A stretch of 64,000 bases of DNA from Parabacteroides merdae ATCC 43184 (GTDB taxonomy: Bacteria; Bacteroidota; Bacteroidia; Bacteroidales; Tannerellaceae): NCBI RefSeq assembly GCF_025151215.1, contig NZ_CP102286.1, positions 3,038,001 to 3,102,000 of the forward strand, in the 5' to 3' direction. This document shows, piece after piece, positions 1 through 64,000 of the stretch (within the stretch, counting starts at the first letter, position 1; every line of letters begins with the position of its first letter). Made by a program: the position numbers and the translations under genes. The notes under the pieces were generated by a model, which was not told where the DNA came from, searched no databases, and saw only the letters and a list, made by a program, of their open reading frames with translations.

Positions 1-239
1 TTTCTTCACACTAAAATCCAGAATCATATTGCAGACGGTTGCGGTCAAAATGCCTCTCATGCCCGTTCTCTTCCGAAGTTAGTGGTGACAACATATAGTA
101 ATCCTTGAATGTTATACACCCGTTTGAAATTAGAAACCGGACGAATCTGCATCTTCCTCGTTTTCCGCTTATAAAGCAGAATCATCATCACCTTAAAAAA
201 TATTAATAGTCTGATTTTCAGGTTTAATCTCACATCTTT
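1..239. other. left edge, no supported gene
   Basis: This stretch lies downstream of the wecB-like gene at the left end of the polysaccharide operon. Only very short minus-strand open frames are present, the longest about 40 codons, and none has a recognisable motif. The operon may continue or end just left of the window. Confidence 0.4.
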
Positions 240-1400
240 TTATATTCTGTACAGCAATGCGTTCACAATACGTCCACAAGCAAGCCCGTCTCCATAAGGG
301 TTCACTGCCTTGCTCATTTTTTCATAGGCGACTTTATCGTCAATCAAAACAGATACTTCATTTACTATTCTGTTATAATCCGTACCTACCAGTTTTACCG
401 TTCCTGCATCCAATGCTTCCGGACGTTCCGTTGTGTCGCGCATCACCAATACCGGCTTACCCAGTCCTGGAGCTTCCTCTTGTATGCCACCGCTATCGGT
501 TAATACTATAGTGGATTTTTCCATTAAATAGACAAAACTCAGATATTCTAAAGGTTCAATGAAGAACATGTTCCCAAAATCGGATAATTCCTCTCCAAAT
601 ACGTCATGTATCGGTTTGCGCACATTTGGATTCAAGTGCATCGGATAAACGAAGTCCACCTCCGGGTATTTTTTTGTCAAGTCTTTGATAGCAGTACACA
701 TATGGATGAATCCGTCACCGAAGTTTTCACGACGATGTCCCGTAATCAGCACCAGCTTCTTACCACCATTCAAACGGCTCACGTCATATCCGGCTTTTGC
801 CAGTATCCCTACCAATTCACAATCCAACGCCTTGTCGCTCTTAATTTTATCCACTACCCAATAAAGCGCATCAATTACCGTATTCCCGGTCACGATGACA
901 TTCCGATCGTCAATACCTTCCCGCATCAGATTGCTACGACTCAGTGGCGTAGGCGAGAAATGGTAGGTCGCCAGTCGTCCGGTCAAAAGTCGATTCATCT
1001 CCTCCGGCCATGGGCTATAGATGTTATGTGTACGTAATCCTGCCTCTATGTGTGCTACCGGAATCTGTTGGTAGAAGGCCGACAGAGCAGCGGCAGTAGA
1101 AGTGGTCGTGTCACCGTGCACCAGCACTACATCCGGCCTTGCCTCTTTCAGTACATCACGCATACCTGTCAATACACGGGACGTCACGTCATATAAGTCT
1201 TGTCCCTGCTTCATAATGTTCAAGTCATAATCTGGACAAATATCGAATATATCCAATACCTGGTCCAGCATTTCCCGGTGTTGTCCGGTAACACATACTA
1301 CAGTTTCCACCCGTTCTGGCTGTTTCTGGAATTCTTTCACCAGCGGAGCCATCTTGATTGCCTCCGGACGGGTGCCGAAGACCAACATTACTTTCTTCAT
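240..1400 (-). CDS. wecB: UDP-N-acetylglucosamine 2-epimerase
   Basis: This 386-aa cytoplasmic enzyme interconverts UDP-GlcNAc and UDP-ManNAc, the first step towards N-acetylmannosaminuronic acid. The start VFGTRPEAIKMAPL, the HIEAGLRT and GHRREN motifs and the DSGGIQEEAP segment near residue 305 are typical of the non-hydrolysing WecB/MnaA family, and the length is normal. It is the last gene visible in the operon. Together with the WecC-like dehydrogenase at 13,544-14,755 it forms a complete UDP-ManNAcA route, so it probably supplies a capsule precursor. Function is well supported by motifs; the sugar in the final polymer is inferred. Confidence 0.95.
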   Translation of the reverse strand: MKKVMLVFGTRPEAIKMAPLVKEFQKQPERVETVVCVTGQHREMLDQVLDIFDICPDYDLNIMKQGQDLYDVTSRVLTGMRDVLKEARPDVVLVHGDTTTSTAAALSAFYQQIPVAHIEAGLRTHNIYSPWPEEMNRLLTGRLATYHFSPTPLSRSNLMREGIDDRNVIVTGNTVIDALYWVVDKIKSDKALDCELVGILAKAGYDVSRLNGGKKLVLITGHRRENFGDGFIHMCTAIKDLTKKYPEVDFVYPMHLNPNVRKPIHDVFGEELSDFGNMFFIEPLEYLSFVYLMEKSTIVLTDSGGIQEEAPGLGKPVLVMRDTTERPEALDAGTVKLVGTDYNRIVNEVSVLIDDKVAYEKMSKAVNPYGDGLACGRIVNALLYRI

Positions 1401-1417
1401 TGAATTATATTTTTACA

Positions 1418-2608
1418 TCAGATTGATTTTATAAAATCGTAACAGCGATATATCTGTTTGTTAAAATCGAATTCATTTTTTGCCATATCCAGGCAGTTCT
1501 TCGATATTGTGCTGTATTCTTCGTCAGGAAGGTTAATCAACTCAATAATATTATTGTGTAATTGTTTGAAATCATGTGGCTTTGAAACCATTCCAAAATA
1601 ATATTTCGATACGATCTCAGCCCCTTCTCCACCTCCACAAAACAGTATAGGTATGCCAATAGGTATGAGATCATATATTTTGGATGGCACTGCTCCTTTG
1701 ATTGCTACGGTAAGTGGAACAATTGACGCATCGTATCTTGACAACTCTTCGGCGATTTGTTTTTTCTTTACATATCCATGATAATACACGAAACAACCGG
1801 GATGTTTATTTATATATTCTTTTATCTTTTCTGTCTGATTTCCACCACCATACAAGTGGAACTCAGCGCCAATAGACTGAAACGGAATATTCTCGATAAT
1901 TGAATATATATCTTGTGCCACACCTAATAGTCCGGCATATACAATGCGAAAGGGCGTGTGCTTCCTTTTGGGTTGAGCAGCAACCGCATATTGCTGCAAA
2001 TTACGGTATACAAACTTGTTTTTTGTCGAAGGAAATTGATTCACATGCCGGATTATCTCTTCAGACTGACCGAAAATACCGTCTGCATTGCGATAAATAT
2101 AACGTTCAATCCACGCGAAAATATCATATATCTTCCCACCTTCACGCATTGCTCCAAGCTCAACAGCAGAAAGTGGCCATAAATCGGATATGTTCACAAG
2201 AGTCTTGCGCCCGAATATTTTTTTGAAAAGCGTGATGGCCGAACCAGCCACTGGTAGTGGAGGGCTTTGGATGATCACCCTATCGTAACCCTGGATCTTC
2301 TTTATCTTAAAAGCAAACAACCATAACATGGTCGCAAATGACATCATACTTACCGCTCGCTTAAAAGGATTCTTGGACACGGTTGCATAAGTCCAATATC
2401 TATACACGTTTATGCCATTAATCTTTTCTTTTTTTGACAAACGGCCTCTATAACCCTCGAATATTTGTCCTTGAGGGTAATTCGGCAAACAAGTTAACAC
2501 ATCCACTTCCGCTCCCTGACTTTTCAGCCCTTCAGCCATATTGGTTATACGGGAAGGAGCAGCCCCAAGCTCGGGAGAATAGTAGAACGACACAATTAAA
2601 ATCTTCAT
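1418..2608 (-). CDS. glycosyltransferase family 4 (WbuB-like)
   Basis: A 396-aa GT-B fold glycosyltransferase. The N-terminus (SFYYSPELGAAPSRITNMAE) and the DLWPLSAVELGAM segment near residue 142 resemble WbuB-type enzymes, which add N-acetylfucosamine or related sugars in several capsule and O-antigen loci. The C-terminal nucleotide-sugar half has VPLTVAIKGAVPSKIYDL near residue 300, where family 4 members carry their E/K-x-P-x-K motif. It lies 17 bp after wecB in transcription-opposite order and 3 bp after the lyase-like gene, so it is operonic. Donor and acceptor cannot be told from sequence. Confidence 0.88.
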   Translation of the reverse strand: MKILIVSFYYSPELGAAPSRITNMAEGLKSQGAEVDVLTCLPNYPQGQIFEGYRGRLSKKEKINGINVYRYWTYATVSKNPFKRAVSMMSFATMLWLFAFKIKKIQGYDRVIIQSPPLPVAGSAITLFKKIFGRKTLVNISDLWPLSAVELGAMREGGKIYDIFAWIERYIYRNADGIFGQSEEIIRHVNQFPSTKNKFVYRNLQQYAVAAQPKRKHTPFRIVYAGLLGVAQDIYSIIENIPFQSIGAEFHLYGGGNQTEKIKEYINKHPGCFVYYHGYVKKKQIAEELSRYDASIVPLTVAIKGAVPSKIYDLIPIGIPILFCGGGEGAEIVSKYYFGMVSKPHDFKQLHNNIIELINLPDEEYSTISKNCLDMAKNEFDFNKQIYRCYDFIKSI

Positions 2609-2611
2609 ATT

Positions 2612-4165
2612 TTATGCCTGAAATATTTGATACGTTAAATTTCTGCAAAATACTATTTTTATCGTCTTAGAAGGTTCTAGTCGATTGTATTCTACTGATA
2701 CAAAATCATTTATAATTTCTATGGAATTTGCACCAGATACAGCGATATTAGCCCTGTTGGTTCTTATTTCAGTTGACGATATGGCAAGGACCTCAATATC
2801 GGGTGCGAAATGAATATAGCTGATACATTCTGTCATATTATTGCCGACAATCTTATCATTTATTGTAAACACATCATCGTTAATAGTGAATTTCCGTTGA
2901 TGTATACATCCTTTAAAACCATCGTGCTCTGCCATAATTTCATTTTCGGTATCGGATAGTACTCTTACTTTAGCTCTTTTACCCATACGGAAACCTCCCC
3001 ACACCTCGCTAGAATCCTTGTTGCCGACAGTTACGGTGTTATGAGCTGACGTACTTCGTTCGTACTGCCTTCTTGCAGTCTTGTTGTAGGTAGAAATACC
3101 TGTATCAACAACAAACGGTCTGCAATCAATTCGCAATTCATAATTAAACGTATCGGCATGACTATGCCCCGGCTGATAGGTCGCAGTAATATTACCCACA
3201 TCCACAACTGCCTCCAAATGTGTTGAACAAAGCTTCCTATAGCCACATTCTTTCATAGGCAAAGGGGTCCATTCCAACTTCAATCTTTTGGCGTATGCTC
3301 TCAATTCGGAAACTGTCGGTGCTATCCCATATGCCGAATCATTAAGTAAGGGAATCGTATCGTCTTTCCACACGATGCTCTCCAAATGCCCCAACATCCT
3401 TACCACATACAGTTTCAAAAGCTCACACATTTTCTCATGACCTCTATTAATCGAGGCATTATAGCAATCCAATAACCTATCGAGCAAAATGCAGTGATAC
3501 ATCGGTGATTGCTCGTAATGTGAGCCATCAGGCAAAATCTGTTCATCAAGCTCTTTATACAACAGACAGGATGCCTTGTCATACATTTTTTTATCGGAAA
3601 AATAAATTGAAGCGATAAACAAAGCGTAAGCATCTTCTAAAAGATGGTTGCCAAGCAGTTGGTATTCCAGTTTCCGTTCGAGCAATTTACATTGCGCATA
3701 AAGGGAATCGTTCCACCGTTGCAACCGATTGCTCTCCACTTTTTTATGATGCCTGCCGATAAACTTGATCCAGTTGATGCTTCGCAGTGCGATAGGATAA
3801 GGATCAAGACCGATCCTGTTTGTTGGCAAATCAGTTATAAACCGTTCAACCCATTCTGAACCTTGTTCAAAAGTCATGTCAGGTTGCAACAACCAATCCA
3901 TATAATTCAGATTGTATGCCCAAAGCATCCCATGACTAACATCATTCCATGACTTAAAATCCCCTATAAGATTTAGGAATGTAAATGTCTTGGGTACATT
4001 GTAACAATACCACTTTGCGATAACTGAGACCATCCGCAATGAAGATTGCCGGGGAACATTATATTCCATCAACTTATGAGAAAATAGTCTATAATATAAT
4101 TGATAATAGATTTGTTTTAACCGAAGATGTTTAATTGTATTGACAATAAGAATATTATTAGCCAT
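2612..4165 (-). CDS. heparinase II/III-family protein
   Basis: A 517-aa protein with the heparinase II/III-like arrangement. It has an alpha-helical N-terminal half (LLGNHLLEDAYALFIAS near residue 173, YEQSPMYHCILLDRLLD near 218) and a C-terminal beta-sandwich half starting around residue 325. GHSHADTFNYELRIDCRPFV (near 334) carries the conserved His-Ala-Asp segment, followed by DTGISTYN and RSTSAHNTV. Members are polysaccharide lyases acting on uronic-acid polymers. No signal peptide is visible. Its place between glycosyltransferase genes suggests trimming or turnover of the polymer made here, which likely contains ManNAcA; that role is inference. Confidence 0.85.
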   Translation of the reverse strand: MANNILIVNTIKHLRLKQIYYQLYYRLFSHKLMEYNVPRQSSLRMVSVIAKWYCYNVPKTFTFLNLIGDFKSWNDVSHGMLWAYNLNYMDWLLQPDMTFEQGSEWVERFITDLPTNRIGLDPYPIALRSINWIKFIGRHHKKVESNRLQRWNDSLYAQCKLLERKLEYQLLGNHLLEDAYALFIASIYFSDKKMYDKASCLLYKELDEQILPDGSHYEQSPMYHCILLDRLLDCYNASINRGHEKMCELLKLYVVRMLGHLESIVWKDDTIPLLNDSAYGIAPTVSELRAYAKRLKLEWTPLPMKECGYRKLCSTHLEAVVDVGNITATYQPGHSHADTFNYELRIDCRPFVVDTGISTYNKTARRQYERSTSAHNTVTVGNKDSSEVWGGFRMGKRAKVRVLSDTENEIMAEHDGFKGCIHQRKFTINDDVFTINDKIVGNNMTECISYIHFAPDIEVLAISSTEIRTNRANIAVSGANSIEIINDFVSVEYNRLEPSKTIKIVFCRNLTYQIFQA

Positions 4166-4170
4166 TTGAT

Positions 4171-5226
4171 TTAGTGCATTATAATTTCAAGTATGCGTTT
4201 ATTCGTCTTATCAGATTCAAACTCTTCTTCAAATTTCTTCAAGGCATTCCCTGAATATTGAGAATAGTTTGTTGCGTTAATCGATAAGATAGCTTGTTTT
4301 ATCGCATCTACATCACCGGGAATTACTAAACGACCATTGTAACCGTCTTCTACGATTTCAGGTATTCCACCTGCATAGGTTGATACGCAAGGAATGCCTA
4401 CAGACATAGCTTCGATGATAATGCCCGGGTAGCCCTCGCGATAAGAAGGTAATAGCAGTAAATCATATTCTACTAAAGTTTTTAAAACCTGTTCGGAAGA
4501 GACAACCCCATGGTATGTTATTCCGCTTTCGTTGAAGTTGATATTGCGATATTTATCCTCTTTTATCTCACCATATATATCAAGGGTATAATTCGAAGGT
4601 AACAGTTTGGATACCGCTATAAGATCTTCTATCCCTTTTTCTTTGTTGATATGCGACATGAAAACACATCTGCCATGAAAGTCTGAGGGGTTCTTTCGTA
4701 TTGTTGAAGCTTTACGCACATTAGGGAACCAATGTATATTGTCACTCTTTCCTATTAACTGTTGTAGGTGTGTAATACCCTGTTGGGTTTCAAAGAATAT
4801 CAAGTCTGTTTGTCTGATAGCATCAAGTGCCCGTTGTAATTGGGTTTGACCAATTTTCTTTATGTAGAACTCAAATGAACCTCCGAATTTACGTAGTACG
4901 ACTTTTTTGTGTGCCAAACGAGCTATTTTGCTCAATAATGGGAAATAATAAATTGTACCATGATCAGAAAAATTGAACATTACAATATCGCACCCAAACA
5001 GTCTCCACAAAAATGCCGGGAAAAAGTATGAATAATTGCGCCACATACTACGCTGGCGAGTGCGAAGATTTGAATACCGGTTGTTTTGTACAAACCTATA
5101 TTCATATTCAGACTGAGAGGCTAGATAGTCAAGATAGTTTTTCATCAACACCGTCGCACCTCCATAATTCAATAAGTTGCTCTCATCGGGAATTGAGCCT
5201 ACAACGAGTAATTTTTTCCGTTTCAT
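4171..5226 (-). CDS. glycosyltransferase family 4
   Basis: A 351-aa GT-B glycosyltransferase. The open frame extends upstream to 5271, but the ATG at 5226 is preferred. It begins MKRKKLLVVGSIPDESN and overlaps the upstream stop as ATGA, a classic translational-coupling arrangement. The C-terminal domain has FMSHINKEKGIEDLI and the donor-binding EGYPGIIIEAMSVGIPCVST segment, with the family 4 E-x7-E pattern. It is the second of three consecutive family 4 transferases at the 3' end of the operon. Specific sugar unknown. Confidence 0.9.
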   Translation of the reverse strand: MKRKKLLVVGSIPDESNLLNYGGATVLMKNYLDYLASQSEYEYRFVQNNRYSNLRTRQRSMWRNYSYFFPAFLWRLFGCDIVMFNFSDHGTIYYFPLLSKIARLAHKKVVLRKFGGSFEFYIKKIGQTQLQRALDAIRQTDLIFFETQQGITHLQQLIGKSDNIHWFPNVRKASTIRKNPSDFHGRCVFMSHINKEKGIEDLIAVSKLLPSNYTLDIYGEIKEDKYRNINFNESGITYHGVVSSEQVLKTLVEYDLLLLPSYREGYPGIIIEAMSVGIPCVSTYAGGIPEIVEDGYNGRLVIPGDVDAIKQAILSINATNYSQYSGNALKKFEEEFESDKTNKRILEIIMH

Positions 5227-6326
5227 TTCTTTATTCCTTTCTCGAAAAGTCTTACGTAGTTGCGAGCACATTCGTACATACTGAATGGACCATAAGTGGC
5301 AAGAGCTTTTTGCTTCATGTCTTTAAGCTGTACATCAGTGAGGAATAGAAATCTCTTTACCGTTTTGTAATAAGATTCTTCACCGATACCGTCACTCAGA
5401 AAACCGTTTTCACCGTTGTGTACCACATCTACTATACCGCCCACAGGTGTGCATACCGGTATACAGCCAACACCAATAGCCTCTATCAACGAAATAGGCA
5501 TCCCCTCATACGAGGAACAAAGTGCATAAGCATCTCCCATTTTAAGGTATTCAAGCGGATTGTGCAGTTCTCCAAGTAATTGTATTGCTTCATCGTTGTA
5601 CGAACGCAATTCCGCGGTCATCTGTGCATCACGTTCACCTCCGATAAACAATACAGTGAGGTCGTATCCTTCCCGTTTTAACCGCATTACCACACGTGCC
5701 AAGAGAGTTTGCCGTTTCACAGGGTCAATACGTGCGAGACTTATCAGTACTCGCGTCTTATTTGTATGTCTATACTGTTTAAATTGTTCCTTGACCTCGT
5801 CTGAAACAAGCATACCAGCATCCACATTGCGCCCATTGAAAATCATAGGAGCATCCATTCCATAATATTTTCGGAAGCTATGTAGTGATTCGGCGGAAAT
5901 GGTAATGGGTGTAATCCACCCATGATGAAAACAGAACTTCCGCATTCCGCTGCTGATAAAGGAGCCTCCGGCTTCTTTATCAGCAGCGGAATGCACTGTA
6001 TGACAGTGCATAACGCCATTCTTTCGCATGATTGCGAAAGCAATATACATAATAGCACGCAAATGCGTGTGCACCACATCAGGCTTTTCTCTACGGATAT
6101 ATCTATATACTCTAAATAACAAACCGATGTCAAGTCCCATCCGTTTGTTCATCGATACCACCCTTACATTATTCGATACCTCTTTCAAATAGAAATCCAC
6201 CTTGTCAAGTGAGTGCAAAACCATCAATGTCACATCATGTTCTTTCGACAACTCATTGCACAAGTCAACCACAAACCGCTCTCCGCCGCCACTGCTAAGT
6301 TGAGGAATTATTTCTAAGATTTTCAT
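5223..6326 (-). CDS. glycosyltransferase family 4
   Basis: A 367-aa GT-B transferase starting MKILEIIPQLSSGGGERFV, the common GGGER nucleotide-sugar loop. The C-terminal half has ISLARIDPVKRQ and SSYEGMPISLIEAIGVGCIP, giving the E-x7-E motif. It shares an ATGA overlap with the next gene. Oddly, residues around 112-128 (HSAADKEAGGSFISSGM) are encoded by a perfect 20-bp inverted repeat (5,942-5,961 and 5,975-5,994) in the middle of the gene. Substrate unknown. Confidence 0.9.
   Translation of the reverse strand: MKILEIIPQLSSGGGERFVVDLCNELSKEHDVTLMVLHSLDKVDFYLKEVSNNVRVVSMNKRMGLDIGLLFRVYRYIRREKPDVVHTHLRAIMYIAFAIMRKNGVMHCHTVHSAADKEAGGSFISSGMRKFCFHHGWITPITISAESLHSFRKYYGMDAPMIFNGRNVDAGMLVSDEVKEQFKQYRHTNKTRVLISLARIDPVKRQTLLARVVMRLKREGYDLTVLFIGGERDAQMTAELRSYNDEAIQLLGELHNPLEYLKMGDAYALCSSYEGMPISLIEAIGVGCIPVCTPVGGIVDVVHNGENGFLSDGIGEESYYKTVKRFLFLTDVQLKDMKQKALATYGPFSMYECARNYVRLFEKGIKK
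5942..5994. repeat. perfect 20-bp inverted repeat inside a glycosyltransferase gene
   Basis: Arms 5,942-5,961 and 5,975-5,994 are exact reverse complements separated by 13 bases, and the loop itself contains GCC/GGC. There is no following T-run on either strand, so it does not look like an ordinary terminator, and the reading frame runs through it without interruption. Confidence 0.85.
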
Positions 6327-6385
6327 TCAGATTGTTTTTTAATTTTTTTATTGTGATCCTAATACGTGTAAACTAACGAAACATG

Positions 6386-7525
6386 TCAGAAAAAGACGTA
6401 CCCTTCCCATACCAACCTCTTATAGAAGGCATAGAAAAGTTTATAACAGATAGGAAGGATTGCCAAAAGCATCAAGATTCTTTTCTCGCGTGTCATCTTG
6501 AAATTAGAATAATAATAACCCACAACAATACAAAGAGGAAAATAGCTCATCATTATGAAACGTATAAAGAGCCATACCGAAGTTTCTTGGAAGAAAAACA
6601 GACTGGCAATATAAGTTATTGCATACCAATAGATGAACAATGCCTTTATATACCGTGGAACATCAATTTCTTCAAAAACTATCTTCTTAGTCATAAGAGC
6701 CAAAGATGCGTATACCGGCATATAGGTTATCATTTGGTTCAGTTTACCAAAAATATTCGACTGCCGCATTGTGCCGCTCGCATATCCCGTCATCGAGCTC
6801 CCTATATTCATGTCTGCTATATCAAAACCGATGAGTCCGTTCATAATAATATAATCCAGCAGTAAAGTAGTCACAACGGTCAGGAAAGGGAATATGACAA
6901 GACTGATTTTTACCGTTTTCCTATTCAGATAAAAAGGTGTTACCGAAAGTGCAGCAATCGAAAACAACATACTTTTGTGAAAGAAGAATGAACAGAAAAT
7001 CAACAAACAACCGAATAGGAATGACAATAACCTATTATGAGAGGGCCTGATAATGAATGAAAAGCCAAAAAACAGTATGGCAATTCCCAAATTTCCGCGC
7101 ATTACTGAAATAATGTTGATATAAAACAGCACAAATATCAGCAATCCTATCCTCACATCAAGTTTGAGCCGTTTTATTGTCCATAACGACAAAATCACCG
7201 TTCCGCTCCACACTATAAACCGCCATACCAGATAGTTTGAAGTGACATTCCGTATCAACCAATAGTAAACGGGTTCAAGATGCACGTTTAATCCGGTTGA
7301 ACAGATACGTTTGAAAAGCCCCTCGTAGTGATAGAAATCGTTGTCCGCATAGCCGAAAGTGCAAAACAGTATCAGCAGGACACCGTATACTGCATAATCC
7401 AAGATGTCTGTATATCGTTTTCTAAATTCACAGCCATATCTATACACATTCGGAAACGGATACAGCATAAGAAAAAACAGAAGTATATTGAACAGTACCG
7501 GAACTGCCTCGTAATGATATTTCAT
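6386..7525 (-). CDS. EpsG/Wzy-like polysaccharide polymerase, multi-spanning membrane protein
   Basis: A 379-aa integral membrane protein with about 10-12 hydrophobic segments. Its layout matches EpsG/Wzy-type polymerases: early charged loop (FGYADNDFYHYEGLFKRI), then VYYWLIRN and FIVWSGTVILSLWTIKRL. These join repeat units on the periplasmic side of the inner membrane. It is the only polymerase candidate in the operon and sits between acyltransferase and glycosyltransferase genes. Such proteins diverge fast, so the call rests on topology and context. Confidence 0.8.
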   Translation of the reverse strand: MKYHYEAVPVLFNILLFFLMLYPFPNVYRYGCEFRKRYTDILDYAVYGVLLILFCTFGYADNDFYHYEGLFKRICSTGLNVHLEPVYYWLIRNVTSNYLVWRFIVWSGTVILSLWTIKRLKLDVRIGLLIFVLFYINIISVMRGNLGIAILFFGFSFIIRPSHNRLLSFLFGCLLIFCSFFFHKSMLFSIAALSVTPFYLNRKTVKISLVIFPFLTVVTTLLLDYIIMNGLIGFDIADMNIGSSMTGYASGTMRQSNIFGKLNQMITYMPVYASLALMTKKIVFEEIDVPRYIKALFIYWYAITYIASLFFFQETSVWLFIRFIMMSYFPLCIVVGYYYSNFKMTREKRILMLLAILPICYKLFYAFYKRLVWEGYVFF

Positions 7526-7561
7526 CGTTGTAATTTATTAGGTAAATAAAATAGGACACAT

Positions 7562-8590
7562 TCATACTAACACAGAAATTTGGTGTATTTGCATCCGGCT
7601 ATAATCACACTTGATACATAGCAGACGATGAAAGTGCCCACGAAGGCGACCAACGGAGTTAACTCTTTGGTATACAAAAATACCCCCCCCCATTCTATAA
7701 TAGATAAGTCTCAGAACTATTTCTTGCATCACATATATTCCCATCGAATTCATTGCGATACTTCGGCATACAGTGTATAGTTTTCCATTGCATCTGTCTT
7801 CCAGTTTTATAAATACAGCGACATAGATAATTGTGACTAATCCATAGCTTACCATTTTAAGAGTATGGTGGACAAACAGGATTAAAACTTTTACTTTCAA
7901 GTCCGATGCCAGTTCCGGACGCATCCCGTCCATTCCCAAAACCAATGTTACCGCAATGAATAACCCCATATAAACAGCCGATAAAATGCATATTGTTGAC
8001 CAATTGACAGTTCTCAGCCGCTCACGATTTCTAAAGAAAATTCCACCAAGATGGAAAAAAAGCAGATAATAAAGCGATTGATTAAAACGGAACGGAATTC
8101 CCGGCCAAGGCAGAATAGCAATAATCATGAGTACTAACATCAAGTTACGTCCCTTGAGACAGTGCTGTATGCCATATTCCATTAAAAAGCACCAAAAGAG
8201 CATCGGAAGAAACCAAAGATGTCCGTATCCCCCAATAATTTTCCAAAAATGTTCCAGATTAAGAAGTTTTGACGGACCAAAGAATATCAATGTCATGATA
8301 ATGCCCCAACACATACACGGTACAAACAGCCGTTTCAGCTTACCGGCTAGTAATAATCGGAAAGAAATGACTTTCTTTTGGAGCGAAAAGGCAAATACAT
8401 ACCCGGAAATCAGGACAAAAGTTTCCAGCATCCCACTGTATGCCAGTTTTCCTCCCCAATAAAATCCTTCATTGGGTTGGGCGTAGGAAGGCATATCCCA
8501 ACCACCGCAATAGGGCGCAAGAGCATGATAGAGCACGAGCAGAATGATTACGAACGTCCTGATAATATCTATTTCCTTAAGTCTTTCCAT
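7562..8590 (-). CDS. membrane acyltransferase (acyltransferase_3 family), apparently phase-OFF by a G9 tract
   Basis: An integral membrane O-acyltransferase opening MERLKEIDIIRTFVIILLVLYH, with LISGYVFAFSL and about ten hydrophobic helices. It probably O-acetylates a sugar of the repeat unit. In the sequence as given it reads 342 aa and ends in a polar, Arg/His-rich tail (VNSVGRLRGHFHRLL). On the coding strand this follows nine consecutive G at 7,683-7,691. Removing one G changes the tail to a hydrophobic helix (LTPLVAFVGTFIVCYV...) ending at a TAG at 7,567-7,569, which looks like the real C-terminus. The start overlaps the upstream glycosyltransferase by 22 bp. Confidence 0.85.
   Translation of the reverse strand: MERLKEIDIIRTFVIILLVLYHALAPYCGGWDMPSYAQPNEGFYWGGKLAYSGMLETFVLISGYVFAFSLQKKVISFRLLLAGKLKRLFVPCMCWGIIMTLIFFGPSKLLNLEHFWKIIGGYGHLWFLPMLFWCFLMEYGIQHCLKGRNLMLVLMIIAILPWPGIPFRFNQSLYYLLFFHLGGIFFRNRERLRTVNWSTICILSAVYMGLFIAVTLVLGMDGMRPELASDLKVKVLILFVHHTLKMVSYGLVTIIYVAVFIKLEDRCNGKLYTVCRSIAMNSMGIYVMQEIVLRLIYYRMGGGIFVYQRVNSVGRLRGHFHRLLCIKCDYSRMQIHQISVLV
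7683..7691 (-). repeat. poly-G (9) tract near the 3' end of an acyltransferase gene
   Basis: Nine C on the given strand, nine G on the coding strand, in ATG-G8-TAT context. With eight G (counting the G of ATG) the codons read ATG GGG GGG GTA and a hydrophobic C-terminal helix follows. With nine the frame enters a polar tail, and with ten a stop follows within about ten codons. Confidence 0.9.
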
Positions 8591-9558
8591 ATATTTTTAA
8601 GGTATTTGAATATGGGATATACACCAAGCAAAGAACCGAAATACTCGATTTTACTGAGAGTACGCATCTTGCTGTGACGAATGACTGTAATACTGTTGAT
8701 TTCCGGATATGTATTGTGCCAAATCCGACGGATTCGCGGCATCAGCATATATCTATCAAGATACATTCTTGAACCAACTTTCAGCGCATTTATCTCGTCT
8801 GTATACTTTTCATAAATACCTTTGGAGCGAAGAAAGGTGAAAATCAGATCAAGATTCTCCTTACGCTGATTGAGTTTATTAATCTGGATCTCAGCACTGC
8901 CATAACTTGTAATTGACGCAGGATTAAAAAAATAGTAATAAAATGGTTTCATCAAGTATCCTACATTCCGGCTATTCCAAACCAATTGGATTATCGTCGC
9001 CAGATCCTCGTTCATATTTTGCCTTGGAAATGTTATCCCATCGTAAAGACTACGTTTGATCAAAGCGCCGCACAAGCTCCCCATCAACCGCCCGCAAAGC
9101 AATGATGACATCAGGAAGTCTTTATTATTGGTAGAAACCTTGCGCGGGGCGGAAGCATATGTAGAAACACCATCACTACGATAGAAATCATAAAAGACCA
9201 TATCGTAATGGCCGGATAGGGCAAAAGTATATAGTTCCTTTATGGCATGCACATCCATCCAGTCATCGCTATCGCAATGAACCGTGTAATCACCAGAGGC
9301 CAATTGAATCCCTTGTCGTCGAACAGCGGCCTGCCCGCTGTTCGACGACAACCTCTCAATTCGTGTCAGCCTCTTTCGATGCGGATATTTTTCCAGAGTT
9401 CTCTGCAAGATCTCCACCGACTTGTCTGGAGAACAATCATCCACAAAGATGTATTCAATGTCATCAAACGTTTGGGCGAACAACGATTCAGCGCACCGCT
9501 CAATATATTCCTCTACTCTATAAATCGGTACAATGATTGATACTTTCGGATTATCCAT
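8569..9558 (-). CDS. glycosyltransferase family 2
   Basis: A 329-aa GT-A inverting transferase. MDNPKVSIIVPIYRVEEYIE and FVDDCSPDKS form the nucleotide-binding half, and HCDSDDWMD near residue 95 is the DxD metal site. A membrane-associated C-terminal region follows. It starts 8 bp inside the predicted ON-form end of the upstream acyltransferase (TAA at 9,551-9,553), suggesting translational coupling. Its own end overlaps the next acyltransferase start. A 17-bp perfect inverted repeat (9,313-9,351) lies in the conserved N-x-G...R-x-G-I region. Sugar unknown. Confidence 0.92.
   Translation of the reverse strand: MDNPKVSIIVPIYRVEEYIERCAESLFAQTFDDIEYIFVDDCSPDKSVEILQRTLEKYPHRKRLTRIERLSSNSGQAAVRRQGIQLASGDYTVHCDSDDWMDVHAIKELYTFALSGHYDMVFYDFYRSDGVSTYASAPRKVSTNNKDFLMSSLLCGRLMGSLCGALIKRSLYDGITFPRQNMNEDLATIIQLVWNSRNVGYLMKPFYYYFFNPASITSYGSAEIQINKLNQRKENLDLIFTFLRSKGIYEKYTDEINALKVGSRMYLDRYMLMPRIRRIWHNTYPEINSITVIRHSKMRTLSKIEYFGSLLGVYPIFKYLKNIWKDLRK
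9313..9351. repeat. perfect 17-bp inverted repeat inside a glycosyltransferase gene
   Basis: Arms 9,313-9,329 and 9,335-9,351 are exact reverse complements with a 5-base loop. They encode LSSNSGQAAVRRQ, the conserved sugar-nucleotide region of family 2 transferases. No T-run follows. Confidence 0.85.
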
Positions 9559-10492
9559 GATTTTTAGCTGTCAGTTTTTTTAATTGTTCTATTCCAAGGG
9601 CAATTAAATAACTCAATGTTATGAAGATAACAAAAGTGATTAAGTTTGAAATTACCCCCCCCCAGTTTTGTGTTATAAAAGCTACTGTTTGTTCTGATAA
9701 AATCCCTGAACAACCACAGAAAAGGAGCGTGTATAGCCATTATCGTGAGTGAATTAGCTCCCAAAGATGCCAATATTCTGTTTGTAGTTGTTATCTTGTT
9801 GAAAGGCTTGAAATTCAACAAAAGATATATGGCACAGAAAGCTCCGGCATAGAATATAAACGGGAAACTGGAAAATTTCAGTTGCGAAATATCAAATTGA
9901 TAATGTGCCAAACGGCAGAACGCTATGATATATCCGGCTATAGCAATAACGGTTGCTTTTTTAATTGCCCCCTCTGCTTGTGTCAGCCCTTTGTCGTTCA
10001 TCCATTTGCCGACAGCATAGAATGGCAAAGAGAACAGCCCCTGCCCGATATAAAACGGCAAATTGATCTTGGAATATGCGACAGCCAGCCCAATTACAAA
10101 AGAAACGATAAGAATAACGTTTTTTCCTTAACGGTTTTGTCCCAAAAATAATATATGACACATATATAAAAAAGAGCGACCAAGAACCACAACGGACCAT
10201 CAAATGCGGCGATATGATGGATGCTCAGTTTATCAAGCGGTATTCCCTGCAACCCCATGCTAAAATAAAATACAGCGAATATCAGAGAATATTCCCCAAA
10301 GGGAATAAGCAACCGTTTTGCTCTTGATTGAATAAATCCTTGTTTGGGATGATAAAACATACCGGCCAAAAAGAAAAACAAAGGCATATGGAAAATACAA
10401 ATTTCCTTTATAAGGATTGCGGTGGCATGTCCCCAAACGACAAGGATTATGCCGATGCCTTTAAGTATGTCTATACGAATGTCCCTTTCCAT
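9551..10492 (-). pseudogene. membrane acyltransferase split by two homopolymer frameshifts (A6 and G9)
   Basis: Two open frames together make one acyltransferase_3-family membrane protein. The first (10,094-10,492) begins MERDIRIDILKGIGIILVVWGHA and has FFFLAGMFYHP and GPLWFLVALFYI. It leaves frame at a run of six A on the coding strand (10,120-10,125) and stops 11 codons later. One extra A, or a -1 slip there, continues as NVILIVSFVIGLAVAYSKI into the second frame (9,564-10,061). A nine-G tract at 9,655-9,663 then shifts the C-terminus again. With eight G it reads VISNLITFVIFITLSYLIAL and ends at a TAA overlapping the next gene's start. Either a reversible contingency gene or a decaying one. 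Confidence 0.8.
9655..9663 (-). repeat. poly-G (9) tract near the 3' end of the split acyltransferase
   Basis: Nine C on the given strand. In CTG-G8-TAA context the current count gives a polar tail. One G fewer gives CTG GGG GGG GTA and a hydrophobic C-terminal helix whose stop overlaps the following glycosyltransferase start codon. Confidence 0.9.
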
Positions 10493-10496
10493 TATT

Positions 10497-10829
10497 TCAA
10501 AAGTTTAAGTTCCTCTTCCTTTCTTCTGCAAGAAATACATCCGCAGCACTATAATCTGCCCAAAGAACTTCTTTGTATTTTTCCTCTTTATCTGTTTCAC
10601 TGATAGTACGTTTCTGCAAACCGATATTATCGAGAAAAGTAATCATGCAGTTGTCCTTATCTCTATTGACAGCAAAGAACGGCATATGAAAAAACGAGCG
10701 CATGAAACGAACCGCCGGTAACAAACATTGTAATTTGACCAAATTAAGGAATTCCAAAAGCCCCGTAACAAGCTGCTGTTTAAAAGGATACAAACCGCAA
10801 CGGAGTGTATTGTATACTGTTGCCACCAC
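10497..10829 (-). pseudogene. probable C-terminal remnant of a polysaccharide pyruvyl transferase
   Basis: A 110-aa frame with only a GTG start. The segment FFHMPFFAVNRDKDN...FLDNIGLQKRTISE resembles the end of polysaccharide pyruvyl transferases, where a His-Gly segment is followed by a PFF-x-V strand and a short helix ending GL-x-x-R. The rest of that family (about 300 residues) is absent, and only 17 bp separate it from the flippase gene. It is most simply a 3' fragment left by deletion. The family assignment is from memory of the pattern and is tentative; a small independent protein is possible. Confidence 0.4.
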
Positions 10830-10845
10830 CTTTATTCCCTACATT

Positions 10846-12375
10846 TTATTGTTTTTTTAAGAACATGAATTTATTTGTTACCGTACTGATTACGAACCCT
10901 CTTTCTTTAGCATCAAGTCCGAATTTATAGATAACAAGTCCGGAAATGATAAGACTGGTCAATACGACAAGTATATGGCTACCCCAGCTTGAGGTTAGAA
11001 ATTTATGCAAAAAGAATGGGACCGGAATGATGCAGACCGACACCCAAAGACACCTAAACATCACTTCCACGACATACCTCCTAACCGGGAAATTCACTTT
11101 GTGTTTGAGATAGAATATTCTGTAACAGTGAGTAATGAAATTGATGGCAATTCTGACAATCACCGCATAGACGGGACTGCAACCGAACTTGAACAATATA
11201 TATATAATCGGAATATTCATAATTATCATCGAAGAAACGGTAAACTGATACTTGGCTATATTGCCTATTGTTTCAGATGACACCCAAAGACTTCCGGATA
11301 ATGCATCAATAAGCAGGAAGATGAGATAAAGCTGAATGAACTGTACTGTATATTGAGGGACACAGACAAGCCATAACTCGACGACAGGCCGACAAATCAA
11401 AATCAACGGATAAGCGACGAAAAAGAGCAGGAAATACGAGAATTTTGACGAGCGGAAAACAAGTTCCAGAAATCTGGATTTATCCCCTGAAAAATAGGAC
11501 TGGACAATCTGTGGCTGCACCGCTTTCTGAAAGTTTGTAACCAAAGTATTGACAGCACTGAACACTTGCGAGGCTACCCCCATTGCCGCATTGACAGCAA
11601 CCGTGAAAAAAATATTCAAAAGTATTGATATGCCTTGTATGGATGCGACATGGGCTATACCGCCGAAAAGGCTCCATGAAGAAAAGAAAAGCATTTCTTT
11701 CAGCAGCTTTCTGTCAAAATAGAACCGGAATCTGCAAGTCATGAAATTACGCTTGCAATAAATGGCATAAATGATATTCAACAATATCCCAACGGTCATA
11801 AGGGCAACGGCGTACAACACCAGACGATTGTCTTCAGCCCAGAAAAGGAGAAATACTGTTCCCAATTTTGCCATTACCTCAATGATGCTGACATAAGCGA
11901 AAAAAGACATCCTCTCATATGCAATAATGCTCGACTCATCAGGAATCCTGATAAAATGAAGACAAGCGGTCACTACAGAAATATGGTACACAACCCGTGC
12001 TGCATCTTGTGTTTCCGGAGGAATATTCAATTTTGTTTCAAAGAAATAGAGCCCCACAGTTTCCAATACGAAGCCGATAAATACCGCTATTGCAAAATGT
12101 ATCAGAAGACTCATGGAATAAACCCTCGAGACTCTGTCATGATTGCCTTTTCCCAATTCCACGTTCAGAAAACGTTGGGTGGCTTTTGTCATTGCGGAAT
12201 TAATAAAAGACAGAAGTGCGATAAAGCCGCCAACAACATTGTATACTCCAAAATCGTTCTCTCCCAACACTTCCAATATAATCCTGGAAGTATATAGAGA
12301 TACGGGCATCATTACGAATGTCCGTATATAAAGCATTAACGTGTTGCGTGCTATGCGTTTGTTTGATGACTGCAT
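10846..12375 (-). CDS. Wzx-like polysaccharide flippase
   Basis: A 509-aa inner-membrane protein with about 12-14 hydrophobic segments. The N-terminus (NTLMLYIRTFVMMPVSLYTSRIILEVLGENDFGVYNVVGG) is characteristic of the Bacteroides branch of the MATE/MOP polysaccharide flippases, which move lipid-linked repeat units to the periplasm. It works between the glycosyltransferases and the EpsG-like polymerase. Length is normal for the family. Confidence 0.92.
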   Translation of the reverse strand: MQSSNKRIARNTLMLYIRTFVMMPVSLYTSRIILEVLGENDFGVYNVVGGFIALLSFINSAMTKATQRFLNVELGKGNHDRVSRVYSMSLLIHFAIAVFIGFVLETVGLYFFETKLNIPPETQDAARVVYHISVVTACLHFIRIPDESSIIAYERMSFFAYVSIIEVMAKLGTVFLLFWAEDNRLVLYAVALMTVGILLNIIYAIYCKRNFMTCRFRFYFDRKLLKEMLFFSSWSLFGGIAHVASIQGISILLNIFFTVAVNAAMGVASQVFSAVNTLVTNFQKAVQPQIVQSYFSGDKSRFLELVFRSSKFSYFLLFFVAYPLILICRPVVELWLVCVPQYTVQFIQLYLIFLLIDALSGSLWVSSETIGNIAKYQFTVSSMIIMNIPIIYILFKFGCSPVYAVIVRIAINFITHCYRIFYLKHKVNFPVRRYVVEVMFRCLWVSVCIIPVPFFLHKFLTSSWGSHILVVLTSLIISGLVIYKFGLDAKERGFVISTVTNKFMFLKKQ

Positions 12376-12441
12376 TTATAACTATCCTACATTTTTTAAT
12401 CTCAATTGCAACCTGAATGACAATAGAGTGTCAGGGGCAAA

Positions 12442-13536
12442 TCAATTGGTCTGATGGTATATAGAAGCTAACTTTTCCACACCGTCTGCAAGCGTGAACC
12501 GACTGGATATTACTTTTGATTTTCTACCCATCATTTCTCGGACTTCACGATTATTGACAAGTATCTCAATCCTGTCAGCAAGCTCTTCAACATTCTCTTT
12601 TTCAAAAAGATATCCGTTTTCTCCCTCATGTACGATTTCAGGAATGCCCCCAACTCGTGTACCAATAACAGGCAACGAATAGTTTAGGGCCTCCATAATA
12701 CTAAGAGAAAGTCCTTCTGTACGGGAAGGCTGCAAGTAAATATCAGAAATATTCAAAATATCATTAATGTCATTTCGTATTCCCAAAGACATAATCTTTC
12801 TATTCAATCCGGCCTCGGCAATCAATTGCCTCAAGCTATTACTGTCTTCAGAATTTTCGCTAATTCCGATGACAAGCACTATTATATCGTTTTTAAGTCT
12901 GTTGGAGTCCATCAGACTCTGAATACTTTTGACAAGTATATCGAATCCCTTGATACGAATATTGAATCCGATTGTAGTCAACACGACTACCCCCTTTGGT
13001 ATGTCCAATGTTTTTTTCAGATTTGGGTTGACAATCTTTTTTTTCCGGACTCCCAAGTATAGGACTTCACTCTTTGAAGAAAAACCTACGCCTTCAATCA
13101 TTTCTTTCTTTACGCCACAACTGACACAAAGGAATCTTTCAAAAGGAAAAAAACAGAACTTCAGATATAATTTTTTAAGTTTGTTGGAAACAAAGATTTC
13201 ACTATGACGGGTTGAAATAATCCGAATCCGGGGAAACAGAATTCGCAAGAATGGTGCAATAAGATAACTTCCAAAATGAAAATGAACAATGTCTATTTTC
13301 TCACGTTTGATGACACCTATCACAAATTTGAAATATTGAAATGTGGAAATGCTTTGTTTACAAAGTATTACCCCCCCACACTTATTGATGTCATTTACAT
13401 AGTTTTCACTGATTGGCATCGACTCGTATACAAAAATAAATTTATCAACACGGCATATCTTGACCAATTCAGCGAAGTAGGATTCTACTCCGCCGTATTT
13501 AGTCGATTTCATACCTGTCAGTTCTAAAATATTCAT
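12442..13536 (-). CDS. glycosyltransferase family 4 with an in-frame G7 tract
   Basis: A 364-aa GT-B transferase. I choose the ATG at 13,536 (MNILELTGMKSTKYGGVESY), 7 bp after the upstream stop. A longer frame from 13,563 would overlap that gene. The C-terminal motifs are TTIGFNIRIKGFDILVKSI and PSRTEGLSLSIMEALNYSLPV (E-x7-E). Around residues 53-55 the codons TGT GGG GGG GTA contain seven G (13,371-13,377), in the same Gly-Gly-Val context as the longer tracts of this operon. The gene is currently in frame; slippage would truncate it early. Confidence 0.9.
   Translation of the reverse strand: MNILELTGMKSTKYGGVESYFAELVKICRVDKFIFVYESMPISENYVNDINKCGGVILCKQSISTFQYFKFVIGVIKREKIDIVHFHFGSYLIAPFLRILFPRIRIISTRHSEIFVSNKLKKLYLKFCFFPFERFLCVSCGVKKEMIEGVGFSSKSEVLYLGVRKKKIVNPNLKKTLDIPKGVVVLTTIGFNIRIKGFDILVKSIQSLMDSNRLKNDIIVLVIGISENSEDSNSLRQLIAEAGLNRKIMSLGIRNDINDILNISDIYLQPSRTEGLSLSIMEALNYSLPVIGTRVGGIPEIVHEGENGYLFEKENVEELADRIEILVNNREVREMMGRKSKVISSRFTLADGVEKLASIYHQTN
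13371..13377 (-). repeat. poly-G (7) tract inside a glycosyltransferase gene, in frame
   Basis: Seven C on the given strand within codons TGT GGG GGG GTA. It is the shortest of four G tracts of like context in the operon and is in the ON register as given. Confidence 0.85.
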
Positions 13537-13543
13537 ATATTCA

Positions 13544-14755
13544 CTATTTTTTAAATATTCCACAAAAGTCCAATATCACCTTATCCTCTCGCCATTCTAA
13601 TTCTTTGAACGGAGTGTGTGCTGTAAGGAATACCACGATGTCCGCCTTGTCGTAGGCTTCTTTGTAATCTGTTAACTTGAACACATGGTGCTCCTTTACA
13701 TTGGGTTCCACAACCAGGATATTGGCATTATTGCAACTCTGCATCACTTTCGTGGTAATATATTTTGCAGGACTCTCGCGCAAATCGTCGATATTCGGTT
13801 TGAAAGCCAACCCCATCATGGCAACGCACGGTTTCCGATGATGTTTCAGTTCAAATTCCAGCATGGCATTTTTCACTTTTTCTGCGCACCAAAAACTTTT
13901 GTAGTTGTTAATTTCACGGGCATCGGCAATCAATTTACTCTCTGCTGGAAAATCAGCAGTGATAAAATAAGGGTCAATAGCTATACAATGACCTCCCACG
14001 CCACAACCAGGCTGCAAGATGCTAACCCGCGGATGTTTGTTGGCAAGATTGATAAGTTCCCACACATTGATACCGGCCTTGTCACAAATCAAGGAAAGTT
14101 CATTCGCAAAGGCTATTTGTACATCCCGACTGGAATTCTCCGTCAGTTTGCACATTTCAGCAGTACGACAGTTGGTTCTATGAAGTGTTCCCTGCACGAA
14201 TTGAGAATAAAATCCAATGGCCTTATCGGTAGATTCAGGATTTAAACCGCCTATGACCCGGTCGTTATGTATCAGTTCGTAAATCACATTGCCCGGCAAT
14301 ACACGTTCGGGACAATAAGCCACATAAATCCTATCTTCCAATTCAGGACGTTCGCTGAAAATGAGGCGGGCCATCGCTTCGGTGGTGCCTACGGGTGAAG
14401 TGGACTCGATGACATAAAGGTCGCCTTCCTTTAATAATGGCAATACGGCACGTGTAGCGGCTTCCACATAACTAACGTCCGGTTCATGATTTCCTTTGAA
14501 CGGGGTGGGAACTACCATAAAATAAGCATCGCTCACCTCCGGCTTTATGGAAGCTTTCAACGAGCCGGCATTCACCACCTCCTGCAACATCTCCTCCATA
14601 CCCGGCTCAATGATATGCAGATGTCCTGCATTCGTCATATCCACTACCTGGGGGTTAATATCAACTCCTGTAATCTGAATGCCGTGCTTGGCGGCGATAA
14701 TGGCTGTGGGCAATCCGATATACCCCAAGCCCATAAAACAAGCTTTCATTATCAA
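13544..14755 (-). CDS. wecC: UDP-N-acetyl-D-mannosamine dehydrogenase
   Basis: A 403-aa NAD-dependent dehydrogenase that oxidises UDP-ManNAc to UDP-ManNAcA in two steps. The N-terminal Rossmann motif is GLGYIGLPTA. The catalytic cysteine lies in GCGVGGHCIAIDPYF near residue 250, and AMMGLAFKPNIDDLRESP is the C-terminal domain signature. A second ATG two codons in (14,749) is equally plausible. It pairs with the epimerase at 240-1,400. Other nucleotide-sugar dehydrogenases share these motifs, but the epimerase partner makes WecC the best reading. Confidence 0.93.
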   Translation of the reverse strand: MIMKACFMGLGYIGLPTAIIAAKHGIQITGVDINPQVVDMTNAGHLHIIEPGMEEMLQEVVNAGSLKASIKPEVSDAYFMVVPTPFKGNHEPDVSYVEAATRAVLPLLKEGDLYVIESTSPVGTTEAMARLIFSERPELEDRIYVAYCPERVLPGNVIYELIHNDRVIGGLNPESTDKAIGFYSQFVQGTLHRTNCRTAEMCKLTENSSRDVQIAFANELSLICDKAGINVWELINLANKHPRVSILQPGCGVGGHCIAIDPYFITADFPAESKLIADAREINNYKSFWCAEKVKNAMLEFELKHHRKPCVAMMGLAFKPNIDDLRESPAKYITTKVMQSCNNANILVVEPNVKEHHVFKLTDYKEAYDKADIVVFLTAHTPFKELEWREDKVILDFCGIFKK

Positions 14756-14779
14756 TCTGTTATATAAGTTATTAATCTT

Positions 14780-15823
14780 TTAAAATTTCTTTCCGAGTAC
14801 AATTGAACAGAATGTGTTCAACAGAATTTTAAAGTCGAACCACCATGAGCGATGTCCTAAATAATAAAGGTCATATTCCAAACGTCGGAGCATCTTCTCC
14901 ATCGTATCCGTATAGCCGTTATATAGTGTGGCATATGATGTTACGCCCGGACGGATTTGGTAAAGATAAGTATATCGCTTGTCGTGTTCAAGTATCTGGT
15001 CGATATAAAACTTACGCTCCGGACGTGGACCGATGAATGCCATATCGCCACGCAGAACATTGTAGAGTTGGGGTAATTCATCCAAATGGTGCGCCCGGAT
15101 GAAACGACCGGTCTTAGTCAATCGGGAATCATTTTCACCCCCGGTATGACTAAGCTGCGGTCCGAACTTCTCGGCATCCAGACGCATGGAGCGGAATTTG
15201 TATATGTAGAACGGGCGCCCGAATCTGCCGATACGTTCTTGCTTGAAGATGACACTTCCTCCATCTTCCCTGCGAATGGCAATGTAGCAAAACAGGAATA
15301 GCGGAGAAAAAATGATCAATGCAATCAATGACAGGATAAAATCACCGATACGCTTTACATTGCGCGCAAATGCGGACATTCCATCGGGAATGAAACTGTC
15401 CCGTGGCACATATTGGCTGACATGTGTGGTGACAATTATTGCATCATCATTCGGGTCATCCTTTTTCAGCTTATGCAACCACTTCTGATAAGCATTAAAA
15501 TTTATTGTATCTGCCATTTTTAACTTTATATAGGTCTCAGTTTGTGAACCTACCTCAACAGAACCTTGCAACAATGAAACAAGGGATTCTCCGGATGTAA
15601 CCGTACACGGCATCTGAAGACAGTCTGAGTAACTACGAAAATTCATGTAGCCTTGTTGTTTATCAAAAAGACGTAAACCGTATGCGGAATAACCGTATGC
15701 ACACCATGCACCGATCTGTTTATTCCGATACAAGTGGATATAAGAACCATCATTTTGATTTTCGTTTTCCCTTATAAGATGAACATTCATAAAAGTATAT
15801 TGTTTATAATTTATCGTAAGCAC
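14780..15823 (-). CDS. initiating sugar transferase (polyprenyl-phosphate glycosylphosphotransferase)
   Basis: A 347-aa protein that transfers a sugar-1-phosphate to undecaprenyl phosphate to begin the repeat unit. After a soluble N-terminal part it has one membrane segment (GDFILSLIALIIFSPLFLFC near residue 170). The catalytic core follows: VIFKQERIGRFGRPFYIYKF, HHLDELPQLYNVLRGDM and FIGPRPE. The full WcaJ-type N-terminal membrane bundle is missing, so it is a short form. An alternative start at 15,790 (MNVHLIREN) would drop 11 residues. Confidence 0.92.
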   Translation of the reverse strand: MLTINYKQYTFMNVHLIRENENQNDGSYIHLYRNKQIGAWCAYGYSAYGLRLFDKQQGYMNFRSYSDCLQMPCTVTSGESLVSLLQGSVEVGSQTETYIKLKMADTINFNAYQKWLHKLKKDDPNDDAIIVTTHVSQYVPRDSFIPDGMSAFARNVKRIGDFILSLIALIIFSPLFLFCYIAIRREDGGSVIFKQERIGRFGRPFYIYKFRSMRLDAEKFGPQLSHTGGENDSRLTKTGRFIRAHHLDELPQLYNVLRGDMAFIGPRPERKFYIDQILEHDKRYTYLYQIRPGVTSYATLYNGYTDTMEKMLRRLEYDLYYLGHRSWWFDFKILLNTFCSIVLGKKF

Positions 15824-15873
15824 AAAGCACTATACATTTGACTAATAATCAAGAGGTTTCCTGATCGCATCTA

Positions 15874-16095
15874 TTCTATTTCACCTAAGACATACTTGTG
15901 GGGGCATGACGAAGAAGTTCCATTCCTCACACGAAGGACAACAGAATCTTTGATAGAGGAACAATCGTGATTATCGTCAATGTTGTTAATGCAGCTTCGT
16001 ATCCGACCACTGTCTGGACCAAAGCCATAGCTGTTATGGCATGAGCCGTAGTGAAACCATGCATAACAACATTGGATATAAAAATATCAGTGTCT
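15874..16095 (-). pseudogene. unidentified open frame without a start, possible gene remnant
   Basis: Between the broken ATPase gene and the sugar transferase the minus strand is open for about 70 codons to a TAG at 15,874-15,876. The translation is rich in Cys, His and Trp (CCYAWFHYGSCHNSYGFG, then DCSSIKDSVVLRV and CPHKYVLGEIE). It begins straight after a stop, with no plausible ATG. I do not recognise the family. It may be the 3' end of a gene deleted together with the ATPase, or chance. Confidence 0.3.
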
Positions 16096-16114
16096 TTTAT
16101 TCTAAGATTAAAGA

Positions 16115-16508
16115 TTATACCAAATCCTGTTGATTGTACAAGTCTTGTTGCAATTTAGTCAACGGACGTAGATGAATGTCCGTTTCATTCTCCAGAAAAC
16201 CAAAAATGATACGTTTCTGAAGGGAAGGAGTTATGGTCATCCCATCGTATTGATTTTCCATCATCTTCATATAGCTCTTATCCCATGCCTTACGTTTCCA
16301 GATAATTTCTTCCGCCACTTCCATTCTTGCCGACAATGGCACTTATTGTCACCCCCGCAGCAAAGAAATTCCTTTCAAGCGACCTGCACTCATCACCATA
16401 GCCATTGAACTGATATTGTTCACCTTGTTTCAAGATGCGCAGTACGTTCCTGTTCCAGCGGTCATCCTTTCGGATTACAAGGCTCGTCAATGCAAAATTT
16501 GCAATCAT
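16115..16508 (-). pseudogene. broken P-loop ATPase gene
   Basis: The frame starting at 16,508 overlaps the phosphatase stop as ATGA, so it was the next coupled gene. It reads MIANFALTSLVIRKDDRWNR and reaches a Walker A beginning (ISAIVGKNGSG, near residue 63). There the expected Lys-Ser/Thr is replaced by GRNYLET and a stop. The next frame (EEIIWKRKAWDKSYMK...) continues from the same point to 16,115. The N-terminus and a C-terminal-like piece have evidently been joined by an internal deletion of most of the ATPase domain. Confidence 0.7.
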
Positions 16509-17215
16509 TGATCACTTTGTTTCTGTAAGGTTCCAATGACTTCCGATTTTACTGCCGAAGCGACCAATGTCTTGTAACAGCCTATGGCATGGATGTCACA
16601 ACCGGTACGGTCGTACATTCCGGCTTTCAGCAGGGCTTCGGCCTTTTCCTGTACATGTTTTCCGTACATTCCGGCCAACGAGGGCAAATTGAGTTGGAAG
16701 GAGACATGCTCTTCCTTCAAGGCCTGATAATCCCTCTTCTGCATATATTCATACCGTTCCGAATGTGCAAGCAACGGGTAATAACCTTTCTTTTGGATGC
16801 GTTGCAGGACAGAGAGCAGTTCCATTGGTGGATTGAAATAGGAGGTTTCCACCAACAGGTAACGTTTCCCCTCCTCTAGGGGCAGCAGGTCATCTTTTTC
16901 CAGCCGTTCCTCAAAGAGATTGTCCATCATGTATTCCGCAGCCAAGGCAAGTTCCAGTGTGCCGTTATAACTCCGTTTCAATTCTTGGAACTTTTCCTGC
17001 AAGGTCACAGTTTCATTAGGGATGTCCTCCATGATGTGCGGCGTGAGCCATACCTTTCTGACTCCATGCTTTTCCATCATATCTAGAATTCGGAGTGATT
17101 CATCCAATGTTCCCACTCCGTCATCCACTCCCGGAAGGAGATGGCTGTGACAGTCGGTCATTCCTTTCAGGATACCGCTCCGGGCGAAGGTTATTGTCTT
17201 ACGAAAGGGCCACAT
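16505..17215 (-). CDS. CpsB/YwqE-type tyrosine-protein phosphatase (PHP domain)
   Basis: A 236-aa metal-dependent phosphatase that dephosphorylates the Wzc kinase tail. Signatures are TDCHSHLLPGVDDG near residue 20, LTPHIMEDIPNET, AAEYMMD and LLAHSERYEYM; these supply the His/Asp/Glu metal ligands of the PHP fold. The start at 17,215 (MWPFRKTITF) is chosen because the upstream extension to 17,269 would overlap the kinase gene and looks non-coding. Kinase and phosphatase adjacent is the usual capsule regulatory pair. Confidence 0.92.
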   Translation of the reverse strand: MWPFRKTITFARSGILKGMTDCHSHLLPGVDDGVGTLDESLRILDMMEKHGVRKVWLTPHIMEDIPNETVTLQEKFQELKRSYNGTLELALAAEYMMDNLFEERLEKDDLLPLEEGKRYLLVETSYFNPPMELLSVLQRIQKKGYYPLLAHSERYEYMQKRDYQALKEEHVSFQLNLPSLAGMYGKHVQEKAEALLKAGMYDRTGCDIHAIGCYKTLVASAVKSEVIGTLQKQSDQ

Positions 17216-17265
17216 GATAGTTGAGTTAAAATTAAAAGTTCTTACGAGAACGATAACATGCAAAA

Positions 17266-19683
17266 TCAATCACTTGATGACCATCCATTTACCCCCCCCA
17301 TTTTTCCTTTATTTCCATAATAGGAAGAGTAGCCGTTGCGATAGCCATATCTATAGCCATAGCGGCCTCCGGCACTTTCTGTACCGTTCAGTATCACGCT
17401 GAGGTTCTTGAAACGTTTCTCCTGGTAAATATTTTCTAGTTCGGGCAGCATGCTACGGTCCAATAAACCGCTGCGGACTACAAAGACGGTGCGGTCAGCC
17501 AGTTTCTCGATGATCTGCGCATCGGCCACGATATCGATAGGCGGACAGTCAATAAAGATATAGTCATACTCGCTGCGAAGCACCTCTATCAAAGTGGCCA
17601 GTTTGCCGTCCTCCAACAGTTCCGTCGGGTTTGGGGGAACAGTACCGATAGGAATGATATGCAGGTTGTCGTATTTTTCATCCTTCACGATAATCTCCTT
17701 CCAGTCACTGACACGGTTGCCCAGATAATCACTTAAACCAGTCTTCGGGGAATCCACGTAGGAGGAGGTGGAGCCGTGACGCAGGTCACCGTCTATCACC
17801 AATATTCTCTTTTTCTTGATGGCAAAGCTCATGGCAATGTTCATGGCAAGGAACGACTTGCCGCTGCCAGGATTAAACGAGGTAAGCATGAACACGTTCT
17901 GACCGCTGTCCTTGCCTGCCATAAAGTCAATATTGGAACGTAACACGCGGAACGCTTCATTGATAATGTTACGGTTGCCTTCCTTCACCACGATGGCTTT
18001 CATGACAGACTGTGTGTGTTTATCGAATCCCAATTTCTTCTTAGCACTGAGATATTGGGGGATCTCACCGATGAACGGAATGCTTAGGTTTTCCAGATCC
18101 TTTCGCCCGCGCACCTTGGTATTCATGTTTTCCTTCATGAAAATAATCACCGCCGGAACAAGCAGACCGATGGCGAATGCCACCAAAAGGATATTCATCT
18201 TTCGGGGGGCTGTGGGAAGCATGCTGCCTCTCGGAGCGGTAATCACACGTGTATTGTAGGCGGTGAAAGCCTGTGAAAGCTCGTTCTCCTCACGTTTCTG
18301 GAGCAGATAAAGATACAGTTCCTCCTTCACCTTCTGCTGGCGTTCCACAGAAAGCAGATATTTCGCCTGGTTCGGGTTGGAAGCCAGTTGGCTGGTGGTC
18401 GTGGCTTCCTGTTGGCGGATGTTGCGTATTTGGGTATTGAGCGAAACAATCAGGTTGTCCACCGACTGAATGATGGTACGCTGCATGCTTTGCAGTGAGT
18501 TAGCCATGTCTTTTGCCAGAGGGTTCTTCTCGCTACTGTTGGCGATCAGGCGGTTACGTTCGAGCACGATCGTGTTATATTCACCGATCTGGCTCTCGAT
18601 ATTGACATTAGCGATACCGGAGTTGGTGGGTAACAGCTGGCTGAGTTTCTTGTTGTTCAACTCTTTCCGGATATACTGTGCGGTGGAAAGCTGGCTGTTG
18701 AGTGCCAGCAACTCCTTCTTGTTCTCGGCGGACTGGGACAGGTAGAGGCTGGATGCCGCCTGCACATCCGGCAGCAGGTGCTCACTCTTGTAACCGGCGA
18801 TGTTCTCATCTACATTGCCCAGCTCGTTTTCGATCACGCTCAGACGGTCACCGATGAACTGCGAAGTACTGACGGCGATCTGGTTCTTGTCCTGAATCCA
18901 TTTCTCGTTGTACATTTCAATCAGGGTGTTCAGAATGTCTTCAGCCTTCTGAATGGAGGCATCGTTGATACTCAGATTGATAATGGTGGCATCCTCGTTT
19001 CCCAATTCCGCATGCAAAGCGGCTGTATAATAATCGGTGACGGCACACACATTACCTTTTCTATAACGTATGGAAGTGCCCACGAATGAATCGTTCCAAT
19101 ATTTTGTGAAATTGATGACAAGTGTGCCTATTTCAGTACGGATGGAATCGCCCATCTTTCCGGAGAAATCTTCCCCAAACGCTTTCCCGTTTACTTCCAT
19201 GTCGGATATGACAAACGTTTCTTTGGATGAAATATCTATTGTAAAACCGACAGGAGTTTCATCCAAGTGGCGATAGGTGACTGCTAAAGGCGAACTTTTG
19301 TATAATTCCACATCTTTCAGTCCTTTGCGGACAGTATAGGTCTCGTTTAATCCCAACCGCTGTACCACCTCGGTCATCAGCGTGGGCGATTTCAGGGTGA
19401 GCAACTCATTGTTGATATTGGTATTCGACTTGAAGATACCCAAGTCAGAAAATTCACTGACCACATTGGTGGATGTTCCTCCCTTGGAATCATCTTTCAC
19501 CAAAATGGCAGCGGTACGGGTGTAAATGTTCGGGGTGCCCAGCAGGTACAAGGCGGCTGTCGCCAGGGTTACGAACAGGGAGAGGGCAAACCAGTGCCAC
19601 CGGGGCATGAAAATCCCCCACAGGTCTTGTATGCGTATGAAGTCGTCAGCAGGCTTGCTGGCGGTTGTTTTCTTTTCTGTCAT
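17266..19683 (-). CDS. Wzc-like polysaccharide co-polymerase and tyrosine kinase
   Basis: An 805-aa inner-membrane protein that controls chain length and export. From the ATG at 19,683 (MTEKKTTASKPADDF) it has a Wzz domain with a first membrane segment (WFALSLFVTLATAALYL), a long periplasmic coiled-coil region and a second membrane segment. The cytoplasmic BY-kinase domain follows, with Walker A FNPGSGKSFLAMN, Walker A' ILVIDGDLRHG and Walker B YIFIDCPP. The tail is a tyrosine cluster (YGYRYGYRNGYSSYYG). The last codons cross a G8 tract (17,292-17,299), so slippage would alter only the final residues after the Tyr cluster. Confidence 0.95.
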   Translation of the reverse strand: MTEKKTTASKPADDFIRIQDLWGIFMPRWHWFALSLFVTLATAALYLLGTPNIYTRTAAILVKDDSKGGTSTNVVSEFSDLGIFKSNTNINNELLTLKSPTLMTEVVQRLGLNETYTVRKGLKDVELYKSSPLAVTYRHLDETPVGFTIDISSKETFVISDMEVNGKAFGEDFSGKMGDSIRTEIGTLVINFTKYWNDSFVGTSIRYRKGNVCAVTDYYTAALHAELGNEDATIINLSINDASIQKAEDILNTLIEMYNEKWIQDKNQIAVSTSQFIGDRLSVIENELGNVDENIAGYKSEHLLPDVQAASSLYLSQSAENKKELLALNSQLSTAQYIRKELNNKKLSQLLPTNSGIANVNIESQIGEYNTIVLERNRLIANSSEKNPLAKDMANSLQSMQRTIIQSVDNLIVSLNTQIRNIRQQEATTTSQLASNPNQAKYLLSVERQQKVKEELYLYLLQKREENELSQAFTAYNTRVITAPRGSMLPTAPRKMNILLVAFAIGLLVPAVIIFMKENMNTKVRGRKDLENLSIPFIGEIPQYLSAKKKLGFDKHTQSVMKAIVVKEGNRNIINEAFRVLRSNIDFMAGKDSGQNVFMLTSFNPGSGKSFLAMNIAMSFAIKKKRILVIDGDLRHGSTSSYVDSPKTGLSDYLGNRVSDWKEIIVKDEKYDNLHIIPIGTVPPNPTELLEDGKLATLIEVLRSEYDYIFIDCPPIDIVADAQIIEKLADRTVFVVRSGLLDRSMLPELENIYQEKRFKNLSVILNGTESAGGRYGYRYGYRNGYSSYYGNKGKMGGVNGWSSSD
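17292..17299 (-). repeat. poly-G (8) tract in the Wzc tail
   Basis: Eight G on the coding strand in ATG GGG GGG GTA, identical in codon context to the predicted ON register of both acyltransferase tracts. One extra G would replace the last residues (VNGWSSSD) with a short different tail. Confidence 0.9.
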
Positions 19684-19718
19684 ATTATAAAAATATAAAG
19701 TGATTCCTTTTCTGAAGG

Positions 19719-20513
19719 TTACTTGAATATTAGCACACCCAACGAAGTGAGGAATGAAGCGACGCTGATCCATAGCGATACGGACTTCACGTTATTCTCG
19801 TTGATGGTGCTCTGACCGGCACGCATCTTATTGGGCTGCACATAAATCACATCGTTTTGCTTCAAATAGTAGACCGGAGATTTAAAAATGTCCTTACTAC
19901 GAAGATCTACCCAGTGGGTGACACGCTCACCGTTTTCCTCGCGGATGACAAAGATAGCATCACGTTTACCGGTAATGGTCAAGTCGCCCGCCATGCTGAT
20001 GGCTTCAAGCAAAGTGATCTGGTCTTTGGTTATGTTGTACTTGCCGGGGGTTTTTACCTCACCTAACACGGAGAAATAGAGATTCATGAACTCTACGGTC
20101 ACTACCGGATCTTTCACCAAGTCCTCTTCCATCAGCCGTTTCTTGATAAGGGCGGCAATCTGGCTTTTGGTCATACCGGCAATATGAAGCGTACCAATGA
20201 CCGGAAAGTCTATGTTTCCCTTGTCATCGAGCGTGTAACCGGATATTTCACCATTATTGTTGCTACTACGTAAATCGGCAGTTCCTGCCCGATACTGGAC
20301 ACGTGTCAGGTTGAACAACGCTGCCAACTGCGGGTCTTTACTGGATACCATGATGGAAATTTGGTCCTTGGGCTGCACGGTGATGTCTCTTGCACCCACA
20401 ATCGCTTCAGGCTGATTCACAGCAATGTCTTGAAAGTAAAGAATCTCCTTCGAAGTGTGACAGGATGTAAACAACACTATCGCAAAGAGATAAATCAAAA
20501 ATCGATTCTTCAT
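19719..20513 (-). CDS. Wza-like polysaccharide export outer-membrane lipoprotein
   Basis: A 264-aa exported lipoprotein forming the outer-membrane channel for the polymer. The start at 20,513 gives a lipoprotein signal (MKNRFLIYLFAIVLFTSC); a longer frame from 20,558 lacks one. The PES domain (GARDITVQPKDQISIMVSSKD) is followed by SLBB-type repeats (LHIAGMTKSQIAALIKKRL; VLGEVKTPGKYNI) and a C-terminal hydrophobic segment. It ends 35 bp before the Wzc start, and the two proteins work as a pair. Confidence 0.94.
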   Translation of the reverse strand: MKNRFLIYLFAIVLFTSCHTSKEILYFQDIAVNQPEAIVGARDITVQPKDQISIMVSSKDPQLAALFNLTRVQYRAGTADLRSSNNNGEISGYTLDDKGNIDFPVIGTLHIAGMTKSQIAALIKKRLMEEDLVKDPVVTVEFMNLYFSVLGEVKTPGKYNITKDQITLLEAISMAGDLTITGKRDAIFVIREENGERVTHWVDLRSKDIFKSPVYYLKQNDVIYVQPNKMRAGQSTINENNVKSVSLWISVASFLTSLGVLIFK

Positions 20514-20605
20514 ATTTATATCTGTACAGTTTATATTATTTCTAATTTGTAATTTCAATTAATTTTTATCGTGATTTTTGCGAAGTCCCGTAAAAGCCAG
20601 CGGTT

Positions 20606-21178
20606 TTAGGAAAGAACTTCAATCAGATCGGGGTGCACCTCAGCGGAAACGGCCATGACACCCTCCAATAGGACAACCACCCTACGGTTTCTCTTGCCCT
20701 GCACCCGCACAAACATGCCCTTCACGTTATCGAACTTGCCACCGTGGATACATACACGCATTCCTCTTTTCAAGTCTATTTCTTCGGGCCTATAATAAAC
20801 AGTGTCCTCCTCATAATGAGAAGCTATCTTGATGAAGCTGTCCATCTGGTCATCCGGTACGGTAATATATTCCACCCCCGTGCTCTTTTCCCACATGGCG
20901 AATTGCAAGAAATTGTATCGTTTCTTGAATTCAGTGATCTGCGAATGGCTGGCGTGGACGAAAAGCAGACTCGGTATAACCGGCACCAACTTTTTTGACT
21001 TCACTCCATGATAAGTTCTTACGGCATAATGTTTCGGGATAAAATATTCCAAACCATATTCCTTGTCTTTCAGCCTGTCCTCTGCCATTTTCTCATTCTT
21101 GTAGGCGCGCATGACGAACCATCGGACCTGCCTTTTTTCCTCCGCTGTAAAAAGACTCGTACTCATATTCCGAAACAT
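20606..21178 (-). CDS. UpxY-family transcription antiterminator (NusG-like)
   Basis: A 190-aa first gene of the operon. It has a NusG N-terminal domain (VRWFVMRAYKNEKMAEDRL, YFIPKHYAVRTYHG, LVPVIPSLLFVHAS) and a KOW-like C-terminal domain (LKRGMRVCIHGGKFDNVKGMF). UpxY proteins are locus-specific antitermination factors that let polymerase read through the leader of their own capsule operon (established for Bacteroides fragilis). No UpxZ gene follows. A start at 21,166 is also possible. The leader upstream holds two hairpins and the invertible-looking promoter region. Confidence 0.93.
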   Translation of the reverse strand: MFRNMSTSLFTAEEKRQVRWFVMRAYKNEKMAEDRLKDKEYGLEYFIPKHYAVRTYHGVKSKKLVPVIPSLLFVHASHSQITEFKKRYNFLQFAMWEKSTGVEYITVPDDQMDSFIKIASHYEEDTVYYRPEEIDLKRGMRVCIHGGKFDNVKGMFVRVQGKRNRRVVVLLEGVMAVSAEVHPDLIEVLS

Positions 21179-21205
21179 TTTATAGGTGTGGATATAAACC
21201 TAGTT

Positions 21206-21272
21206 CATGCCAACCTACATATTGGCATGTATTACAATGGATTACGTTCCCTTTTCCCATAATATCCATTGT
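21206..21272 (-). promoter_or_regulatory. structured leader of the polysaccharide operon
   Basis: Two perfect inverted repeats lie just upstream of the UpxY gene: CATGCCAA at 21,206-21,213 with its complement at 21,222-21,229, and ACAATGGAT at 21,234-21,242 with its complement at 21,264-21,272. They could fold in the untranslated leader on which UpxY proteins act. The role is inference. Confidence 0.45.
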
Positions 21273-21332
21273 TAGTTCCATACTTTTGACAAAGTGTACA
21301 GACCTCATTTCCGGGGCTTCCGTCACTACTTC

Positions 21333-21541
21333 TCTTGGCAAGAGAAATATTAGAGGACCATATTTTATGTAATTAATTGATAGACAAGCAGAAAAGCGAA
21401 GTGGCATTGTGGCGTTTATCCAATATATGTTAAGCAAATACACTCTGTATGAATGTTTTGGTTATATTTTATCACCTGTTTTCTATCGTTTCTTCAATAT
21501 TTTACATAACTTTGCACATTGTAATATTTCTCTTGCCAAGA
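21333..21541. promoter_or_regulatory. invertible promoter segment 1, promoter pointing away from the operon
   Basis: A perfect 20-bp inverted repeat (TCTTGGCAAGAGAAATATTA at 21,333-21,352; its complement at 21,522-21,541) encloses 169 bp. Inside, next to the right arm, TAACTTTG at 21,507-21,514 matches the Bacteroides -7 box on the + strand and so faces right, away from the capsule genes. Inversion would turn it towards the UpxY gene. This matches the known layout of Bacteroides capsule promoters; inversion itself is not visible in one sequence. Confidence 0.75.
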
Positions 21542-21679
21542 AAATGAGCCGTATGCTCAACAATTTTTATTATATTACAAAATGCTTTCAAAAACCTTTC
21601 AAACGCATCTGGTTTTAAATTGTCAATAAGAACATTTCCAACAGTATTCTGCCACTGTATTCATAGATCTTTTCCGGTA

Positions 21680-21883
21680 CTTTTCTTTTTAAGAGAAATA
21701 TTAGACATTGCAAAGATAGGTAAAATATAGGAAAATATCCACCTGTATGATAAAAAACAGTTTTCTTCGAAAGAAAATGTTTCAAATTCCGGTTTAATTG
21801 TCAAACAAATCCTTGTCAGGTTCCATATATAGCATCTGATTATCAGAACTATCCCTTTCCGGTATTTCTCTTAAAAAGAGAAG
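21680..21883. promoter_or_regulatory. invertible promoter segment 2, promoter pointing towards the operon
   Basis: Arms 21,680-21,700 and 21,863-21,883 are inverted repeats matching at 20 of 21 positions, with the core AAGAGAAATA shared with segment 1. The 162-bp interior has CAAAGATA at 21,711-21,718, a TATCTTTG -7 box on the minus strand facing the operon. The -33 box is weak. A 7-bp hairpin (TTTTCTT/AAGAAAA, near 21,761-21,777) also lies inside. Less certain than segment 1 because of the single mismatch and AT-rich arms. Confidence 0.6.
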
Positions 21884-21929
21884 CAGGATCGGTATAGCCT
21901 TTTATTCAGTATTCTGCGTGTCGCATTTG

Positions 21930-21940
21930 TTCCCGTTATA
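21930..21940. repeat. possible att repeat, left copy of element 1
   Basis: TTCCCGTTATA overlaps the stop codon of the left recombinase and recurs in the same orientation at 32,326-32,336, just beyond the right recombinase. An 11-bp match at both edges fits a duplicated attachment core, but it is short. Confidence 0.35.
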
Positions 21941-23150
21941 AAGATTTAAGTATGATGTCATTTGCTTTGTCTACCTGTGAGGTGTCCAGTGAGGCGAGGT
22001 AGATTTTGGTCGTGTTCTCCGAATCATGTCCCATCGCCTCGCTGATGGTTGCCAGCGGGACATTTTTGCTTCTGGCAATACTCGCCCAGGCATGGCGCGC
22101 TACATACATCGTGAGCGGCATGCCGAGCCCGAGCCGTTTCCCAAGTTCTTTGAGTTTCCCGTTGATGAAATGCGCTGTGCTCCTGTACTGCCGCACGGCA
22201 TCCTTAGCCGTATCTTTGATGACCGGAAAAAGGTAGGGGCTGTCATTGTGGCCATACCTGTCCAGTATCTCCTGCATGGGTTTCTCCCATTTAATGGACA
22301 GACGCCGTCCGGTTTTCTGCCTGCGGTAGGTTAGCACACCGCTCTTCAGATCAGCTTTTTTCAGGTAGGCAATGTCAACGAACGACATGCCACGGGTATA
22401 AAAGCTCAGCATGAACATGTCCCTGGCGTATTCCATGCCCGGGGAAATGCGAAGGTCCAGATCGCGTATCATGCGGATCACTTTCAACGGAACAGCACGT
22501 TTTACGGTCTTGTCTATCCCGGTGTAGACATGTTTGAAAGGGCTGCGCTGTATCGTCAGTTCCTTGTCCACCGCACGGTTGTAGACGGCACGCAGGTTCC
22601 GCATATAATAGGAGGTGCTGTTCGGACATATCCCCTTGTCCTTCAGCCATGCCTCGTATTCCAGCATGAGGGTGGAGCCGATATCCTCCAGCGGGATGTC
22701 GCCGTCCCTGCCCCGAAAGCGCGTGAAGCTGTTCAGTACGGTGGTGTACCTCTCGGCGGTGCGCTTCTTGCCGACACGCTCCAGTTCCTCCACGAGCCTC
22801 TTTCCGAAGGCCATGAAATTATGGCTGTCCTCAGGGGGCGGGTTGTGAAAAAGTTCGACAACCCTGCCGGCGGGATAGGTACCGCCGGAACGTTCCAGTC
22901 CGGCAATGATACTTTCCAGACGGCGGATGTCTTTTTCCATCCGCTCCTTTAACGCAAGCAGAAGGCTTCTTCTGGCATCACCGGATACCGGCAGTATGAT
23001 TTCCGACATGCGTCCGTCCCATTCCGAAGGGAACAGCCTGTAGCCGGTGTTTATCTGGCGCGCCACCCTTCCGTGGATGATCTGGAAATAGAGCGTTCCC
23101 TCCCTGCCTTCCACGGACGAGGACCTGAATTTGGTTTTGATTGTTGCCAT
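21936..23150 (-). CDS. tyrosine recombinase (element 1, left integrase)
   Basis: A 404-aa site-specific recombinase with Bacteroidetes Arm-DNA-binding and SAM-like N-terminal domains. The C-terminal catalytic domain has Arg in SFYTRGMSFVDI, the box II segment MYVARHAWASIARSKNVPLATISEAMGH and the nucleophile Tyr in KIYLASLD. I choose the start at 23,150 (MATIKTKFRSSS). It lies 7 bp after the preceding gene, at the end of the mobilization operon. It also lies 50 bp from the invertible promoter cassette, so it could integrate the element, invert the promoters, or both; sequence alone does not decide. Confidence 0.9.
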   Translation of the reverse strand: MATIKTKFRSSSVEGREGTLYFQIIHGRVARQINTGYRLFPSEWDGRMSEIILPVSGDARRSLLLALKERMEKDIRRLESIIAGLERSGGTYPAGRVVELFHNPPPEDSHNFMAFGKRLVEELERVGKKRTAERYTTVLNSFTRFRGRDGDIPLEDIGSTLMLEYEAWLKDKGICPNSTSYYMRNLRAVYNRAVDKELTIQRSPFKHVYTGIDKTVKRAVPLKVIRMIRDLDLRISPGMEYARDMFMLSFYTRGMSFVDIAYLKKADLKSGVLTYRRQKTGRRLSIKWEKPMQEILDRYGHNDSPYLFPVIKDTAKDAVRQYRSTAHFINGKLKELGKRLGLGMPLTMYVARHAWASIARSKNVPLATISEAMGHDSENTTKIYLASLDTSQVDKANDIILKSL

Positions 23151-23157
23151 AGTGCAG

Positions 23158-23919
23158 TCATTTTGAATTAGGATTGTCCACTTGCTTCCTGATTTCCTGT
23201 GCCTCCCTGAACAGCCGGTGCGCCAGACTGTCCTTGTAGGCCGCCATTTCATGATTACGGATGCGGTTCCTGACCGAGTCCTCAAAAGCGGTCACCAGCC
23301 TTTCCACACGCCGGATCTTTTCCTCGTCCCGCTCGATGGTGAAATGCTTCTCCAGGAAGGCGATGTCGGGATCATCCCCCGGCAGGCAGATCCTGATGGC
23401 ACGGTATTTCAAATCGGCATCCTTCAAAAGCCGGTTCGTGCGGTACTGGTTACAGTTGGTCCAGACGGAAACGACCAGTGCCAGGATCAGTGCTGAAGCT
23501 GTCGTTACCACCGCCTTGGATGCGCTTTCCAGACGGTAGGTCACCAGTTTGTGTACCGGTTCCTTTTTCAACAGGACCATTCTCTCATCCAGCCGTCTTA
23601 CCGTTTCCTTTACCGCCTGGCTGTCCTGCCGCAGGCTGTCCCTTGTCTTTTCCATTTCTCCGGCAAACGTTTCGGCAGACAACGGCCTGCCTTCCGACAA
23701 CCGGGCGGTATGGCTACGTACCGCTGCTATTTCCGAACTGTTTTTCTCCACTGCGGATTGCAGGCGTTCCAGACGGATTTTCAGTTCCGCAATCCCTTCA
23801 GGGGAATTGGTCCGGTTTTCAACTGCGGGGCTTGTGCCTTCCACAGGCAGCGTCTCCACTTTCTTCTCGATCCTTTCAAGGCATCCGTAGATGCCTTCCA
23901 GATAATTTTCCTGTTTCAT
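23158..23919 (-). CDS. mobilization-operon protein with coiled coil and membrane segment
   Basis: A 253-aa protein of unknown function. The N-terminal half is charged and heptad-rich (MKQENYLEGIYGCLERIEKK; LKIRLERLQSAVEKNSSEI), then a hydrophobic segment (VVTTASALILALVVSVWTN near residue 140), then a charged C-terminal tail (LAHRLFREAQEIRKQV). The protein at 49,023-49,742 in the second element has the same size, topology and place just downstream of the relaxase. That points to a conserved role in mobilization, perhaps membrane attachment of the transfer complex. Confidence 0.75.
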   Translation of the reverse strand: MKQENYLEGIYGCLERIEKKVETLPVEGTSPAVENRTNSPEGIAELKIRLERLQSAVEKNSSEIAAVRSHTARLSEGRPLSAETFAGEMEKTRDSLRQDSQAVKETVRRLDERMVLLKKEPVHKLVTYRLESASKAVVTTASALILALVVSVWTNCNQYRTNRLLKDADLKYRAIRICLPGDDPDIAFLEKHFTIERDEEKIRRVERLVTAFEDSVRNRIRNHEMAAYKDSLAHRLFREAQEIRKQVDNPNSK

Positions 23920-23949
23920 CTTTCAAAGTTTTTTCGTTATACATATGGT

Positions 23950-24870
23950 TCACAAACTCCTTCCTTTCCTGCGCTTCTTCTTTCTCCGCAGGCGTTCCGC
24001 CTCTTTCTCGTCCTCCGTCGGTACCACCGACGGCATGAACACGCCACCCGTACCGGTGACTTCGACCAGGTTATCAATAACAGAACCATGACTTTGTTCA
24101 TGGTACGGTTGCTTTTGGGAAACGTCATTTTCCAGGGACGTGACATGGTTATGGTCCAATGCCGCATCCAGCCTTGACCAACTGAAACTGCGGTCAATCC
24201 CACTTCCCTTGAATGACAGACCGTTCTTTATAAAGCGGATGCCCTGCACTTCATTAGTGTTTTCCTTGTACTTGAATTCCATTTCCACGCCCATTTTTAA
24301 GAGCTTATTTTGAAATTCTTTCCATGTATCTGCACTCCTCAAAGCTTCCTTGACCGCACGGTATATTTCGTATTTCACCTTTTCGGAAGCATGCAGCTTT
24401 TCCGTTTTAACGGACTGTTTGCCTTCGGAATAGGTGAGCGAATACTTGTCCTTAAGCATTTTTGTCACTTTCTCGTTGCGCTTGAAATCGTTGCTGTCGG
24501 AAATCACCTTCCCGTCGAAGTTCACCCGGTTGAAGACGATGTGGCAGTGCGGGTTGTCCGTCCCGTGATGCCTCACCACGATGAACTGCGTGTTCCGTAT
24601 CCCCATCAGCTCCAGGTATTCCTCCGCCAGCCTTGCCATGAACGCGTCGGTCAGCCTCGGTGCGTCCTCCGGCTTGAAGCTGAGCGCAATGTGCCCCACC
24701 GGTTTCGCCACGTCCGGATTCAGCAGGCATTGCCACCGGAAACTGCGTGCCGTCTCCTCCACCGTTCCCAGCAGCACGCCTTCCGAGGCGATGATTTTTG
24801 CGTCGTCCTTCTGCGTCACGTAGCGTATGCAGCCGCTGAACGAGCGGCCTTTCCTGATCTTCCCTATCAT
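23950..24870 (-). CDS. relaxase/mobilization nuclease (MobP-like)
   Basis: A 306-aa DNA-nicking relaxase that starts transfer at oriT. I choose MIGKIRKGRSFSGCIRYVTQ at 24,870; the frame runs on to 24,900 but overlaps the previous gene. The three-histidine type motif is VVRHHGTDNPHCHIVFNRV near residue 130, with GHIALSFKPEDAP before it and FKGSGIDRSFSWS later. It has exactly the length of, and the same motif order as, the relaxase at 49,747-50,667. Transfer needs a helper conjugative element, since no tra genes are present. Confidence 0.93.
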   Translation of the reverse strand: MIGKIRKGRSFSGCIRYVTQKDDAKIIASEGVLLGTVEETARSFRWQCLLNPDVAKPVGHIALSFKPEDAPRLTDAFMARLAEEYLELMGIRNTQFIVVRHHGTDNPHCHIVFNRVNFDGKVISDSNDFKRNEKVTKMLKDKYSLTYSEGKQSVKTEKLHASEKVKYEIYRAVKEALRSADTWKEFQNKLLKMGVEMEFKYKENTNEVQGIRFIKNGLSFKGSGIDRSFSWSRLDAALDHNHVTSLENDVSQKQPYHEQSHGSVIDNLVEVTGTGGVFMPSVVPTEDEKEAERLRRKKKRRKGRSL

Positions 24871-24874
24871 GAGG

Positions 24875-25246
24875 CTATCCTCCTTTCGGCCTGTAATCAT
24901 CCATGATCCGCTTCAGCTTTCCCAGCAGCCCCTCTATCAGCAGCCTTGTCCTGTAAAAGCCGGTCTGGTGCGAGAGCTTTGTCAGCTGGTTCAGGTTGTT
25001 CGCCATTCCCGCCAGGCTGCGCAACAGTGCGTTCTCCTCCGGTGTATGCCTTGCCGTAACGGTGGCCGCCAGTGCTGCCTCCCTGATATAGACCGCCAGA
25101 CTCCGGCCGGACTTCCCTGCCCTGAACCTGAGAGCCTCGTAGCTGACGGGGGAGAACTTCACCGTCACGCCTCTGGTCAATTTACGCGTCCTGCCCAGTG
25201 CCGGACAGCCACATTTTTTCTTCATCCCATTCACATCGTTTGTCAT
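24875..25246 (-). CDS. MobA/MobC-like relaxosome accessory protein
   Basis: A 123-aa basic protein with a ribbon-helix-helix-like start (RGVTVKFSPVSYEALRFRAGKSGRSLAVYIREAAL) and a helical C-terminus (NNLNQLTKLSHQTGFYRTRLL) typical of MobC-type proteins that help the relaxase at oriT. The start at 25,246 (MTNDVNGMKKK) is preferred; the frame further upstream runs through the oriT hairpin and looks non-coding. Four bp separate it from the relaxase start. Confidence 0.88.
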   Translation of the reverse strand: MTNDVNGMKKKCGCPALGRTRKLTRGVTVKFSPVSYEALRFRAGKSGRSLAVYIREAALAATVTARHTPEENALLRSLAGMANNLNQLTKLSHQTGFYRTRLLIEGLLGKLKRIMDDYRPKGG

Positions 25247-25334
25247 ATGTTTTTTCTTTTTCGTCCGTACTTCTTTCATTCCAAAATCTGCGACCGGCGG
25301 GAGCGGATTTGCCCTCCCAGCAACCGCCGGGCGC

Positions 25335-25380
25335 GGGGAGCAAGGGTTTTCGGGAATCCGGAAACATACCCTTGCTCCCC
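25335..25380. other. candidate oriT hairpin of element 1
   Basis: A perfect 12-bp inverted repeat (GGGGAGCAAGGG at 25,335-25,346; complement at 25,369-25,380) encloses a smaller imperfect TTTTCGG/CCGGAAA hairpin. It lies 89 bp upstream of the MobC-like start. The right half (CGGAAACATA then CCTTGCTC) closely matches the hairpin at 51,087-51,122, in the same position of element 2, which supports an oriT role. Confidence 0.65.
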
Positions 25381-25475
25381 CCACAGAAAAATCCCCCCCC
25401 GCATTTTCCACATTGAAGCGGGTATACAGGGAACAGTGCATACATCGGGTATACTCCACGCCCGGTAACAGGCTG

Positions 25476-25979
25476 TCAGATTTTTCTCCACTGCTCGATG
25501 TCCCCACGGTAGGCGGCAAGATGCTCCCTGGCAAGGTTCTCCAGCAGTCCGGAAACGCTCATGCCACGCCCGCCGAGCCTGCGGACGACGGCGTCCAGTT
25601 CGTCCCTCACATCCTCACTGACGAACACCGTCTTGCGGTTCCTGATCTTCGGGACGGTGAGGTACGTTTCCCGGTACTCCTCCAGCGAGGCCCTGCGTTG
25701 CCTGCCGCTCGTTCTTCTTCTCACGGGGTCTTCCGGTTCCGGCGGGGTGTCCTTTCTTCTCGCCTCCCCGGATACCTCCTCCGCAACGAGCCCGGATGGA
25801 ATCATCGATTCCGTCACGGAAGCGTCCGTACCGGCGGATTCCCCCGGACCGGGTTCCATCATGAGTCTTTCCCACCACTCGTCGTGGCCGGGCTCGAGAC
25901 TACGGCTGTTCTTTCTGTCTGCGGTTTCGGATACCACCGTTTTCTTTCTTCTCGGTTTTTCAGTCGGTTCACTTTTCAT
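25476..25979 (-). CDS. DUF3408-type mobile-element protein
   Basis: A 167-aa protein. Its N-terminal 90 residues are charged and low-complexity (Pro/Glu/Arg-rich). The C-terminal part (RNRKTVFVSEDVRDELDAVVRRL, then MSVSGLLENLAREHL) has the DUF3408 pattern common in Bacteroides conjugative and mobilizable elements, probably a DNA-binding ribbon-helix-helix fold. It is the first gene of the mobilization operon, with the candidate oriT between it and the MobC-like gene. Confidence 0.75.
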   Translation of the reverse strand: MKSEPTEKPRRKKTVVSETADRKNSRSLEPGHDEWWERLMMEPGPGESAGTDASVTESMIPSGLVAEEVSGEARRKDTPPEPEDPVRRRTSGRQRRASLEEYRETYLTVPKIRNRKTVFVSEDVRDELDAVVRRLGGRGMSVSGLLENLAREHLAAYRGDIEQWRKI

Positions 25980-26496
25980 TGTACATGGATTTTAGCTGGT
26001 TGATACTGTGGGCACGGTCTACCCGTTTGCCCGGTTGTCGGAAGCAAATAAAACGATAATAACAGACGGTGTGAAACGGACGGGTCCGATTGGCGGGGTT
26101 TGCCGCGTTATTCATATTGTTGGATCAGTCTGACAGTGATGACTTCACAAATATACGCACCGGAAATTTTCCACTCTTCGGGAACGGATCTGAACATCTG
26201 TTTACTAAAAACAAATGAATGTTAAAATCAGATTTCCATGACATCTGATGACATATAATGACATCTGATGACATATAATGACATCTGATGACATATAATG
26301 ACATCTGATGAAGGGCCGGAACCATATCCGGGAACAATCATTTACTTTGCGGATGAAACAAGTACGCATATGGTGTCAAAGGTAGTCATCCTGTCTTGAA
26401 ATTCAGGATGTTCCGCCGGAATTCACTAAATTGCGGCACGGAATCCGGATCCGAAAAGAGAATGAAACAGATGTCAAACCTGAAATTACATTAATT
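25980..26496. other. divergent control region of element 1 with iteron-like repeats
   Basis: This 517-bp gap separates the leftward mobilization operon from the rightward helix-turn-helix operon. Its main structure is the 20-bp tandem repeat at 26,238-26,311. No gene is supported; a 70-codon minus-strand frame merely translates the repeats. Confidence 0.6.
26238..26311 (+). repeat. 20-bp iteron-like tandem repeat, 3.7 copies
   Basis: The unit ATGACATCTGATGACATATA begins at 26,238, 26,258, 26,278 and 26,298 (the last partial), with no mismatches. Each unit is two related 10-bp halves sharing ATGACAT. Exact tandem units of about 20 bp in a divergent control region resemble iterons bound by a replication or excision protein. 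Confidence 0.9.
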
Positions 26497-26808
26497 ATGG
26501 AAATAGTGAACATTGAAGCAAGGACCTTCGAGGCGATGCTCTCGGCCTTCCGGACGTTCGCGGATCGGCTGGACACCCTTTGCCGGCTGTACGGTGACAT
26601 GGAAGAGAAGAAATGGCTGGACAACCAGGAGGTGTGCCTACTGCTGAAGGTCAGCCCGAGAACCCTGCAGACCCTGCGTGACAATGGCACGCTGGCATAT
26701 ACACAGATCTGCCATAAGACTTATTACAAGCCCGAGGACGTAGAAAGTATCATCCGGATAGTGGAGGAGCGCCGCAAGCGGGCTGAAAGCATGGGAAAAT
26801 CAATTTGA
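26497..26808 (+). CDS. helix-turn-helix (excisionase-type) DNA-binding protein
   Basis: A 103-aa protein with a MerR/excisionase-like winged helix: KKWLDNQEVCLLLKVSPRTLQTLRDNGTLAYTQI and YYKPEDVESII. I choose the ATG at 26,497 (MEIVNIEARTF). Such proteins act as excisionases or regulators in Bacteroides mobile elements. It starts a three-gene rightward operon and is a paralogue of the protein at 27,130-27,462. Confidence 0.85.
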   Translation: MEIVNIEARTFEAMLSAFRTFADRLDTLCRLYGDMEEKKWLDNQEVCLLLKVSPRTLQTLRDNGTLAYTQICHKTYYKPEDVESIIRIVEERRKRAESMGKSI

Positions 26809-26814
26809 AAAGCC

Positions 26815-27102
26815 ATGGGAAACGAAAGGATGATACTTTCTCCCGGCAGTCTGGCAGGCGGCTGGGAAAGTCTGGACGGCAGTCCCGATTTCTACATCTT
26901 CAGGGATTCCAGCGGGGACTACCGCCTGCTGGCCTACAGCCTTGACGCGGAGTACGGGCGGGGAAGTTTCTCGCTCTACAGGATAGACGGGGACGGGGAG
27001 GGATGCCATATCCGTATCGGTACGAAAGAGTGCCGGTTCATGTCGGAGGGATGCCCCCATATCCTCCATGTCATGGGGTGGGGCCGATATATGAGAAACT
27101 GA
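26815..27102 (+). CDS. small hypothetical protein of element 1
   Basis: A 95-aa protein 6 bp after the preceding stop. I do not recognise it. It is acidic and rich in Gly and aromatic residues (GSLAGGWESLDGSPDFYIF; SFSLYRIDGDGEGCHIRI) with no membrane segment. Its position between two helix-turn-helix genes suggests part of the same excision/regulation module. Confidence 0.6.
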   Translation: MGNERMILSPGSLAGGWESLDGSPDFYIFRDSSGDYRLLAYSLDAEYGRGSFSLYRIDGDGEGCHIRIGTKECRFMSEGCPHILHVMGWGRYMRN

Positions 27103-27129
27103 AAAAGTAAATGTCAAACCAACAAACAG

Positions 27130-27462
27130 ATGAGATTTATGATGAATACCGATAACCGTTTGCTCACCCGTGAGAGCAGCGAGCATATAAGAGAGTTCTT
27201 CTCTACCGTCGAACGTCTCTCCGTTTCCATGGAGCGTCTCTTTGCCGGCAGGTCACCGGCGATGGCGGGCGAGAACTTCTATACGGACCGCGAACTGGCT
27301 GAAAAACTGAAAGTGAGCCGCCGCAGCCTGCAACAGTACCGTGACAGCGGCCTGCTTGCATTTACCCGGCTGGGCGGCAAGATATTGTACCGTTCTTCCG
27401 ATATCGAGAAGTTGCTTGACGGCTGCTACCGGAAGGCGAGAACCAGGCCGGAGGAACTTTAG
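27130..27462 (+). CDS. helix-turn-helix (excisionase-type) DNA-binding protein
   Basis: A 110-aa protein with the same fold as the protein at 26,497-26,808: NFYTDRELAEKLKVSRRSLQQYRDSGLLAFTRL then ILYRSSDIEKLL. The N-terminal helix (EHIREFFSTVERLSVSMERLF) may dimerise. Paired genes of this type are usual in Bacteroides mobilizable elements. A terminator follows at 27,491-27,520. Confidence 0.85.
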   Translation: MRFMMNTDNRLLTRESSEHIREFFSTVERLSVSMERLFAGRSPAMAGENFYTDRELAEKLKVSRRSLQQYRDSGLLAFTRLGGKILYRSSDIEKLLDGCYRKARTRPEEL

Positions 27463-27490
27463 AAATGTTCCGTACGGGATCGTGAATAAA

Positions 27491-27520
27491 GGGGCGGTCG
27501 GTTGTCATACCGGTCGCCCC
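27491..27520 (+). terminator. terminator of the helix-turn-helix operon
   Basis: GGGGCGGTCGG pairs with CCGGTCGCCCC (two G-T pairs) around an 8-base loop and is followed by a T-rich stretch, 29 bp after the last gene. Confidence 0.75.
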
Positions 27521-27894
27521 TTCGTTTTCTTTCCATCGGATGAACGACTTTAATTTGCTCATAAAGTATTTATACACAGAGTATTTCTCTTTATGAATTA
27601 TGATCCGGTGACAACATTGGCATAACATGGCGGGACATGGAAACATTTTTCCGGTATGGCAATAAGATACGGGGATTCCATTATAAAAAAAGACCCTTAT
27701 TTTATTATGTCATTATGTTATTCTGAAATTGGGGCGGGTCGTTCGTGTACCGGTGGGACGATCCATTCCCGTAATGACGGCATATTCCGTACCGGTATCA
27801 TTATCCTCCGGCAATGCCGTTTCCCGGTCTTTTCGGAGTGACCTTATGCCGGCCGGTGACAACCGCATGTCCGTGTGTAAACATGACGGCACAT

Positions 27895-27941
27895 AAAAAC
27901 AGGCACATCCTCCGGGCTTTTGTCCCGTCGGATGCGCCTGT
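27895..27941 (-). terminator. terminator of the sigma-like operon
   Basis: The 12-bp arms 27,899-27,910 and 27,930-27,941 pair with one mismatch around a GC-rich loop. On the minus strand they are followed by TTTTT, about 45 bp after the stop of the gene at 27,985. Confidence 0.7.
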
Positions 27942-27984
27942 CTCCGTCATGTCATATACAGCCGGACTCCTCCGGCCCATGTCT

Positions 27985-28377
27985 CTATCTGAGTATCGGA
28001 TTCGAGAGCAGTATCTTGTAATAGGCCACTCCGCCAATCTCTACCGGCATCCTCGCCATCATGAACTGCACGCTCTTCCTCTCCACCTTCGCCTGCCGCA
28101 TGAGCCTCTGCACGATAAACCCCGCCGAGAACCTTGCGCATCTTTTGTCCTTCCAGACGATGAACCCCTCGCTGTCGTCGGCCCGGCAGATATACCAGTC
28201 ACCCGTCTCGTCGTCGTGGGCGAAGTTCACCCGTCCGCCGCCGAGGATTCCTAATTCGATTGACATCGTCTTTGACAGATAGACAGTCCCCCTGCTGTCA
28301 AGGTTGATGGTCCGCTTACCCTTGTATGTGACTTCCTGCGGACGGGAGTTTTCCCTGTTGTATACTATCAGTGCCAT
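27985..28377 (-). CDS. hypothetical protein of element 1
   Basis: A 130-aa soluble protein starting MALIVYNRENSRPQEVTYKG. The family is not recognised. It contains NLDSRGTVYLSKTMSIELGI and DWYICRADDSEGFIVW, suggesting a small beta-rich fold, and ends YYKILLSNPI. It lies 38 bp downstream of the sigma-like gene and shares its terminator, so the two are probably co-expressed. The frame upstream of 28,377 is judged non-coding. Confidence 0.65.
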   Translation of the reverse strand: MALIVYNRENSRPQEVTYKGKRTINLDSRGTVYLSKTMSIELGILGGGRVNFAHDDETGDWYICRADDSEGFIVWKDKRCARFSAGFIVQRLMRQAKVERKSVQFMMARMPVEIGGVAYYKILLSNPILR

Positions 28378-28415
28378 AATTGTCCTTCTTTTATCGGTTG
28401 AACTGTTTTTGTTTT

Positions 28416-28976
28416 TCAATACATGAAGCTTTCCACCGCCAGCATCTGACTTCTCCATGCGAAACCGCTGTGGGTACGTACCGCGTCCACTATCCTGCAT
28501 ACTTTCTGCGATATGGCCGATGCCGAGATACCCATGCATTCCGCCAGCGCCTTGAACGAGAACTGCGCTTCATAGAACCTGAGCATGAACATCCGGTATT
28601 CCTCGTAGGAGAACTTCTGCCTTACGAAACGCAGTATGTCTCTTACCAGCCGCTCGCACCCGTTCAGGTCGTCCTCGGAAAGGAATTTTGCCTCCTCGCC
28701 ACATCGGAGGAAGAAATCATCTTCAGGGTGTGCATACCGGTTCTCCCTTTTAATCTTTATCAGGGCCGCCTTTTTGTAGCATCCGATGAAATACGCGTCA
28801 TAGTCCGTTATGTCCTTTCCGGGAACCAGCACCTGCCTTCTTACGAAAAGGTAGGTGTCATGGAAATTGTCCTCGTCCAGCATTCCGTACCGGCGTAACG
28901 TCCCTCTCAACCTGTCATAGGATTTTGTGAACCACTCGTTGAACAGTCTTTCCTTTTCTGCGCTCTTGTCTGCCAT
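28416..28976 (-). CDS. sigma-factor-like protein carried by element 1
   Basis: A 186-aa protein with the layout of small sigma-70 family members. It has a region 2-like helix bundle (RLFNEWFTKSYDRLRGTLRRY; DNFHDTYLFVRRQVL), a linker and a region 4-like helix-turn-helix (YEEYRMFMLRFYEAQFSFKALAECMGISASAISQKVCR). The start at 28,976 (MADKSAEKE) is chosen over 29,003. No anti-sigma gene is adjacent. It may drive element genes; targets cannot be named. Confidence 0.7.
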   Translation of the reverse strand: MADKSAEKERLFNEWFTKSYDRLRGTLRRYGMLDEDNFHDTYLFVRRQVLVPGKDITDYDAYFIGCYKKAALIKIKRENRYAHPEDDFFLRCGEEAKFLSEDDLNGCERLVRDILRFVRQKFSYEEYRMFMLRFYEAQFSFKALAECMGISASAISQKVCRIVDAVRTHSGFAWRSQMLAVESFMY

Positions 28977-29065
28977 AACCTTATATTTTTTTGAGTTATA
29001 CATGGCCTACACGGGTAGGCATTCTTATTTCTTGTGCTTCCTCCAGTTTGTTTTTCGGCGGTCTC

Positions 29066-29160
29066 CGGCAAGGCTTGCCGTGAAAAAATACGCTCACGCA
29101 AAGCGTGAGGAAGATTTTTTCACGAGCAACCAGCCCGCAGGGCCGCCTTGCGGGACCGGC
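29066..29160. repeat. cluster of hairpins upstream of the sigma-like gene
   Basis: Three or four inverted repeats stand side by side: CGGCAAG/CTTGCCG (29,066-29,080), CGTGAAAAAAT with its complement (29,079-29,089 and 29,114-29,124) enclosing CTCACGC/GCGTGAG (29,093-29,109), and CCCGCA/TGCGGG further right. The nested pair could form a 46-base stem. Possible oriT-, att- or regulator-binding site. Confidence 0.7.
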
Positions 29161-29296
29161 CTGAAAAACAACTATTTTTGCCGCAAGAAATGAGGATGAC
29201 GGATTCCTTCTGTCTATTGCCTGTCCGGTGAGAATCTAAAATACCATGCAGCTTTTCTGTCTTCGGCATACTTGGAGAAATATTCAAGGATATGGA

Positions 29297-29560
29297 ATGA
29301 GAACGGCAATACGTGATATTGCAGAAGGAGCGGAAATGGGATTGGAAACAGGAAGCATGTCCGGGCTTTCATGCGGTTTATACGGCAGTGTTGATTTTGG
29401 GGAGGATTACAGGGAAGTGACAGGAAGGTTAGCCGTTCCGGAGAAATTGTATGTGTACGTTTGTTCCTTCTGGAATACGGAGTCTTTTAAAATCATGGAA
29501 GACCTCATTCGGGAATGTGTTCCGAACAATACCCCGCCACGGAACGGTTATGACACTTGA
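29297..29560 (+). CDS. small hypothetical protein, weakly supported
   Basis: An 87-aa plus-strand frame (MRTAIRDIAEGAEMGLETGS...). It has fairly balanced composition and a plausible folded core (KLYVYVCSFWNTESFKIME), but no recognised motif. It is isolated between leftward genes, so it may be spurious or a remnant. Confidence 0.3.
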   Translation: MRTAIRDIAEGAEMGLETGSMSGLSCGLYGSVDFGEDYREVTGRLAVPEKLYVYVCSFWNTESFKIMEDLIRECVPNNTPPRNGYDT

Positions 29561-29683
29561 TATCAGGCTGTAAGCCGTTCCGTAGCTTCAGTATCCCATA
29601 TCCCATGCATGAATGTGGATCAGGCGGCATTTCACCTCCTTGCCCCGTTTACGGACATGCCGATGCGTTGCCTGCCGGAATTC

Positions 29684-30487
29684 TCATTCAAGCAGTTTTC
29701 GTCCGCCATCATCTTCCAACACACGCATTTGCTGGATGGCTATCCGGTTCAGTCTCACGAGCCGTTCGCCTTGCGGTATGCCCTGGTCTATGAATACGGC
29801 GTTCAGGTTTTCCATATTGGAGAGGCAGATCAGTTCATTGATGGAGGCATAGTCACGGATATTGCCCTTCAGACCGGGATTCTGCTCACGCCACATCCTG
29901 GCGGTCATCCCGAACATGGCTACGTTGAGCACGTCCGCCTCTTCCGCATAGATGACGCCGGCCTGTGCGGGGGTGACTTCCACCGGTATCAGGTTCTGCC
30001 TGATGGCATCGGTATGTATGCGGTAGTTGATCTTTGACAGTTCCCGTTTCGCACTCCAGCCGAGCTGGGCCTGTTCCTCCTCTTTCAACCGCTGGAACTC
30101 TTTCAGCAGGTACAGCTTGAATTGAGGGGATACCCACGTGGCGAACTCGAACGCGATATCCTTGTGTGCGTAAGTCCCTCCATAGCGTCCGGCCTTGGCG
30201 ATGATACCTTTGGAGTTGGTCTTTTCCACCCATTGTTTGACGGAAAGGATGAAACGGTTCAATCCGGCCTCGTTTTTAATTCCCTCGAATTCGGGGGAAT
30301 TAAAATCCGGATTGTACATCTCCTCCCATATGCCCAGAAACTCGACGGTATTCTTGTTACGCAACCACTTTTCAATAAGGGCGGGACCGTTTTCCATATT
30401 GCGGACCATGTCGGTCAGGGAGATATAATCCTTGTCATTGTACGTGATGACTGTCACTTCTGTATTTTGGACTTTAATTTTAGCCAT
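29684..30487 (-). CDS. KilA-N domain DNA-binding protein
   Basis: A 267-aa protein with a KilA-N domain in the first 130 residues: YISLTDMVRNMENGPALIEKWLRNKNTVEFLGIWE, GRYGGTYAHKDIAFEFATWVSPQFKLYLL. A helical C-terminal half follows (AVFIDQGIPQGERLVRLNRIA). KilA-N domains bind DNA and are common in phages and mobile elements. Likely a regulator carried by element 1. Confidence 0.88.
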   Translation of the reverse strand: MAKIKVQNTEVTVITYNDKDYISLTDMVRNMENGPALIEKWLRNKNTVEFLGIWEEMYNPDFNSPEFEGIKNEAGLNRFILSVKQWVEKTNSKGIIAKAGRYGGTYAHKDIAFEFATWVSPQFKLYLLKEFQRLKEEEQAQLGWSAKRELSKINYRIHTDAIRQNLIPVEVTPAQAGVIYAEEADVLNVAMFGMTARMWREQNPGLKGNIRDYASINELICLSNMENLNAVFIDQGIPQGERLVRLNRIAIQQMRVLEDDGGRKLLE

Positions 30488-30979
30488 GTTCTTTTAACGG
30501 TTATTCGGTTATTATTGGTTCGATGTACAAATGTACGGTGTATTTTCCGGAATGGTCCTCCATATCCGGAAAAGTTTGTGTCACGCCGCCTGTTGCGACA
30601 AGCCGTTTCTACCAAGGAAAGGGCAGGCAATACCGGCTGACGTGGATACAGGCGGAACAACTCGCATATGCAATGCAGAGGGAGCAGGAGAGCCTTCACC
30701 ACAGCCGGAGAGGAAAGCGGTCTCATGCCGGGGTACGGCATGAAAAGGGGCTCCCGGACAGTTCTTTTCCTTGTCGCACATGCACTACGTCGGTCGCAGT
30801 TTTCGCCTTCTGAATCCCTTTTACGTCCGTCCCTGCGCTTTCGGAGCGTTTTTCCGGTAGAAAATTTCACCATGCGGAAATTTTCTACCGGAAACCGAAG
30901 GGAAAACGCGGAGTCCCGCAGGGACGGACGAACTTTGATGAGGAAGGGGAAAATCGTCCGTTTCATAAATACCATTTCC
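30488..30979. other. intergenic region with a long nested inverted repeat
   Basis: Open frames on both strands here (up to 178 codons) are low-complexity reflections of the inverted repeat at 30,824-30,930 and match nothing I know. I see no supported gene in these 492 bases. Confidence 0.5.
30824..30930. repeat. nested inverted repeat of about 107 bp
   Basis: Outer arms 30,824-30,837 and 30,917-30,930 are exact 14-bp complements (CGTCCGTCCCTGCG). Inner arms 30,851-30,868 and 30,877-30,894 are exact 18-bp complements around an 8-base loop. Between them, partial pairing (GCGTTTTTCC/GGAAAACGC) continues. The whole could fold as one long hairpin. Confidence 0.85.
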
Positions 30980-32215
30980 TCATATGGCATCGCATATTTC
31001 CTTCTCCATCTTTTCCAGCTTATGGGACAGGATTTCCATGTCGCTGCTGATCTTCTGGTTGGTTATCCGGGCATATATCTGGGTGGTTTTCAAATCCGTA
31101 TGCCCCAAAAGACGGCTTACGGTCTCGATGGGCACACCGTGCGAGAGCAGCACGGTGGTGGCGTTCGTATGCCGGGCAACATGATAGGTCAGCCTTATCT
31201 TGAAACCGCACTGCCTGCCAAGTTCCTTCAATATGGTGTTGCATCTGCCGTTGCTCGGTACCGGAAATACATGATCGTCCTTGGACAGCCCCTTGTACTT
31301 CTCTATGATGCGCTTGGGAACGTCCAGCAGGCGGATGTTGGACTCGGTGTTTGTCTTGCGCCGGCGGGTGATGATCCAGAGGTTGCCGTCGAAGAAGGTC
31401 TGGAGCCGGTCGGTCGTCAGCGCCTTCACGTCCGCGTATGCCAGTCCGGTGAACACAGAGAAGATGAAGAGGTCGCGTACCAGTTCGCAGGTCCCGCTTT
31501 TCACCGGGGCCTCCATCAGCGTCTGTATCTCACGCTCTGTTAGGTAGCCCCGGTCAACGCTTTCGGGGGAGTTGATGTACCCGGCGAAGGGGTTGAAGGG
31601 AAGCGCACCGCTGTTGCGGGCGATGGAGATGACGTGCTTGAGCCCGATCATGTAACCCCATACGGTATTGGTGCGGCATTTCTTCTCCGTACGCAGGAAA
31701 TACTCGAAGTTGTTGATGAACGTCAGGTTGAGTTCCTTCAGGGGAATGTCGTCACGGCGGTACACTTTCGGGACGAACTCGCAAAGGTGCCTGTATATGG
31801 TACGGTAGCGGTTGTATGTTCCCTGCACGCGGCTGTGTCCCACTTTCTTGATGAACTCCTCGTTGTGCTGCTCGAAGAGTTTCAACAGCGTCTCGCGTTT
31901 CACGCCCAGCCCGAGGCAGGCGTCCCTCAGCCTGGCGGCGGTGACATAGCCGTCGGACTGCATCAGTTCCTGGTAACGGCGGTTCACGTCCACGCGTATC
32001 CGGTCAACCTCCGCATTGATTTTCTGCGCCTCGGCGCTCTTGCCCGTGGCACGTGCCGTTTTCACGTCCCAAAGTTTCGGAGGTACGTCCAGTTTACAAC
32101 TGAACTGCTTGATTTCACCGTCCACCGTAAGACGGCACATTAGGGGGAGATAGCCGTTGGCTCTCTCGCTGCCCTTCTTCACGTAGAAGAGGATTTTGAA
32201 AGTCGATCTGCTCAT
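30980..32215 (-). CDS. tyrosine recombinase (element 1, right integrase)
   Basis: A 411-aa recombinase starting MSRSTFKILFYVKKGSERA. It has a Bacteroidetes-type Arm-binding domain, a SAM-like core-binding domain and a catalytic domain with YHVARHTNATTVLLSHGVP, LLGHTDLKTTQIYARI (nucleophile Tyr). The expected first catalytic Arg in box I is replaced (FTGLAYADVKAL), as in IntDOT-type enzymes, where a Ser stands there. It is distinct from the left recombinase, so the element has two integrases. Confidence 0.9.
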   Translation of the reverse strand: MSRSTFKILFYVKKGSERANGYLPLMCRLTVDGEIKQFSCKLDVPPKLWDVKTARATGKSAEAQKINAEVDRIRVDVNRRYQELMQSDGYVTAARLRDACLGLGVKRETLLKLFEQHNEEFIKKVGHSRVQGTYNRYRTIYRHLCEFVPKVYRRDDIPLKELNLTFINNFEYFLRTEKKCRTNTVWGYMIGLKHVISIARNSGALPFNPFAGYINSPESVDRGYLTEREIQTLMEAPVKSGTCELVRDLFIFSVFTGLAYADVKALTTDRLQTFFDGNLWIITRRRKTNTESNIRLLDVPKRIIEKYKGLSKDDHVFPVPSNGRCNTILKELGRQCGFKIRLTYHVARHTNATTVLLSHGVPIETVSRLLGHTDLKTTQIYARITNQKISSDMEILSHKLEKMEKEICDAI

Positions 32216-32325
32216 ACTCGTTTTCATACTTTTTTGATCGTTACAAAGTTAATATCAAGCGAGTTGTCCTCAGGTATGAAAAACTGTGCAAATTACTGAA
32301 ATAGAACCCGTTGTGCCGTTTCTTA

Positions 32326-32336
32326 TTCCCGTTATA
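32326..32336. repeat. possible att repeat, right copy of element 1
   Basis: TTCCCGTTATA in the same orientation as at 21,930-21,940, 111 bp beyond the right recombinase start and 77 bp before the FecR stop. Candidate right junction of element 1. Confidence 0.35.
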
Positions 32337-32412
32337 TCAGTAACGATATGGGAACTGAAGTCTTTCGCTGTTTTTAGCGGATCTCCTTTTTCAGCTTATG
32401 CAGTATTATGAG

Positions 32413-33429
32413 TTAAACACCTAACTGCTTAATAGACTGCATTCTTGCTGTATTATCATCAACCTTGCTTTTTCTTGCTGCGTTTACTTTAAATTTGCGG
32501 ATTTGCTGCAATACGCGGAAAACATCGTCAAGACTGTCGCGCTGCCTGAATTTTCCCGTATAAGTATCTTTGAATAAAGATGTGTCTTTTACTACGATCT
32601 TTACGTCATAGTAAAGTTCCATTTTTTCCAGAATATTGATCAAAGGTTCATTTTCAAAGGCATATATACCGTCAAGCCATAAAAAATGAGCTTTCAGGCG
32701 AATCGGTTCTACCTTCATCTTTCCGTTCGAGACAGTCACTTGTTGATCCGGTTCCAAAATGATCCCGTCAGATTCCTTATTCCGGAAAAAGACGCGTACG
32801 GAACCTTCCAACAAACTGGTTTGTACATAGCCGGTCGCAGGATAGCTGCACACGTTAAATTGGGTGCCTAAAACTTCCATATCGACATCATGCGTAGAAA
32901 CAATGAAAGGGCGGGAAGGGTCTTTCGCCACTTTGAAGAAGGCTTCTCCTTCGATCGTAACATTCCTTTTATCATCGGTAAAACTGGCTGGATAGATCAA
33001 CTTCGACTTCGCATTCAGCCAAACTTCCGTCCCATCCTGCAAGACCAGTTGTGCCCGCTGTCCGGCAGGAGTGTACAGAGTATTCATCACATTCTCCGAT
33101 AAAAACTCCGCTTGCTCAGGCTGTGCATACCAATATGTCAATATACTTGTTGAAACGACTAATATCAGGATAGCAGCCGCATACCCGATCCGGCGTGTCC
33201 AACGCTTCCACATCACGGAGTGTTGCTTTTGCAAAATAAAGCAGTCGTATTTCTGTTTGCCGATTGTTTTATCCTGCACCTGATGTCCTAAGTTCAACAA
33301 GGCATATAGATTTTGATACTCTACAAATTCTTTTTTGAGTTCTTCACTCGCCTCGACATCGCGCAGCAGGGATAGTCGCTCTTCCGTGGAAAGTTCCTCA
33401 TAAAAGTATTTATGTATCCGTTCGTTCAT
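32413..33429 (-). CDS. FecR-family anti-sigma factor
   Basis: A 338-aa inner-membrane regulator. It has a cytoplasmic N-terminal part that holds the sigma factor (FYEELSTEERLSLLRDVEAS), one membrane segment (IGYAAAILILVVSTSILTYW near residue 85), the FecR domain (TPAGQRAQLVLQDGTEVWLNA; GEAFFKVAKDPSRPFIV) and a C-terminal STN-like domain (ALENEPLINILEK-type). It lies 68 bp after the ECF sigma gene. Such pairs normally sit before susC/susD genes; here element 1 begins about 80 bp downstream. Confidence 0.93.
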   Translation of the reverse strand: MNERIHKYFYEELSTEERLSLLRDVEASEELKKEFVEYQNLYALLNLGHQVQDKTIGKQKYDCFILQKQHSVMWKRWTRRIGYAAAILILVVSTSILTYWYAQPEQAEFLSENVMNTLYTPAGQRAQLVLQDGTEVWLNAKSKLIYPASFTDDKRNVTIEGEAFFKVAKDPSRPFIVSTHDVDMEVLGTQFNVCSYPATGYVQTSLLEGSVRVFFRNKESDGIILEPDQQVTVSNGKMKVEPIRLKAHFLWLDGIYAFENEPLINILEKMELYYDVKIVVKDTSLFKDTYTGKFRQRDSLDDVFRVLQQIRKFKVNAARKSKVDDNTARMQSIKQLGV

Positions 33430-33497
33430 ATTTTCCGCTTTTGTTCTTAATAAACGGATCAGGGAACCAAAACCCCCAAGAGGATAAACGGATTTTT

Positions 33498-34067
33498 TTA
33501 ATTAGCGAGTAAAAATATTAATAAAGGGAGATAGTCTTTCAATTCGCTTTTAATTTTCTTATAGGCGATATCCATCTGATTTTCAACAGTTTTAAGGGAA
33601 ATATTCAATTCAGCAGCTATGTCTTTCTGTTTTTTCCCCTCTATTTTGCTTTTGATAAAAATTTCCCGACATTTTTCAGGCAAAGAGTCTACCACTTCAG
33701 TAATGATCCGTTCGATATCCTGCTCGGAGAGTAGAGACTGATCGAATAATTCCAAGGAGGCAAGTTTCATCCGCAAAGTAGCCTGATACTCTTCCTGTAT
33801 CAGGTTGACAGCTTCCTTTACAACAATGCGGTGACGTAAAAGGTCGATACAACGGTTTTTGATCGAAGTAAAAAGCAGGGCAACCAGATTCACATCATAA
33901 GCCAAGATCTCTTTTCTTTCCCACAATTCGGTAAATACGTCCTGGACGATATTTTCTGCGTCTTCTTCTGACACGACATACTCCAGAGCGAAATATTTCA
34001 TCCGGGAAAACCAAGAGACATATATTTCTTCAAAATGGTCGGATAGTATTTTCTTTTCAACCAGCAT
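33498..34067 (-). CDS. ECF sigma factor
   Basis: A 189-aa ECF sigma-70 factor. Region 2 is MKYFALEYVVSEEDAENIVQDVFTELW-type and region 4 is SLPEKCREIFIKSKIEGKKQKDIAAELNIS with its helix-turn-helix. It would be released by the FecR protein next to it when an outer-membrane transporter binds ligand. A -7 box-like TATATTTG on the minus strand (34,329-34,336) lies 260 bp upstream and may be the promoter. Confidence 0.93.
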   Translation of the reverse strand: MLVEKKILSDHFEEIYVSWFSRMKYFALEYVVSEEDAENIVQDVFTELWERKEILAYDVNLVALLFTSIKNRCIDLLRHRIVVKEAVNLIQEEYQATLRMKLASLELFDQSLLSEQDIERIITEVVDSLPEKCREIFIKSKIEGKKQKDIAAELNISLKTVENQMDIAYKKIKSELKDYLPLLIFLLAN

Positions 34068-34411
34068 CTTTCTTCTGTGTGAATAAAATCACGGCGTTCT
34101 CGATCTCCAAACTTTAATCTTTAAATTATTATATAGAGTGTGAGAGCTGTGACTTATCTATCAAATAGGGCTCTGGAAAACCTTTGGGAGTAAATAAGCA
34201 ACATACTCCCACACCATACTTACGGATACGATGCGGGATATGCTAACCCATTCTTCCCCCTTTCAAATTTTCCAGATTTTTATTTGAAAGAATCAGTTAA
34301 ACAACGCAATTGTGCTATTTGCACAATGCAAATATAGTAATAGTTATTGGTTAGACAAGTAAACTGTATATTGTATTCAAGACAAACGTATCTAATTTTT
34401 AGTCGATAGCA

Positions 34412-34534
34412 GTGTATAAAGTACAAGAACTTCCGAGAGAAGGAACCTATAAGTTCTCCAAACAGCGTTTCTCGGATCTAGTGGAAACAATTCGCATGAT
34501 AGGGCATGAGTTATCAGAAATTTCCATTGTTTGA
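34412..34534 (+). pseudogene. 40-codon frame, possible gene remnant
   Basis: From a GTG it reads VYKVQELPREGTYKFSKQRF then SDLVETIRMIGHELSEISIV and stops. The composition is protein-like, with an amphipathic second half, but it has no ATG and no partner. I do not recognise it. Confidence 0.25.
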
Positions 34535-34630
34535 GCCTATGACAAACTATTAATGGCAAGTTTCATTATTCAAACTGGCGAAGGAAGAGCTAAAAATATT
34601 CATAGCAACAATTTATTTCTTGTTTTTATA

Positions 34631-34638
34631 TACTTTTG
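34631..34638 (+). promoter_or_regulatory. -7 box of the PfkB gene
   Basis: TACTTTTG matches TAnnTTTG, 21 bp before the ATG at 34,660. Confidence 0.55.
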
Positions 34639-34659
34639 CAGCCTGATTAAATAAGTAAT

Positions 34660-35541
34660 ATGAATACACATAATCTTTGTTGCATCGGCCACATTACGTT
34701 GGATAAGATTGTAACGCCGAAAAGGACACTGCATATGCCGGGAGGAACATCTTTCTATTTCGCGCATGGAATGAGCAAATTAGATACTTCCGACTTCCTG
34801 TTGGTAACAGCTCTTGCTGTCAGTGAGATGGACGCGGTGGAAGAAATACGCAGGAAAGGGATCGATGTAAAGGTTTTGCCCAGTACCCATTCCGTCTATT
34901 TTGAAAATACATATGGCGAGAACCAGAACAACCGGACGCAGCGGGTATTGGCAAAAGCCGATCCGTTCACAGTTGAAGGGTTACAGGATGTCGATGCCCG
35001 CATCTATCATTTGGGAAGTTTGCTGGCGGACGATTTTTCTTTAGATGTAATCAAATATTTATCGACCAAAGGGATGTTATCGGTCGATGCCCAAGGCTAC
35101 CTGCGTGAAGTTCGCGGTGAGAATGTTTTCGCCGTAGACTGGCCGGAAAAGGAAGAGGCACTGAAATACATCCATATCCTGAAAGCCAACGAACACGAAA
35201 CGGAAGTTCTCACCGGATGCAAAAATCCGCGTGAAGCAGCTCTGAAATTAGCCAACTGGGGCGTTAAGGAGGTTTTGCTGACATTAGGAAGCATGGGATC
35301 TGTCATTTATGCCGACGGCGAATTTCATGAAATACCCGCATACCCTCCAACAGAGATTGTGGACGCTACGGGATGTGGCGATACCTATATGGCCGGCTAT
35401 CTGTACATGCGAAACAAAGGAGCTTCATACAAAGAAGCAGGATGTTTTGCCGCCGCCATGTGTACAATCAAGCTGGAAGCCTCGGGACCTTTCGGGGGAA
35501 CAGAGAAGGATGTTTGGGATATTATCGAAAGGTATAAGTGA
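34660..35541 (+). CDS. PfkB-family carbohydrate kinase
   Basis: A 293-aa ribokinase-superfamily kinase that phosphorylates a sugar or nucleoside. The N-terminal GGTSFYFAHGMSKL is the substrate-side region. The C-terminal PfkB signature DATGCGDTYMAGYL near residue 238 carries the anion hole and catalytic Asp. KANEHETEVLTG is the usual ADP-kinase turn. It converges with a FucP-type permease through a shared terminator. Substrate unknown. Confidence 0.9.
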   Translation: MNTHNLCCIGHITLDKIVTPKRTLHMPGGTSFYFAHGMSKLDTSDFLLVTALAVSEMDAVEEIRRKGIDVKVLPSTHSVYFENTYGENQNNRTQRVLAKADPFTVEGLQDVDARIYHLGSLLADDFSLDVIKYLSTKGMLSVDAQGYLREVRGENVFAVDWPEKEEALKYIHILKANEHETEVLTGCKNPREAALKLANWGVKEVLLTLGSMGSVIYADGEFHEIPAYPPTEIVDATGCGDTYMAGYLYMRNKGASYKEAGCFAAAMCTIKLEASGPFGGTEKDVWDIIERYK

Positions 35542-35544
35542 AAC

Positions 35545-35616
35545 GATTTATGATTTCAGATTTATGATTTATGAGCTATGTATCACTGATAAATCATAAA
35601 TCTGAAATCATAAATC
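35545..35616. terminator. bidirectional terminator with perfect 28-bp arms
   Basis: Arms 35,545-35,572 and 35,589-35,616 are exact reverse complements around a 16-base loop, between convergent genes. The left arm starts 4 bp after the kinase stop, and the right arm overlaps the permease stop. The arms are AT-rich and built from repeats of GATTTATGATT. Confidence 0.8.
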
Positions 35617-36826
35617 AACGCAGTTTCTTAGCCATCACCATATAAGAATAAATAAGGACTACGGCATACCCAAATAGCGGTACGACGAACGAAAACGACA
35701 TTGTCGAGATATCGGCTACATAGCCCATCAATAACGGTCCGACAGCTCCTCCTATCGGAGACATCATCAAGAAGGACGAAGCACGCTTGGTATAGTCACC
35801 CAATCCCCTCAGCGAGATAGCAAAAATCGTCGGAAACATAATAGCCTCGAAGATATAGCAGGCAAATAGAGCACCTTTCGACAGAGTACCTAAATTCAGG
35901 GTAACGAACAGAGCGCCCAAAACAGTAAAAATCGCACAAATAAACAAGACTTTCTCCGCTCGGATATAACTCATAATCCAACTACCGATAATACGCCCGA
36001 TCATAAACAAGCCCAATCCACCGAAGGAAAGAACGATCGCTGCCTCATGCGCATCCATCCACCCATCGTCAGTCACATAATTAATAAAGAAACTGTTAAT
36101 CGATATTTCCGCTATTTCGTAGCAGAACAAGGCCATCACCCCCCAGGTAAAACAACGATGTTTCCACAATCCTTTCAACCCGGCTTTAGCCTCAGCAGTC
36201 GTATCTTCGCAATCGTCATGGTTGATCTCCGGCAAGCGGATGCGGAAGAAAATAAGAGCAACAGACAGGACGATAACGCCCATCACGGTATAGGGCAAAG
36301 CAATGTTAGCATCTCCGTTGCCGGAAAACAACAGCATTCCACCGATTACAGGTGCACAGATACAACCTAACCCGTTGAAGGATTGTGCCAGATTCAAACG
36401 ACTGGCTGCCGTCTCGCGATCCCCAAGCTCTGTCACGTAAGGATTGGCTGCCGTCTCCAAGAACGTCAGTCCGCAACCGATCACAAACAGGGAAAAGAGA
36501 AAGAAGTTGAATGACATCAACTGTTCGCTCGGAATGAAAAGCAACGATCCGATCCCGTAAAGGATCAGACCGAACACCACCCCCTGGCGGTATCCGTATT
36601 TATTAATAAAAAGTCCGGCTGGGATAGCCATTGTGAAATAACCCGTGTACATCGTTGCCTGGATCAAAGCAGAATGAGCCTTCGTCATGACAAGCGCCTC
36701 CTGGAAATGCTTGTTCAGCACATCTAAAATAGCATGTGCAAAACCCCATAAGAAAAACAGAGATGTGACTAATACAAAAGGAACCAGATACTCTTTCTTT
36801 ACCAACGATTTCTTTACTTTTTCCAT
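35615..36826 (-). CDS. FucP-type sugar MFS transporter
   Basis: A 403-aa major facilitator with 12 hydrophobic segments. Signatures of the FucP family are SLFFLWGFAHAILDVLNKHFQ (first helix), TMYTGYFTMAIPAGLFINKYGYR and FLETAANPYVTELGDRETA. It imports a monosaccharide such as L-fucose, glucose or galactose with protons. It faces the PfkB kinase, which may act on the imported sugar. Confidence 0.92.
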   Translation of the reverse strand: MEKVKKSLVKKEYLVPFVLVTSLFFLWGFAHAILDVLNKHFQEALVMTKAHSALIQATMYTGYFTMAIPAGLFINKYGYRQGVVFGLILYGIGSLLFIPSEQLMSFNFFLFSLFVIGCGLTFLETAANPYVTELGDRETAASRLNLAQSFNGLGCICAPVIGGMLLFSGNGDANIALPYTVMGVIVLSVALIFFRIRLPEINHDDCEDTTAEAKAGLKGLWKHRCFTWGVMALFCYEIAEISINSFFINYVTDDGWMDAHEAAIVLSFGGLGLFMIGRIIGSWIMSYIRAEKVLFICAIFTVLGALFVTLNLGTLSKGALFACYIFEAIMFPTIFAISLRGLGDYTKRASSFLMMSPIGGAVGPLLMGYVADISTMSFSFVVPLFGYAVVLIYSYMVMAKKLR

Positions 36827-36853
36827 TTTATTGTTATTTGTTTTATACTCATC

Positions 36854-39800
36854 TTATTCATTTACCGGATTGTAGGGAATCGTGAACCAGAAAGTCGAGC
36901 CTTTACCTAACTCCGAATCCACACCGATCTTGCCATCCAAAGACTGTATGATGGACTCGCAGATGGAAAGCCCCAACCCCGTTCCCTGGACAAAGCTGTC
37001 AAATTTAGCAAAACGTTCAAAAACATGCGGAATATTCTCCTCGGCAAGTCCTTTGCCGGTGTCCGCCACATAAAAGCGCAGGATAGCGCCTATCCTCTCA
37101 TATCCCATCGTAATAGAACCCTCCGAAGTGTATTTGCAAGCATTACTGAGGAAATTGGAGAGAACCTGTGTCAGCCGATTCTTTTCCGAATGGATCACAC
37201 AAGCGACAGACGGCAGATGGCAAACCAAATCGACACCATCCTTCACACGCGACTTATAGACCTGCTGCAAGTTATTGAATATCTCGGACAAGTCGACTGC
37301 CGAATAATTGAAATCCATCTGCCCGGCTTCGATCTTCGAAAGGTCGAGAATATCATTGACCAACTGGAGCAAAAGCTCATTATTCGTCTCGATGATCTTG
37401 ACATATTCACCGATCTCATCCGGCTCTTCCGCCATCGCAATCAGGTTCGAGAAGCCGACAATCGCGTTTAGGGGCGTTCGTATCTCATGGCTCATATTGG
37501 CCAGGAAAGCGCTTTTCAACCGATTGGCCTCCTCCGCCTTATTACGCAGGCGGATCAGTTCGTTCGTCATCTTCAAGTCCGTAATATCGCGCCTCAACCC
37601 GATGAGTTTACGTATCTTTCCATTTTCATTCCGTCCATAGGGAACGGCATGCATCTCGAACCAGCGATCTCCCAGTGCTGGGACCATTGTCCTGATCTGG
37701 ACCTCCATCACATGGATCTTTCCACAGGCAAGGTCTTCCAAACCTTTCCGAAGCAAATCACGGTCTTCGAGATCTACGAACGAAAGATACTCATCCAACG
37801 AAATTGTCATTCCTTCGAACACGGTAGACCGCGGCGAGTAGAAAATCCGAGTATCCGGATTGTACTCCCACGAAATAATCTGAGCAGCATCAAGAGTGAA
37901 GTCCAACTGTAGTTTGTTCTCTTCAAGTTCCTGCCGTCTCTTCATCTCACCCGTTATATTTCTTTCCGTCCCGATAATCTGTTCGACTTCGCCAGTCTTT
38001 TCCGACTTCAACCCGATTGCATAGGTTTCGAACCAATCATAGCCTTCACCCCGCCGGAAGCGAAACACTTCCCTCAGTTTGTTTTCTACTCCCCTGGACA
38101 GGCGGGACATAAACCGACTGTATTTTTCTTTGTCGTCCGGATGCAATAAATCCAGTGCACCTTTATTGCTCAAACCATCGTTGGCAAGCGTCTTCCGGTA
38201 AAGAGAGGTGAATGTATCCTTCTGCACATCATAGCACCAAGCCGACAGGGAACCGGCATCAAGGGCAACGGACAATTCCCGGCGTATATCATCAAGCTCG
38301 AGTTCATTCCTACGAATATCCGTCGTATCAACCATTGTAGCAACAATATATAGGTTTCCCTCTTTATCTTCCAAGCGCGTCTTAGTAGTAACAGCCCAAC
38401 GGACAGGTAACCCGGTTTCTTCATCAAACAATACCCGGTTAAAAGAAATCGGCTTGTCGCTTTGCAACACCCGGTTATCTTCTTCCCTGAAAAGAGAAGC
38501 TTTCAAATCGTTCACTTCAAAATCATTCTTCCCCAACATACAATCAAAGGCCTCTTTATAAAATTCGGAGACTTTGTTGTTGTAGAACAGATAGCGGTAC
38601 TCATTACTCACATCCTTGATAAACAATCCTACCGGCAGATTATCCATGATCGATTGCAGGAATGTTTTCAAACGCAGGATTTCCTTTTCGGCAACGACAT
38701 AAGGAGTCACGTCATGGGTAAAGCAGATAACCGAATTATTCTCAAACGGTACAACACGTGCCTTTGTATATTTGATCCGATCCTTTTTCCCGTACTTGCA
38801 ATTAAAGACAGTCACCTCACCCGTTTCGACCGTCCGCTTCACATGCAAGATAATTTCATCCAGCATCTCTTTAGCCTGCGGATATTCAAGATGAAGATCC
38901 TTCAGATTCTTCCCTATCTGGCATCTCGTGTCGACATCTTTCCAATTGTGATTATCAGGGTTCACGATATCCACTATATTCAGATCGAAGTCATAGATGG
39001 TTGCCATGTCCGGCATCCGGCTCAAAAGTTCCATCATTTTGGTATTTGCCGTCTTGTAAGCGTCTTCCTTTCGTTTCCTGTAATTTAAGATACCAATAAA
39101 GATAACCACCATCAAAATAACCAAACAGACAAACAGGATCACTTCTACCGGATGTTCTTGCCATAATGAAGGTTCTTCGTTATAGAACACCGTATTTTCA
39201 GGCAACAACGAGGGGTCGATCCCTGAAGCTACGAGCGTCGGATAGTTGATATAGTAATTGGGAAGTGAAGGAGTGAACTGAAAAGCCGGACTATTTTCGA
39301 ATCCTTTCGTCAGAACACAATGAGTCAGCAATGCCAAGTCCTTACCCAAATCCTCTCCGGAAATAAAATAGCCACCAATGTAATTCATGTTCGACGTGCC
39401 CTGATCCAAAACCTGATAAACCGGCTTGGACGTATAACGTGCCAGCTCATTGTGGAGCATCGAATGTGCATGGGGATATTGAAGGGCATCGGTATACCAT
39501 CCCGCCGATAAGATGGCATAGGAATCATCCATACAGGCAATCGAATCGAGTAGTTGGGGAGTAGACAGCTTACAGCCATCCATATAGCAAAGGTCGAGCG
39601 AATCGATCTGCTCGAAAAGATCGTTGATATAGGACTCGAAAAACGCCATATTATAACGATTGTCATAACAAAACGCCACTTTGCGGATATGTGGCTGAAG
39701 TTGTTTTATCAGCGACAGGTTCTCAATGACAAAGTCCTTATAGGAATATCCCGTTATTCTGAAATCGCCGAACGACTCTTTCATCGGCATCATATCGGCA

Positions 39801-40249
39801 ACCGAAAACAGCTTCTTGTCTTTATTCTCATAATCAATGAAGGCTCCTTTCACATAACCCAACACGACAGGAATCTCATGCCAGCTATCCACACAAGTGA
39901 CCCGATAGGAAGACCAAGCCTCATTACCTAGCAGCACGACCACATCCGGCTTTACCTTATAGGCAGCAAAAAGCTGCCGCATCCATCCTACCCAGGTTTC
40001 AAAGACGGGAGAAGCCTCGCAGTCCATATACTCAACAAATATTTTCGCTTCCGAATCTACCTGCATCTGATCTATGAAAGACGCAATCAGATGGTTTCCC
40101 TCTTCCTTGATCGGAGAATAAGAGCTAATGACCAAAACCTTCTGACCATTGCCGCTTGTCGTCCTTGCCTCCACAGGGAAAAGAGAAAGAGTAAAAACAA
40201 ATAAAATTATCAGCAGTTCGTCGATTATCAACTTGCCATTTAGCATCAT
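36854..40249 (-). CDS. large membrane sensor histidine kinase with ABC-type periplasmic domain and PAS repeats
   Basis: An 1131-aa kinase. After a signal/anchor (LLIILFVFTLSLFPVEA) residues 35-340 resemble an ABC-type substrate-binding sensor (VLVISSYSPIKEEGNHLIAS; DVVVLLGNEAWSSY; GTSNMNYIGGYFISGEDLG). One membrane segment follows (VILFVCLVILMVVIFIGIL). Three or four PAS/PAC domains span about 400-880. The kinase core has the H box FLANMSHEIRTPLNAIVGFS, N box NFLSNACKYTSEG, G1 VADTGKGL and G2 GTGLGLSICESI. No receiver or DNA-binding domain is present, so a separate regulator is needed; none is adjacent. Confidence 0.92.
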   Translation of the reverse strand: MMLNGKLIIDELLIILFVFTLSLFPVEARTTSGNGQKVLVISSYSPIKEEGNHLIASFIDQMQVDSEAKIFVEYMDCEASPVFETWVGWMRQLFAAYKVKPDVVVLLGNEAWSSYRVTCVDSWHEIPVVLGYVKGAFIDYENKDKKLFSVADMMPMKESFGDFRITGYSYKDFVIENLSLIKQLQPHIRKVAFCYDNRYNMAFFESYINDLFEQIDSLDLCYMDGCKLSTPQLLDSIACMDDSYAILSAGWYTDALQYPHAHSMLHNELARYTSKPVYQVLDQGTSNMNYIGGYFISGEDLGKDLALLTHCVLTKGFENSPAFQFTPSLPNYYINYPTLVASGIDPSLLPENTVFYNEEPSLWQEHPVEVILFVCLVILMVVIFIGILNYRKRKEDAYKTANTKMMELLSRMPDMATIYDFDLNIVDIVNPDNHNWKDVDTRCQIGKNLKDLHLEYPQAKEMLDEIILHVKRTVETGEVTVFNCKYGKKDRIKYTKARVVPFENNSVICFTHDVTPYVVAEKEILRLKTFLQSIMDNLPVGLFIKDVSNEYRYLFYNNKVSEFYKEAFDCMLGKNDFEVNDLKASLFREEDNRVLQSDKPISFNRVLFDEETGLPVRWAVTTKTRLEDKEGNLYIVATMVDTTDIRRNELELDDIRRELSVALDAGSLSAWCYDVQKDTFTSLYRKTLANDGLSNKGALDLLHPDDKEKYSRFMSRLSRGVENKLREVFRFRRGEGYDWFETYAIGLKSEKTGEVEQIIGTERNITGEMKRRQELEENKLQLDFTLDAAQIISWEYNPDTRIFYSPRSTVFEGMTISLDEYLSFVDLEDRDLLRKGLEDLACGKIHVMEVQIRTMVPALGDRWFEMHAVPYGRNENGKIRKLIGLRRDITDLKMTNELIRLRNKAEEANRLKSAFLANMSHEIRTPLNAIVGFSNLIAMAEEPDEIGEYVKIIETNNELLLQLVNDILDLSKIEAGQMDFNYSAVDLSEIFNNLQQVYKSRVKDGVDLVCHLPSVACVIHSEKNRLTQVLSNFLSNACKYTSEGSITMGYERIGAILRFYVADTGKGLAEENIPHVFERFAKFDSFVQGTGLGLSICESIIQSLDGKIGVDSELGKGSTFWFTIPYNPVNE

Positions 40250-40569
40250 TATCCCGTTGTTATTAGACTATACCTGCAAATGTACAGCATTTTTTCATTT
40301 CAAGAACCTAATATGCTTGTATTTGAGCCACATTATGGCAAAAACGTCCCATTAGCCAGGATACGATCATTGACATCAAGCCAATGCTAAGACGGATAAT
40401 AAGGGAGTGTCAACCAGAAAATCGAGCATTTTTTCTTCTGACTTAACTTTGAGCTCCCCCCAAGCATTCGACGACCATCTGAGAAGATGCTGTTCAAAAA
40501 TTACCCACACATCCTTCCTGACACATAGGCACATCGACTTGAATAGCTTTACTTTATTACAGTATAAAG
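40250..40569. other. intergenic region with the sensor-kinase promoter
   Basis: CAAATGTA at 40,277-40,284 is a TACATTTG -7 box on the minus strand, 28 bp before the kinase ATG. Nothing else is supported in these 320 bases. Confidence 0.55.
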
Positions 40570-41730
40570 TTACCCTACTACATACCTGGCATTCTTCCCC
40601 ATCAATCGATAAATGGAAGCTACGATCAACCAGGAAATGGCAAATGCGACAACCGCGGCGGCAGGTATCTGTAAAGCCACCGGTACATGCAAGGCACGCA
40701 TCAGAACGACACCCGGACCGGTAAAGAAATAATGCACCATATAGATTCCGAACCCACAAGTCGTCAGGTTTGCCAGCAAACTCTTGATCTTTTCGGATCG
40801 CACATCCACCTTTTTCATCAATAGGAAAACGGGGACCGTCATCATCACGACGTTAAGAGAACAATAGGTAAAGAAAAGTTCCAGCAATTCTTCGCTGTAT
40901 TCCGGCAGAGCGGTTACATAGCGGAAACCGAAAAAAGTTACGACATAGCCGATCAAAAACATCGGGATCCCGGCCAACAAGATTTTATTCAGACTCCAGT
41001 CGTGATTGCGCAGGTAATGTCCTAAAAGCAGATAGCCGTTGAACCCGGCAAAATAATACAACATATTGAAGGAGTTCCAGGAACAGCCTCCCCATACATA
41101 AGGTGAAACGAACTGATAGTAATAAGGCAACAGTGTCGACACGCCCCAGGCCAGCAAAAACCATAGCTTGGCCTTTTCAGAGGCTTTTTCCACCCAGGCA
41201 GAGAAAACAGGCAAGTACAAGTATAACCCGATCAATAGATAGATATACCACATATGCACATCTACAATCGAGAAATTCAATGGGATCTCCGCAATATATC
41301 TCAAGGAAACATCCAATGACTGACGAGCCACTTCTTCGCCCGAATAGGGAAAAAAGTCCAAGATCACCTCCGGTGACAAGCCTAGCTGTCCGGTTATCCA
41401 AGGGAACAGGTTATAAAGCACAGACCAAATCAGGAAAGGCCAAAAGACACGGCTGATCCTTTTTTTATAAAAGACGGAAGTATCGTCCTTCAATGGCAAC
41501 AGCAAGGCTCCCGTAATCATCACAAACAGGGGGACACAAGGACGGAGAAACGATCCATAAGCTGCTCCCCAGAACTTAATCTGATCGATATTAGCTGGTG
41601 GTTCACCCGGATAAAAGTTAAACGGATCTGCACTATGGCAACAAACCACGGTAAACATGGCAACAAAACGTACCACATCCAGCCAAACAACATGCGATCG
41701 GCCAATTGCCGAATTCTGACTCTTCATCAT
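40570..41730 (-). CDS. membrane acyltransferase (acyltransferase_3 family)
   Basis: A 386-aa integral membrane protein with about ten helices. It opens HVVWLDVVRFVAMFTVVCCHSADPF, the conserved first helix with catalytic His, and has VPLFVMITGALLLPL and DVHMWYIYLLIGLYLYLPVF. It probably O-acetylates a surface glycan. It is a different branch from the two acyltransferases of the polysaccharide operon, has no G tract and stands alone just before element 2. Confidence 0.9.
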   Translation of the reverse strand: MMKSQNSAIGRSHVVWLDVVRFVAMFTVVCCHSADPFNFYPGEPPANIDQIKFWGAAYGSFLRPCVPLFVMITGALLLPLKDDTSVFYKKRISRVFWPFLIWSVLYNLFPWITGQLGLSPEVILDFFPYSGEEVARQSLDVSLRYIAEIPLNFSIVDVHMWYIYLLIGLYLYLPVFSAWVEKASEKAKLWFLLAWGVSTLLPYYYQFVSPYVWGGCSWNSFNMLYYFAGFNGYLLLGHYLRNHDWSLNKILLAGIPMFLIGYVVTFFGFRYVTALPEYSEELLELFFTYCSLNVVMMTVPVFLLMKKVDVRSEKIKSLLANLTTCGFGIYMVHYFFTGPGVVLMRALHVPVALQIPAAAVVAFAISWLIVASIYRLMGKNARYVVG

Positions 41731-41854
41731 AATATTAGCATCTTACTAAGTTTATATTCCAAGCTAAGAACCGCCCGCCGTGCAAACGGAACCAGAAAAG
41801 CTTTCATTGCTTTATCAAACTATTAAAGGATTTGTCCGCTCTATAAAAGAGAAA

Positions 41855-41880
41855 ATCCTGACAATCAATATTGTCAGGAT
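41855..41880 (-). terminator. hairpin left of the element 2 junction, probably the original tRNA-Leu terminator
   Basis: ATCCTGACAAT (41,855-41,865) pairs with its complement (41,870-41,880), followed by T's on the minus strand. It lies 6 bp outside the att repeat, where the tRNA terminator would be before element 2 inserted. Confidence 0.6.
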
Positions 41881-42145
41881 CTCTTGTACCCAGACCTGAT
41901 ACAAACCATAGAAATCACAGGAAAACAAAAAGAGTTTATTCTACTCATTATCAACCATTTGCACATCTCCTGTTTTCTCCATTTTTGCCCTATTTTGCCC
42001 GTTTTCTGTTATTCAGTACACTTTTAGTACACTTTGAAATATCATTTTCTTTTGCACCTTTGCAATATCGGAAAACAAAAGAAAATCAACTATTTAGTGT
42101 AATTACCCGGTTACGGTACCTAAATCGGGATAAAACCTCTAAACA

Positions 42146-43369
42146 ATGGCAAAGTTAGAAAATAAAACGAAAGAGAACCCCAAGTTGGAGCAAAATAAGC
42201 TCTCAGACGGTAGAATAAGCCTTTACTTAGAGTATTATTTAGGTAGAGAGGAAAAGCCCGTATTGGATGAAAACGGTAATCAGGTGTATTACGAAAGTGG
42301 TAAGATGCAAGGAAGGCCAAAGTTCGCTATCAAGCATCACAGGCGAAAAGAAAACCTTAGCCTTTATCTGATAGACAAGCCCCGTACCCCTGCGGAACGG
42401 CAACAGAACAAGGAAACATTGGAACTCGCCATGCGCATACGTGCAGAGCGTGAACAGGAGTTTAAAGAAAGCATGTTGGGTTACCGCTTAAAGAAAGACA
42501 GGGCTGTTAATTTCTTGGACTACTTTCAAGCCTATATCAATAGCTATACCAAGAAAGATATTCGCATGGTGCAAATTGCGCTTAGCCGTTTCAAAGACTT
42601 CTTGAAAGAGAAGTACCCCATGAATGAATGTAGCATTAAACCGGAACTCATCACCAAAGAAATGATGGAACAGTTTGTAGCTTATCTGCAATCCCGAAGC
42701 GTTGGCGAAGGTGCTAAAAGCATTTACCAGCGTTTCAAGAAAGTTATTCGCTATGCGATAGAGCATGATGTAATGCTGAAAGACCCTTGCAAAGATGTCA
42801 CCTGCAAAGTAGATAGCCAGATGCTTCGGAAAGATGTGCTTTCGCTCGAAGAAATACAAAAGCTGATGGCTTGTCATTATGACAACGAAAACCCTATAGT
42901 CAGACGAACGTTTATCTTTTGTCTGTATTGCGGTCTGCGCTTCTGTGATGTAAAAGACCTTACCTATAGGAATGTGGATTACGCAAATCGGTTATTGAAG
43001 TTTGAACAAAGTAAAACAAAGGGACATTCTGCCAGCAGTGGTGTGGTTATTCCTTTAAATGACGGTCTATTGTCTATCATTGGTGAAGCTCCAGCAGATA
43101 AAAACTGTTTGATATTCGATTTGCCTACATACGAAAGCTGCTGCAAATCGGTCAAGCGTTGGGTAAAGAGAGCCGGAATAGACAAACATATAAGCTGGCA
43201 TTGTGCCCGCCATTCTTTTGCCGTGAACATTCTAAACAATGGGGCAAATATCAAGACCGTAGCCAGTCTTTTAGGACACAGCGGATTGAAGCATACCGAG
43301 AAATACACCCGTGCCGTGGATAAATTGAAAGAGGAAGCTATAAACAGCCTACCCGAACTAAAATTTTAA
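42146..43369 (+). CDS. tyrosine recombinase (element 2 integrase)
   Basis: A 407-aa recombinase. The N-terminal Arm-binding domain (RISLYLEYYLGREEKPVLDE) is followed by a core-binding SAM-like domain and a catalytic domain. Box I Arg lies in FCLYCGLRFCDVKDLTY, box II in WHCARHSFAVNILNNGANIKT, and LLGHSGLKHTEKYTRAVD holds the nucleophile Tyr. It lies 250 bp inside the left att repeat and faces inward, as usual for tRNA-integrating elements. Confidence 0.94.
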   Translation: MAKLENKTKENPKLEQNKLSDGRISLYLEYYLGREEKPVLDENGNQVYYESGKMQGRPKFAIKHHRRKENLSLYLIDKPRTPAERQQNKETLELAMRIRAEREQEFKESMLGYRLKKDRAVNFLDYFQAYINSYTKKDIRMVQIALSRFKDFLKEKYPMNECSIKPELITKEMMEQFVAYLQSRSVGEGAKSIYQRFKKVIRYAIEHDVMLKDPCKDVTCKVDSQMLRKDVLSLEEIQKLMACHYDNENPIVRRTFIFCLYCGLRFCDVKDLTYRNVDYANRLLKFEQSKTKGHSASSGVVIPLNDGLLSIIGEAPADKNCLIFDLPTYESCCKSVKRWVKRAGIDKHISWHCARHSFAVNILNNGANIKTVASLLGHSGLKHTEKYTRAVDKLKEEAINSLPELKF

Positions 43370-43381
43370 TCATAAAAGACT

Positions 43382-43389
43382 TATCTTTG
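43382..43389 (+). promoter_or_regulatory. -7 box of the nuclease gene
   Basis: TATCTTTG only 5 bp before the ATG at 43,395. It implies a very short leader and separate transcription from the integrase. Confidence 0.5.
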
Positions 43390-43394
43390 CGACT

Positions 43395-44534
43395 ATGGAC
43401 TTTGAAGCATTAGTAAAACATATCAGTACGATACAGAACACGTTGCAGGCACAAGCCGCACACGCTGTAAACCTCGCCCTTACTTCCCGTAACTGGCTTA
43501 TGGGTTGCTATATCGTGGAATTTGAGCAGAACGGAGAAGACCGTGCCGCATACGGTGAACAACTGTTGAAAAGGCTGGAACAACGGCTGAAAACAAAAGG
43601 TCTGAATGAACGTAGATTTCGTGAATTTAGGCGGCTGTACCTTGTTTATCCACAGCTGAAAGAACCTATTGCACAGTATATTACATCGCAAATTCAAATT
43701 CGGCAGTCATTGACCGCCGAATTCACCGAACCAATTCGGCGGTTGGCGACCGCCGAATCTGAAAATAACGTTTGGAAGCTATCAGCAGAACATCCACAAG
43801 CCAAAACATCGATGATTCCGTCTGATAGATTATTCAACAGATTATCTTCCACCCATTTAAATACCATATCAGGAATTGAGAACCCGGTAAAACGTGCTTT
43901 CTATGAAATGGAAACGATTCGTGGTTGCTGGTCTGTAAAGGAGTTGGAACGACAAATAGCATCTTTATATTACGAGCGTAGCGGACTCTCCAAAAACAAA
44001 GAAGCCCTCTCCGCTTTAGTACAGCAACAAGCAACCCTATTACAACCTAAAGATGTTATCAACACCCCTGTTACCTTAGAGTTCTTAGGATTGAATGAAC
44101 GTGCCTTAGTAACAGAAAACGACTTGGAGCAATCCATTCTTGACAACCTGCAACGCTTCCTGCTGGAAATGGGGCATGGATTCTGTTTTGAAGCCCGGCA
44201 AAAGCGTATCTTGATTGATGAGGATTATTTCTTTGCCGACCTCGTATTCTATCACCGCATCTTGAAATGTCATGTCATTGTGGAATTGAAGATAGACAAA
44301 TTCCGCCATGAGTATGCTTCGCAACTGAATATGTATCTGAACTATTTCAAAGCGGAAGTGATGCAGCCGGATGATAATCCGCCTATCGGTATTCTGCTTT
44401 GCACAGAAAAGGGAGATACATTGGTTAAGTATGCCACTGCCGGATTAGACCCGAATATCTTCGTACAGAAGTACATGATAGAACTTCCAAGCGAGGAAGA
44501 AATAAAAGCGTTCATTGCTTCCTCAAATTACTAA
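43395..44534 (+). CDS. YhcG/DUF1016-family PD-(D/E)XK nuclease
   Basis: A 379-aa protein with an N-terminal DUF1016 helical domain (ALTSRNWLMGCYIVEFEQNGEDRAAYG-type; LNERRFREFRRLYLVYPQL). The C-terminal PDDEXK nuclease domain has ALVTENDLEQSILDNLQRFL, IDEDYFFADLVFYHR and CHVIVELKIDK, giving the catalytic D...E-x-K. Members are found on mobile elements and near restriction systems; a DNA-processing or defence role is likely but not proven. The region 43,700-43,760 contains repeated TTCGGCGG words within the coding sequence. Confidence 0.88.
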   Translation: MDFEALVKHISTIQNTLQAQAAHAVNLALTSRNWLMGCYIVEFEQNGEDRAAYGEQLLKRLEQRLKTKGLNERRFREFRRLYLVYPQLKEPIAQYITSQIQIRQSLTAEFTEPIRRLATAESENNVWKLSAEHPQAKTSMIPSDRLFNRLSSTHLNTISGIENPVKRAFYEMETIRGCWSVKELERQIASLYYERSGLSKNKEALSALVQQQATLLQPKDVINTPVTLEFLGLNERALVTENDLEQSILDNLQRFLLEMGHGFCFEARQKRILIDEDYFFADLVFYHRILKCHVIVELKIDKFRHEYASQLNMYLNYFKAEVMQPDDNPPIGILLCTEKGDTLVKYATAGLDPNIFVQKYMIELPSEEEIKAFIASSNY

Positions 44535-44684
44535 CCTATCATAAAAGTAATGCTGGCGAAAAGAAGAATACTGTTTTTCTTTTCGCCAGCACATATATAA
44601 ATTGCCGTCAATAGAAACAAGTTTAGTCCGTTTTGGATATATAGACAAAAAAGACTAAACCTTGCAAGCAGAACCACAAATCCA

Positions 44685-45554
44685 TTACTTTAAATTATTG
44701 CTTTGAGAATGTTCTTGCCTATATTTCAAAGATGAAATTCCATAAACCTTTTGAAACGACTTTACGAGGTAGCAAGAATCAGTATACCCCATTTTATAGG
44801 CTATCTCTTTGACTGTCATGGAACTGTTCAATAACAAATTTTCTACCATCTTCAAACGATTTCGTCCAATATACTGTTGTAGTGTTTCTTGATAATATCG
44901 TTTGAAATAAATTCCGATATAATCAGGCGAAAGATGAAATATTTTGGAAAGGCTTTCCGCCCTCAACAACTCCGGTTGGTGTATATGTTGCTGGATATAC
45001 TGCAACATATATACAGCTGGGTTGGTTTCATTTATAGTAAGATATTTGACAGACAGGCACTCATCTTTAGCTTCATGAACGATATTTCTTGCAACTAAAA
45101 CCAAGATACTGTTAAGCCACTGCTGTTGCAAATAGTTTGTCCCCATTTGCCTATTGTCTTCTTCCTTTCTTATAAAGTCAAAAAGCTGGAATACCATATT
45201 TTCATCCGATTTATTTAGAGAGATTTCTGCCTGACGACTGGAGTCACGAAATATCTCTGCCAGATATTTCCCTATATAGTCTTCCACATAATGAAGCACA
45301 AAACGAATAAATATATATTCACTATGCGTATCTATCGTGAAACAATGAGGGGTTTCCGGAGGAATAAGAAACAAAGAATGGGCATGATAAATAACTTCCT
45401 CAACCTTACAATCTGACTCCTTGACATAAAATCGTCCAGTTCCCTCATGCACATACACCATTTCGAAGAATGAATGCTGGTGTTCGGCAATTGGAAATAT
45501 TTCATGATTGCGAATCAGAATTTCAACGGGTTGATATAAATTTTCTTTCCACAT
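44685..45554 (-). CDS. AraC-family transcription regulator
   Basis: A 289-aa regulator. It has an N-terminal cupin sensing domain (HQHSFFEMVYVHEGTGRFYV; LFLIPPETPHCF) and a C-terminal double helix-turn-helix (LSKIFHLSPDYIGIYFKRYYQ; MTVKEIAYKMGYTDSCYLVKSFQKVYG). The start at 45,554 (MWKENLYQPVEI) is chosen over 45,605. It is divergent from the dehydrogenase genes and likely controls them in response to their substrate. Confidence 0.9.
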   Translation of the reverse strand: MWKENLYQPVEILIRNHEIFPIAEHQHSFFEMVYVHEGTGRFYVKESDCKVEEVIYHAHSLFLIPPETPHCFTIDTHSEYIFIRFVLHYVEDYIGKYLAEIFRDSSRQAEISLNKSDENMVFQLFDFIRKEEDNRQMGTNYLQQQWLNSILVLVARNIVHEAKDECLSVKYLTINETNPAVYMLQYIQQHIHQPELLRAESLSKIFHLSPDYIGIYFKRYYQETLQQYIGRNRLKMVENLLLNSSMTVKEIAYKMGYTDSCYLVKSFQKVYGISSLKYRQEHSQSNNLK

Positions 45555-45579
45555 AACGAAATAGTACAATATCTTATAG

Positions 45580-45620
45580 CAAAGATACAATAAATTACAT
45601 TTCATTCCACTTTAAATTTG
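45580..45620. promoter_or_regulatory. divergent promoters between AraC regulator and dehydrogenase genes
   Basis: CAAAGATA at 45,580-45,587 is a TATCTTTG -7 box facing the regulator. TAAATTTG at 45,613-45,620 is a -7 box facing the dehydrogenases. Both lie in the 115-bp gap, a natural site for the AraC-type operator. Confidence 0.55.
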
Positions 45621-45669
45621 CAATAAAAACAAAGAGAAAGGATTTTTAATATTCACCAAAAAAATGATT

Positions 45670-46470
45670 ATGAGACTAAAAGACAAAACAGCACTAGTTA
45701 CAGGTGCAGCATCGGGCAATGGTAGGGCAATAGCTACTTTATTCGCTCAGGAAGGTGCAAAAGTCGTCCTTGCTGACATCAATAAAGAAGGCGTGGAACA
45801 AGTTACTGCGGATTTGCAGCAGAAAGGCTGCGAGGTGTTGTCGGTGGTCATTGACGTAACCAAAGAATCGGATATTGAGCGGATGGTATCAACAGCTATT
45901 TCCGCTTTTGGGAGATTGGACATTCTGATTAACAATACTGGTATTTTTGACATGTTGGTTCCTGTTGCCGATACAGATGATGCACTTTGGGAGAAAGTAT
46001 TATCTATAAACCTGACAGCTCCCATGCGAGCCATACGTTATACGATTCCCATATTCAAGGAACAAGGTGGTGGAGTAATCGTCAACACAGCATCCATAGC
46101 AGGATTGACGGGTGCAAGAGGTGGCGGAGCAGCCTATGTCGCCTCGAAACATGGCTTGGTAGGATTGACCAAACACGTGGCCTTTTGCTACAAGGAATGG
46201 AATATTCGGTGCAATGCCGTGGCTCCGGGACGTGTAGATACCAACATACGGGATAATAGCAAAAAAGCACTTCAAACATCCAGTAAAGATGGATGCTTAT
46301 CCGAAGACATGGCTAAGATTACGGAAAAAATTGCAATGGGATATGCCACCAATCAGCGTAAGGCTGCTCCAGAAGAAATTGCAAAAGTTGCTCTGTTTCT
46401 AGCTTCTGATGAAGCATCATTTGTAAACGGTAGCATTTTTGTTGCCGATGGTGCTTGGACAGCTTATTGA
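45670..46470 (+). CDS. short-chain dehydrogenase/reductase, cytoplasmic copy
   Basis: A 266-aa classical SDR. The coenzyme loop is TGAASGNG near residue 12, the NNTG motif is near 87, and the active site is Ser in NTASIAGL with YVASK near 155. The start at 45,670 (MRLKDKTALVTG) is chosen over 45,664. It is followed at 31 bp by a close tandem paralogue that has a signal peptide. The substrate is unknown. Linkage to DoxX-like and EamA genes suggests a small-molecule redox or detoxification module. Confidence 0.9.
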   Translation: MRLKDKTALVTGAASGNGRAIATLFAQEGAKVVLADINKEGVEQVTADLQQKGCEVLSVVIDVTKESDIERMVSTAISAFGRLDILINNTGIFDMLVPVADTDDALWEKVLSINLTAPMRAIRYTIPIFKEQGGGVIVNTASIAGLTGARGGGAAYVASKHGLVGLTKHVAFCYKEWNIRCNAVAPGRVDTNIRDNSKKALQTSSKDGCLSEDMAKITEKIAMGYATNQRKAAPEEIAKVALFLASDEASFVNGSIFVADGAWTAY

Positions 46471-46501
46471 TTTTATAGTAACATTTAAATTCTCAAAGCG
46501 T

Positions 46502-47374
46502 ATGAAAAAAATTATTTCTCTAGGAATGATTCTCATTCTCATGTTATTTGCAGGACAAGCATTCGCACAGAGTGCCAGGTTAAACAACAAAATAGCTTTG
46601 GTTACGGGAGCGGCATCTGGCAATGGAAAAGCTATCGCCACCTTGTTTGCCCAAGAAAAAGCTAAAGTCGTTCTGGTTGACATCAATAAAGTCACTTTGA
46701 ATGAAGCCGTAACCTCATTGTCCAAGCAGGGATATGATGTAATAGGCGTAGAAGCGGATGTAACCAAAGAAGCCGACATTCAAAAAATGGTGGATGCTGC
46801 TTTATCCAAATATGGACGTCTGGACATACTGGTGAATAATGCAGGCATTTTTGACGAGCTGATACCGCTCGGTGAAGTCAGTGACGACTTATGGTACAAG
46901 GTAATGGAAACCAACCTGAATGCACCGATGCGAGGTATTCGTAAAGTGATTCCCATTTTTGAAAAACAGGGCGGTGGGGTCATTGTCAATACAGCTTCCA
47001 TTGCCGGATTTACTGGAGCACGTGGTGGTGGAGCAGCCTATGTAGCTTCCAAACATGCTTTAATCGGATTAACCAAAAATGTGGCGTTCAACTATAAGGA
47101 AAAGAATATCCGTTGCAATGCTGTTGCCCCCGGTAGAGTAGAAACCAATCTGCGCATCAACAGTGAAAAGCTGGCCGGATCCAAAACAGCACGCGACCAG
47201 TCTATTGGAAAATGGAAAGATATTGAAGATAAGATTACAGAAGGTTACATCACGAACATGAGGAAATGTACCCCGGACGAGATAGCCAAGGTTGCTCTCT
47301 TTCTTGCTTCTGATGAAGCTTCATTCGTAAATGGCAGTATATTCGTGGCCGATGGCGGTTGGACATCATATTGA
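46502..47374 (+). CDS. short-chain dehydrogenase/reductase with signal peptide
   Basis: A 290-aa SDR clearly duplicated from the gene before it (TGAASGNG, NNAG, NTASIAGFTGARGGGAAYVASK shared). The ATG at 46,502 adds MKKIISLGMILILMLFAGQ and AFAQSA, a textbook Sec signal peptide with an AFA-Q cleavage site. An NAD(P)-dependent fold exported to the periplasm is unusual, since that compartment has little free coenzyme. The segment between residues 200 and 230 (SEKLAGSKTARDQSIGKWKD) also differs from the first copy. Confidence 0.88.
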   Translation: MKKIISLGMILILMLFAGQAFAQSARLNNKIALVTGAASGNGKAIATLFAQEKAKVVLVDINKVTLNEAVTSLSKQGYDVIGVEADVTKEADIQKMVDAALSKYGRLDILVNNAGIFDELIPLGEVSDDLWYKVMETNLNAPMRGIRKVIPIFEKQGGGVIVNTASIAGFTGARGGGAAYVASKHALIGLTKNVAFNYKEKNIRCNAVAPGRVETNLRINSEKLAGSKTARDQSIGKWKDIEDKITEGYITNMRKCTPDEIAKVALFLASDEASFVNGSIFVADGGWTSY

Positions 47375-47388
47375 TTGACTGTGAATAT

Positions 47389-47991
47389 ATGAAGCATCTT
47401 ATAAATTATTTAGTGAGTAGAAATTCCTTTTCAGGGAATTTCTACTCTTTCGTAATTCTTAATTTCCGTAGCTTTTGCGGATTGATGATGTTACCTTATG
47501 GATATGGGAAGATTGTCAATTATGACAGATATGCCGCAGATTTTTTCGGTAACCCTATCTGTATCGGTAATATTCCGTCTCTGTGGCTGACTATCTTTGC
47601 CCAAACCATTTGTCCAATAATGCTTATAGTTGGATTTCAGACCAGATTGGCTGCAAGTATTTTAGCATTTAACATGTTGATTGCGGTCAAATTTCACTTC
47701 TTCGACTCATTCAATATTAAGGTATTACCTACTCTATTTTTAGGCTTATACCTTATCCAGCTGCTATTAGGAGCTGGCAAGTATTCATTGGATTATTTTC
47801 TTTTTTCCAAAATAAAAATTAGAATTAGCAAAAACGAAACAAAGGGGATACTTCTCTATCTCGTAATCTGTGGAATTAGCTGGTTCGTGTTGGCTAATTA
47901 TTTTACAGGATTAGTTTCTGTTTGCCTAATTGTGTTAGCAATAACATTATACTTACTCAGTTTATATTACATAAAAGACAATGAACTTTGA
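47389..47991 (+). CDS. DoxX-like membrane protein
   Basis: A 200-aa protein. The first 135 residues match the DoxX family of four-helix membrane proteins (RSFCGLMMLPYGYGKIVNY; PICIGNIPSLWLTIFAQTICP; LIVGFQTRLAASILAFNMLIA). Two further hydrophobic segments follow (LLYLVICGISWFVLANYF). DoxX proteins are linked to quinone or thiol redox. The start at 47,389 (MKHLINYLVSRNS) is chosen. A 13-bp perfect inverted repeat lies in its first codons (47,415-47,447). Confidence 0.75.
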   Translation: MKHLINYLVSRNSFSGNFYSFVILNFRSFCGLMMLPYGYGKIVNYDRYAADFFGNPICIGNIPSLWLTIFAQTICPIMLIVGFQTRLAASILAFNMLIAVKFHFFDSFNIKVLPTLFLGLYLIQLLLGAGKYSLDYFLFSKIKIRISKNETKGILLYLVICGISWFVLANYFTGLVSVCLIVLAITLYLLSLYYIKDNEL

Positions 47992-48934
47992 TTGGAAGGG
48001 ACATGCCTCCATGCTTGGAGCAAATGTCATGTGGGGACTTATGTCACCGGTCTCCAAAGTTATTTTGGTAGGTGGTGCCATTACTCCCTTAGTAATAACA
48101 GATTTGCGTATTGGCGGTGCTATGATTTTATTCTGGATAACGTCTTTTTTTCAAAAGCCAGAACACGTTAATCACAAAGACTTAGTATCTTTATTTTTTG
48201 CTTCATTACTAGCCATAGTGTTTAATCAAGGATGCTTCATATTCGGAGTTAGTTTAACCTCTCCCGGAGATGCCTCCATCATTACGACAAGTATGCCGCT
48301 TTGGGCTATGATTTTAGCTGCATTCATTTTGAAAGAACCCATAACTGGGAAAAAAGTACTAGGCATTACATTGGGAGCAGGAGGTGCTTTATTGCTTATC
48401 TTGGGTAGCGGACAAAATATTCAAATAACATCCACAAACAAAGATACAGCCATATGGGGAGATTTGCTTGTTTTATTTGCCCAATTGAGTTATGCCCTTT
48501 ACATTGTACTCTATAAAGATTTTGTAAATAAATATTCATTAACAACCATTATGAAATGGATGTTTACCTACTCTTTTATCTGCATGTTACCTTTCTCAGC
48601 AAAAGACTTGGCAGATGTACATTGGGGCAATTTACAAATGACTGAAATAGTTGGATTGGCTTTTATTGTGATTGGGGCAACATTCATCAGCTATATGCTT
48701 GTTGTTGTAGGACAAAAGAAATTGCGACCAACCGTAGCTGGAATGTATAATTATATCCAACCGATTGTGGCATGTATTGTTGCTGTCTGCTGGAATATAG
48801 ACTCTTTTAATTTCACAAAAATAGTAGCAGTATTCCTGATTTTCGGTGGAGTATATTTAGTAACTTCCAGCCGCAGTCGAATGGAATTAGAGAAATACGA
48901 GAACTGTTCGAATAAAAAAGTACAACAATATTGA
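47981..48934 (+). CDS. EamA-family (DMT) transporter
   Basis: A 317-aa inner-membrane protein with ten hydrophobic segments in two EamA repeats (GANVMWGLMSPVSKVILVGG; AIWGDLLVLFAQLSYALYIV). It probably exports metabolites. It overlaps the DoxX-like gene by 11 bp, so both are translated from one message, and it ends the dehydrogenase operon. Confidence 0.9.
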   Translation: MNFDWKGHASMLGANVMWGLMSPVSKVILVGGAITPLVITDLRIGGAMILFWITSFFQKPEHVNHKDLVSLFFASLLAIVFNQGCFIFGVSLTSPGDASIITTSMPLWAMILAAFILKEPITGKKVLGITLGAGGALLLILGSGQNIQITSTNKDTAIWGDLLVLFAQLSYALYIVLYKDFVNKYSLTTIMKWMFTYSFICMLPFSAKDLADVHWGNLQMTEIVGLAFIVIGATFISYMLVVVGQKKLRPTVAGMYNYIQPIVACIVAVCWNIDSFNFTKIVAVFLIFGGVYLVTSSRSRMELEKYENCSNKKVQQY

Positions 48935-49022
48935 CAAGCTTAAGAAAGAGCACTACACAAAGAAATGAATTTGAAAAAAGCCGAAGCGGTGAACATAGTT
49001 CATCACCCCGGCTTTACTTCGT

Positions 49023-49742
49023 TTATGGCTTACCCAGTTTATCAGCTTCCTTTCTCAACTGCTCGGCTTGTTCATTGAGTAGCCTTGCACGCTCCAATGC
49101 TTCCGCCTGTTTCTTGCTGCGAAATTCAAAATCTATCACAGAATCAGTCAGAATTTGAATGAAATCGTTATCCCTCTGCCAGTTGAATTTGGTTTCCAGT
49201 ATATCAAGGACTTCTCCGTCTGCCCAACCCTGCATCAGCAAAAAGCGGTATTTCATATCGTTATCCTGTAACTGCTGCATCCGTGTAGCCAAACGGATAT
49301 TCAACCATATGGAAGCAGAACAAAGAACCAGCACTGCCGAAAAAATAAACAATCCCGGACGAATCCAATAAGTAACCTTGTTATAAATCCGTTGATAGAA
49401 CGGCAAGTGGGCAACTTCCTCTTTATCCGTCTTGTAGGAATTCAAGGTGTCAACTATTATTTTAAAATTACGATAGATTTCCAATGATATTCTCTTGGTG
49501 TCCTCGATGTGCTGCTGCTGACCTTGCATCCTGTTCCGTACATCGTCAAGTTGACTTTGGATAGTCTGCAACTTCTCCACAGGAACAGCCGGATTACTAT
49601 GCAGCCTCGACAATGCCTGTTCAATCGCTCCAAACCGTTCGAGAGTTTCCTCCCGGCTAGCTGGCGTTACCTGCGCTTCCAACTTCTCTTTCAGTTCTGT
49701 TACCATAGAGAGAAGCCCCTCTAAAATCAAGTTGTCTTCCAT
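49023..49742 (-). CDS. mobilization-operon protein with coiled coil and membrane segment
   Basis: A 239-aa protein of unknown function. It has a heptad-rich N-terminal half (LEGLLSMVTELKEKLEAQV; LQTIQSQLDDVRNRMQGQQ), one hydrophobic segment (PGLFIFSAVLVLCSASIWLN near residue 132) and a charged C-terminal coil (ALERARLLNEQAEQLRKE). It sits 4 bp after the relaxase stop and corresponds to the protein at 23,158-23,919 of element 1 in size, topology and place. Confidence 0.78.
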   Translation of the reverse strand: MEDNLILEGLLSMVTELKEKLEAQVTPASREETLERFGAIEQALSRLHSNPAVPVEKLQTIQSQLDDVRNRMQGQQQHIEDTKRISLEIYRNFKIIVDTLNSYKTDKEEVAHLPFYQRIYNKVTYWIRPGLFIFSAVLVLCSASIWLNIRLATRMQQLQDNDMKYRFLLMQGWADGEVLDILETKFNWQRDNDFIQILTDSVIDFEFRSKKQAEALERARLLNEQAEQLRKEADKLGKP

Positions 49743-49746
49743 GTCT

Positions 49747-50667
49747 TTACAATTTAAGTCGTTTTTTCTTTTTCTTCTTCTTTCTCAAATTCAAGTTCGG
49801 CTCTTCATCCACCGGGGACGGTGATGCAAAAAACAGACCGAGCGAACCGCTTATAAACGGACTTTCTGCGTTACTCCGTGTGGGTATTTGTTCCCGAATG
49901 GGTGCGAAAGCTGTTTGCCGTTGACTTTCGGCAACATTCAAACCTGTATCTCCGAAATATCTATCCAGTTTGGAAAAACTGAAACTGCGGTCTATCTCCG
50001 AGCCTTTGAACGTGTATTCTCCTTTGGAAAAGGATATGCCCTGTATTTCATCGGTCTGTCCCTTTCGTTTGAACTGGATAGTGATACCCTTTTCCGCTAA
50101 CCTGTGCTGCAACTGCTGCCAGTTGCGGGATTTGCCGATTTCATTTTTCACAGCCGTGTAAATCTCGTATTTCGACTTGTCCGGCTCTTTCAATCGGTGC
50201 TGTTTCACCTGCTCTTTCCCCTTGGCGAAATAAAGCCCATGTTTGGCTTTCAGCTTCTTGCATACCTGTTCGTTACGGTACATATCGTTCCTGTCCGAAA
50301 TAGTCTTGCCGTTGTTGTCTATACGGTTGAACACGATATGCACGTGTGGATGCTCCCGGTCTTGATGGCGCACGATGATGTACTGCGTATCGGTGATTTT
50401 CATTTCACGCATATACTCCTGTGCAAGCTGTACCACCTTCTCGTCTGTCAATTTGGGTGCGTCCACTGCCGAATAGCTTAGTGCAATATGTCCAACCGGC
50501 TTTTTCAAGTCGGGATTCATCCCGGTCTGCATACAGAAACTGCGGATTATATCGCTCCGGCTCTCGGTCAGAACCCCATCCGCATGAAGCAAAACCGCCT
50601 GCTCCTTACCAAGCACATAGTTCACACAGCCCTTAAAACCGCTTCCTTTTTTTATTTTTCCAATCAT
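49747..50667 (-). CDS. relaxase/mobilization nuclease (MobP-like)
   Basis: A 306-aa relaxase starting MIGKIKKGSGFKGCVNYVLG. The histidine motif is IVRHQDREHPHVHIVFNRID near residue 125, with GHIALSYSAVDAP before it and FKGSEIDRSFSFS later; a basic tail (LRKKKKKKKRLKL) ends it. Equal in length to the element 1 relaxase and similar throughout by eye. It overlaps the MobA-like gene by 35 bp. Confidence 0.94.
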   Translation of the reverse strand: MIGKIKKGSGFKGCVNYVLGKEQAVLLHADGVLTESRSDIIRSFCMQTGMNPDLKKPVGHIALSYSAVDAPKLTDEKVVQLAQEYMREMKITDTQYIIVRHQDREHPHVHIVFNRIDNNGKTISDRNDMYRNEQVCKKLKAKHGLYFAKGKEQVKQHRLKEPDKSKYEIYTAVKNEIGKSRNWQQLQHRLAEKGITIQFKRKGQTDEIQGISFSKGEYTFKGSEIDRSFSFSKLDRYFGDTGLNVAESQRQTAFAPIREQIPTRSNAESPFISGSLGLFFASPSPVDEEPNLNLRKKKKKKKRLKL

Positions 50668-51016
50668 CCGACAAATGGTTTATGATTTCAACAATCCTAT
50701 CTTTGAGTTTCACCAATTCCACCGCCACCAATGCGAAACCTCCGGCATTTGCCCTATGCGCCAGCTGGTTGATATTGTTGGCTTCCCCTACCAGCTTGCG
50801 GATAGCATCTGCATCCTGCCTGTTCAGCCGGGGTATGACCTCTGCCGAAATAACTGCTTGCCGGACATATTCACTGATGCGCACCCCGGCTTCCCCGGCT
50901 CGCTTCCTGATGGCGTAATACTGCAACTCGGTCAGCTTCGTACTGACTACCTTTTTCTGCTTTTCCGTCCGTTTCTTTGCCGGACGACCGCCCGGCTTAT
51001 CCTGTATCCTTTTCAT
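50633..51016 (-). CDS. MobA/MobC-like relaxosome accessory protein
   Basis: A 127-aa basic protein with a ribbon-helix-helix-like N-terminal part (KVVSTKLTELQYYAIRKRAG; RISEYVRQAVISAEV) and a helical C-terminal part (GEANNINQLAHRANAGGF). It is the counterpart of 24,875-25,246. The candidate oriT hairpin lies 71-106 bp upstream of its start. Confidence 0.88.
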   Translation of the reverse strand: MKRIQDKPGGRPAKKRTEKQKKVVSTKLTELQYYAIRKRAGEAGVRISEYVRQAVISAEVIPRLNRQDADAIRKLVGEANNINQLAHRANAGGFALVAVELVKLKDRIVEIINHLSDDWKNKKRKRF

Positions 51017-51086
51017 GTCTTTTTACTTTTTGATGGTATCTTAGAAATTGCGACCAACGGGAGCGGTTTCCTTTGCGGTGAGCAAA

Positions 51087-51122
51087 GCAAGGTGGTTTCG
51101 GTCTACCGAAACATAACCTTGC
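51087..51122. other. candidate oriT hairpin of element 2
   Basis: Outer arms GCAAGGT (51,087-51,093) and ACCTTGC (51,116-51,122) enclose a perfect inner GTTTCGGT/ACCGAAAC hairpin (51,095-51,112). The motif CCGAAACATAACCTTGCTC closely matches the element 1 hairpin at the same place before its MobC-like gene. Confidence 0.65.
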
Positions 51123-51162
51123 TCTCCCTATGAAACCGCCAGCCGCTGGCAATCCTGCCGGA

Positions 51163-52128
51163 TTAAATGCCCCTACCTCTCTTTTGTTTTTGGACGGCAC
51201 ATTGTCCGGTTTTCTGCTTCGTTTCCTGTACTTGGCTGGCTGCGTTTTTCTGTTCCTGCTTCCTGCCGCACAAGTAATCGTTCAAGTCCGAATATCCCCT
51301 GTAATTGTGCGAGAAGTCACGCACACGGTAGGAGTATTCTAATTCGATAGCCCGTGTCGCCTTATACCCCGCCTCGTCATTGTCGAGCATACAGTGGATG
51401 CGTTCATACGGGTATAGCACATCAATGGCTTTCGGCACATTGACAGTCGAGTTAAGAATAACATAGTCCTGCCTGTCAAGGTCAGGCATGGTCGGACAGT
51501 TCTTCATGCGGAGCGTAAGGAAAGAGAGGTAGTCCATGAATCCCTCGAATACCAGACACTTCTCTCTCGGCTCTCCCTGCTGCCGTATATGGGTGATGTC
51601 TTTCGGGGCAATACAGCCTTTGAAAAAGGAATTGCGAACCTCGTAACCTCCTGCCATGTTCGGGAACCCGATAGCAAAGAATGGCTTCCCGTTATTGGTA
51701 AAATGAAGTTCCTTACATTCTCTTTTTGCCAGCTCAATATTGATACCCCGTCCCTGCAAATAACGGAGCAATGCCGGATGAGTTAAGTCCCGGACTTCCA
51801 AATGTTGGAAACTTGGTTCTGTCCTACACTGGGGAAAAGAAAAACTGACTGGGCGAACATTCGGGGTCTGCTCTTCTATCCTCTTTAAAAGGTAGGGCAG
51901 ACTGTCGGAAAAGTAAAGTTCCTTTGCCAGGGCAATGATGTTGCCGCCTTTTCCTGCGCCAAAGTCATACCAAAGGTTGCGGTCTGTATTCACCTTAAAG
52001 GACGCTTCGTGTTCCTCTCTCAATGGTGATTTATACCATAAACCGTTACCCTGCCGCTTGACGGGCGAATAACCTAAACTATGCAGATAATCTGCGATGG
52101 GTATTTGTTTCACATCTTCGATGTTCAT
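51163..52128 (-). CDS. DnaG-like primase (CHC2/Toprim type)
   Basis: A 321-aa primase. The N-terminal region (IPIADYLHSLGYSPVKRQGN; LWYDFGAGKGGNIIALA) is the CHC2-like template-binding domain. The Toprim domain follows with the Glu motif CLVFEGFMDYLSFL and the Asp motif HCMLDNDEAGYKAT. It resembles the primases of NBU-type elements and would prime the transferred strand after mobilization. A basic tail ends the protein. Confidence 0.9.
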   Translation of the reverse strand: MNIEDVKQIPIADYLHSLGYSPVKRQGNGLWYKSPLREEHEASFKVNTDRNLWYDFGAGKGGNIIALAKELYFSDSLPYLLKRIEEQTPNVRPVSFSFPQCRTEPSFQHLEVRDLTHPALLRYLQGRGINIELAKRECKELHFTNNGKPFFAIGFPNMAGGYEVRNSFFKGCIAPKDITHIRQQGEPREKCLVFEGFMDYLSFLTLRMKNCPTMPDLDRQDYVILNSTVNVPKAIDVLYPYERIHCMLDNDEAGYKATRAIELEYSYRVRDFSHNYRGYSDLNDYLCGRKQEQKNAASQVQETKQKTGQCAVQKQKRGRGI

Positions 52129-52291
52129 AATATTTTCTTTTTGGGGATTAAAAAATCGTTGAAAAGTGCGCCAGTCCTGTTTAGTCCGTCATATATATAC
52201 CCGTACCATACTAAACCTGCCTGCTGTCGATACCGGGAAACAGACAGTCCGTTCCGCTTATATATACACCCGGACTAAACCAAACCGACTT

Positions 52292-53371
52292 TTAATAATG
52301 AAAATCGGGATTGTAGCGATAGCCCTTACCCTCTTTCACAATCATGCGCTTGTTCACAAGGAACTTGTTAAGCGACACAAGGACATTGCGTCCACGCTCA
52401 TAACCTATACTTGCGTAACCTTGTTTCAATGCCGCTATCACATTGGAATAGCCTTGTACAACCTGCTTGCCAAAACCGTTCTCCAATGCTTCCCGGTGCT
52501 GCTGTTCCGTCAGCTCTGTAAGCGGAAAGTTCCTGTCTTGTTTGGGTTGCTGGAATACATAACCGTCCATGACTTCGGGCAAAGCGTTGTCATTGATGCG
52601 AAATGCGAACGGGTCAAACTCCCGGTCACGTATATGCATCGCCTTTACTTCGCTTATATTGCCGTCCTGCGTGCTTTTCGTGATTTGCAGGACGGTTTCA
52701 GCTTTGTTGTTCAGCTCTGTACCGATATGTCCTCTTGTGTTATCATCCCCCTTGTTCAAATGCAGTACGGTATGGATATGCAGATTATACCCACTTGACC
52801 AGCGCATCAAAAGGTTGATTAGGTCGGTCGATTCGCTCGGACTGTTGATGTCGTACATCAAATCACGGATTCCGTCAATGATGAGCAACCCCACATCGGG
52901 CATATTCTCTAACATATAGCCAATTATCTGCTTACGTTTGTCGGGGGTCTGCTCCCTTAACACAATGAAAACAAAATCGTCCACATCTTTATCGGTCGGC
53001 AGTCCGGCAAGGCGCAAAATACGTTCCATGACCTTATGGCAATGGTACTTGCTCTGCTCGGTATCAACATAGAGAATTTTGCGCTTGTTCGGTGGCAGAT
53101 ATGCCGAATACTTCAAAACCTCGTCATTCTTCAATGCTGCCGCAACAATGGCGGAAATGTTGAATGTCTTTTTGCTCTTGGCTTTGCCTGTGGATGCACT
53201 GAAATTGCCCAACGTGCCGATAGTAGAACCGTTCACCCAAAGAATTTCGGGCGGTACTTCATAAGTGTCCGTCACCTTTAGACGAATGGTTTTCCAAAGG
53301 GCTGCAAAATCTTCTTTCGTCATGGCTGTACCTTGTCCGATTTCCTCTTTCGTCTTGTTTTCCATAGCCAT
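52292..53371 (-). CDS. RepA/RecA-like AAA ATPase (helicase-type)
   Basis: A 359-aa ATPase. The P-loop is GNFSASTGKAKSKKTFNIS near residue 55, a Lys-rich variant in which the usual Gly before Lys-Thr is Lys. Walker B is VGLLIIDGIRDLMYD. The C-terminal region is winged-helix-like. Such proteins act as replicative helicases or regulators in Bacteroides mobile elements and pair with the primase. It overlaps the preceding excisionase-like gene by 1 bp. Confidence 0.85.
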   Translation of the reverse strand: MAMENKTKEEIGQGTAMTKEDFAALWKTIRLKVTDTYEVPPEILWVNGSTIGTLGNFSASTGKAKSKKTFNISAIVAAALKNDEVLKYSAYLPPNKRKILYVDTEQSKYHCHKVMERILRLAGLPTDKDVDDFVFIVLREQTPDKRKQIIGYMLENMPDVGLLIIDGIRDLMYDINSPSESTDLINLLMRWSSGYNLHIHTVLHLNKGDDNTRGHIGTELNNKAETVLQITKSTQDGNISEVKAMHIRDREFDPFAFRINDNALPEVMDGYVFQQPKQDRNFPLTELTEQQHREALENGFGKQVVQGYSNVIAALKQGYASIGYERGRNVLVSLNKFLVNKRMIVKEGKGYRYNPDFHY

Positions 53372-53658
53372 TATTTCTTTAGAGGACGGTTAAGGATATA
53401 CTTCTGCGCTTCCTGCTCTATCTGCGCCTGCGTCTTCACCGGGTTCTGACGCAACCATGCTTCCAGCTCAGCCTTTTCAAAATAAAGCATTTTGCCCTGC
53501 GGCTTGTAATGGGGTATCAAGTTACCCGAAGTCAGCTTGTACAGGTAACTTTTAGAAAGGTTCAAGAACCTGCTCGCTTCATCGAAGCTAAGCACGTTCT
53601 TTGAAAGGAACAACATCTTTTCGAGTTCGGAAACTCTTAACTCCAAGTCTTTTTCCAT
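53371..53658 (-). CDS. excisionase-type helix-turn-helix protein
   Basis: A 95-aa protein with the winged helix-turn-helix FDEASRFLNLSKSYLYKLTSGNLIPHY and YFEKAELEAWLRQNP, the standard excisionase/MerR-like layout. A TAACTTTG -7 box on the minus strand lies 66 bp upstream (53,724-53,731). First gene of the replication module. Confidence 0.9.
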   Translation of the reverse strand: MEKDLELRVSELEKMLFLSKNVLSFDEASRFLNLSKSYLYKLTSGNLIPHYKPQGKMLYFEKAELEAWLRQNPVKTQAQIEQEAQKYILNRPLKK

Positions 53659-53783
53659 ATCGTTTGGGATTTTAGGTGAAACAATATGAAGGTGCGCACC
53701 CTCGTCTTTTGTGTTAACGGGAGCAAAGTTAAGAGGTTGAAAATGAAGTCTAATTGACCTTTGTTTGAGCGTTCAATCTATGC

Positions 53784-54692
53784 TCAACCTTTTTGCAGTT
53801 GTTTGATGTATTTGTCTATAATTTCATATCCTTTCGGATAGATGTTCTTCGCCTGGTCTGTCGCACTCGACAAGTCAGTGCGTGTAAGCGGTTCTCCTTT
53901 TATCTTCTTCAATATCAACTTGTTGTTTGCTATAACTGACTGCCACTCATAAATGATGTAGTTATAACAGCTGAGTTGCATCATTAGGTAAGCCAACAGA
54001 CGGGTATTATTAACTTTCAATACACCGTCCAACTTACAGTTGAAAAAATCGGTAAGTATTTTGGTGCTGACAGTAGTAGTAAACATATTCGTTTCGTTCA
54101 CACATTCAGTCAGAAGTTTGATTTCATTGGCTTTCAAAGTGGATTTGAAAGGATTGCTTTTGCCCACAATCTTGGCTGGAGTGGTTTCTACACTTTCATC
54201 TTTTTCTTTTGGCAAGACTTGTTCTTTAGTGGCAACAGAATCTGTATAGTATTTGCTCTCCTGCTCTTGCAGAAAGTACAAATACTTGGAAAGTACCACA
54301 AGGCTAACGATGATGGAAAAATAGGGAAGCCGTTCATCATAGCAAGACGGTTCATGCAAATATGCGTCCATATCAAAATCAGAACAACGGAAAGCGATGT
54401 ACTTTTTCCTCTCATCAGAAGTCAAGTCCTCAAAATAACCGCTTTCCCACAAAAAATCGGGAATATCCATATCCTGTACAATGTCACGCACGACACGGTA
54501 TTTTTGCTGAATGGCTACTATATTTTCGGTAACACGGAAAATTTCCTGCCGCAAATAATCCTTTATCTGAGCCTTTGTCAGATATTCACGCTTTAAAAAT
54601 AGTGCATCAACTTTAGTTTTATAGTCATGCGCTACGCAACTATCTAATATCCTCTGTATCGCTCTGAAATTGGTTTCTATATGATTTTCCAT
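53784..54692 (-). CDS. hypothetical protein, possibly RteC-like regulator
   Basis: A 302-aa soluble helical protein near the right end of element 2. Segments such as YLTKAQIKDYLRQEIFRVTE and SIIVSLVVLSKYLYFLQEQE, with a C-terminal EIKLLTECVNETNMFTTTVS and ILTDFFNCKLDG, loosely recall the RteC excision regulators of CTnDOT-type elements. The match is weak and the function is open. A TATATTTG -7 box (54,724-54,731, minus strand) lies 32 bp upstream. Confidence 0.65.
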   Translation of the reverse strand: MENHIETNFRAIQRILDSCVAHDYKTKVDALFLKREYLTKAQIKDYLRQEIFRVTENIVAIQQKYRVVRDIVQDMDIPDFLWESGYFEDLTSDERKKYIAFRCSDFDMDAYLHEPSCYDERLPYFSIIVSLVVLSKYLYFLQEQESKYYTDSVATKEQVLPKEKDESVETTPAKIVGKSNPFKSTLKANEIKLLTECVNETNMFTTTVSTKILTDFFNCKLDGVLKVNNTRLLAYLMMQLSCYNYIIYEWQSVIANNKLILKKIKGEPLTRTDLSSATDQAKNIYPKGYEIIDKYIKQLQKG

Positions 54693-54894
54693 AACTGTAC
54701 CTTTATAAATTTGTTCTCAGATACAAATATAAGGTGGAAATCGCATTTTCCGAGAAAACATTAGCAAGAATAAGACAGAAAAGAACGCATAAGAGTTAAG
54801 AAATCATAAAGATGAAAGAATGAAAACCACAAAAGTACACTCTATTCTTGTTTTTGTCGCTCAGTACACATTTAGTACGCCTTATAGAAAGAAA

Positions 54895-54926
54895 AAACCC
54901 TGATAATCAGTCGATTATCAGGGTTT
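54895..54926 (-). terminator. terminator brought by element 2 to the tRNA-Leu gene
   Basis: Perfect 14-bp arms AAACCCTGATAATC (54,895-54,908) and complement (54,913-54,926), with a T-run on the minus strand, 5 bp inside the element from the tRNA 3' end. It replaces the displaced hairpin now at 41,855-41,880. Confidence 0.75.
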
Positions 54927-54931
54927 ATTAG

Positions 54932-55015
54932 TACCCAGACCCGGGATCGAACCGGGATGGAAGTGAATCCATTGGTGTTTGAGACCAACGCGTCTACCAA
55001 TTCCGCCATCTGGGC
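54932..55015 (-). tRNA. tRNA-Leu (CAA)
   Basis: The 84-base minus-strand sequence folds as a class II tRNA. Acceptor GCCCAGA pairs with TCTGGGT, anticodon stem TTGGT/ACCAA encloses loop CTCAAAC (anticodon CAA), and the T arm has GGTTCGATCCC. A long variable arm (GGATTCACTTCC) marks it as leucine type. CCA is not encoded. The 3' end is the attachment site of element 2 and is regenerated by it. Confidence 0.95.
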
Positions 55016-55153
55016 ATTTGCTTTGAGTAAGTTTGTTTCTCATTTGCGTTGCAAAGGTAGACATTATTTTTAAACCTGCAAACATTTTCCTCTTTTTTTT
55101 CATTTTATATCTTCTTAGGATTTATGGATAAACGAAATCCCGGAATATTTCGT

Positions 55154-55161
55154 TAACTTTG
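55154..55161 (+). promoter_or_regulatory. -7 box of manC
   Basis: TAACTTTG, 34 bp before the ATG at 55,196. Confidence 0.55.
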
Positions 55162-55195
55162 TAAGAGTATAACTAAAAAAACAACCTGGATCATC

Positions 55196-56275
55196 ATGAA
55201 AGATAATTATTGCGTTATCATGGGCGGTGGGATCGGAAGCCGTTTCTGGCCTTTCAGCAGAGAAAGTTACCCTAAACAGTTTCTTGACTTTTTCGGTACA
55301 GGCCGGTCGCTACTACAGATGACATTCGATCGTTTCTCCAAGATTATTCCGATCGAAAATATCTATATTGTAACAAATGAGCAATACGCTTCACTTGTAA
55401 AAGAGCAACTGCCAGAGTTGGGAAAATCGCAGATATTATTGGAACCGGCACGTCGTAATACAGCTCCTTGCATCGCTTATGCGGCATATCATATCAAAGC
55501 TTGCAACCCGAATGCAAATATTGTTGTCGCACCTTCCGATCATCTGATTCTGAAAGAGGACATTTTCCTGAAAGATGTGCAGAAAAGCCTCGACTTCGTA
55601 AAAGACAACAATGCACTAGTTACGTTAGGCATTAAACCGAGCCGTCCTGAAACAGGCTACGGATATATCCAAAGCAGCGATATCATGCTGGACGAATTCA
55701 CGAAAGTGAAAACTTTTACTGAAAAGCCGGATTTGGAACTGGCAAAAGTATTCATGGAGAGCGGCGAGTTTTTCTGGAATTCCGGTCTTTTCGTCTGGAA
55801 CGTCAACACCATTTTAGAAGCATTCTCCAAATTTCTCCCCGATATCTCCCTCCGTTTCGATTTGGGCAAAGAAAAATTCAACACAGCGGAAGAACGAGAT
55901 TTCATCGCCGAGAACTTCCCTTACTGCCTGAATATCTCCATCGACTACGGGATCATGGAAAAAGCGGACAACGTATATATGCTCTGTGTTGACTTCGGCT
56001 GGGCCGACCTCGGGACATGGGGATCGCTGTTTGACCTGGCGAAGAAAGACGAACAAAACAATGCGCTCCTAAAAAGTGAAGCGATAATGTACGAAAGCAA
56101 CGGCAATATCGTTGCCCTCGACAATCCGAAACGCCTCACCGTCATACAGGGCATCAATGATTGCATCGTGGCCGAGTCCGGCAATGTTCTCCTGATCTGC
56201 AAGAAAGAGGACGAACAACGCATCAAACAATTCGTTGCCGATGCACAGATGAAATATGGGAAAGAGTTTAATTAA
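55196..56275 (+). CDS. manC: mannose-1-phosphate guanylyltransferase
   Basis: A 359-aa cytoplasmic enzyme making GDP-mannose from GTP and mannose-1-phosphate. The nucleotide loop is GGGIGSRFWPFSRESYPKQF, and YGYIQ and FTEKPDLELAKVF are the sugar-binding motifs. Length fits the single-domain form without a phosphomannose isomerase fusion. GDP-mannose feeds mannose and fucose glycans. It is monocistronic, with its own terminator. Confidence 0.94.
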   Translation: MKDNYCVIMGGGIGSRFWPFSRESYPKQFLDFFGTGRSLLQMTFDRFSKIIPIENIYIVTNEQYASLVKEQLPELGKSQILLEPARRNTAPCIAYAAYHIKACNPNANIVVAPSDHLILKEDIFLKDVQKSLDFVKDNNALVTLGIKPSRPETGYGYIQSSDIMLDEFTKVKTFTEKPDLELAKVFMESGEFFWNSGLFVWNVNTILEAFSKFLPDISLRFDLGKEKFNTAEERDFIAENFPYCLNISIDYGIMEKADNVYMLCVDFGWADLGTWGSLFDLAKKDEQNNALLKSEAIMYESNGNIVALDNPKRLTVIQGINDCIVAESGNVLLICKKEDEQRIKQFVADAQMKYGKEFN

Positions 56276-56314
56276 CTGATAATCGCCAATTAATCAGGCA
56301 TCTCATAATGATCA

Positions 56315-56371
56315 AAAAAATGACAATTGACAATCAAAGGCCTGCCTTTTTGTTGTCAATTGTCATTTTTT
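56315..56371 (+). terminator. terminator of manC
   Basis: Perfect 19-bp arms (56,315-56,333 and 56,353-56,371) ending in a run of six T, about 40 bp after the manC stop. The sequence is nearly symmetrical and would also end minus-strand transcripts. Confidence 0.85.
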
Positions 56372-56575
56372 ATTTCTTTCCACCTGTAAAAAGCCAAATT
56401 TGCGATTATATGTGTTTAAACCAAAAGTGTCGAAGTCCGAAACAATGACAGCTTATGCTCACAGATAAATATCCAACTCGAAAAGGAGATAAAATTTACC
56501 TATTTGAAAAAAGTTGCATAAACTTGTAAAGGAAGTGATTGAAAAACGAATAAATATATGGCAATTAAATACAAT

Positions 56576-57559
56576 ATGGAATTTTACACCCACATCACAA
56601 TCCCCAAAACCCCATTTACATTTTCCTATACGGTGCAAACGGTTCTGCTTGGTTCCTGCTTTGCCGAGAACATAGGAAAAAAATTGGAGGGAAACAAGTT
56701 CAAGACCGATTTGAACCCATTCGGTACGCTTTATAATCCTTCGTCCATAGCCGAAGCGATTCGCATGTTACTTCAGCCGGAACAGTTCACAGGAGATGAT
56801 CTTTTTCAGCATGAAGGGATTTATCATAGCTTCAGCCATCACAGCCGTTTTTCCTCACCTTCGGAAACGGAATGCTTAGCCAACATCAATAGGCGACTGT
56901 TCAGTTCCGCTGACACGATACTGAAAGCCCAACGGATGATCCTTACTTTCGGCACGGCATGGGTCTACAAGCTGAAAAGTTCGGGAAAGGTCGTATCCAA
57001 TTGCCATAGGCTGCCAGAAAAGATGTTCGACCGACAGTTACTTACCGTAGGAGAAATCGTAGCGGAATGGAAAAGTCTGCTTCTATCGCTTTGGAAACAG
57101 AATCCAGAGCTGAAGATACTTTTCACCGTCAGTCCGATCCGCCATTGGAAAGACGGAGCACACGGTAACCAGCTCAGCAAAGCTACCCTCCTGCTTGCCA
57201 TCGACGCTCTGCAAAAGGAATTCCCGGAACACACCGCCTATTTCCCAGCTTACGAAATCATGATGGACGAATTGAGGGAGTACCGTTTCTATGCCGACGA
57301 TATGCTGCATCCATCCACCACGGCGATCGAATATATCTGGGAACGGTTCACAGGCAGCATGCTTTCACCTGATTCGCTGTCAATTCTTAAAGAATGGAAG
57401 GATATCCAAAAGGCCATTAACCACAAGCCGTTTCAACCGGAAAGCGAAGCCTATAAACGATTCATCTCGCAAACTTTGTTAAAGATGGAACGACTTAACG
57501 AGAAATTCCCTTACTTTGATATGACAAATGAAGTCGAAATGATTAAAAAGAAGTTCTAA
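56576..57559 (+). CDS. GSCFA-domain protein
   Basis: A 327-aa protein of the GSCFA family, named for the motif seen here as LLGSCFAENIGKKL near residue 25. The fold is SGNH-hydrolase-like; other conserved parts are FGTAWVY, TVSPIRHWKDG and the C-terminal DDMLHPS with Asp and His. Biochemical function is not established. The start at 56,576 (MEFYTHITIPKTP) is chosen over 56,558. It lies 20 bp before murF-alr in the same orientation, so a cell-envelope link is likely. Confidence 0.9.
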   Translation: MEFYTHITIPKTPFTFSYTVQTVLLGSCFAENIGKKLEGNKFKTDLNPFGTLYNPSSIAEAIRMLLQPEQFTGDDLFQHEGIYHSFSHHSRFSSPSETECLANINRRLFSSADTILKAQRMILTFGTAWVYKLKSSGKVVSNCHRLPEKMFDRQLLTVGEIVAEWKSLLLSLWKQNPELKILFTVSPIRHWKDGAHGNQLSKATLLLAIDALQKEFPEHTAYFPAYEIMMDELREYRFYADDMLHPSTTAIEYIWERFTGSMLSPDSLSILKEWKDIQKAINHKPFQPESEAYKRFISQTLLKMERLNEKFPYFDMTNEVEMIKKKF

Positions 57560-57579
57560 ACTTAATTATAGAGAAAAGA

Positions 57580-60045
57580 ATGGAATATTCAATTAAAGAA
57601 ATCGCCGGGATAATTGGAGCTGACGCCCAAAAATTATATGACGCACCTGTCAGTATATTGCTTACCGACAGCCGCCGTCTTTCATTCCCCGAACAAAGTC
57701 TATTCTTTGCCCTCCAGACAAAGACCAACGACGGACATAATTATATACAAGGATTATATAAATTACGTGTACGCAACTTCGTAGTCAGCACTTTTTTACC
57801 GGAGTTCGAATCGATGCCTGAAGCAAACTTCCTTGTCGTCAAGGATACACTGAAAGCACTCCAGAAGTTAGCGGCCCATCACCGGAAACGTTTCAATATT
57901 CCGGTAATCGGCATTACGGGAAGCAACGGGAAAACGATTGTAAAAGAGTTTCTTTATCAATTATTGCACAACGAGTTCAACATCGTCCGCTCCCCCCGGA
58001 GCTACAACTCGCAATTGGGGGTTCCGCTGTCGGTATGGCAGATGAGCGACAAGAATACATTAGGCATCTTCGAAGCAGGCATTTCCCAGCCGGACGAAAT
58101 GGAACGCCTTCAACCGATCATCGCACCAACCATCGGCGTAATCACAAACATAGGGGAAGCGCATCAGGAGAACTTTATCTCTTCCACGCAGAAATGTCTA
58201 GAAAAGCTGACGTTGTTCAACGACTGCGAAGCAATCATCTATGACGGCGACGATGCTTTTATCGCCAACTGCATCGAGTCGGCCTGCCTGTCCCACAAAG
58301 CAATCACTTGGAGTCGGACAGACTCGGAAGCCCCTTTGTATATCGAGTCGATCAAGAAACTGGATTCCGAAACCATTATCCGCTGCACGCTTTTAGGTTT
58401 CGACCGGACATACACGATTCCTTTTACGGACGACGCTTCTATCGAAAACGCCATCCACTGTATGGCCGTGATGTTGTATCTGAAACCGACAAGCGTAAAC
58501 GATATCGAAAAATTCAAGCGCCTCGAACCGGTTGCCATGCGCTTGGACGTAAAGCAGGGTATCAACAACTGCCTATTGATAAACGACACCTACAATTCGG
58601 ATATCAATTCTTTGGATATCGCCCTCGACTTCCAACAGAGCCGCCGCGTAGAGAAGAATTTAAAATGCACACTAATCCTTTCAGACATCCTGCAATCGGG
58701 AACGTTACCGAAGTCTCTTTATAAGAAAGTTGCGGACTTGGTGCGCAGAAAGAAGATCGATCGCATTATCGGTATCGGCCGTGACTTGAAAGAGTACGGA
58801 GGTGCTTTCGATATCGAAAAAGAATTTTACCTGACAACGGATGAATTCATCAAGTCTCCGTCTTTCAAAAAGTTCAAAGACGAATTGATCCTGATAAAAG
58901 GCTCCCGCCAATTTCATTTCGAACGTATATCCGAGCTGCTGGAAAAGAAAGTGCATGAGACGATCTTGGAAGTGAACCTGGATGCCGTTGTCCATAACTT
59001 CAACTATTACCGCTCAAAGCTGAAGCCAGAAACTAAAATGGTCTGCATGGTCAAGGCTTTCGGATACGGAGCCGGTTCCTATGAACTGGCAAAGACACTG
59101 CAAGAACATCGTTGCGACTACCTGGCTGTTGCCGTTGCCGACGAAGGAGAAGAACTGCGCAAGGAAGGCATCTCGATCCCGCTTATCGTCATGAATCCGG
59201 AATTCAGCAGCTTCAATGTCTTGTTTGAAAACCAGCTGGAGCCGGAAGTGTACAGTTTCCGTCTGCTCGACGCAATGATAAAAGAGACGGAACGCAGGGG
59301 CATCACCTCTTATCCGATCCATATCAAGATCGACACGGGAATGCACCGTTTAGGCTTCCAGCCGGAAGATGTACCGGAGGTTTGCCGTCGCCTGAAAGAA
59401 CAGAGCGGCGTAGTAGCTCGCTCCGTATTCTCACATCTCGTAGGCAGCGACTCCTATATCTTCGACGATTTCACAAAAAAGCAACTGGATACGTTCACCC
59501 GCGTGGCAGCAGAACTGGAAGCCGGGTTGGAATACAAGGTGATCAAGCATATCCTGAACTCGGCCGGAATAGAACGGTTCACCGATTATCAGATGGATAT
59601 GGTACGTCTCGGCATCGGCCTGTATGGAGTCAGTGCCTCCGGTCAGAAAGGGTTGCGTAACATCAGCACGCTGAAGACGACTATCTTGCAGATACAAAAC
59701 GTTCCGGCAGGCGATTCCATCGGCTACAGCCGGATGAGCTATGTAAAGCGCGATTCCCGCATCGCGATTATCCCGATCGGTTATGCCGACGGCTTGGACC
59801 GTCATTTCAGCAATGGTGGTGGCGAGGTCGTGATTAATGGCCACCGTTGCCCGATCATTGGCAATATCTGTATGGATGCCTGCATGATCGATGTCACCGA
59901 TACCGACGCACACGAAGGAGACTCCGTCATCATTTTCGGCGAAGAACTCCCTGTCAGCGAACTTTCGGACAAACTAAAGACCATCCCATACGAGATACTT
60001 ACCTCTATCTCGCCGAGGGTAAAAAGAGTGTACTACAGGGAATAA
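57580..60045 (+). CDS. murF-alr: bifunctional MurF ligase / alanine racemase
   Basis: An 821-aa fusion typical of Bacteroidetes. Residues 1-460 are MurF (ITGSNGKTIVKEFLYQLL ATP loop; EAGISQPDEMERLQPII), which adds D-Ala-D-Ala to the muramyl tripeptide. Residues 465-821 are alanine racemase (MVCMVKAFGYGAGSYELAKT with the PLP lysine; GYSRMSYV; PIGYADGLDRHF). One protein thus supplies D-alanine and uses its dipeptide. Essential peptidoglycan synthesis. Confidence 0.96.
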   Translation: MEYSIKEIAGIIGADAQKLYDAPVSILLTDSRRLSFPEQSLFFALQTKTNDGHNYIQGLYKLRVRNFVVSTFLPEFESMPEANFLVVKDTLKALQKLAAHHRKRFNIPVIGITGSNGKTIVKEFLYQLLHNEFNIVRSPRSYNSQLGVPLSVWQMSDKNTLGIFEAGISQPDEMERLQPIIAPTIGVITNIGEAHQENFISSTQKCLEKLTLFNDCEAIIYDGDDAFIANCIESACLSHKAITWSRTDSEAPLYIESIKKLDSETIIRCTLLGFDRTYTIPFTDDASIENAIHCMAVMLYLKPTSVNDIEKFKRLEPVAMRLDVKQGINNCLLINDTYNSDINSLDIALDFQQSRRVEKNLKCTLILSDILQSGTLPKSLYKKVADLVRRKKIDRIIGIGRDLKEYGGAFDIEKEFYLTTDEFIKSPSFKKFKDELILIKGSRQFHFERISELLEKKVHETILEVNLDAVVHNFNYYRSKLKPETKMVCMVKAFGYGAGSYELAKTLQEHRCDYLAVAVADEGEELRKEGISIPLIVMNPEFSSFNVLFENQLEPEVYSFRLLDAMIKETERRGITSYPIHIKIDTGMHRLGFQPEDVPEVCRRLKEQSGVVARSVFSHLVGSDSYIFDDFTKKQLDTFTRVAAELEAGLEYKVIKHILNSAGIERFTDYQMDMVRLGIGLYGVSASGQKGLRNISTLKTTILQIQNVPAGDSIGYSRMSYVKRDSRIAIIPIGYADGLDRHFSNGGGEVVINGHRCPIIGNICMDACMIDVTDTDAHEGDSVIIFGEELPVSELSDKLKTIPYEILTSISPRVKRVYYRE

Positions 60046-60120
60046 ATATCCGGGGGCCCTATCCTGTCCCAGACTTGAAGGGGTTTCATGTAAGCGATTG
60101 CGTATCTTGCACATTTTTAC

Positions 60121-60128
60121 TATCTTTG
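60121..60128 (+). promoter_or_regulatory. -7 box of fabI
   Basis: TATCTTTG, 26 bp before the ATG at 60,155. Confidence 0.55.
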
Positions 60129-60154
60129 TGCCGTAACATATTAAAATAAAAGGT

Positions 60155-61012
60155 ATGAGTCATAATTTATTGAAAGGCAAGCGAGGCATTATATTCGGTG
60201 CGCTGAATGACATGTCCATCGCCTGGAAGGTGGCTGAAAAAGCCGTAGAAGAAGGAGCAACGATCACACTGAGCAATACACCGATCGCCGTTCGTATGGG
60301 ACAGGTGGATGCTCTGGCTGAGAAGTTGCACGCCGAAGTTATTCCGGCGGATGCTACGAGCGTGGAAGATTTGGAAACGGTTTTCTCTAAATCAGTAGAA
60401 ATATTAGGGGGTAAGATAGATTTCGTTTTACATTCCATCGGCATGAGCCCGAACGTGCGTAAGAAACGCACTTACGACGATTTGGACTACAGCATGTTGG
60501 AAAAGACACTGGATATCTCCGCAATCTCTTTTCACAAGATGTTGCAGGTTGCCAAAAAGCAGGATGCCATTGCCGAATACGGTTCAGTGATCGCCCTCTC
60601 ATATGTGGCAGCACAACGTACATTCTTCGGATATAACGACATGGCAGATGCCAAGAGCCTACTGGAATCCATTGCCCGCAGTTTCGGCTACATCTATGGC
60701 CGTGAAAAGAACGTGCGTATCAATACCATTTCCCAGTCACCGACATTGACTACAGCCGGTAGTGGCGTGAAAGGCATGGATCATTTGATGGATTTCGCCG
60801 AAAAGATGAGCCCGCTGGGCAATGCCACAGCCGACGAATGTGCAGACTATTGCGTTATGATGTTCTCCGACCTCACCCGCAAAGTCACAATGCAGAACCT
60901 CTACCACGACGGTGGCTTCTCAAGCATGGGTATGAGCCTTCGTGCCATGAACCAGTACAGCAAAGGTCTGGAAGAATATACCGACGAAAACGGACACATC
61001 ATTTACGGTTAA
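60155..61012 (+). CDS. fabI: enoyl-[acyl-carrier-protein] reductase
   Basis: A 285-aa NADH-dependent reductase for the last step of fatty-acid elongation. It has the FabI form of the SDR fold: KGKRGIIFGALNDMSIAWKV at the coenzyme site, SIGMSP near residue 100, and the catalytic Tyr-x6-Lys in YNDMADAK. Length is slightly above the usual 260 because of a C-terminal extension common in Bacteroidetes. Confidence 0.95.
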   Translation: MSHNLLKGKRGIIFGALNDMSIAWKVAEKAVEEGATITLSNTPIAVRMGQVDALAEKLHAEVIPADATSVEDLETVFSKSVEILGGKIDFVLHSIGMSPNVRKKRTYDDLDYSMLEKTLDISAISFHKMLQVAKKQDAIAEYGSVIALSYVAAQRTFFGYNDMADAKSLLESIARSFGYIYGREKNVRINTISQSPTLTTAGSGVKGMDHLMDFAEKMSPLGNATADECADYCVMMFSDLTRKVTMQNLYHDGGFSSMGMSLRAMNQYSKGLEEYTDENGHIIYG

Positions 61013-61112
61013 GCCGTAAATCAGGTGAAAGCGGAAAGGTGAAAGAGGAAAGTTTACTTCGTGTTTTCTCAAACTTTCAGCTTTCAACTTTCAATTTTCA
61101 ACTCATAACGCT

Positions 61113-61721
61113 ATGCTCGTAAAAATATACCCCGAAAACCCCAATCTCAGGGAGATAGACAAGGTGGTCAATATCATGCGCGACGGTGGCCTCGTGATTT
61201 ACCCGACCGACACCGTTTATGCCATCGGTTGTGACGCGTTGAATGTGCGTGCAGTCGAAAAGATCTGCCAGCTGAAAGGCGTCAACCCGCAGAAAAGTAA
61301 CCTGTCCATTATCTGTTATGATCTTTCCAATCTGAGCGAATACGCCAAAGTGAGCAACGCTGCTTTCAAGTTGATGAAGAAAAACCTACCGGGCGCCTTT
61401 ACCTTCATCTTGCCGACCAGCAGTGAGCTACCAAAAATCTACAAGAACAGAAAAGAGGTAGGGATCCGCGTGCCGGACAATAATATCATCCGTACACTTG
61501 TACGGGAACTCGGAAATCCGATTTTGACCATGTCTTTGCATGACAAAGACGAGATCATCGAATACAGTACCGACCCCGAACTGATCGAGGAGAAGTATGA
61601 AAACCTAGTGGACATCGTCATCGACGGCGGTTACGGAGGTACGGAAGCCTCGACCGTCATCAACTGCACAACAGACGACTTTGAAATCATCCGCCAAGGA
61701 AAAGGAGAATTAATCTATTAA
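61113..61721 (+). CDS. Sua5/YciO/YrdC/YwlC-family threonylcarbamoyl-AMP synthase-like protein
   Basis: A 202-aa YrdC-domain protein. IYPTDTVYAIGCDALN and NPQKSNLSIICYDLSNLSEY are the nucleotide and bicarbonate site motifs, and PGAFTFILPTS is the core strand. Members make threonylcarbamoyl-AMP for tRNA t6A. The lack of the C-terminal Sua5 domain and the YciO-like sequence leave open a related role. It lies 14 bp before the dGTPase gene. Confidence 0.88.
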   Translation: MLVKIYPENPNLREIDKVVNIMRDGGLVIYPTDTVYAIGCDALNVRAVEKICQLKGVNPQKSNLSIICYDLSNLSEYAKVSNAAFKLMKKNLPGAFTFILPTSSELPKIYKNRKEVGIRVPDNNIIRTLVRELGNPILTMSLHDKDEIIEYSTDPELIEEKYENLVDIVIDGGYGGTEASTVINCTTDDFEIIRQGKGELIY

Positions 61722-61735
61722 GCAAACAAGACAAG

Positions 61736-63061
61736 ATGAACTGGAATCAATTACTCTCCGGCAAACGTTTCGGAATGGAAGAATATCACGAACGCAAACA
61801 TGAACGCACCGATTTTCAGCGAGACTACGACCGCCTGATCTTTTCCTCCCCTTTCCGCCGTTTACAGAACAAGACTCAGGTATTCCCCCTACCGGGCAGT
61901 ATATTCGTGCACAACCGTTTGACACATAGCTTAGAGGTCTCCTGTGTAGGACGCTCATTAGGCAACAATGTCGCCAAAGGCCTGATGCTGAAATATCCCG
62001 ACGGAAGCGTCAATTTCCCGGAAATAGGTTCCATCGTCTCAGCCGCCTGTCTTGCCCACGACATGGGCAACCCGCCATTCGGACATTCAGGAGAACGGGC
62101 GATCTCCGCTTACTTTGCTGAAGGTAACGGAAAAAAGTTACAGGAAAAGATTCTCAACGAAGGAGGGCGCTATGAAGACTTTCTTCATTTCGAAGGGAAT
62201 GCGAACGCCATGCGTCTGCTCACCCACCAGTTCATCGGGCGCCGCAAAGGGGGCTTTGCCCTGACATACAGCACGCTTGCCTCCATCATCAAATATCCGT
62301 ATTCTTCCGTTTACGCAGGGAAGAAAGGAAAATTCGGTTTCTTCCAGTCGGAAGAGGAGGCTTACCTGCGCATTGCCAACGAATTAGGCATTAGCCGGAA
62401 CCCGGAAGACGCAAATAGGTTCGTCCGCTATCCGCTTGTTTATTTGGTGGAAGCAGCTGACGATATCTGCTACCAGATCATGGATATCGAGGATGCCTAC
62501 AAACTGCATATCCTAACAACGGAAGAAGCCATCCGGTTGCTCCTCAATTTTTTCGAAGGGGAACGCCTCGACCATATTGTCCGTGTCATGAAGATGGTAG
62601 ACGATACCAACGAACAGATCGCCTACTTACGTTCCTGTATCATCGGCCTCTTGGTTGACGAATGTTCCCGCATCTTCCTCGAAAACGAAGAGGATATCCT
62701 CAGCGGAACATACAACACTCCGCTTATCGATAACATTTGCGATCAGGCAAAAGCCGCATACGACACCTGCTCAAAAACCGCTTACAAAAAGATATACCGC
62801 GCCAAAGAAGTTTTAGACATTGAACTAGCAGGTTACCATATCTTCAGTCATTTGATCGACACGCTGACAGAAGCTGTCATGAACCAGGATCATGCCTACA
62901 GTAAGCTCCTGTTGCAACGCATCCCGGAACAGTACGACACAAACGCACCGACCGTCTACGGCAAAGTACAATGCGTCCTCGATTATATCTCCGGCATGAC
63001 AGATGTATATGCATTGGATTTATACCGCAAGATCACAGGTATGAGCTTGCCGGCAGTCTAA
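61736..63061 (+). CDS. dgt: deoxyguanosinetriphosphate triphosphohydrolase
   Basis: A 441-aa HD-domain dNTPase that splits dGTP to deoxyguanosine and triphosphate. The metal site is visible: LTHSLEVS (His), [14 protein letters not shown] (HD) and [11 protein letters not shown] (Asp). [14 protein letters not shown] near residue 40 is the family signature. Its stop overlaps the convergent rsgA end by 4 bp. Confidence 0.94.
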
Positions 63062-63990
63062 TATTCTTCCCTATACTTGCTCTCCTGTTTATCATCAAGA
63101 ATACTCAGGTAGCTTTTATATCGCGATTCGCTGATATAATGTTCTTCTACGGCACGCAAGACGGCACAGCCCGGCTCATGGCGGTGAGAGCAGTTATTGA
63201 ATTTGCAATCAGCGGAGAATTTGAATATTTCAGGGAAGTAATGAGCGATTTCCGCACCTTCCATTTCGATCGTGCCAAAACCTTTGATACCTGGAGTGTC
63301 AATCAGGTAACCGCCATCCGACAAAGGAATCATCTCAGAGAAGGTGGTAGTATGCATTCCCTTGTTATGGTATTCGGAGATATCGCCGGTACGGAGATTG
63401 ACACCTGGGATCAGTTTATTGATAATAGTTGATTTCCCCACACCTGAATGACCCGACAATAAAGTGATTCTCCCTTTAAGGTCTTCTCTCAACACATCCA
63501 AGCCCTCTTCGGTACGGGCACAAAGCATAGAGCAAGGATAGCCGATCGTCGTATACAGAGTGACCAAATCGTCCAATAATTCCCGGTCACCGCCATGATA
63601 GCGATCTATTTTGTTGAAGACTAACTTCACCGGCACACGATAAGCCTCGGCTGTAGCAAGAAAACGGTCGATAAAAACGGTAGTGGTAATCGGATAGTTG
63701 ACTGTCACGATCAGCATCGCCTGGTCTACGTTCGCGGCGATAATATGCGACTGCTTGGAAAGATTGGAAGCGCGGCGGATGATGTAATTCTTCCGGTCTT
63801 CGATCTTGGTGATAAAGGCGGTCCCTTCGGTATTGATATCAATATCGACCCGGTCTCCGACCGCAACAGGATTGGTGGTACGGATATCTTTCAGGCGGAA
63901 ATTTCCTTTGATCTTACTTTCTATATCGCGACCATCATCGGTGCGTACGGTATACCAGCTACCCGTATTCTTAATAACCAATCCCCTCAT
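63058..63990 (-). CDS. rsgA: ribosome small-subunit-dependent GTPase A
   Basis: A 310-aa circularly permuted GTPase that matures the 30S subunit. It has an N-terminal OB fold, then G4 [10 protein letters not shown], then G1 [17 protein letters not shown] and G3 [11 protein letters not shown]. The C-terminal zinc knuckle is [14 protein letters not shown]. The start ATG lies 10 bp from the window edge, so its promoter is not visible. Confidence 0.96.
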
Positions 63991-64000
63991 GTTAATTGAA

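Follow-up and report, generated by a model that had tools for sequence, protein, structure and literature searches.

Two tandem, probably invertible promoters with pair-specific site cores precede a capsule operon in Parabacteroides merdae

The capsule operon in the window (the whole stretch of 64,000 nucleotides analysed here, from a Parabacteroides merdae genome of one 4.38-Mb contig) is preceded by two promoter-bearing segments, each bounded by a pair of palindromic sites, and this arrangement is a real double capsule switch that is probably functional. We consider it likely that the segments are tandem invertible promoters serving one capsule operon, driven by the adjacent tyrosine recombinase TR1, addressed by the cores of their sites, and flipping independently to give an OR-type or graded output. 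A double architecture is already known (PMC8748976); the likely new element is that each switch has its own core as address and flips on its own, in contrast to a shufflon. Features of the locus, in window coordinates, are:

240..20558, minus strand: capsule operon
20606..21178, minus strand: upxY-family transcription antiterminator gene, first gene of the capsule operon (NF033644, 154.1 bits, cutoff 100)
21330..21346, unstranded: site 1, TTCTCTT-GGC-AAGAGAA, at the operon-side end of segment 1
21338..21536, unstranded: segment 1, operon-proximal, predicted invertible, from the centre of site 1 to the centre of site 2; promoter OFF in the assembly
21507..21514, plus strand: -7 box TAACTTTG of predicted promoter 1, a match to TAnnTTTG facing away from the operon (OFF)
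21528..21544, unstranded: site 2, TTTTCTT-GGC-AAGAGAA read on the minus strand
21545..21680, unstranded: spacer separating the two site pairs
21681..21697, unstranded: site 3, TTTTCTT-TTT-AAGAGAA
21689..21874, unstranded: segment 2, recombinase-proximal, from the centre of site 3 to the centre of site 4; promoter ON in the assembly
21711..21718, minus strand: -7 box TATCTTTG of predicted promoter 2, a match to TAnnTTTG facing the operon (ON)
21866..21882, unstranded: site 4, TTCTCTT-TTT-AAGAGAA read on the minus strand
21936..23150, minus strand: TR1, tyrosine recombinase of 404 aa, likely start ATG at 23150

Beside the predicted invertible segments lies the tyrosine recombinase gene TR1, whose product contains Phage_integrase and SAM_5 domains and, judged by eye, keeps R, K, R, H and Y-like catalytic residues. 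A longer TTG-started reading frame extends to 23285, and three other TR1 relatives are encoded in the same genome. The operon on the other side has the form of an UpxY-controlled capsule operon with the UpxY-family gene first, and encodes Wza-like export, Wzc-like and CpsB/CapC proteins, a sugar transferase, a UDP-sugar dehydrogenase, glycosyltransferases, acyltransferases, EpsG, a heparinase-like protein and an epimerase; one 509-aa reading frame of the operon had no Pfam match.

The first-pass annotation had described four copies of AAGAGAAATA in alternating orientation (21340-21349 +, 21525-21534 -, 21691-21700 + and 21863-21872 -) at regular spacings of about 165-185 bp. All four positions and strands are exact, and the copies lie 185, 166 and 172 bp apart. 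The motif occurs five times in 64 kb against 0.27 expected, a count reached in none of 100 shuffles; the fifth copy, at 27582 (-), has a context without the palindrome described below and was therefore taken as a chance occurrence. The inverted repeats reported earlier were likewise confirmed: copies 1 and 2 lie inside a 23-nt inverted repeat of 96% complementarity that contains the claimed perfect run of 20 nt, and copies 3 and 4 inside a 21-nt repeat complementary at 20 of 21 positions (95%). That reading saw the repeats and overlooked both the palindromic nature of the sites and the differing centres of the pairs. Every copy is half of a palindromic site, TTCTCTT-NNN-AAGAGAA, whose centre, read towards the bounded segment, is GGC at sites 1 and 2 and TTT at sites 3 and 4; all three centre bases differ between sites 2 and 3 and between sites 1 and 4. 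The segments have in common a 55-nt stretch, inverted, at 78%, and therefore look like relatives of each other. An extra palindrome, TTTTCTT-CGA-AAGAAAA, lies inside segment 2 at 21761-21777 with its partner site absent; it is also found in P. massiliensis, and falls below threshold at both loci of a further genome, G004.

Each segment holds one match to the Bacteroides -7 consensus TAnnTTTG, 13 nt from an inner arm, and the boxes face away from the operon in segment 1 and towards it in segment 2, as first reported. A -7 promoter, predicted by sequence only, thus lies between the inverted repeats of each pair. By itself the motif is common in the region (five found, 2.6 expected, with 23 of 200 shuffles reaching five); its placement is not due to chance. 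Among 67 core-matched site pairs in the window and its relatives (nested pairs counted separately), 52 of the 55 boxes that lie within 20 nt of an inner arm sit 12-14 nt away from it. Forty-nine of the 55 face the recombinase (OFF) and six the operon (ON), segment 2 of the window being one of the six. When counted by segment, 49 of 61 have a box within 30 nt of an arm and the other 12 have none. Since the -7 box stands 13 nt from one inner arm, a flip would turn the promoter towards or away from upxY. A TGTTRAGCAAA-like motif, possibly an accessory or regulator site, recurs by eye about halfway along several segments (21428-21438 in the window, and loci L079, L100 and L166).

Both orientations of segment 2 are observed when species are compared with one another. 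A same-genus search of 38 genomes gave matches in four: the window's own (G000), P. massiliensis (G014), G004 with its two loci, and G007. Relative to the window, 21680-21883 is reversed in P. massiliensis (99% identity) and at both G004 loci (82%), the surroundings are colinear, and the breakpoints fall in sites 3 and 4. Sites 3 and 4 differ by one outer-arm base, which remains with its own flank while the inner flanks trade places; the exchange therefore lies within the 17 nt common to both sites, TCTTTTTAAGAGAAATA. Segment 1 is colinear: the four Parabacteroides loci all have it in a single orientation, each with an undamaged -7 box 13 nt away from the arm. At one G004 locus (L096/L084) the core of sites 1 and 2 alike has changed from GGC to GGA, so that the change is compensated. 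G007 gave a 55-nt match only, and its stretch (L085) is without a cassette; two family-level genomes matched over no more than 39 and 27 nt, and viral contigs had no match to two exact patterns.

Operon-proximal segments are inverted alone in relatives. Between an Alistipes MAG (L028) and B. cutis (L069), the operon-proximal pair alone is inverted, at 95.6%. The pMMCAT plasmids carry a TR1-family gene upstream of upxY, with pair cores TCT and CAT, and a plasmid search gave 20 records, of which 16 (the reference's own included) are near-identical and colinear over 98-100%, one is colinear at 87.6%, two are partial, and one, NZ_CP072238, is inverted. In NZ_CP072238 the operon-proximal segment alone is inverted relative to the reference: once that segment of the reference is flipped, 1 mismatch is left in 891 bp, compared with 139 when it is not, and the box then faces the operon. 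A compensated core change of CAT to TGT at both ends (L167) is present in the second pair of the 87.6% record. The two partial records (NZ_OY725773.1 and NZ_OY725776.1, from one P. distasonis isolate) are marked complete and end inside the other segment's two sites, which is only suggestive of both orientations of that segment being present, with mis-assembly from mixed orientations. With segment 2 inverted between species and the operon-proximal segment inverted in relatives, the initial reading of the locus, as a cassette of two invertible promoters ahead of the capsule operon, is supported. A 2/3 or 1/4 inversion was not found among the differences between the double cassettes compared here. 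Three-site loci (L042, L044, L045, L123 and L052) have a single core, CTT or CGT, at all sites, so that alternative inversions are possible; between L123, in the window's genome, and L042, the long segment has moved with its direction kept and the short segment is reversed, a difference that two successive inversions between same-core sites would explain.

Core matching extends across the TR1 family. We scanned 104 regions (64 loci of TR1 relatives, 37 whole-genome loci, the window and two G004 loci), leaving out the ten most distant matches (L146-L155), duplicates (L099, L135-L137) and one further set of stretches; the scan took in at most 1.4 kb 3' of the recombinase gene and ignored the three centre bases. 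At the stricter threshold, no site was found in 49 regions, one in 15, at least two in 40 and at least four in 10, several of the 104 regions ending at contig ends; not every TR1 relative, therefore, uses these arms. Centres match in 54 of the 72 site pairs that lie 150-320 bp apart; in 10,000 permutations the number of matches averaged 3.0 and never exceeded 12. In the remaining 18, the two sites come from different pairs, or an orphan or extra site takes part. When near-copies are removed (31 regions), 38 of 50 pairs match.

When neighbours were chosen by spacing (182-215 bp) with the centre ignored, 46 pairs resulted, thinned to 37, with the plasmid loci L167 and L168 added. Positions -1, 0 and +1 each agree in 36 of the 37 thinned pairs, against 14.0, 10.3 and 16.5 expected. 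Positions -2 and +2 agree in all 37, against 18.4 and 31.3 expected, but since the scan counted them as arm, selection is absent only at -1 to +1. The single exception at the centre positions is L027 305, which has an orphan as its second site. Agreement is also in excess in the inner tail (+8 to +11), and little so in the outer flank. In eight non-redundant double loci, agreement over the core (-2 to +2) is 1.00 within a pair, 0.38 across pairs and 0.48 between loci, compared with 0.74, 0.72 and 0.54 for the inner tail; cores therefore follow the pair, and arms follow the locus and presumably its enzyme. No cross-pair core match occurs in 14 double loci, some of them near-copies, although this is not proof of avoidance, because 61% of shuffles likewise have no shared triplet. 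Core avoidance between a locus's pairs is not significant, shuffled pairs being equally dissimilar in 10%. Judged by eye, T occupies core position -1 in the recombinase-proximal pair of 8/8 loci and in the operon-proximal pair of 2/8, which suggests that the two kinds of pair may be two old lineages.

Double cassettes stand ahead of capsule-type operons in the window, L029, L079 and pMMCAT, and ahead of DUF3575 + DUF3868 operons in L020, L028 and L039, with a fimbrillin gene next in L020. A tree of 80 recombinases places all nine of its double loci in one 24-row group (fork support 84) nested in a 42-row branch (support 98). The tree omits L018, L028 and L118 (stop in translation), proteins shorter than 380 aa, and others including L079 and the plasmid loci; L036, whose contig ends early and whose 607 nt are identical to L079, was set as double by hand.

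Together, these patterns fit a scheme in which the palindromic arms (TCTC...GAGA plus the inner tail) would be the part recognised by TR1, the likely enzyme for both segments, and the core of about 5-7 bp between them would be the crossover region that sets which sites pair. GGC would then join GGC to flip segment 1 and TTT would join TTT to flip segment 2, and the mismatched cores would block 2/3 and 1/4 inversion. If cores decide pairing in this way, the segments should flip independently and give four states. We expect both segments to flip in this strain, segment 1 because its counterparts flip in relatives and because its core change is compensated. One promoter facing upxY, either one, would suffice for the operon to be ON, which would make the output OR-type. 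A transcript from promoter 2 crosses sites 3, 2 and 1 before upxY and one from promoter 1 crosses site 1 alone, so that the distal promoter transcribes three palindromic sites and the proximal one only one. Given the inverse relation in B. fragilis of transcription to the inverted repeats that separate promoter from gene (cited in PMC4747536), the output may be graded. With moderate confidence we propose a more general two-part site address, in which enzyme-fixed arms, together with a variable core that specifies the partner site, let one TR1-family enzyme run two insulated serial switches of a surface operon (capsule or fimbria) with four heritable graded states.

Several alternative explanations bear on parts of this scheme. 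The first-pass annotation had expected several inversions, as in a small shufflon, with all four sites inter-recombining (1/2, 3/4, 2/3 and 1/4, plus deletions). The same arms at all sites and their alternating orientation would suit such a cassette. Some Bacteroides integrases, such as IntDOT of CTnDOT, are reported to tolerate mismatched crossover regions, and tolerance of that type would weaken the case for a blocked 2/3 inversion. Even so, a shufflon is very unlikely here: the cores of sites 2 and 3, and of 1 and 4, share no centre base, the two sites of a pair almost always have identical cores throughout the TR1 family, none of the 14 double loci has a cross-pair match, and all aligned differences (the Parabacteroides 3/4 inversion, L028/L069, pMMCAT and the three-site locus) join same-core sites. 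The expectation of shufflon-like inversions is therefore not upheld. That segment 2 alone is live, segment 1 being a relic locked OFF, accords with the single orientation of segment 1 in all four Parabacteroides loci; we regard it as quite unlikely, given that both sites are kept with the GGC to GGA change compensated, that the -7 box has held its place in 4/4 loci, and that the operon-proximal segment of relatives flips.

As for the enzyme, TR1 adjoins mobilisation genes (relaxase, MobC) and might serve a mobile element, with the acting recombinase encoded elsewhere. MobC and relaxase genes follow TR1 at four capsule loci, the genome offers three further TR1 relatives, and one B. fragilis recombinase has a distant promoter among its targets (PMC4747536). 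This alternative seems unlikely, since mob homologues were undetected in the fetched flanks of most of the 64 relatives, TR1-family genes in those relatives often directly adjoin such sites, and the neighbouring module has a second tyrosine recombinase of its own (30980-32227) near its right end. The palindromes might, finally, act in the leader as RNA hairpins (attenuators) only and not as recombination sites. The RNA of site 1 folds at -8.5 kcal/mol (sites 2 and 3 at -3.1 and -1.3), and work in B. fragilis cited in PMC4747536 relates transcription inversely to the number of inverted repeats that lie between promoter and gene. Hairpins alone would not lead one to expect precise inversions with breakpoints at the sites, nor centres that match between sites about 190 bp apart, and we consider this extremely improbable. 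The leader fold from 21710 to 21170 (-) is more stable than shuffles (z -5.2), which is what any inverted repeat would give. A terminator between promoter 2 and upxY was also considered; only a weak 5-bp hairpin lies there (TGAGC-ATACG-GCTCA followed by TTTTC, 21559-21545 on the minus strand, -6.0 kcal/mol), its end pair being T-A in the window and T-G in three relatives, and we do not use it as an argument.

Core-addressed tandem switching, the reading we prefer, has several known neighbours. The closest is IP-ARG-2, reported in 2022 from ICE14-type elements, with two adjacent invertible regions below one invertase, for which a single enzyme was suggested (PMC8748976). The window likewise has two side-by-side promoter regions directly downstream of one invertase, with similar repeats and different promoters, and so agrees with that report's definition of a double invertible region; its cargo, however, is a capsule operon and not resistance genes, and we therefore do not file it as IP-ARG-2. 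Such invertases are often found on conjugative elements beside glycan loci, which are named as the likely ancestors (PMC8748976). The parts of that text covered here describe similar repeats and do not describe a pair-specific core. Calling the double arrangement unusual, as was done at first, is too strong in view of this report and of the 14 double loci (some near-copies). The pMMCAT plasmid EPS locus also resembles the window in having a TR1-family recombinase (61%), two differently cored pairs and upxY first, but is plasmid-borne and has other core triplets (TCT, CAT); its invertase appears in the invertase tree of PMC8748976, in the covered parts of which the double cassette is not described.

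In the Tsr19/BF2766 EPS promoter IVp-I of B. fragilis, a tyrosine recombinase likewise lies beside an invertible polysaccharide promoter (PMC4747536, PMC3090145), and repeats are duplicated at the segment ends, with output dropping with the repeats passed (cited in PMC4747536). IVp-I, likened here by description, is one local segment with duplicated repeats, unlike the two pairs of the window. The CPS switches of P. distasonis (IR GCTACTYRGNRAGTAGC; PMC12118408) share the variable-centre palindrome, the preceding integrase and NusG-headed operons, but have other arms and one region of 314-345 bp per operon. The R64 shufflon and its recombinase Rci also combine several sites per recombinase with a 7-bp core between arms (PMC11852207). 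The R64 core is fully conserved among sites and the segments shuffle, whereas the window core differs between pairs (GGC vs TTT) and is not common to all sites. Mpi/serine-invertase capsule promoters use a serine recombinase and the repeat ARACGTTCGTN (PMC8375218); the window, with an adjacent tyrosine recombinase and a different site sequence, does not belong to that group. The pair-specific core rule was not found in the literature searched, a weak absence, as the key 2019 inverton paper, and supplementary files in general, lay outside the scope of the search.

Gut Bacteroidales use invertible promoters as one of their main means of phase variation. If cores are addresses, sequence alone could predict partner choice in multi-site loci, inversion callers could distinguish genuine pairs from similar-looking ones, and it could be asked whether capsule expression from two-switch operons is graded or ON/OFF. 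The loci would also supply naturally occurring sites that are insulated from one another and served by a single recombinase.

The module beginning with TR1 (21936-32494) also contains relaxase, MobC, DUF3408, KilA-N and second tyrosine recombinase genes, and is probably a mobilisable element. It adjoins capsule loci in the window, in P. massiliensis and twice in G004, with 94-98% identity in aligned blocks. Its right end, GCGTTTACTTTA at about 32494, is sharp, with unrelated DNA beyond, in the three loci whose stretch reaches there. We considered site 4 as a possible attachment site for this element, with TR1 as its integrase, and rejected this because the identity break with P. massiliensis lies inside TR1 near 22610 and not at site 4, and because the common module ends sharply at about 32494 beside the second recombinase. 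The capsule island is 98-99.7% identical to that of P. massiliensis over 3110-21700 and 94-97% identical in matched blocks rightward to about 32499, its left end not being reached; two stretches of the P. massiliensis island (about 2.4 and 2.7 kb) have no match in the window. On the capsule side past upxY, the G004 loci have either diverged or lack a match. This pattern suggests a recent transfer of the capsule locus together with its switch. A tandem repeat of TGACATCTGATGACATATAA-type units occupies about 26235-26310 of the window, and in the second G004 locus (L096) about 6.8 kb lie between the two sides of this repeat.
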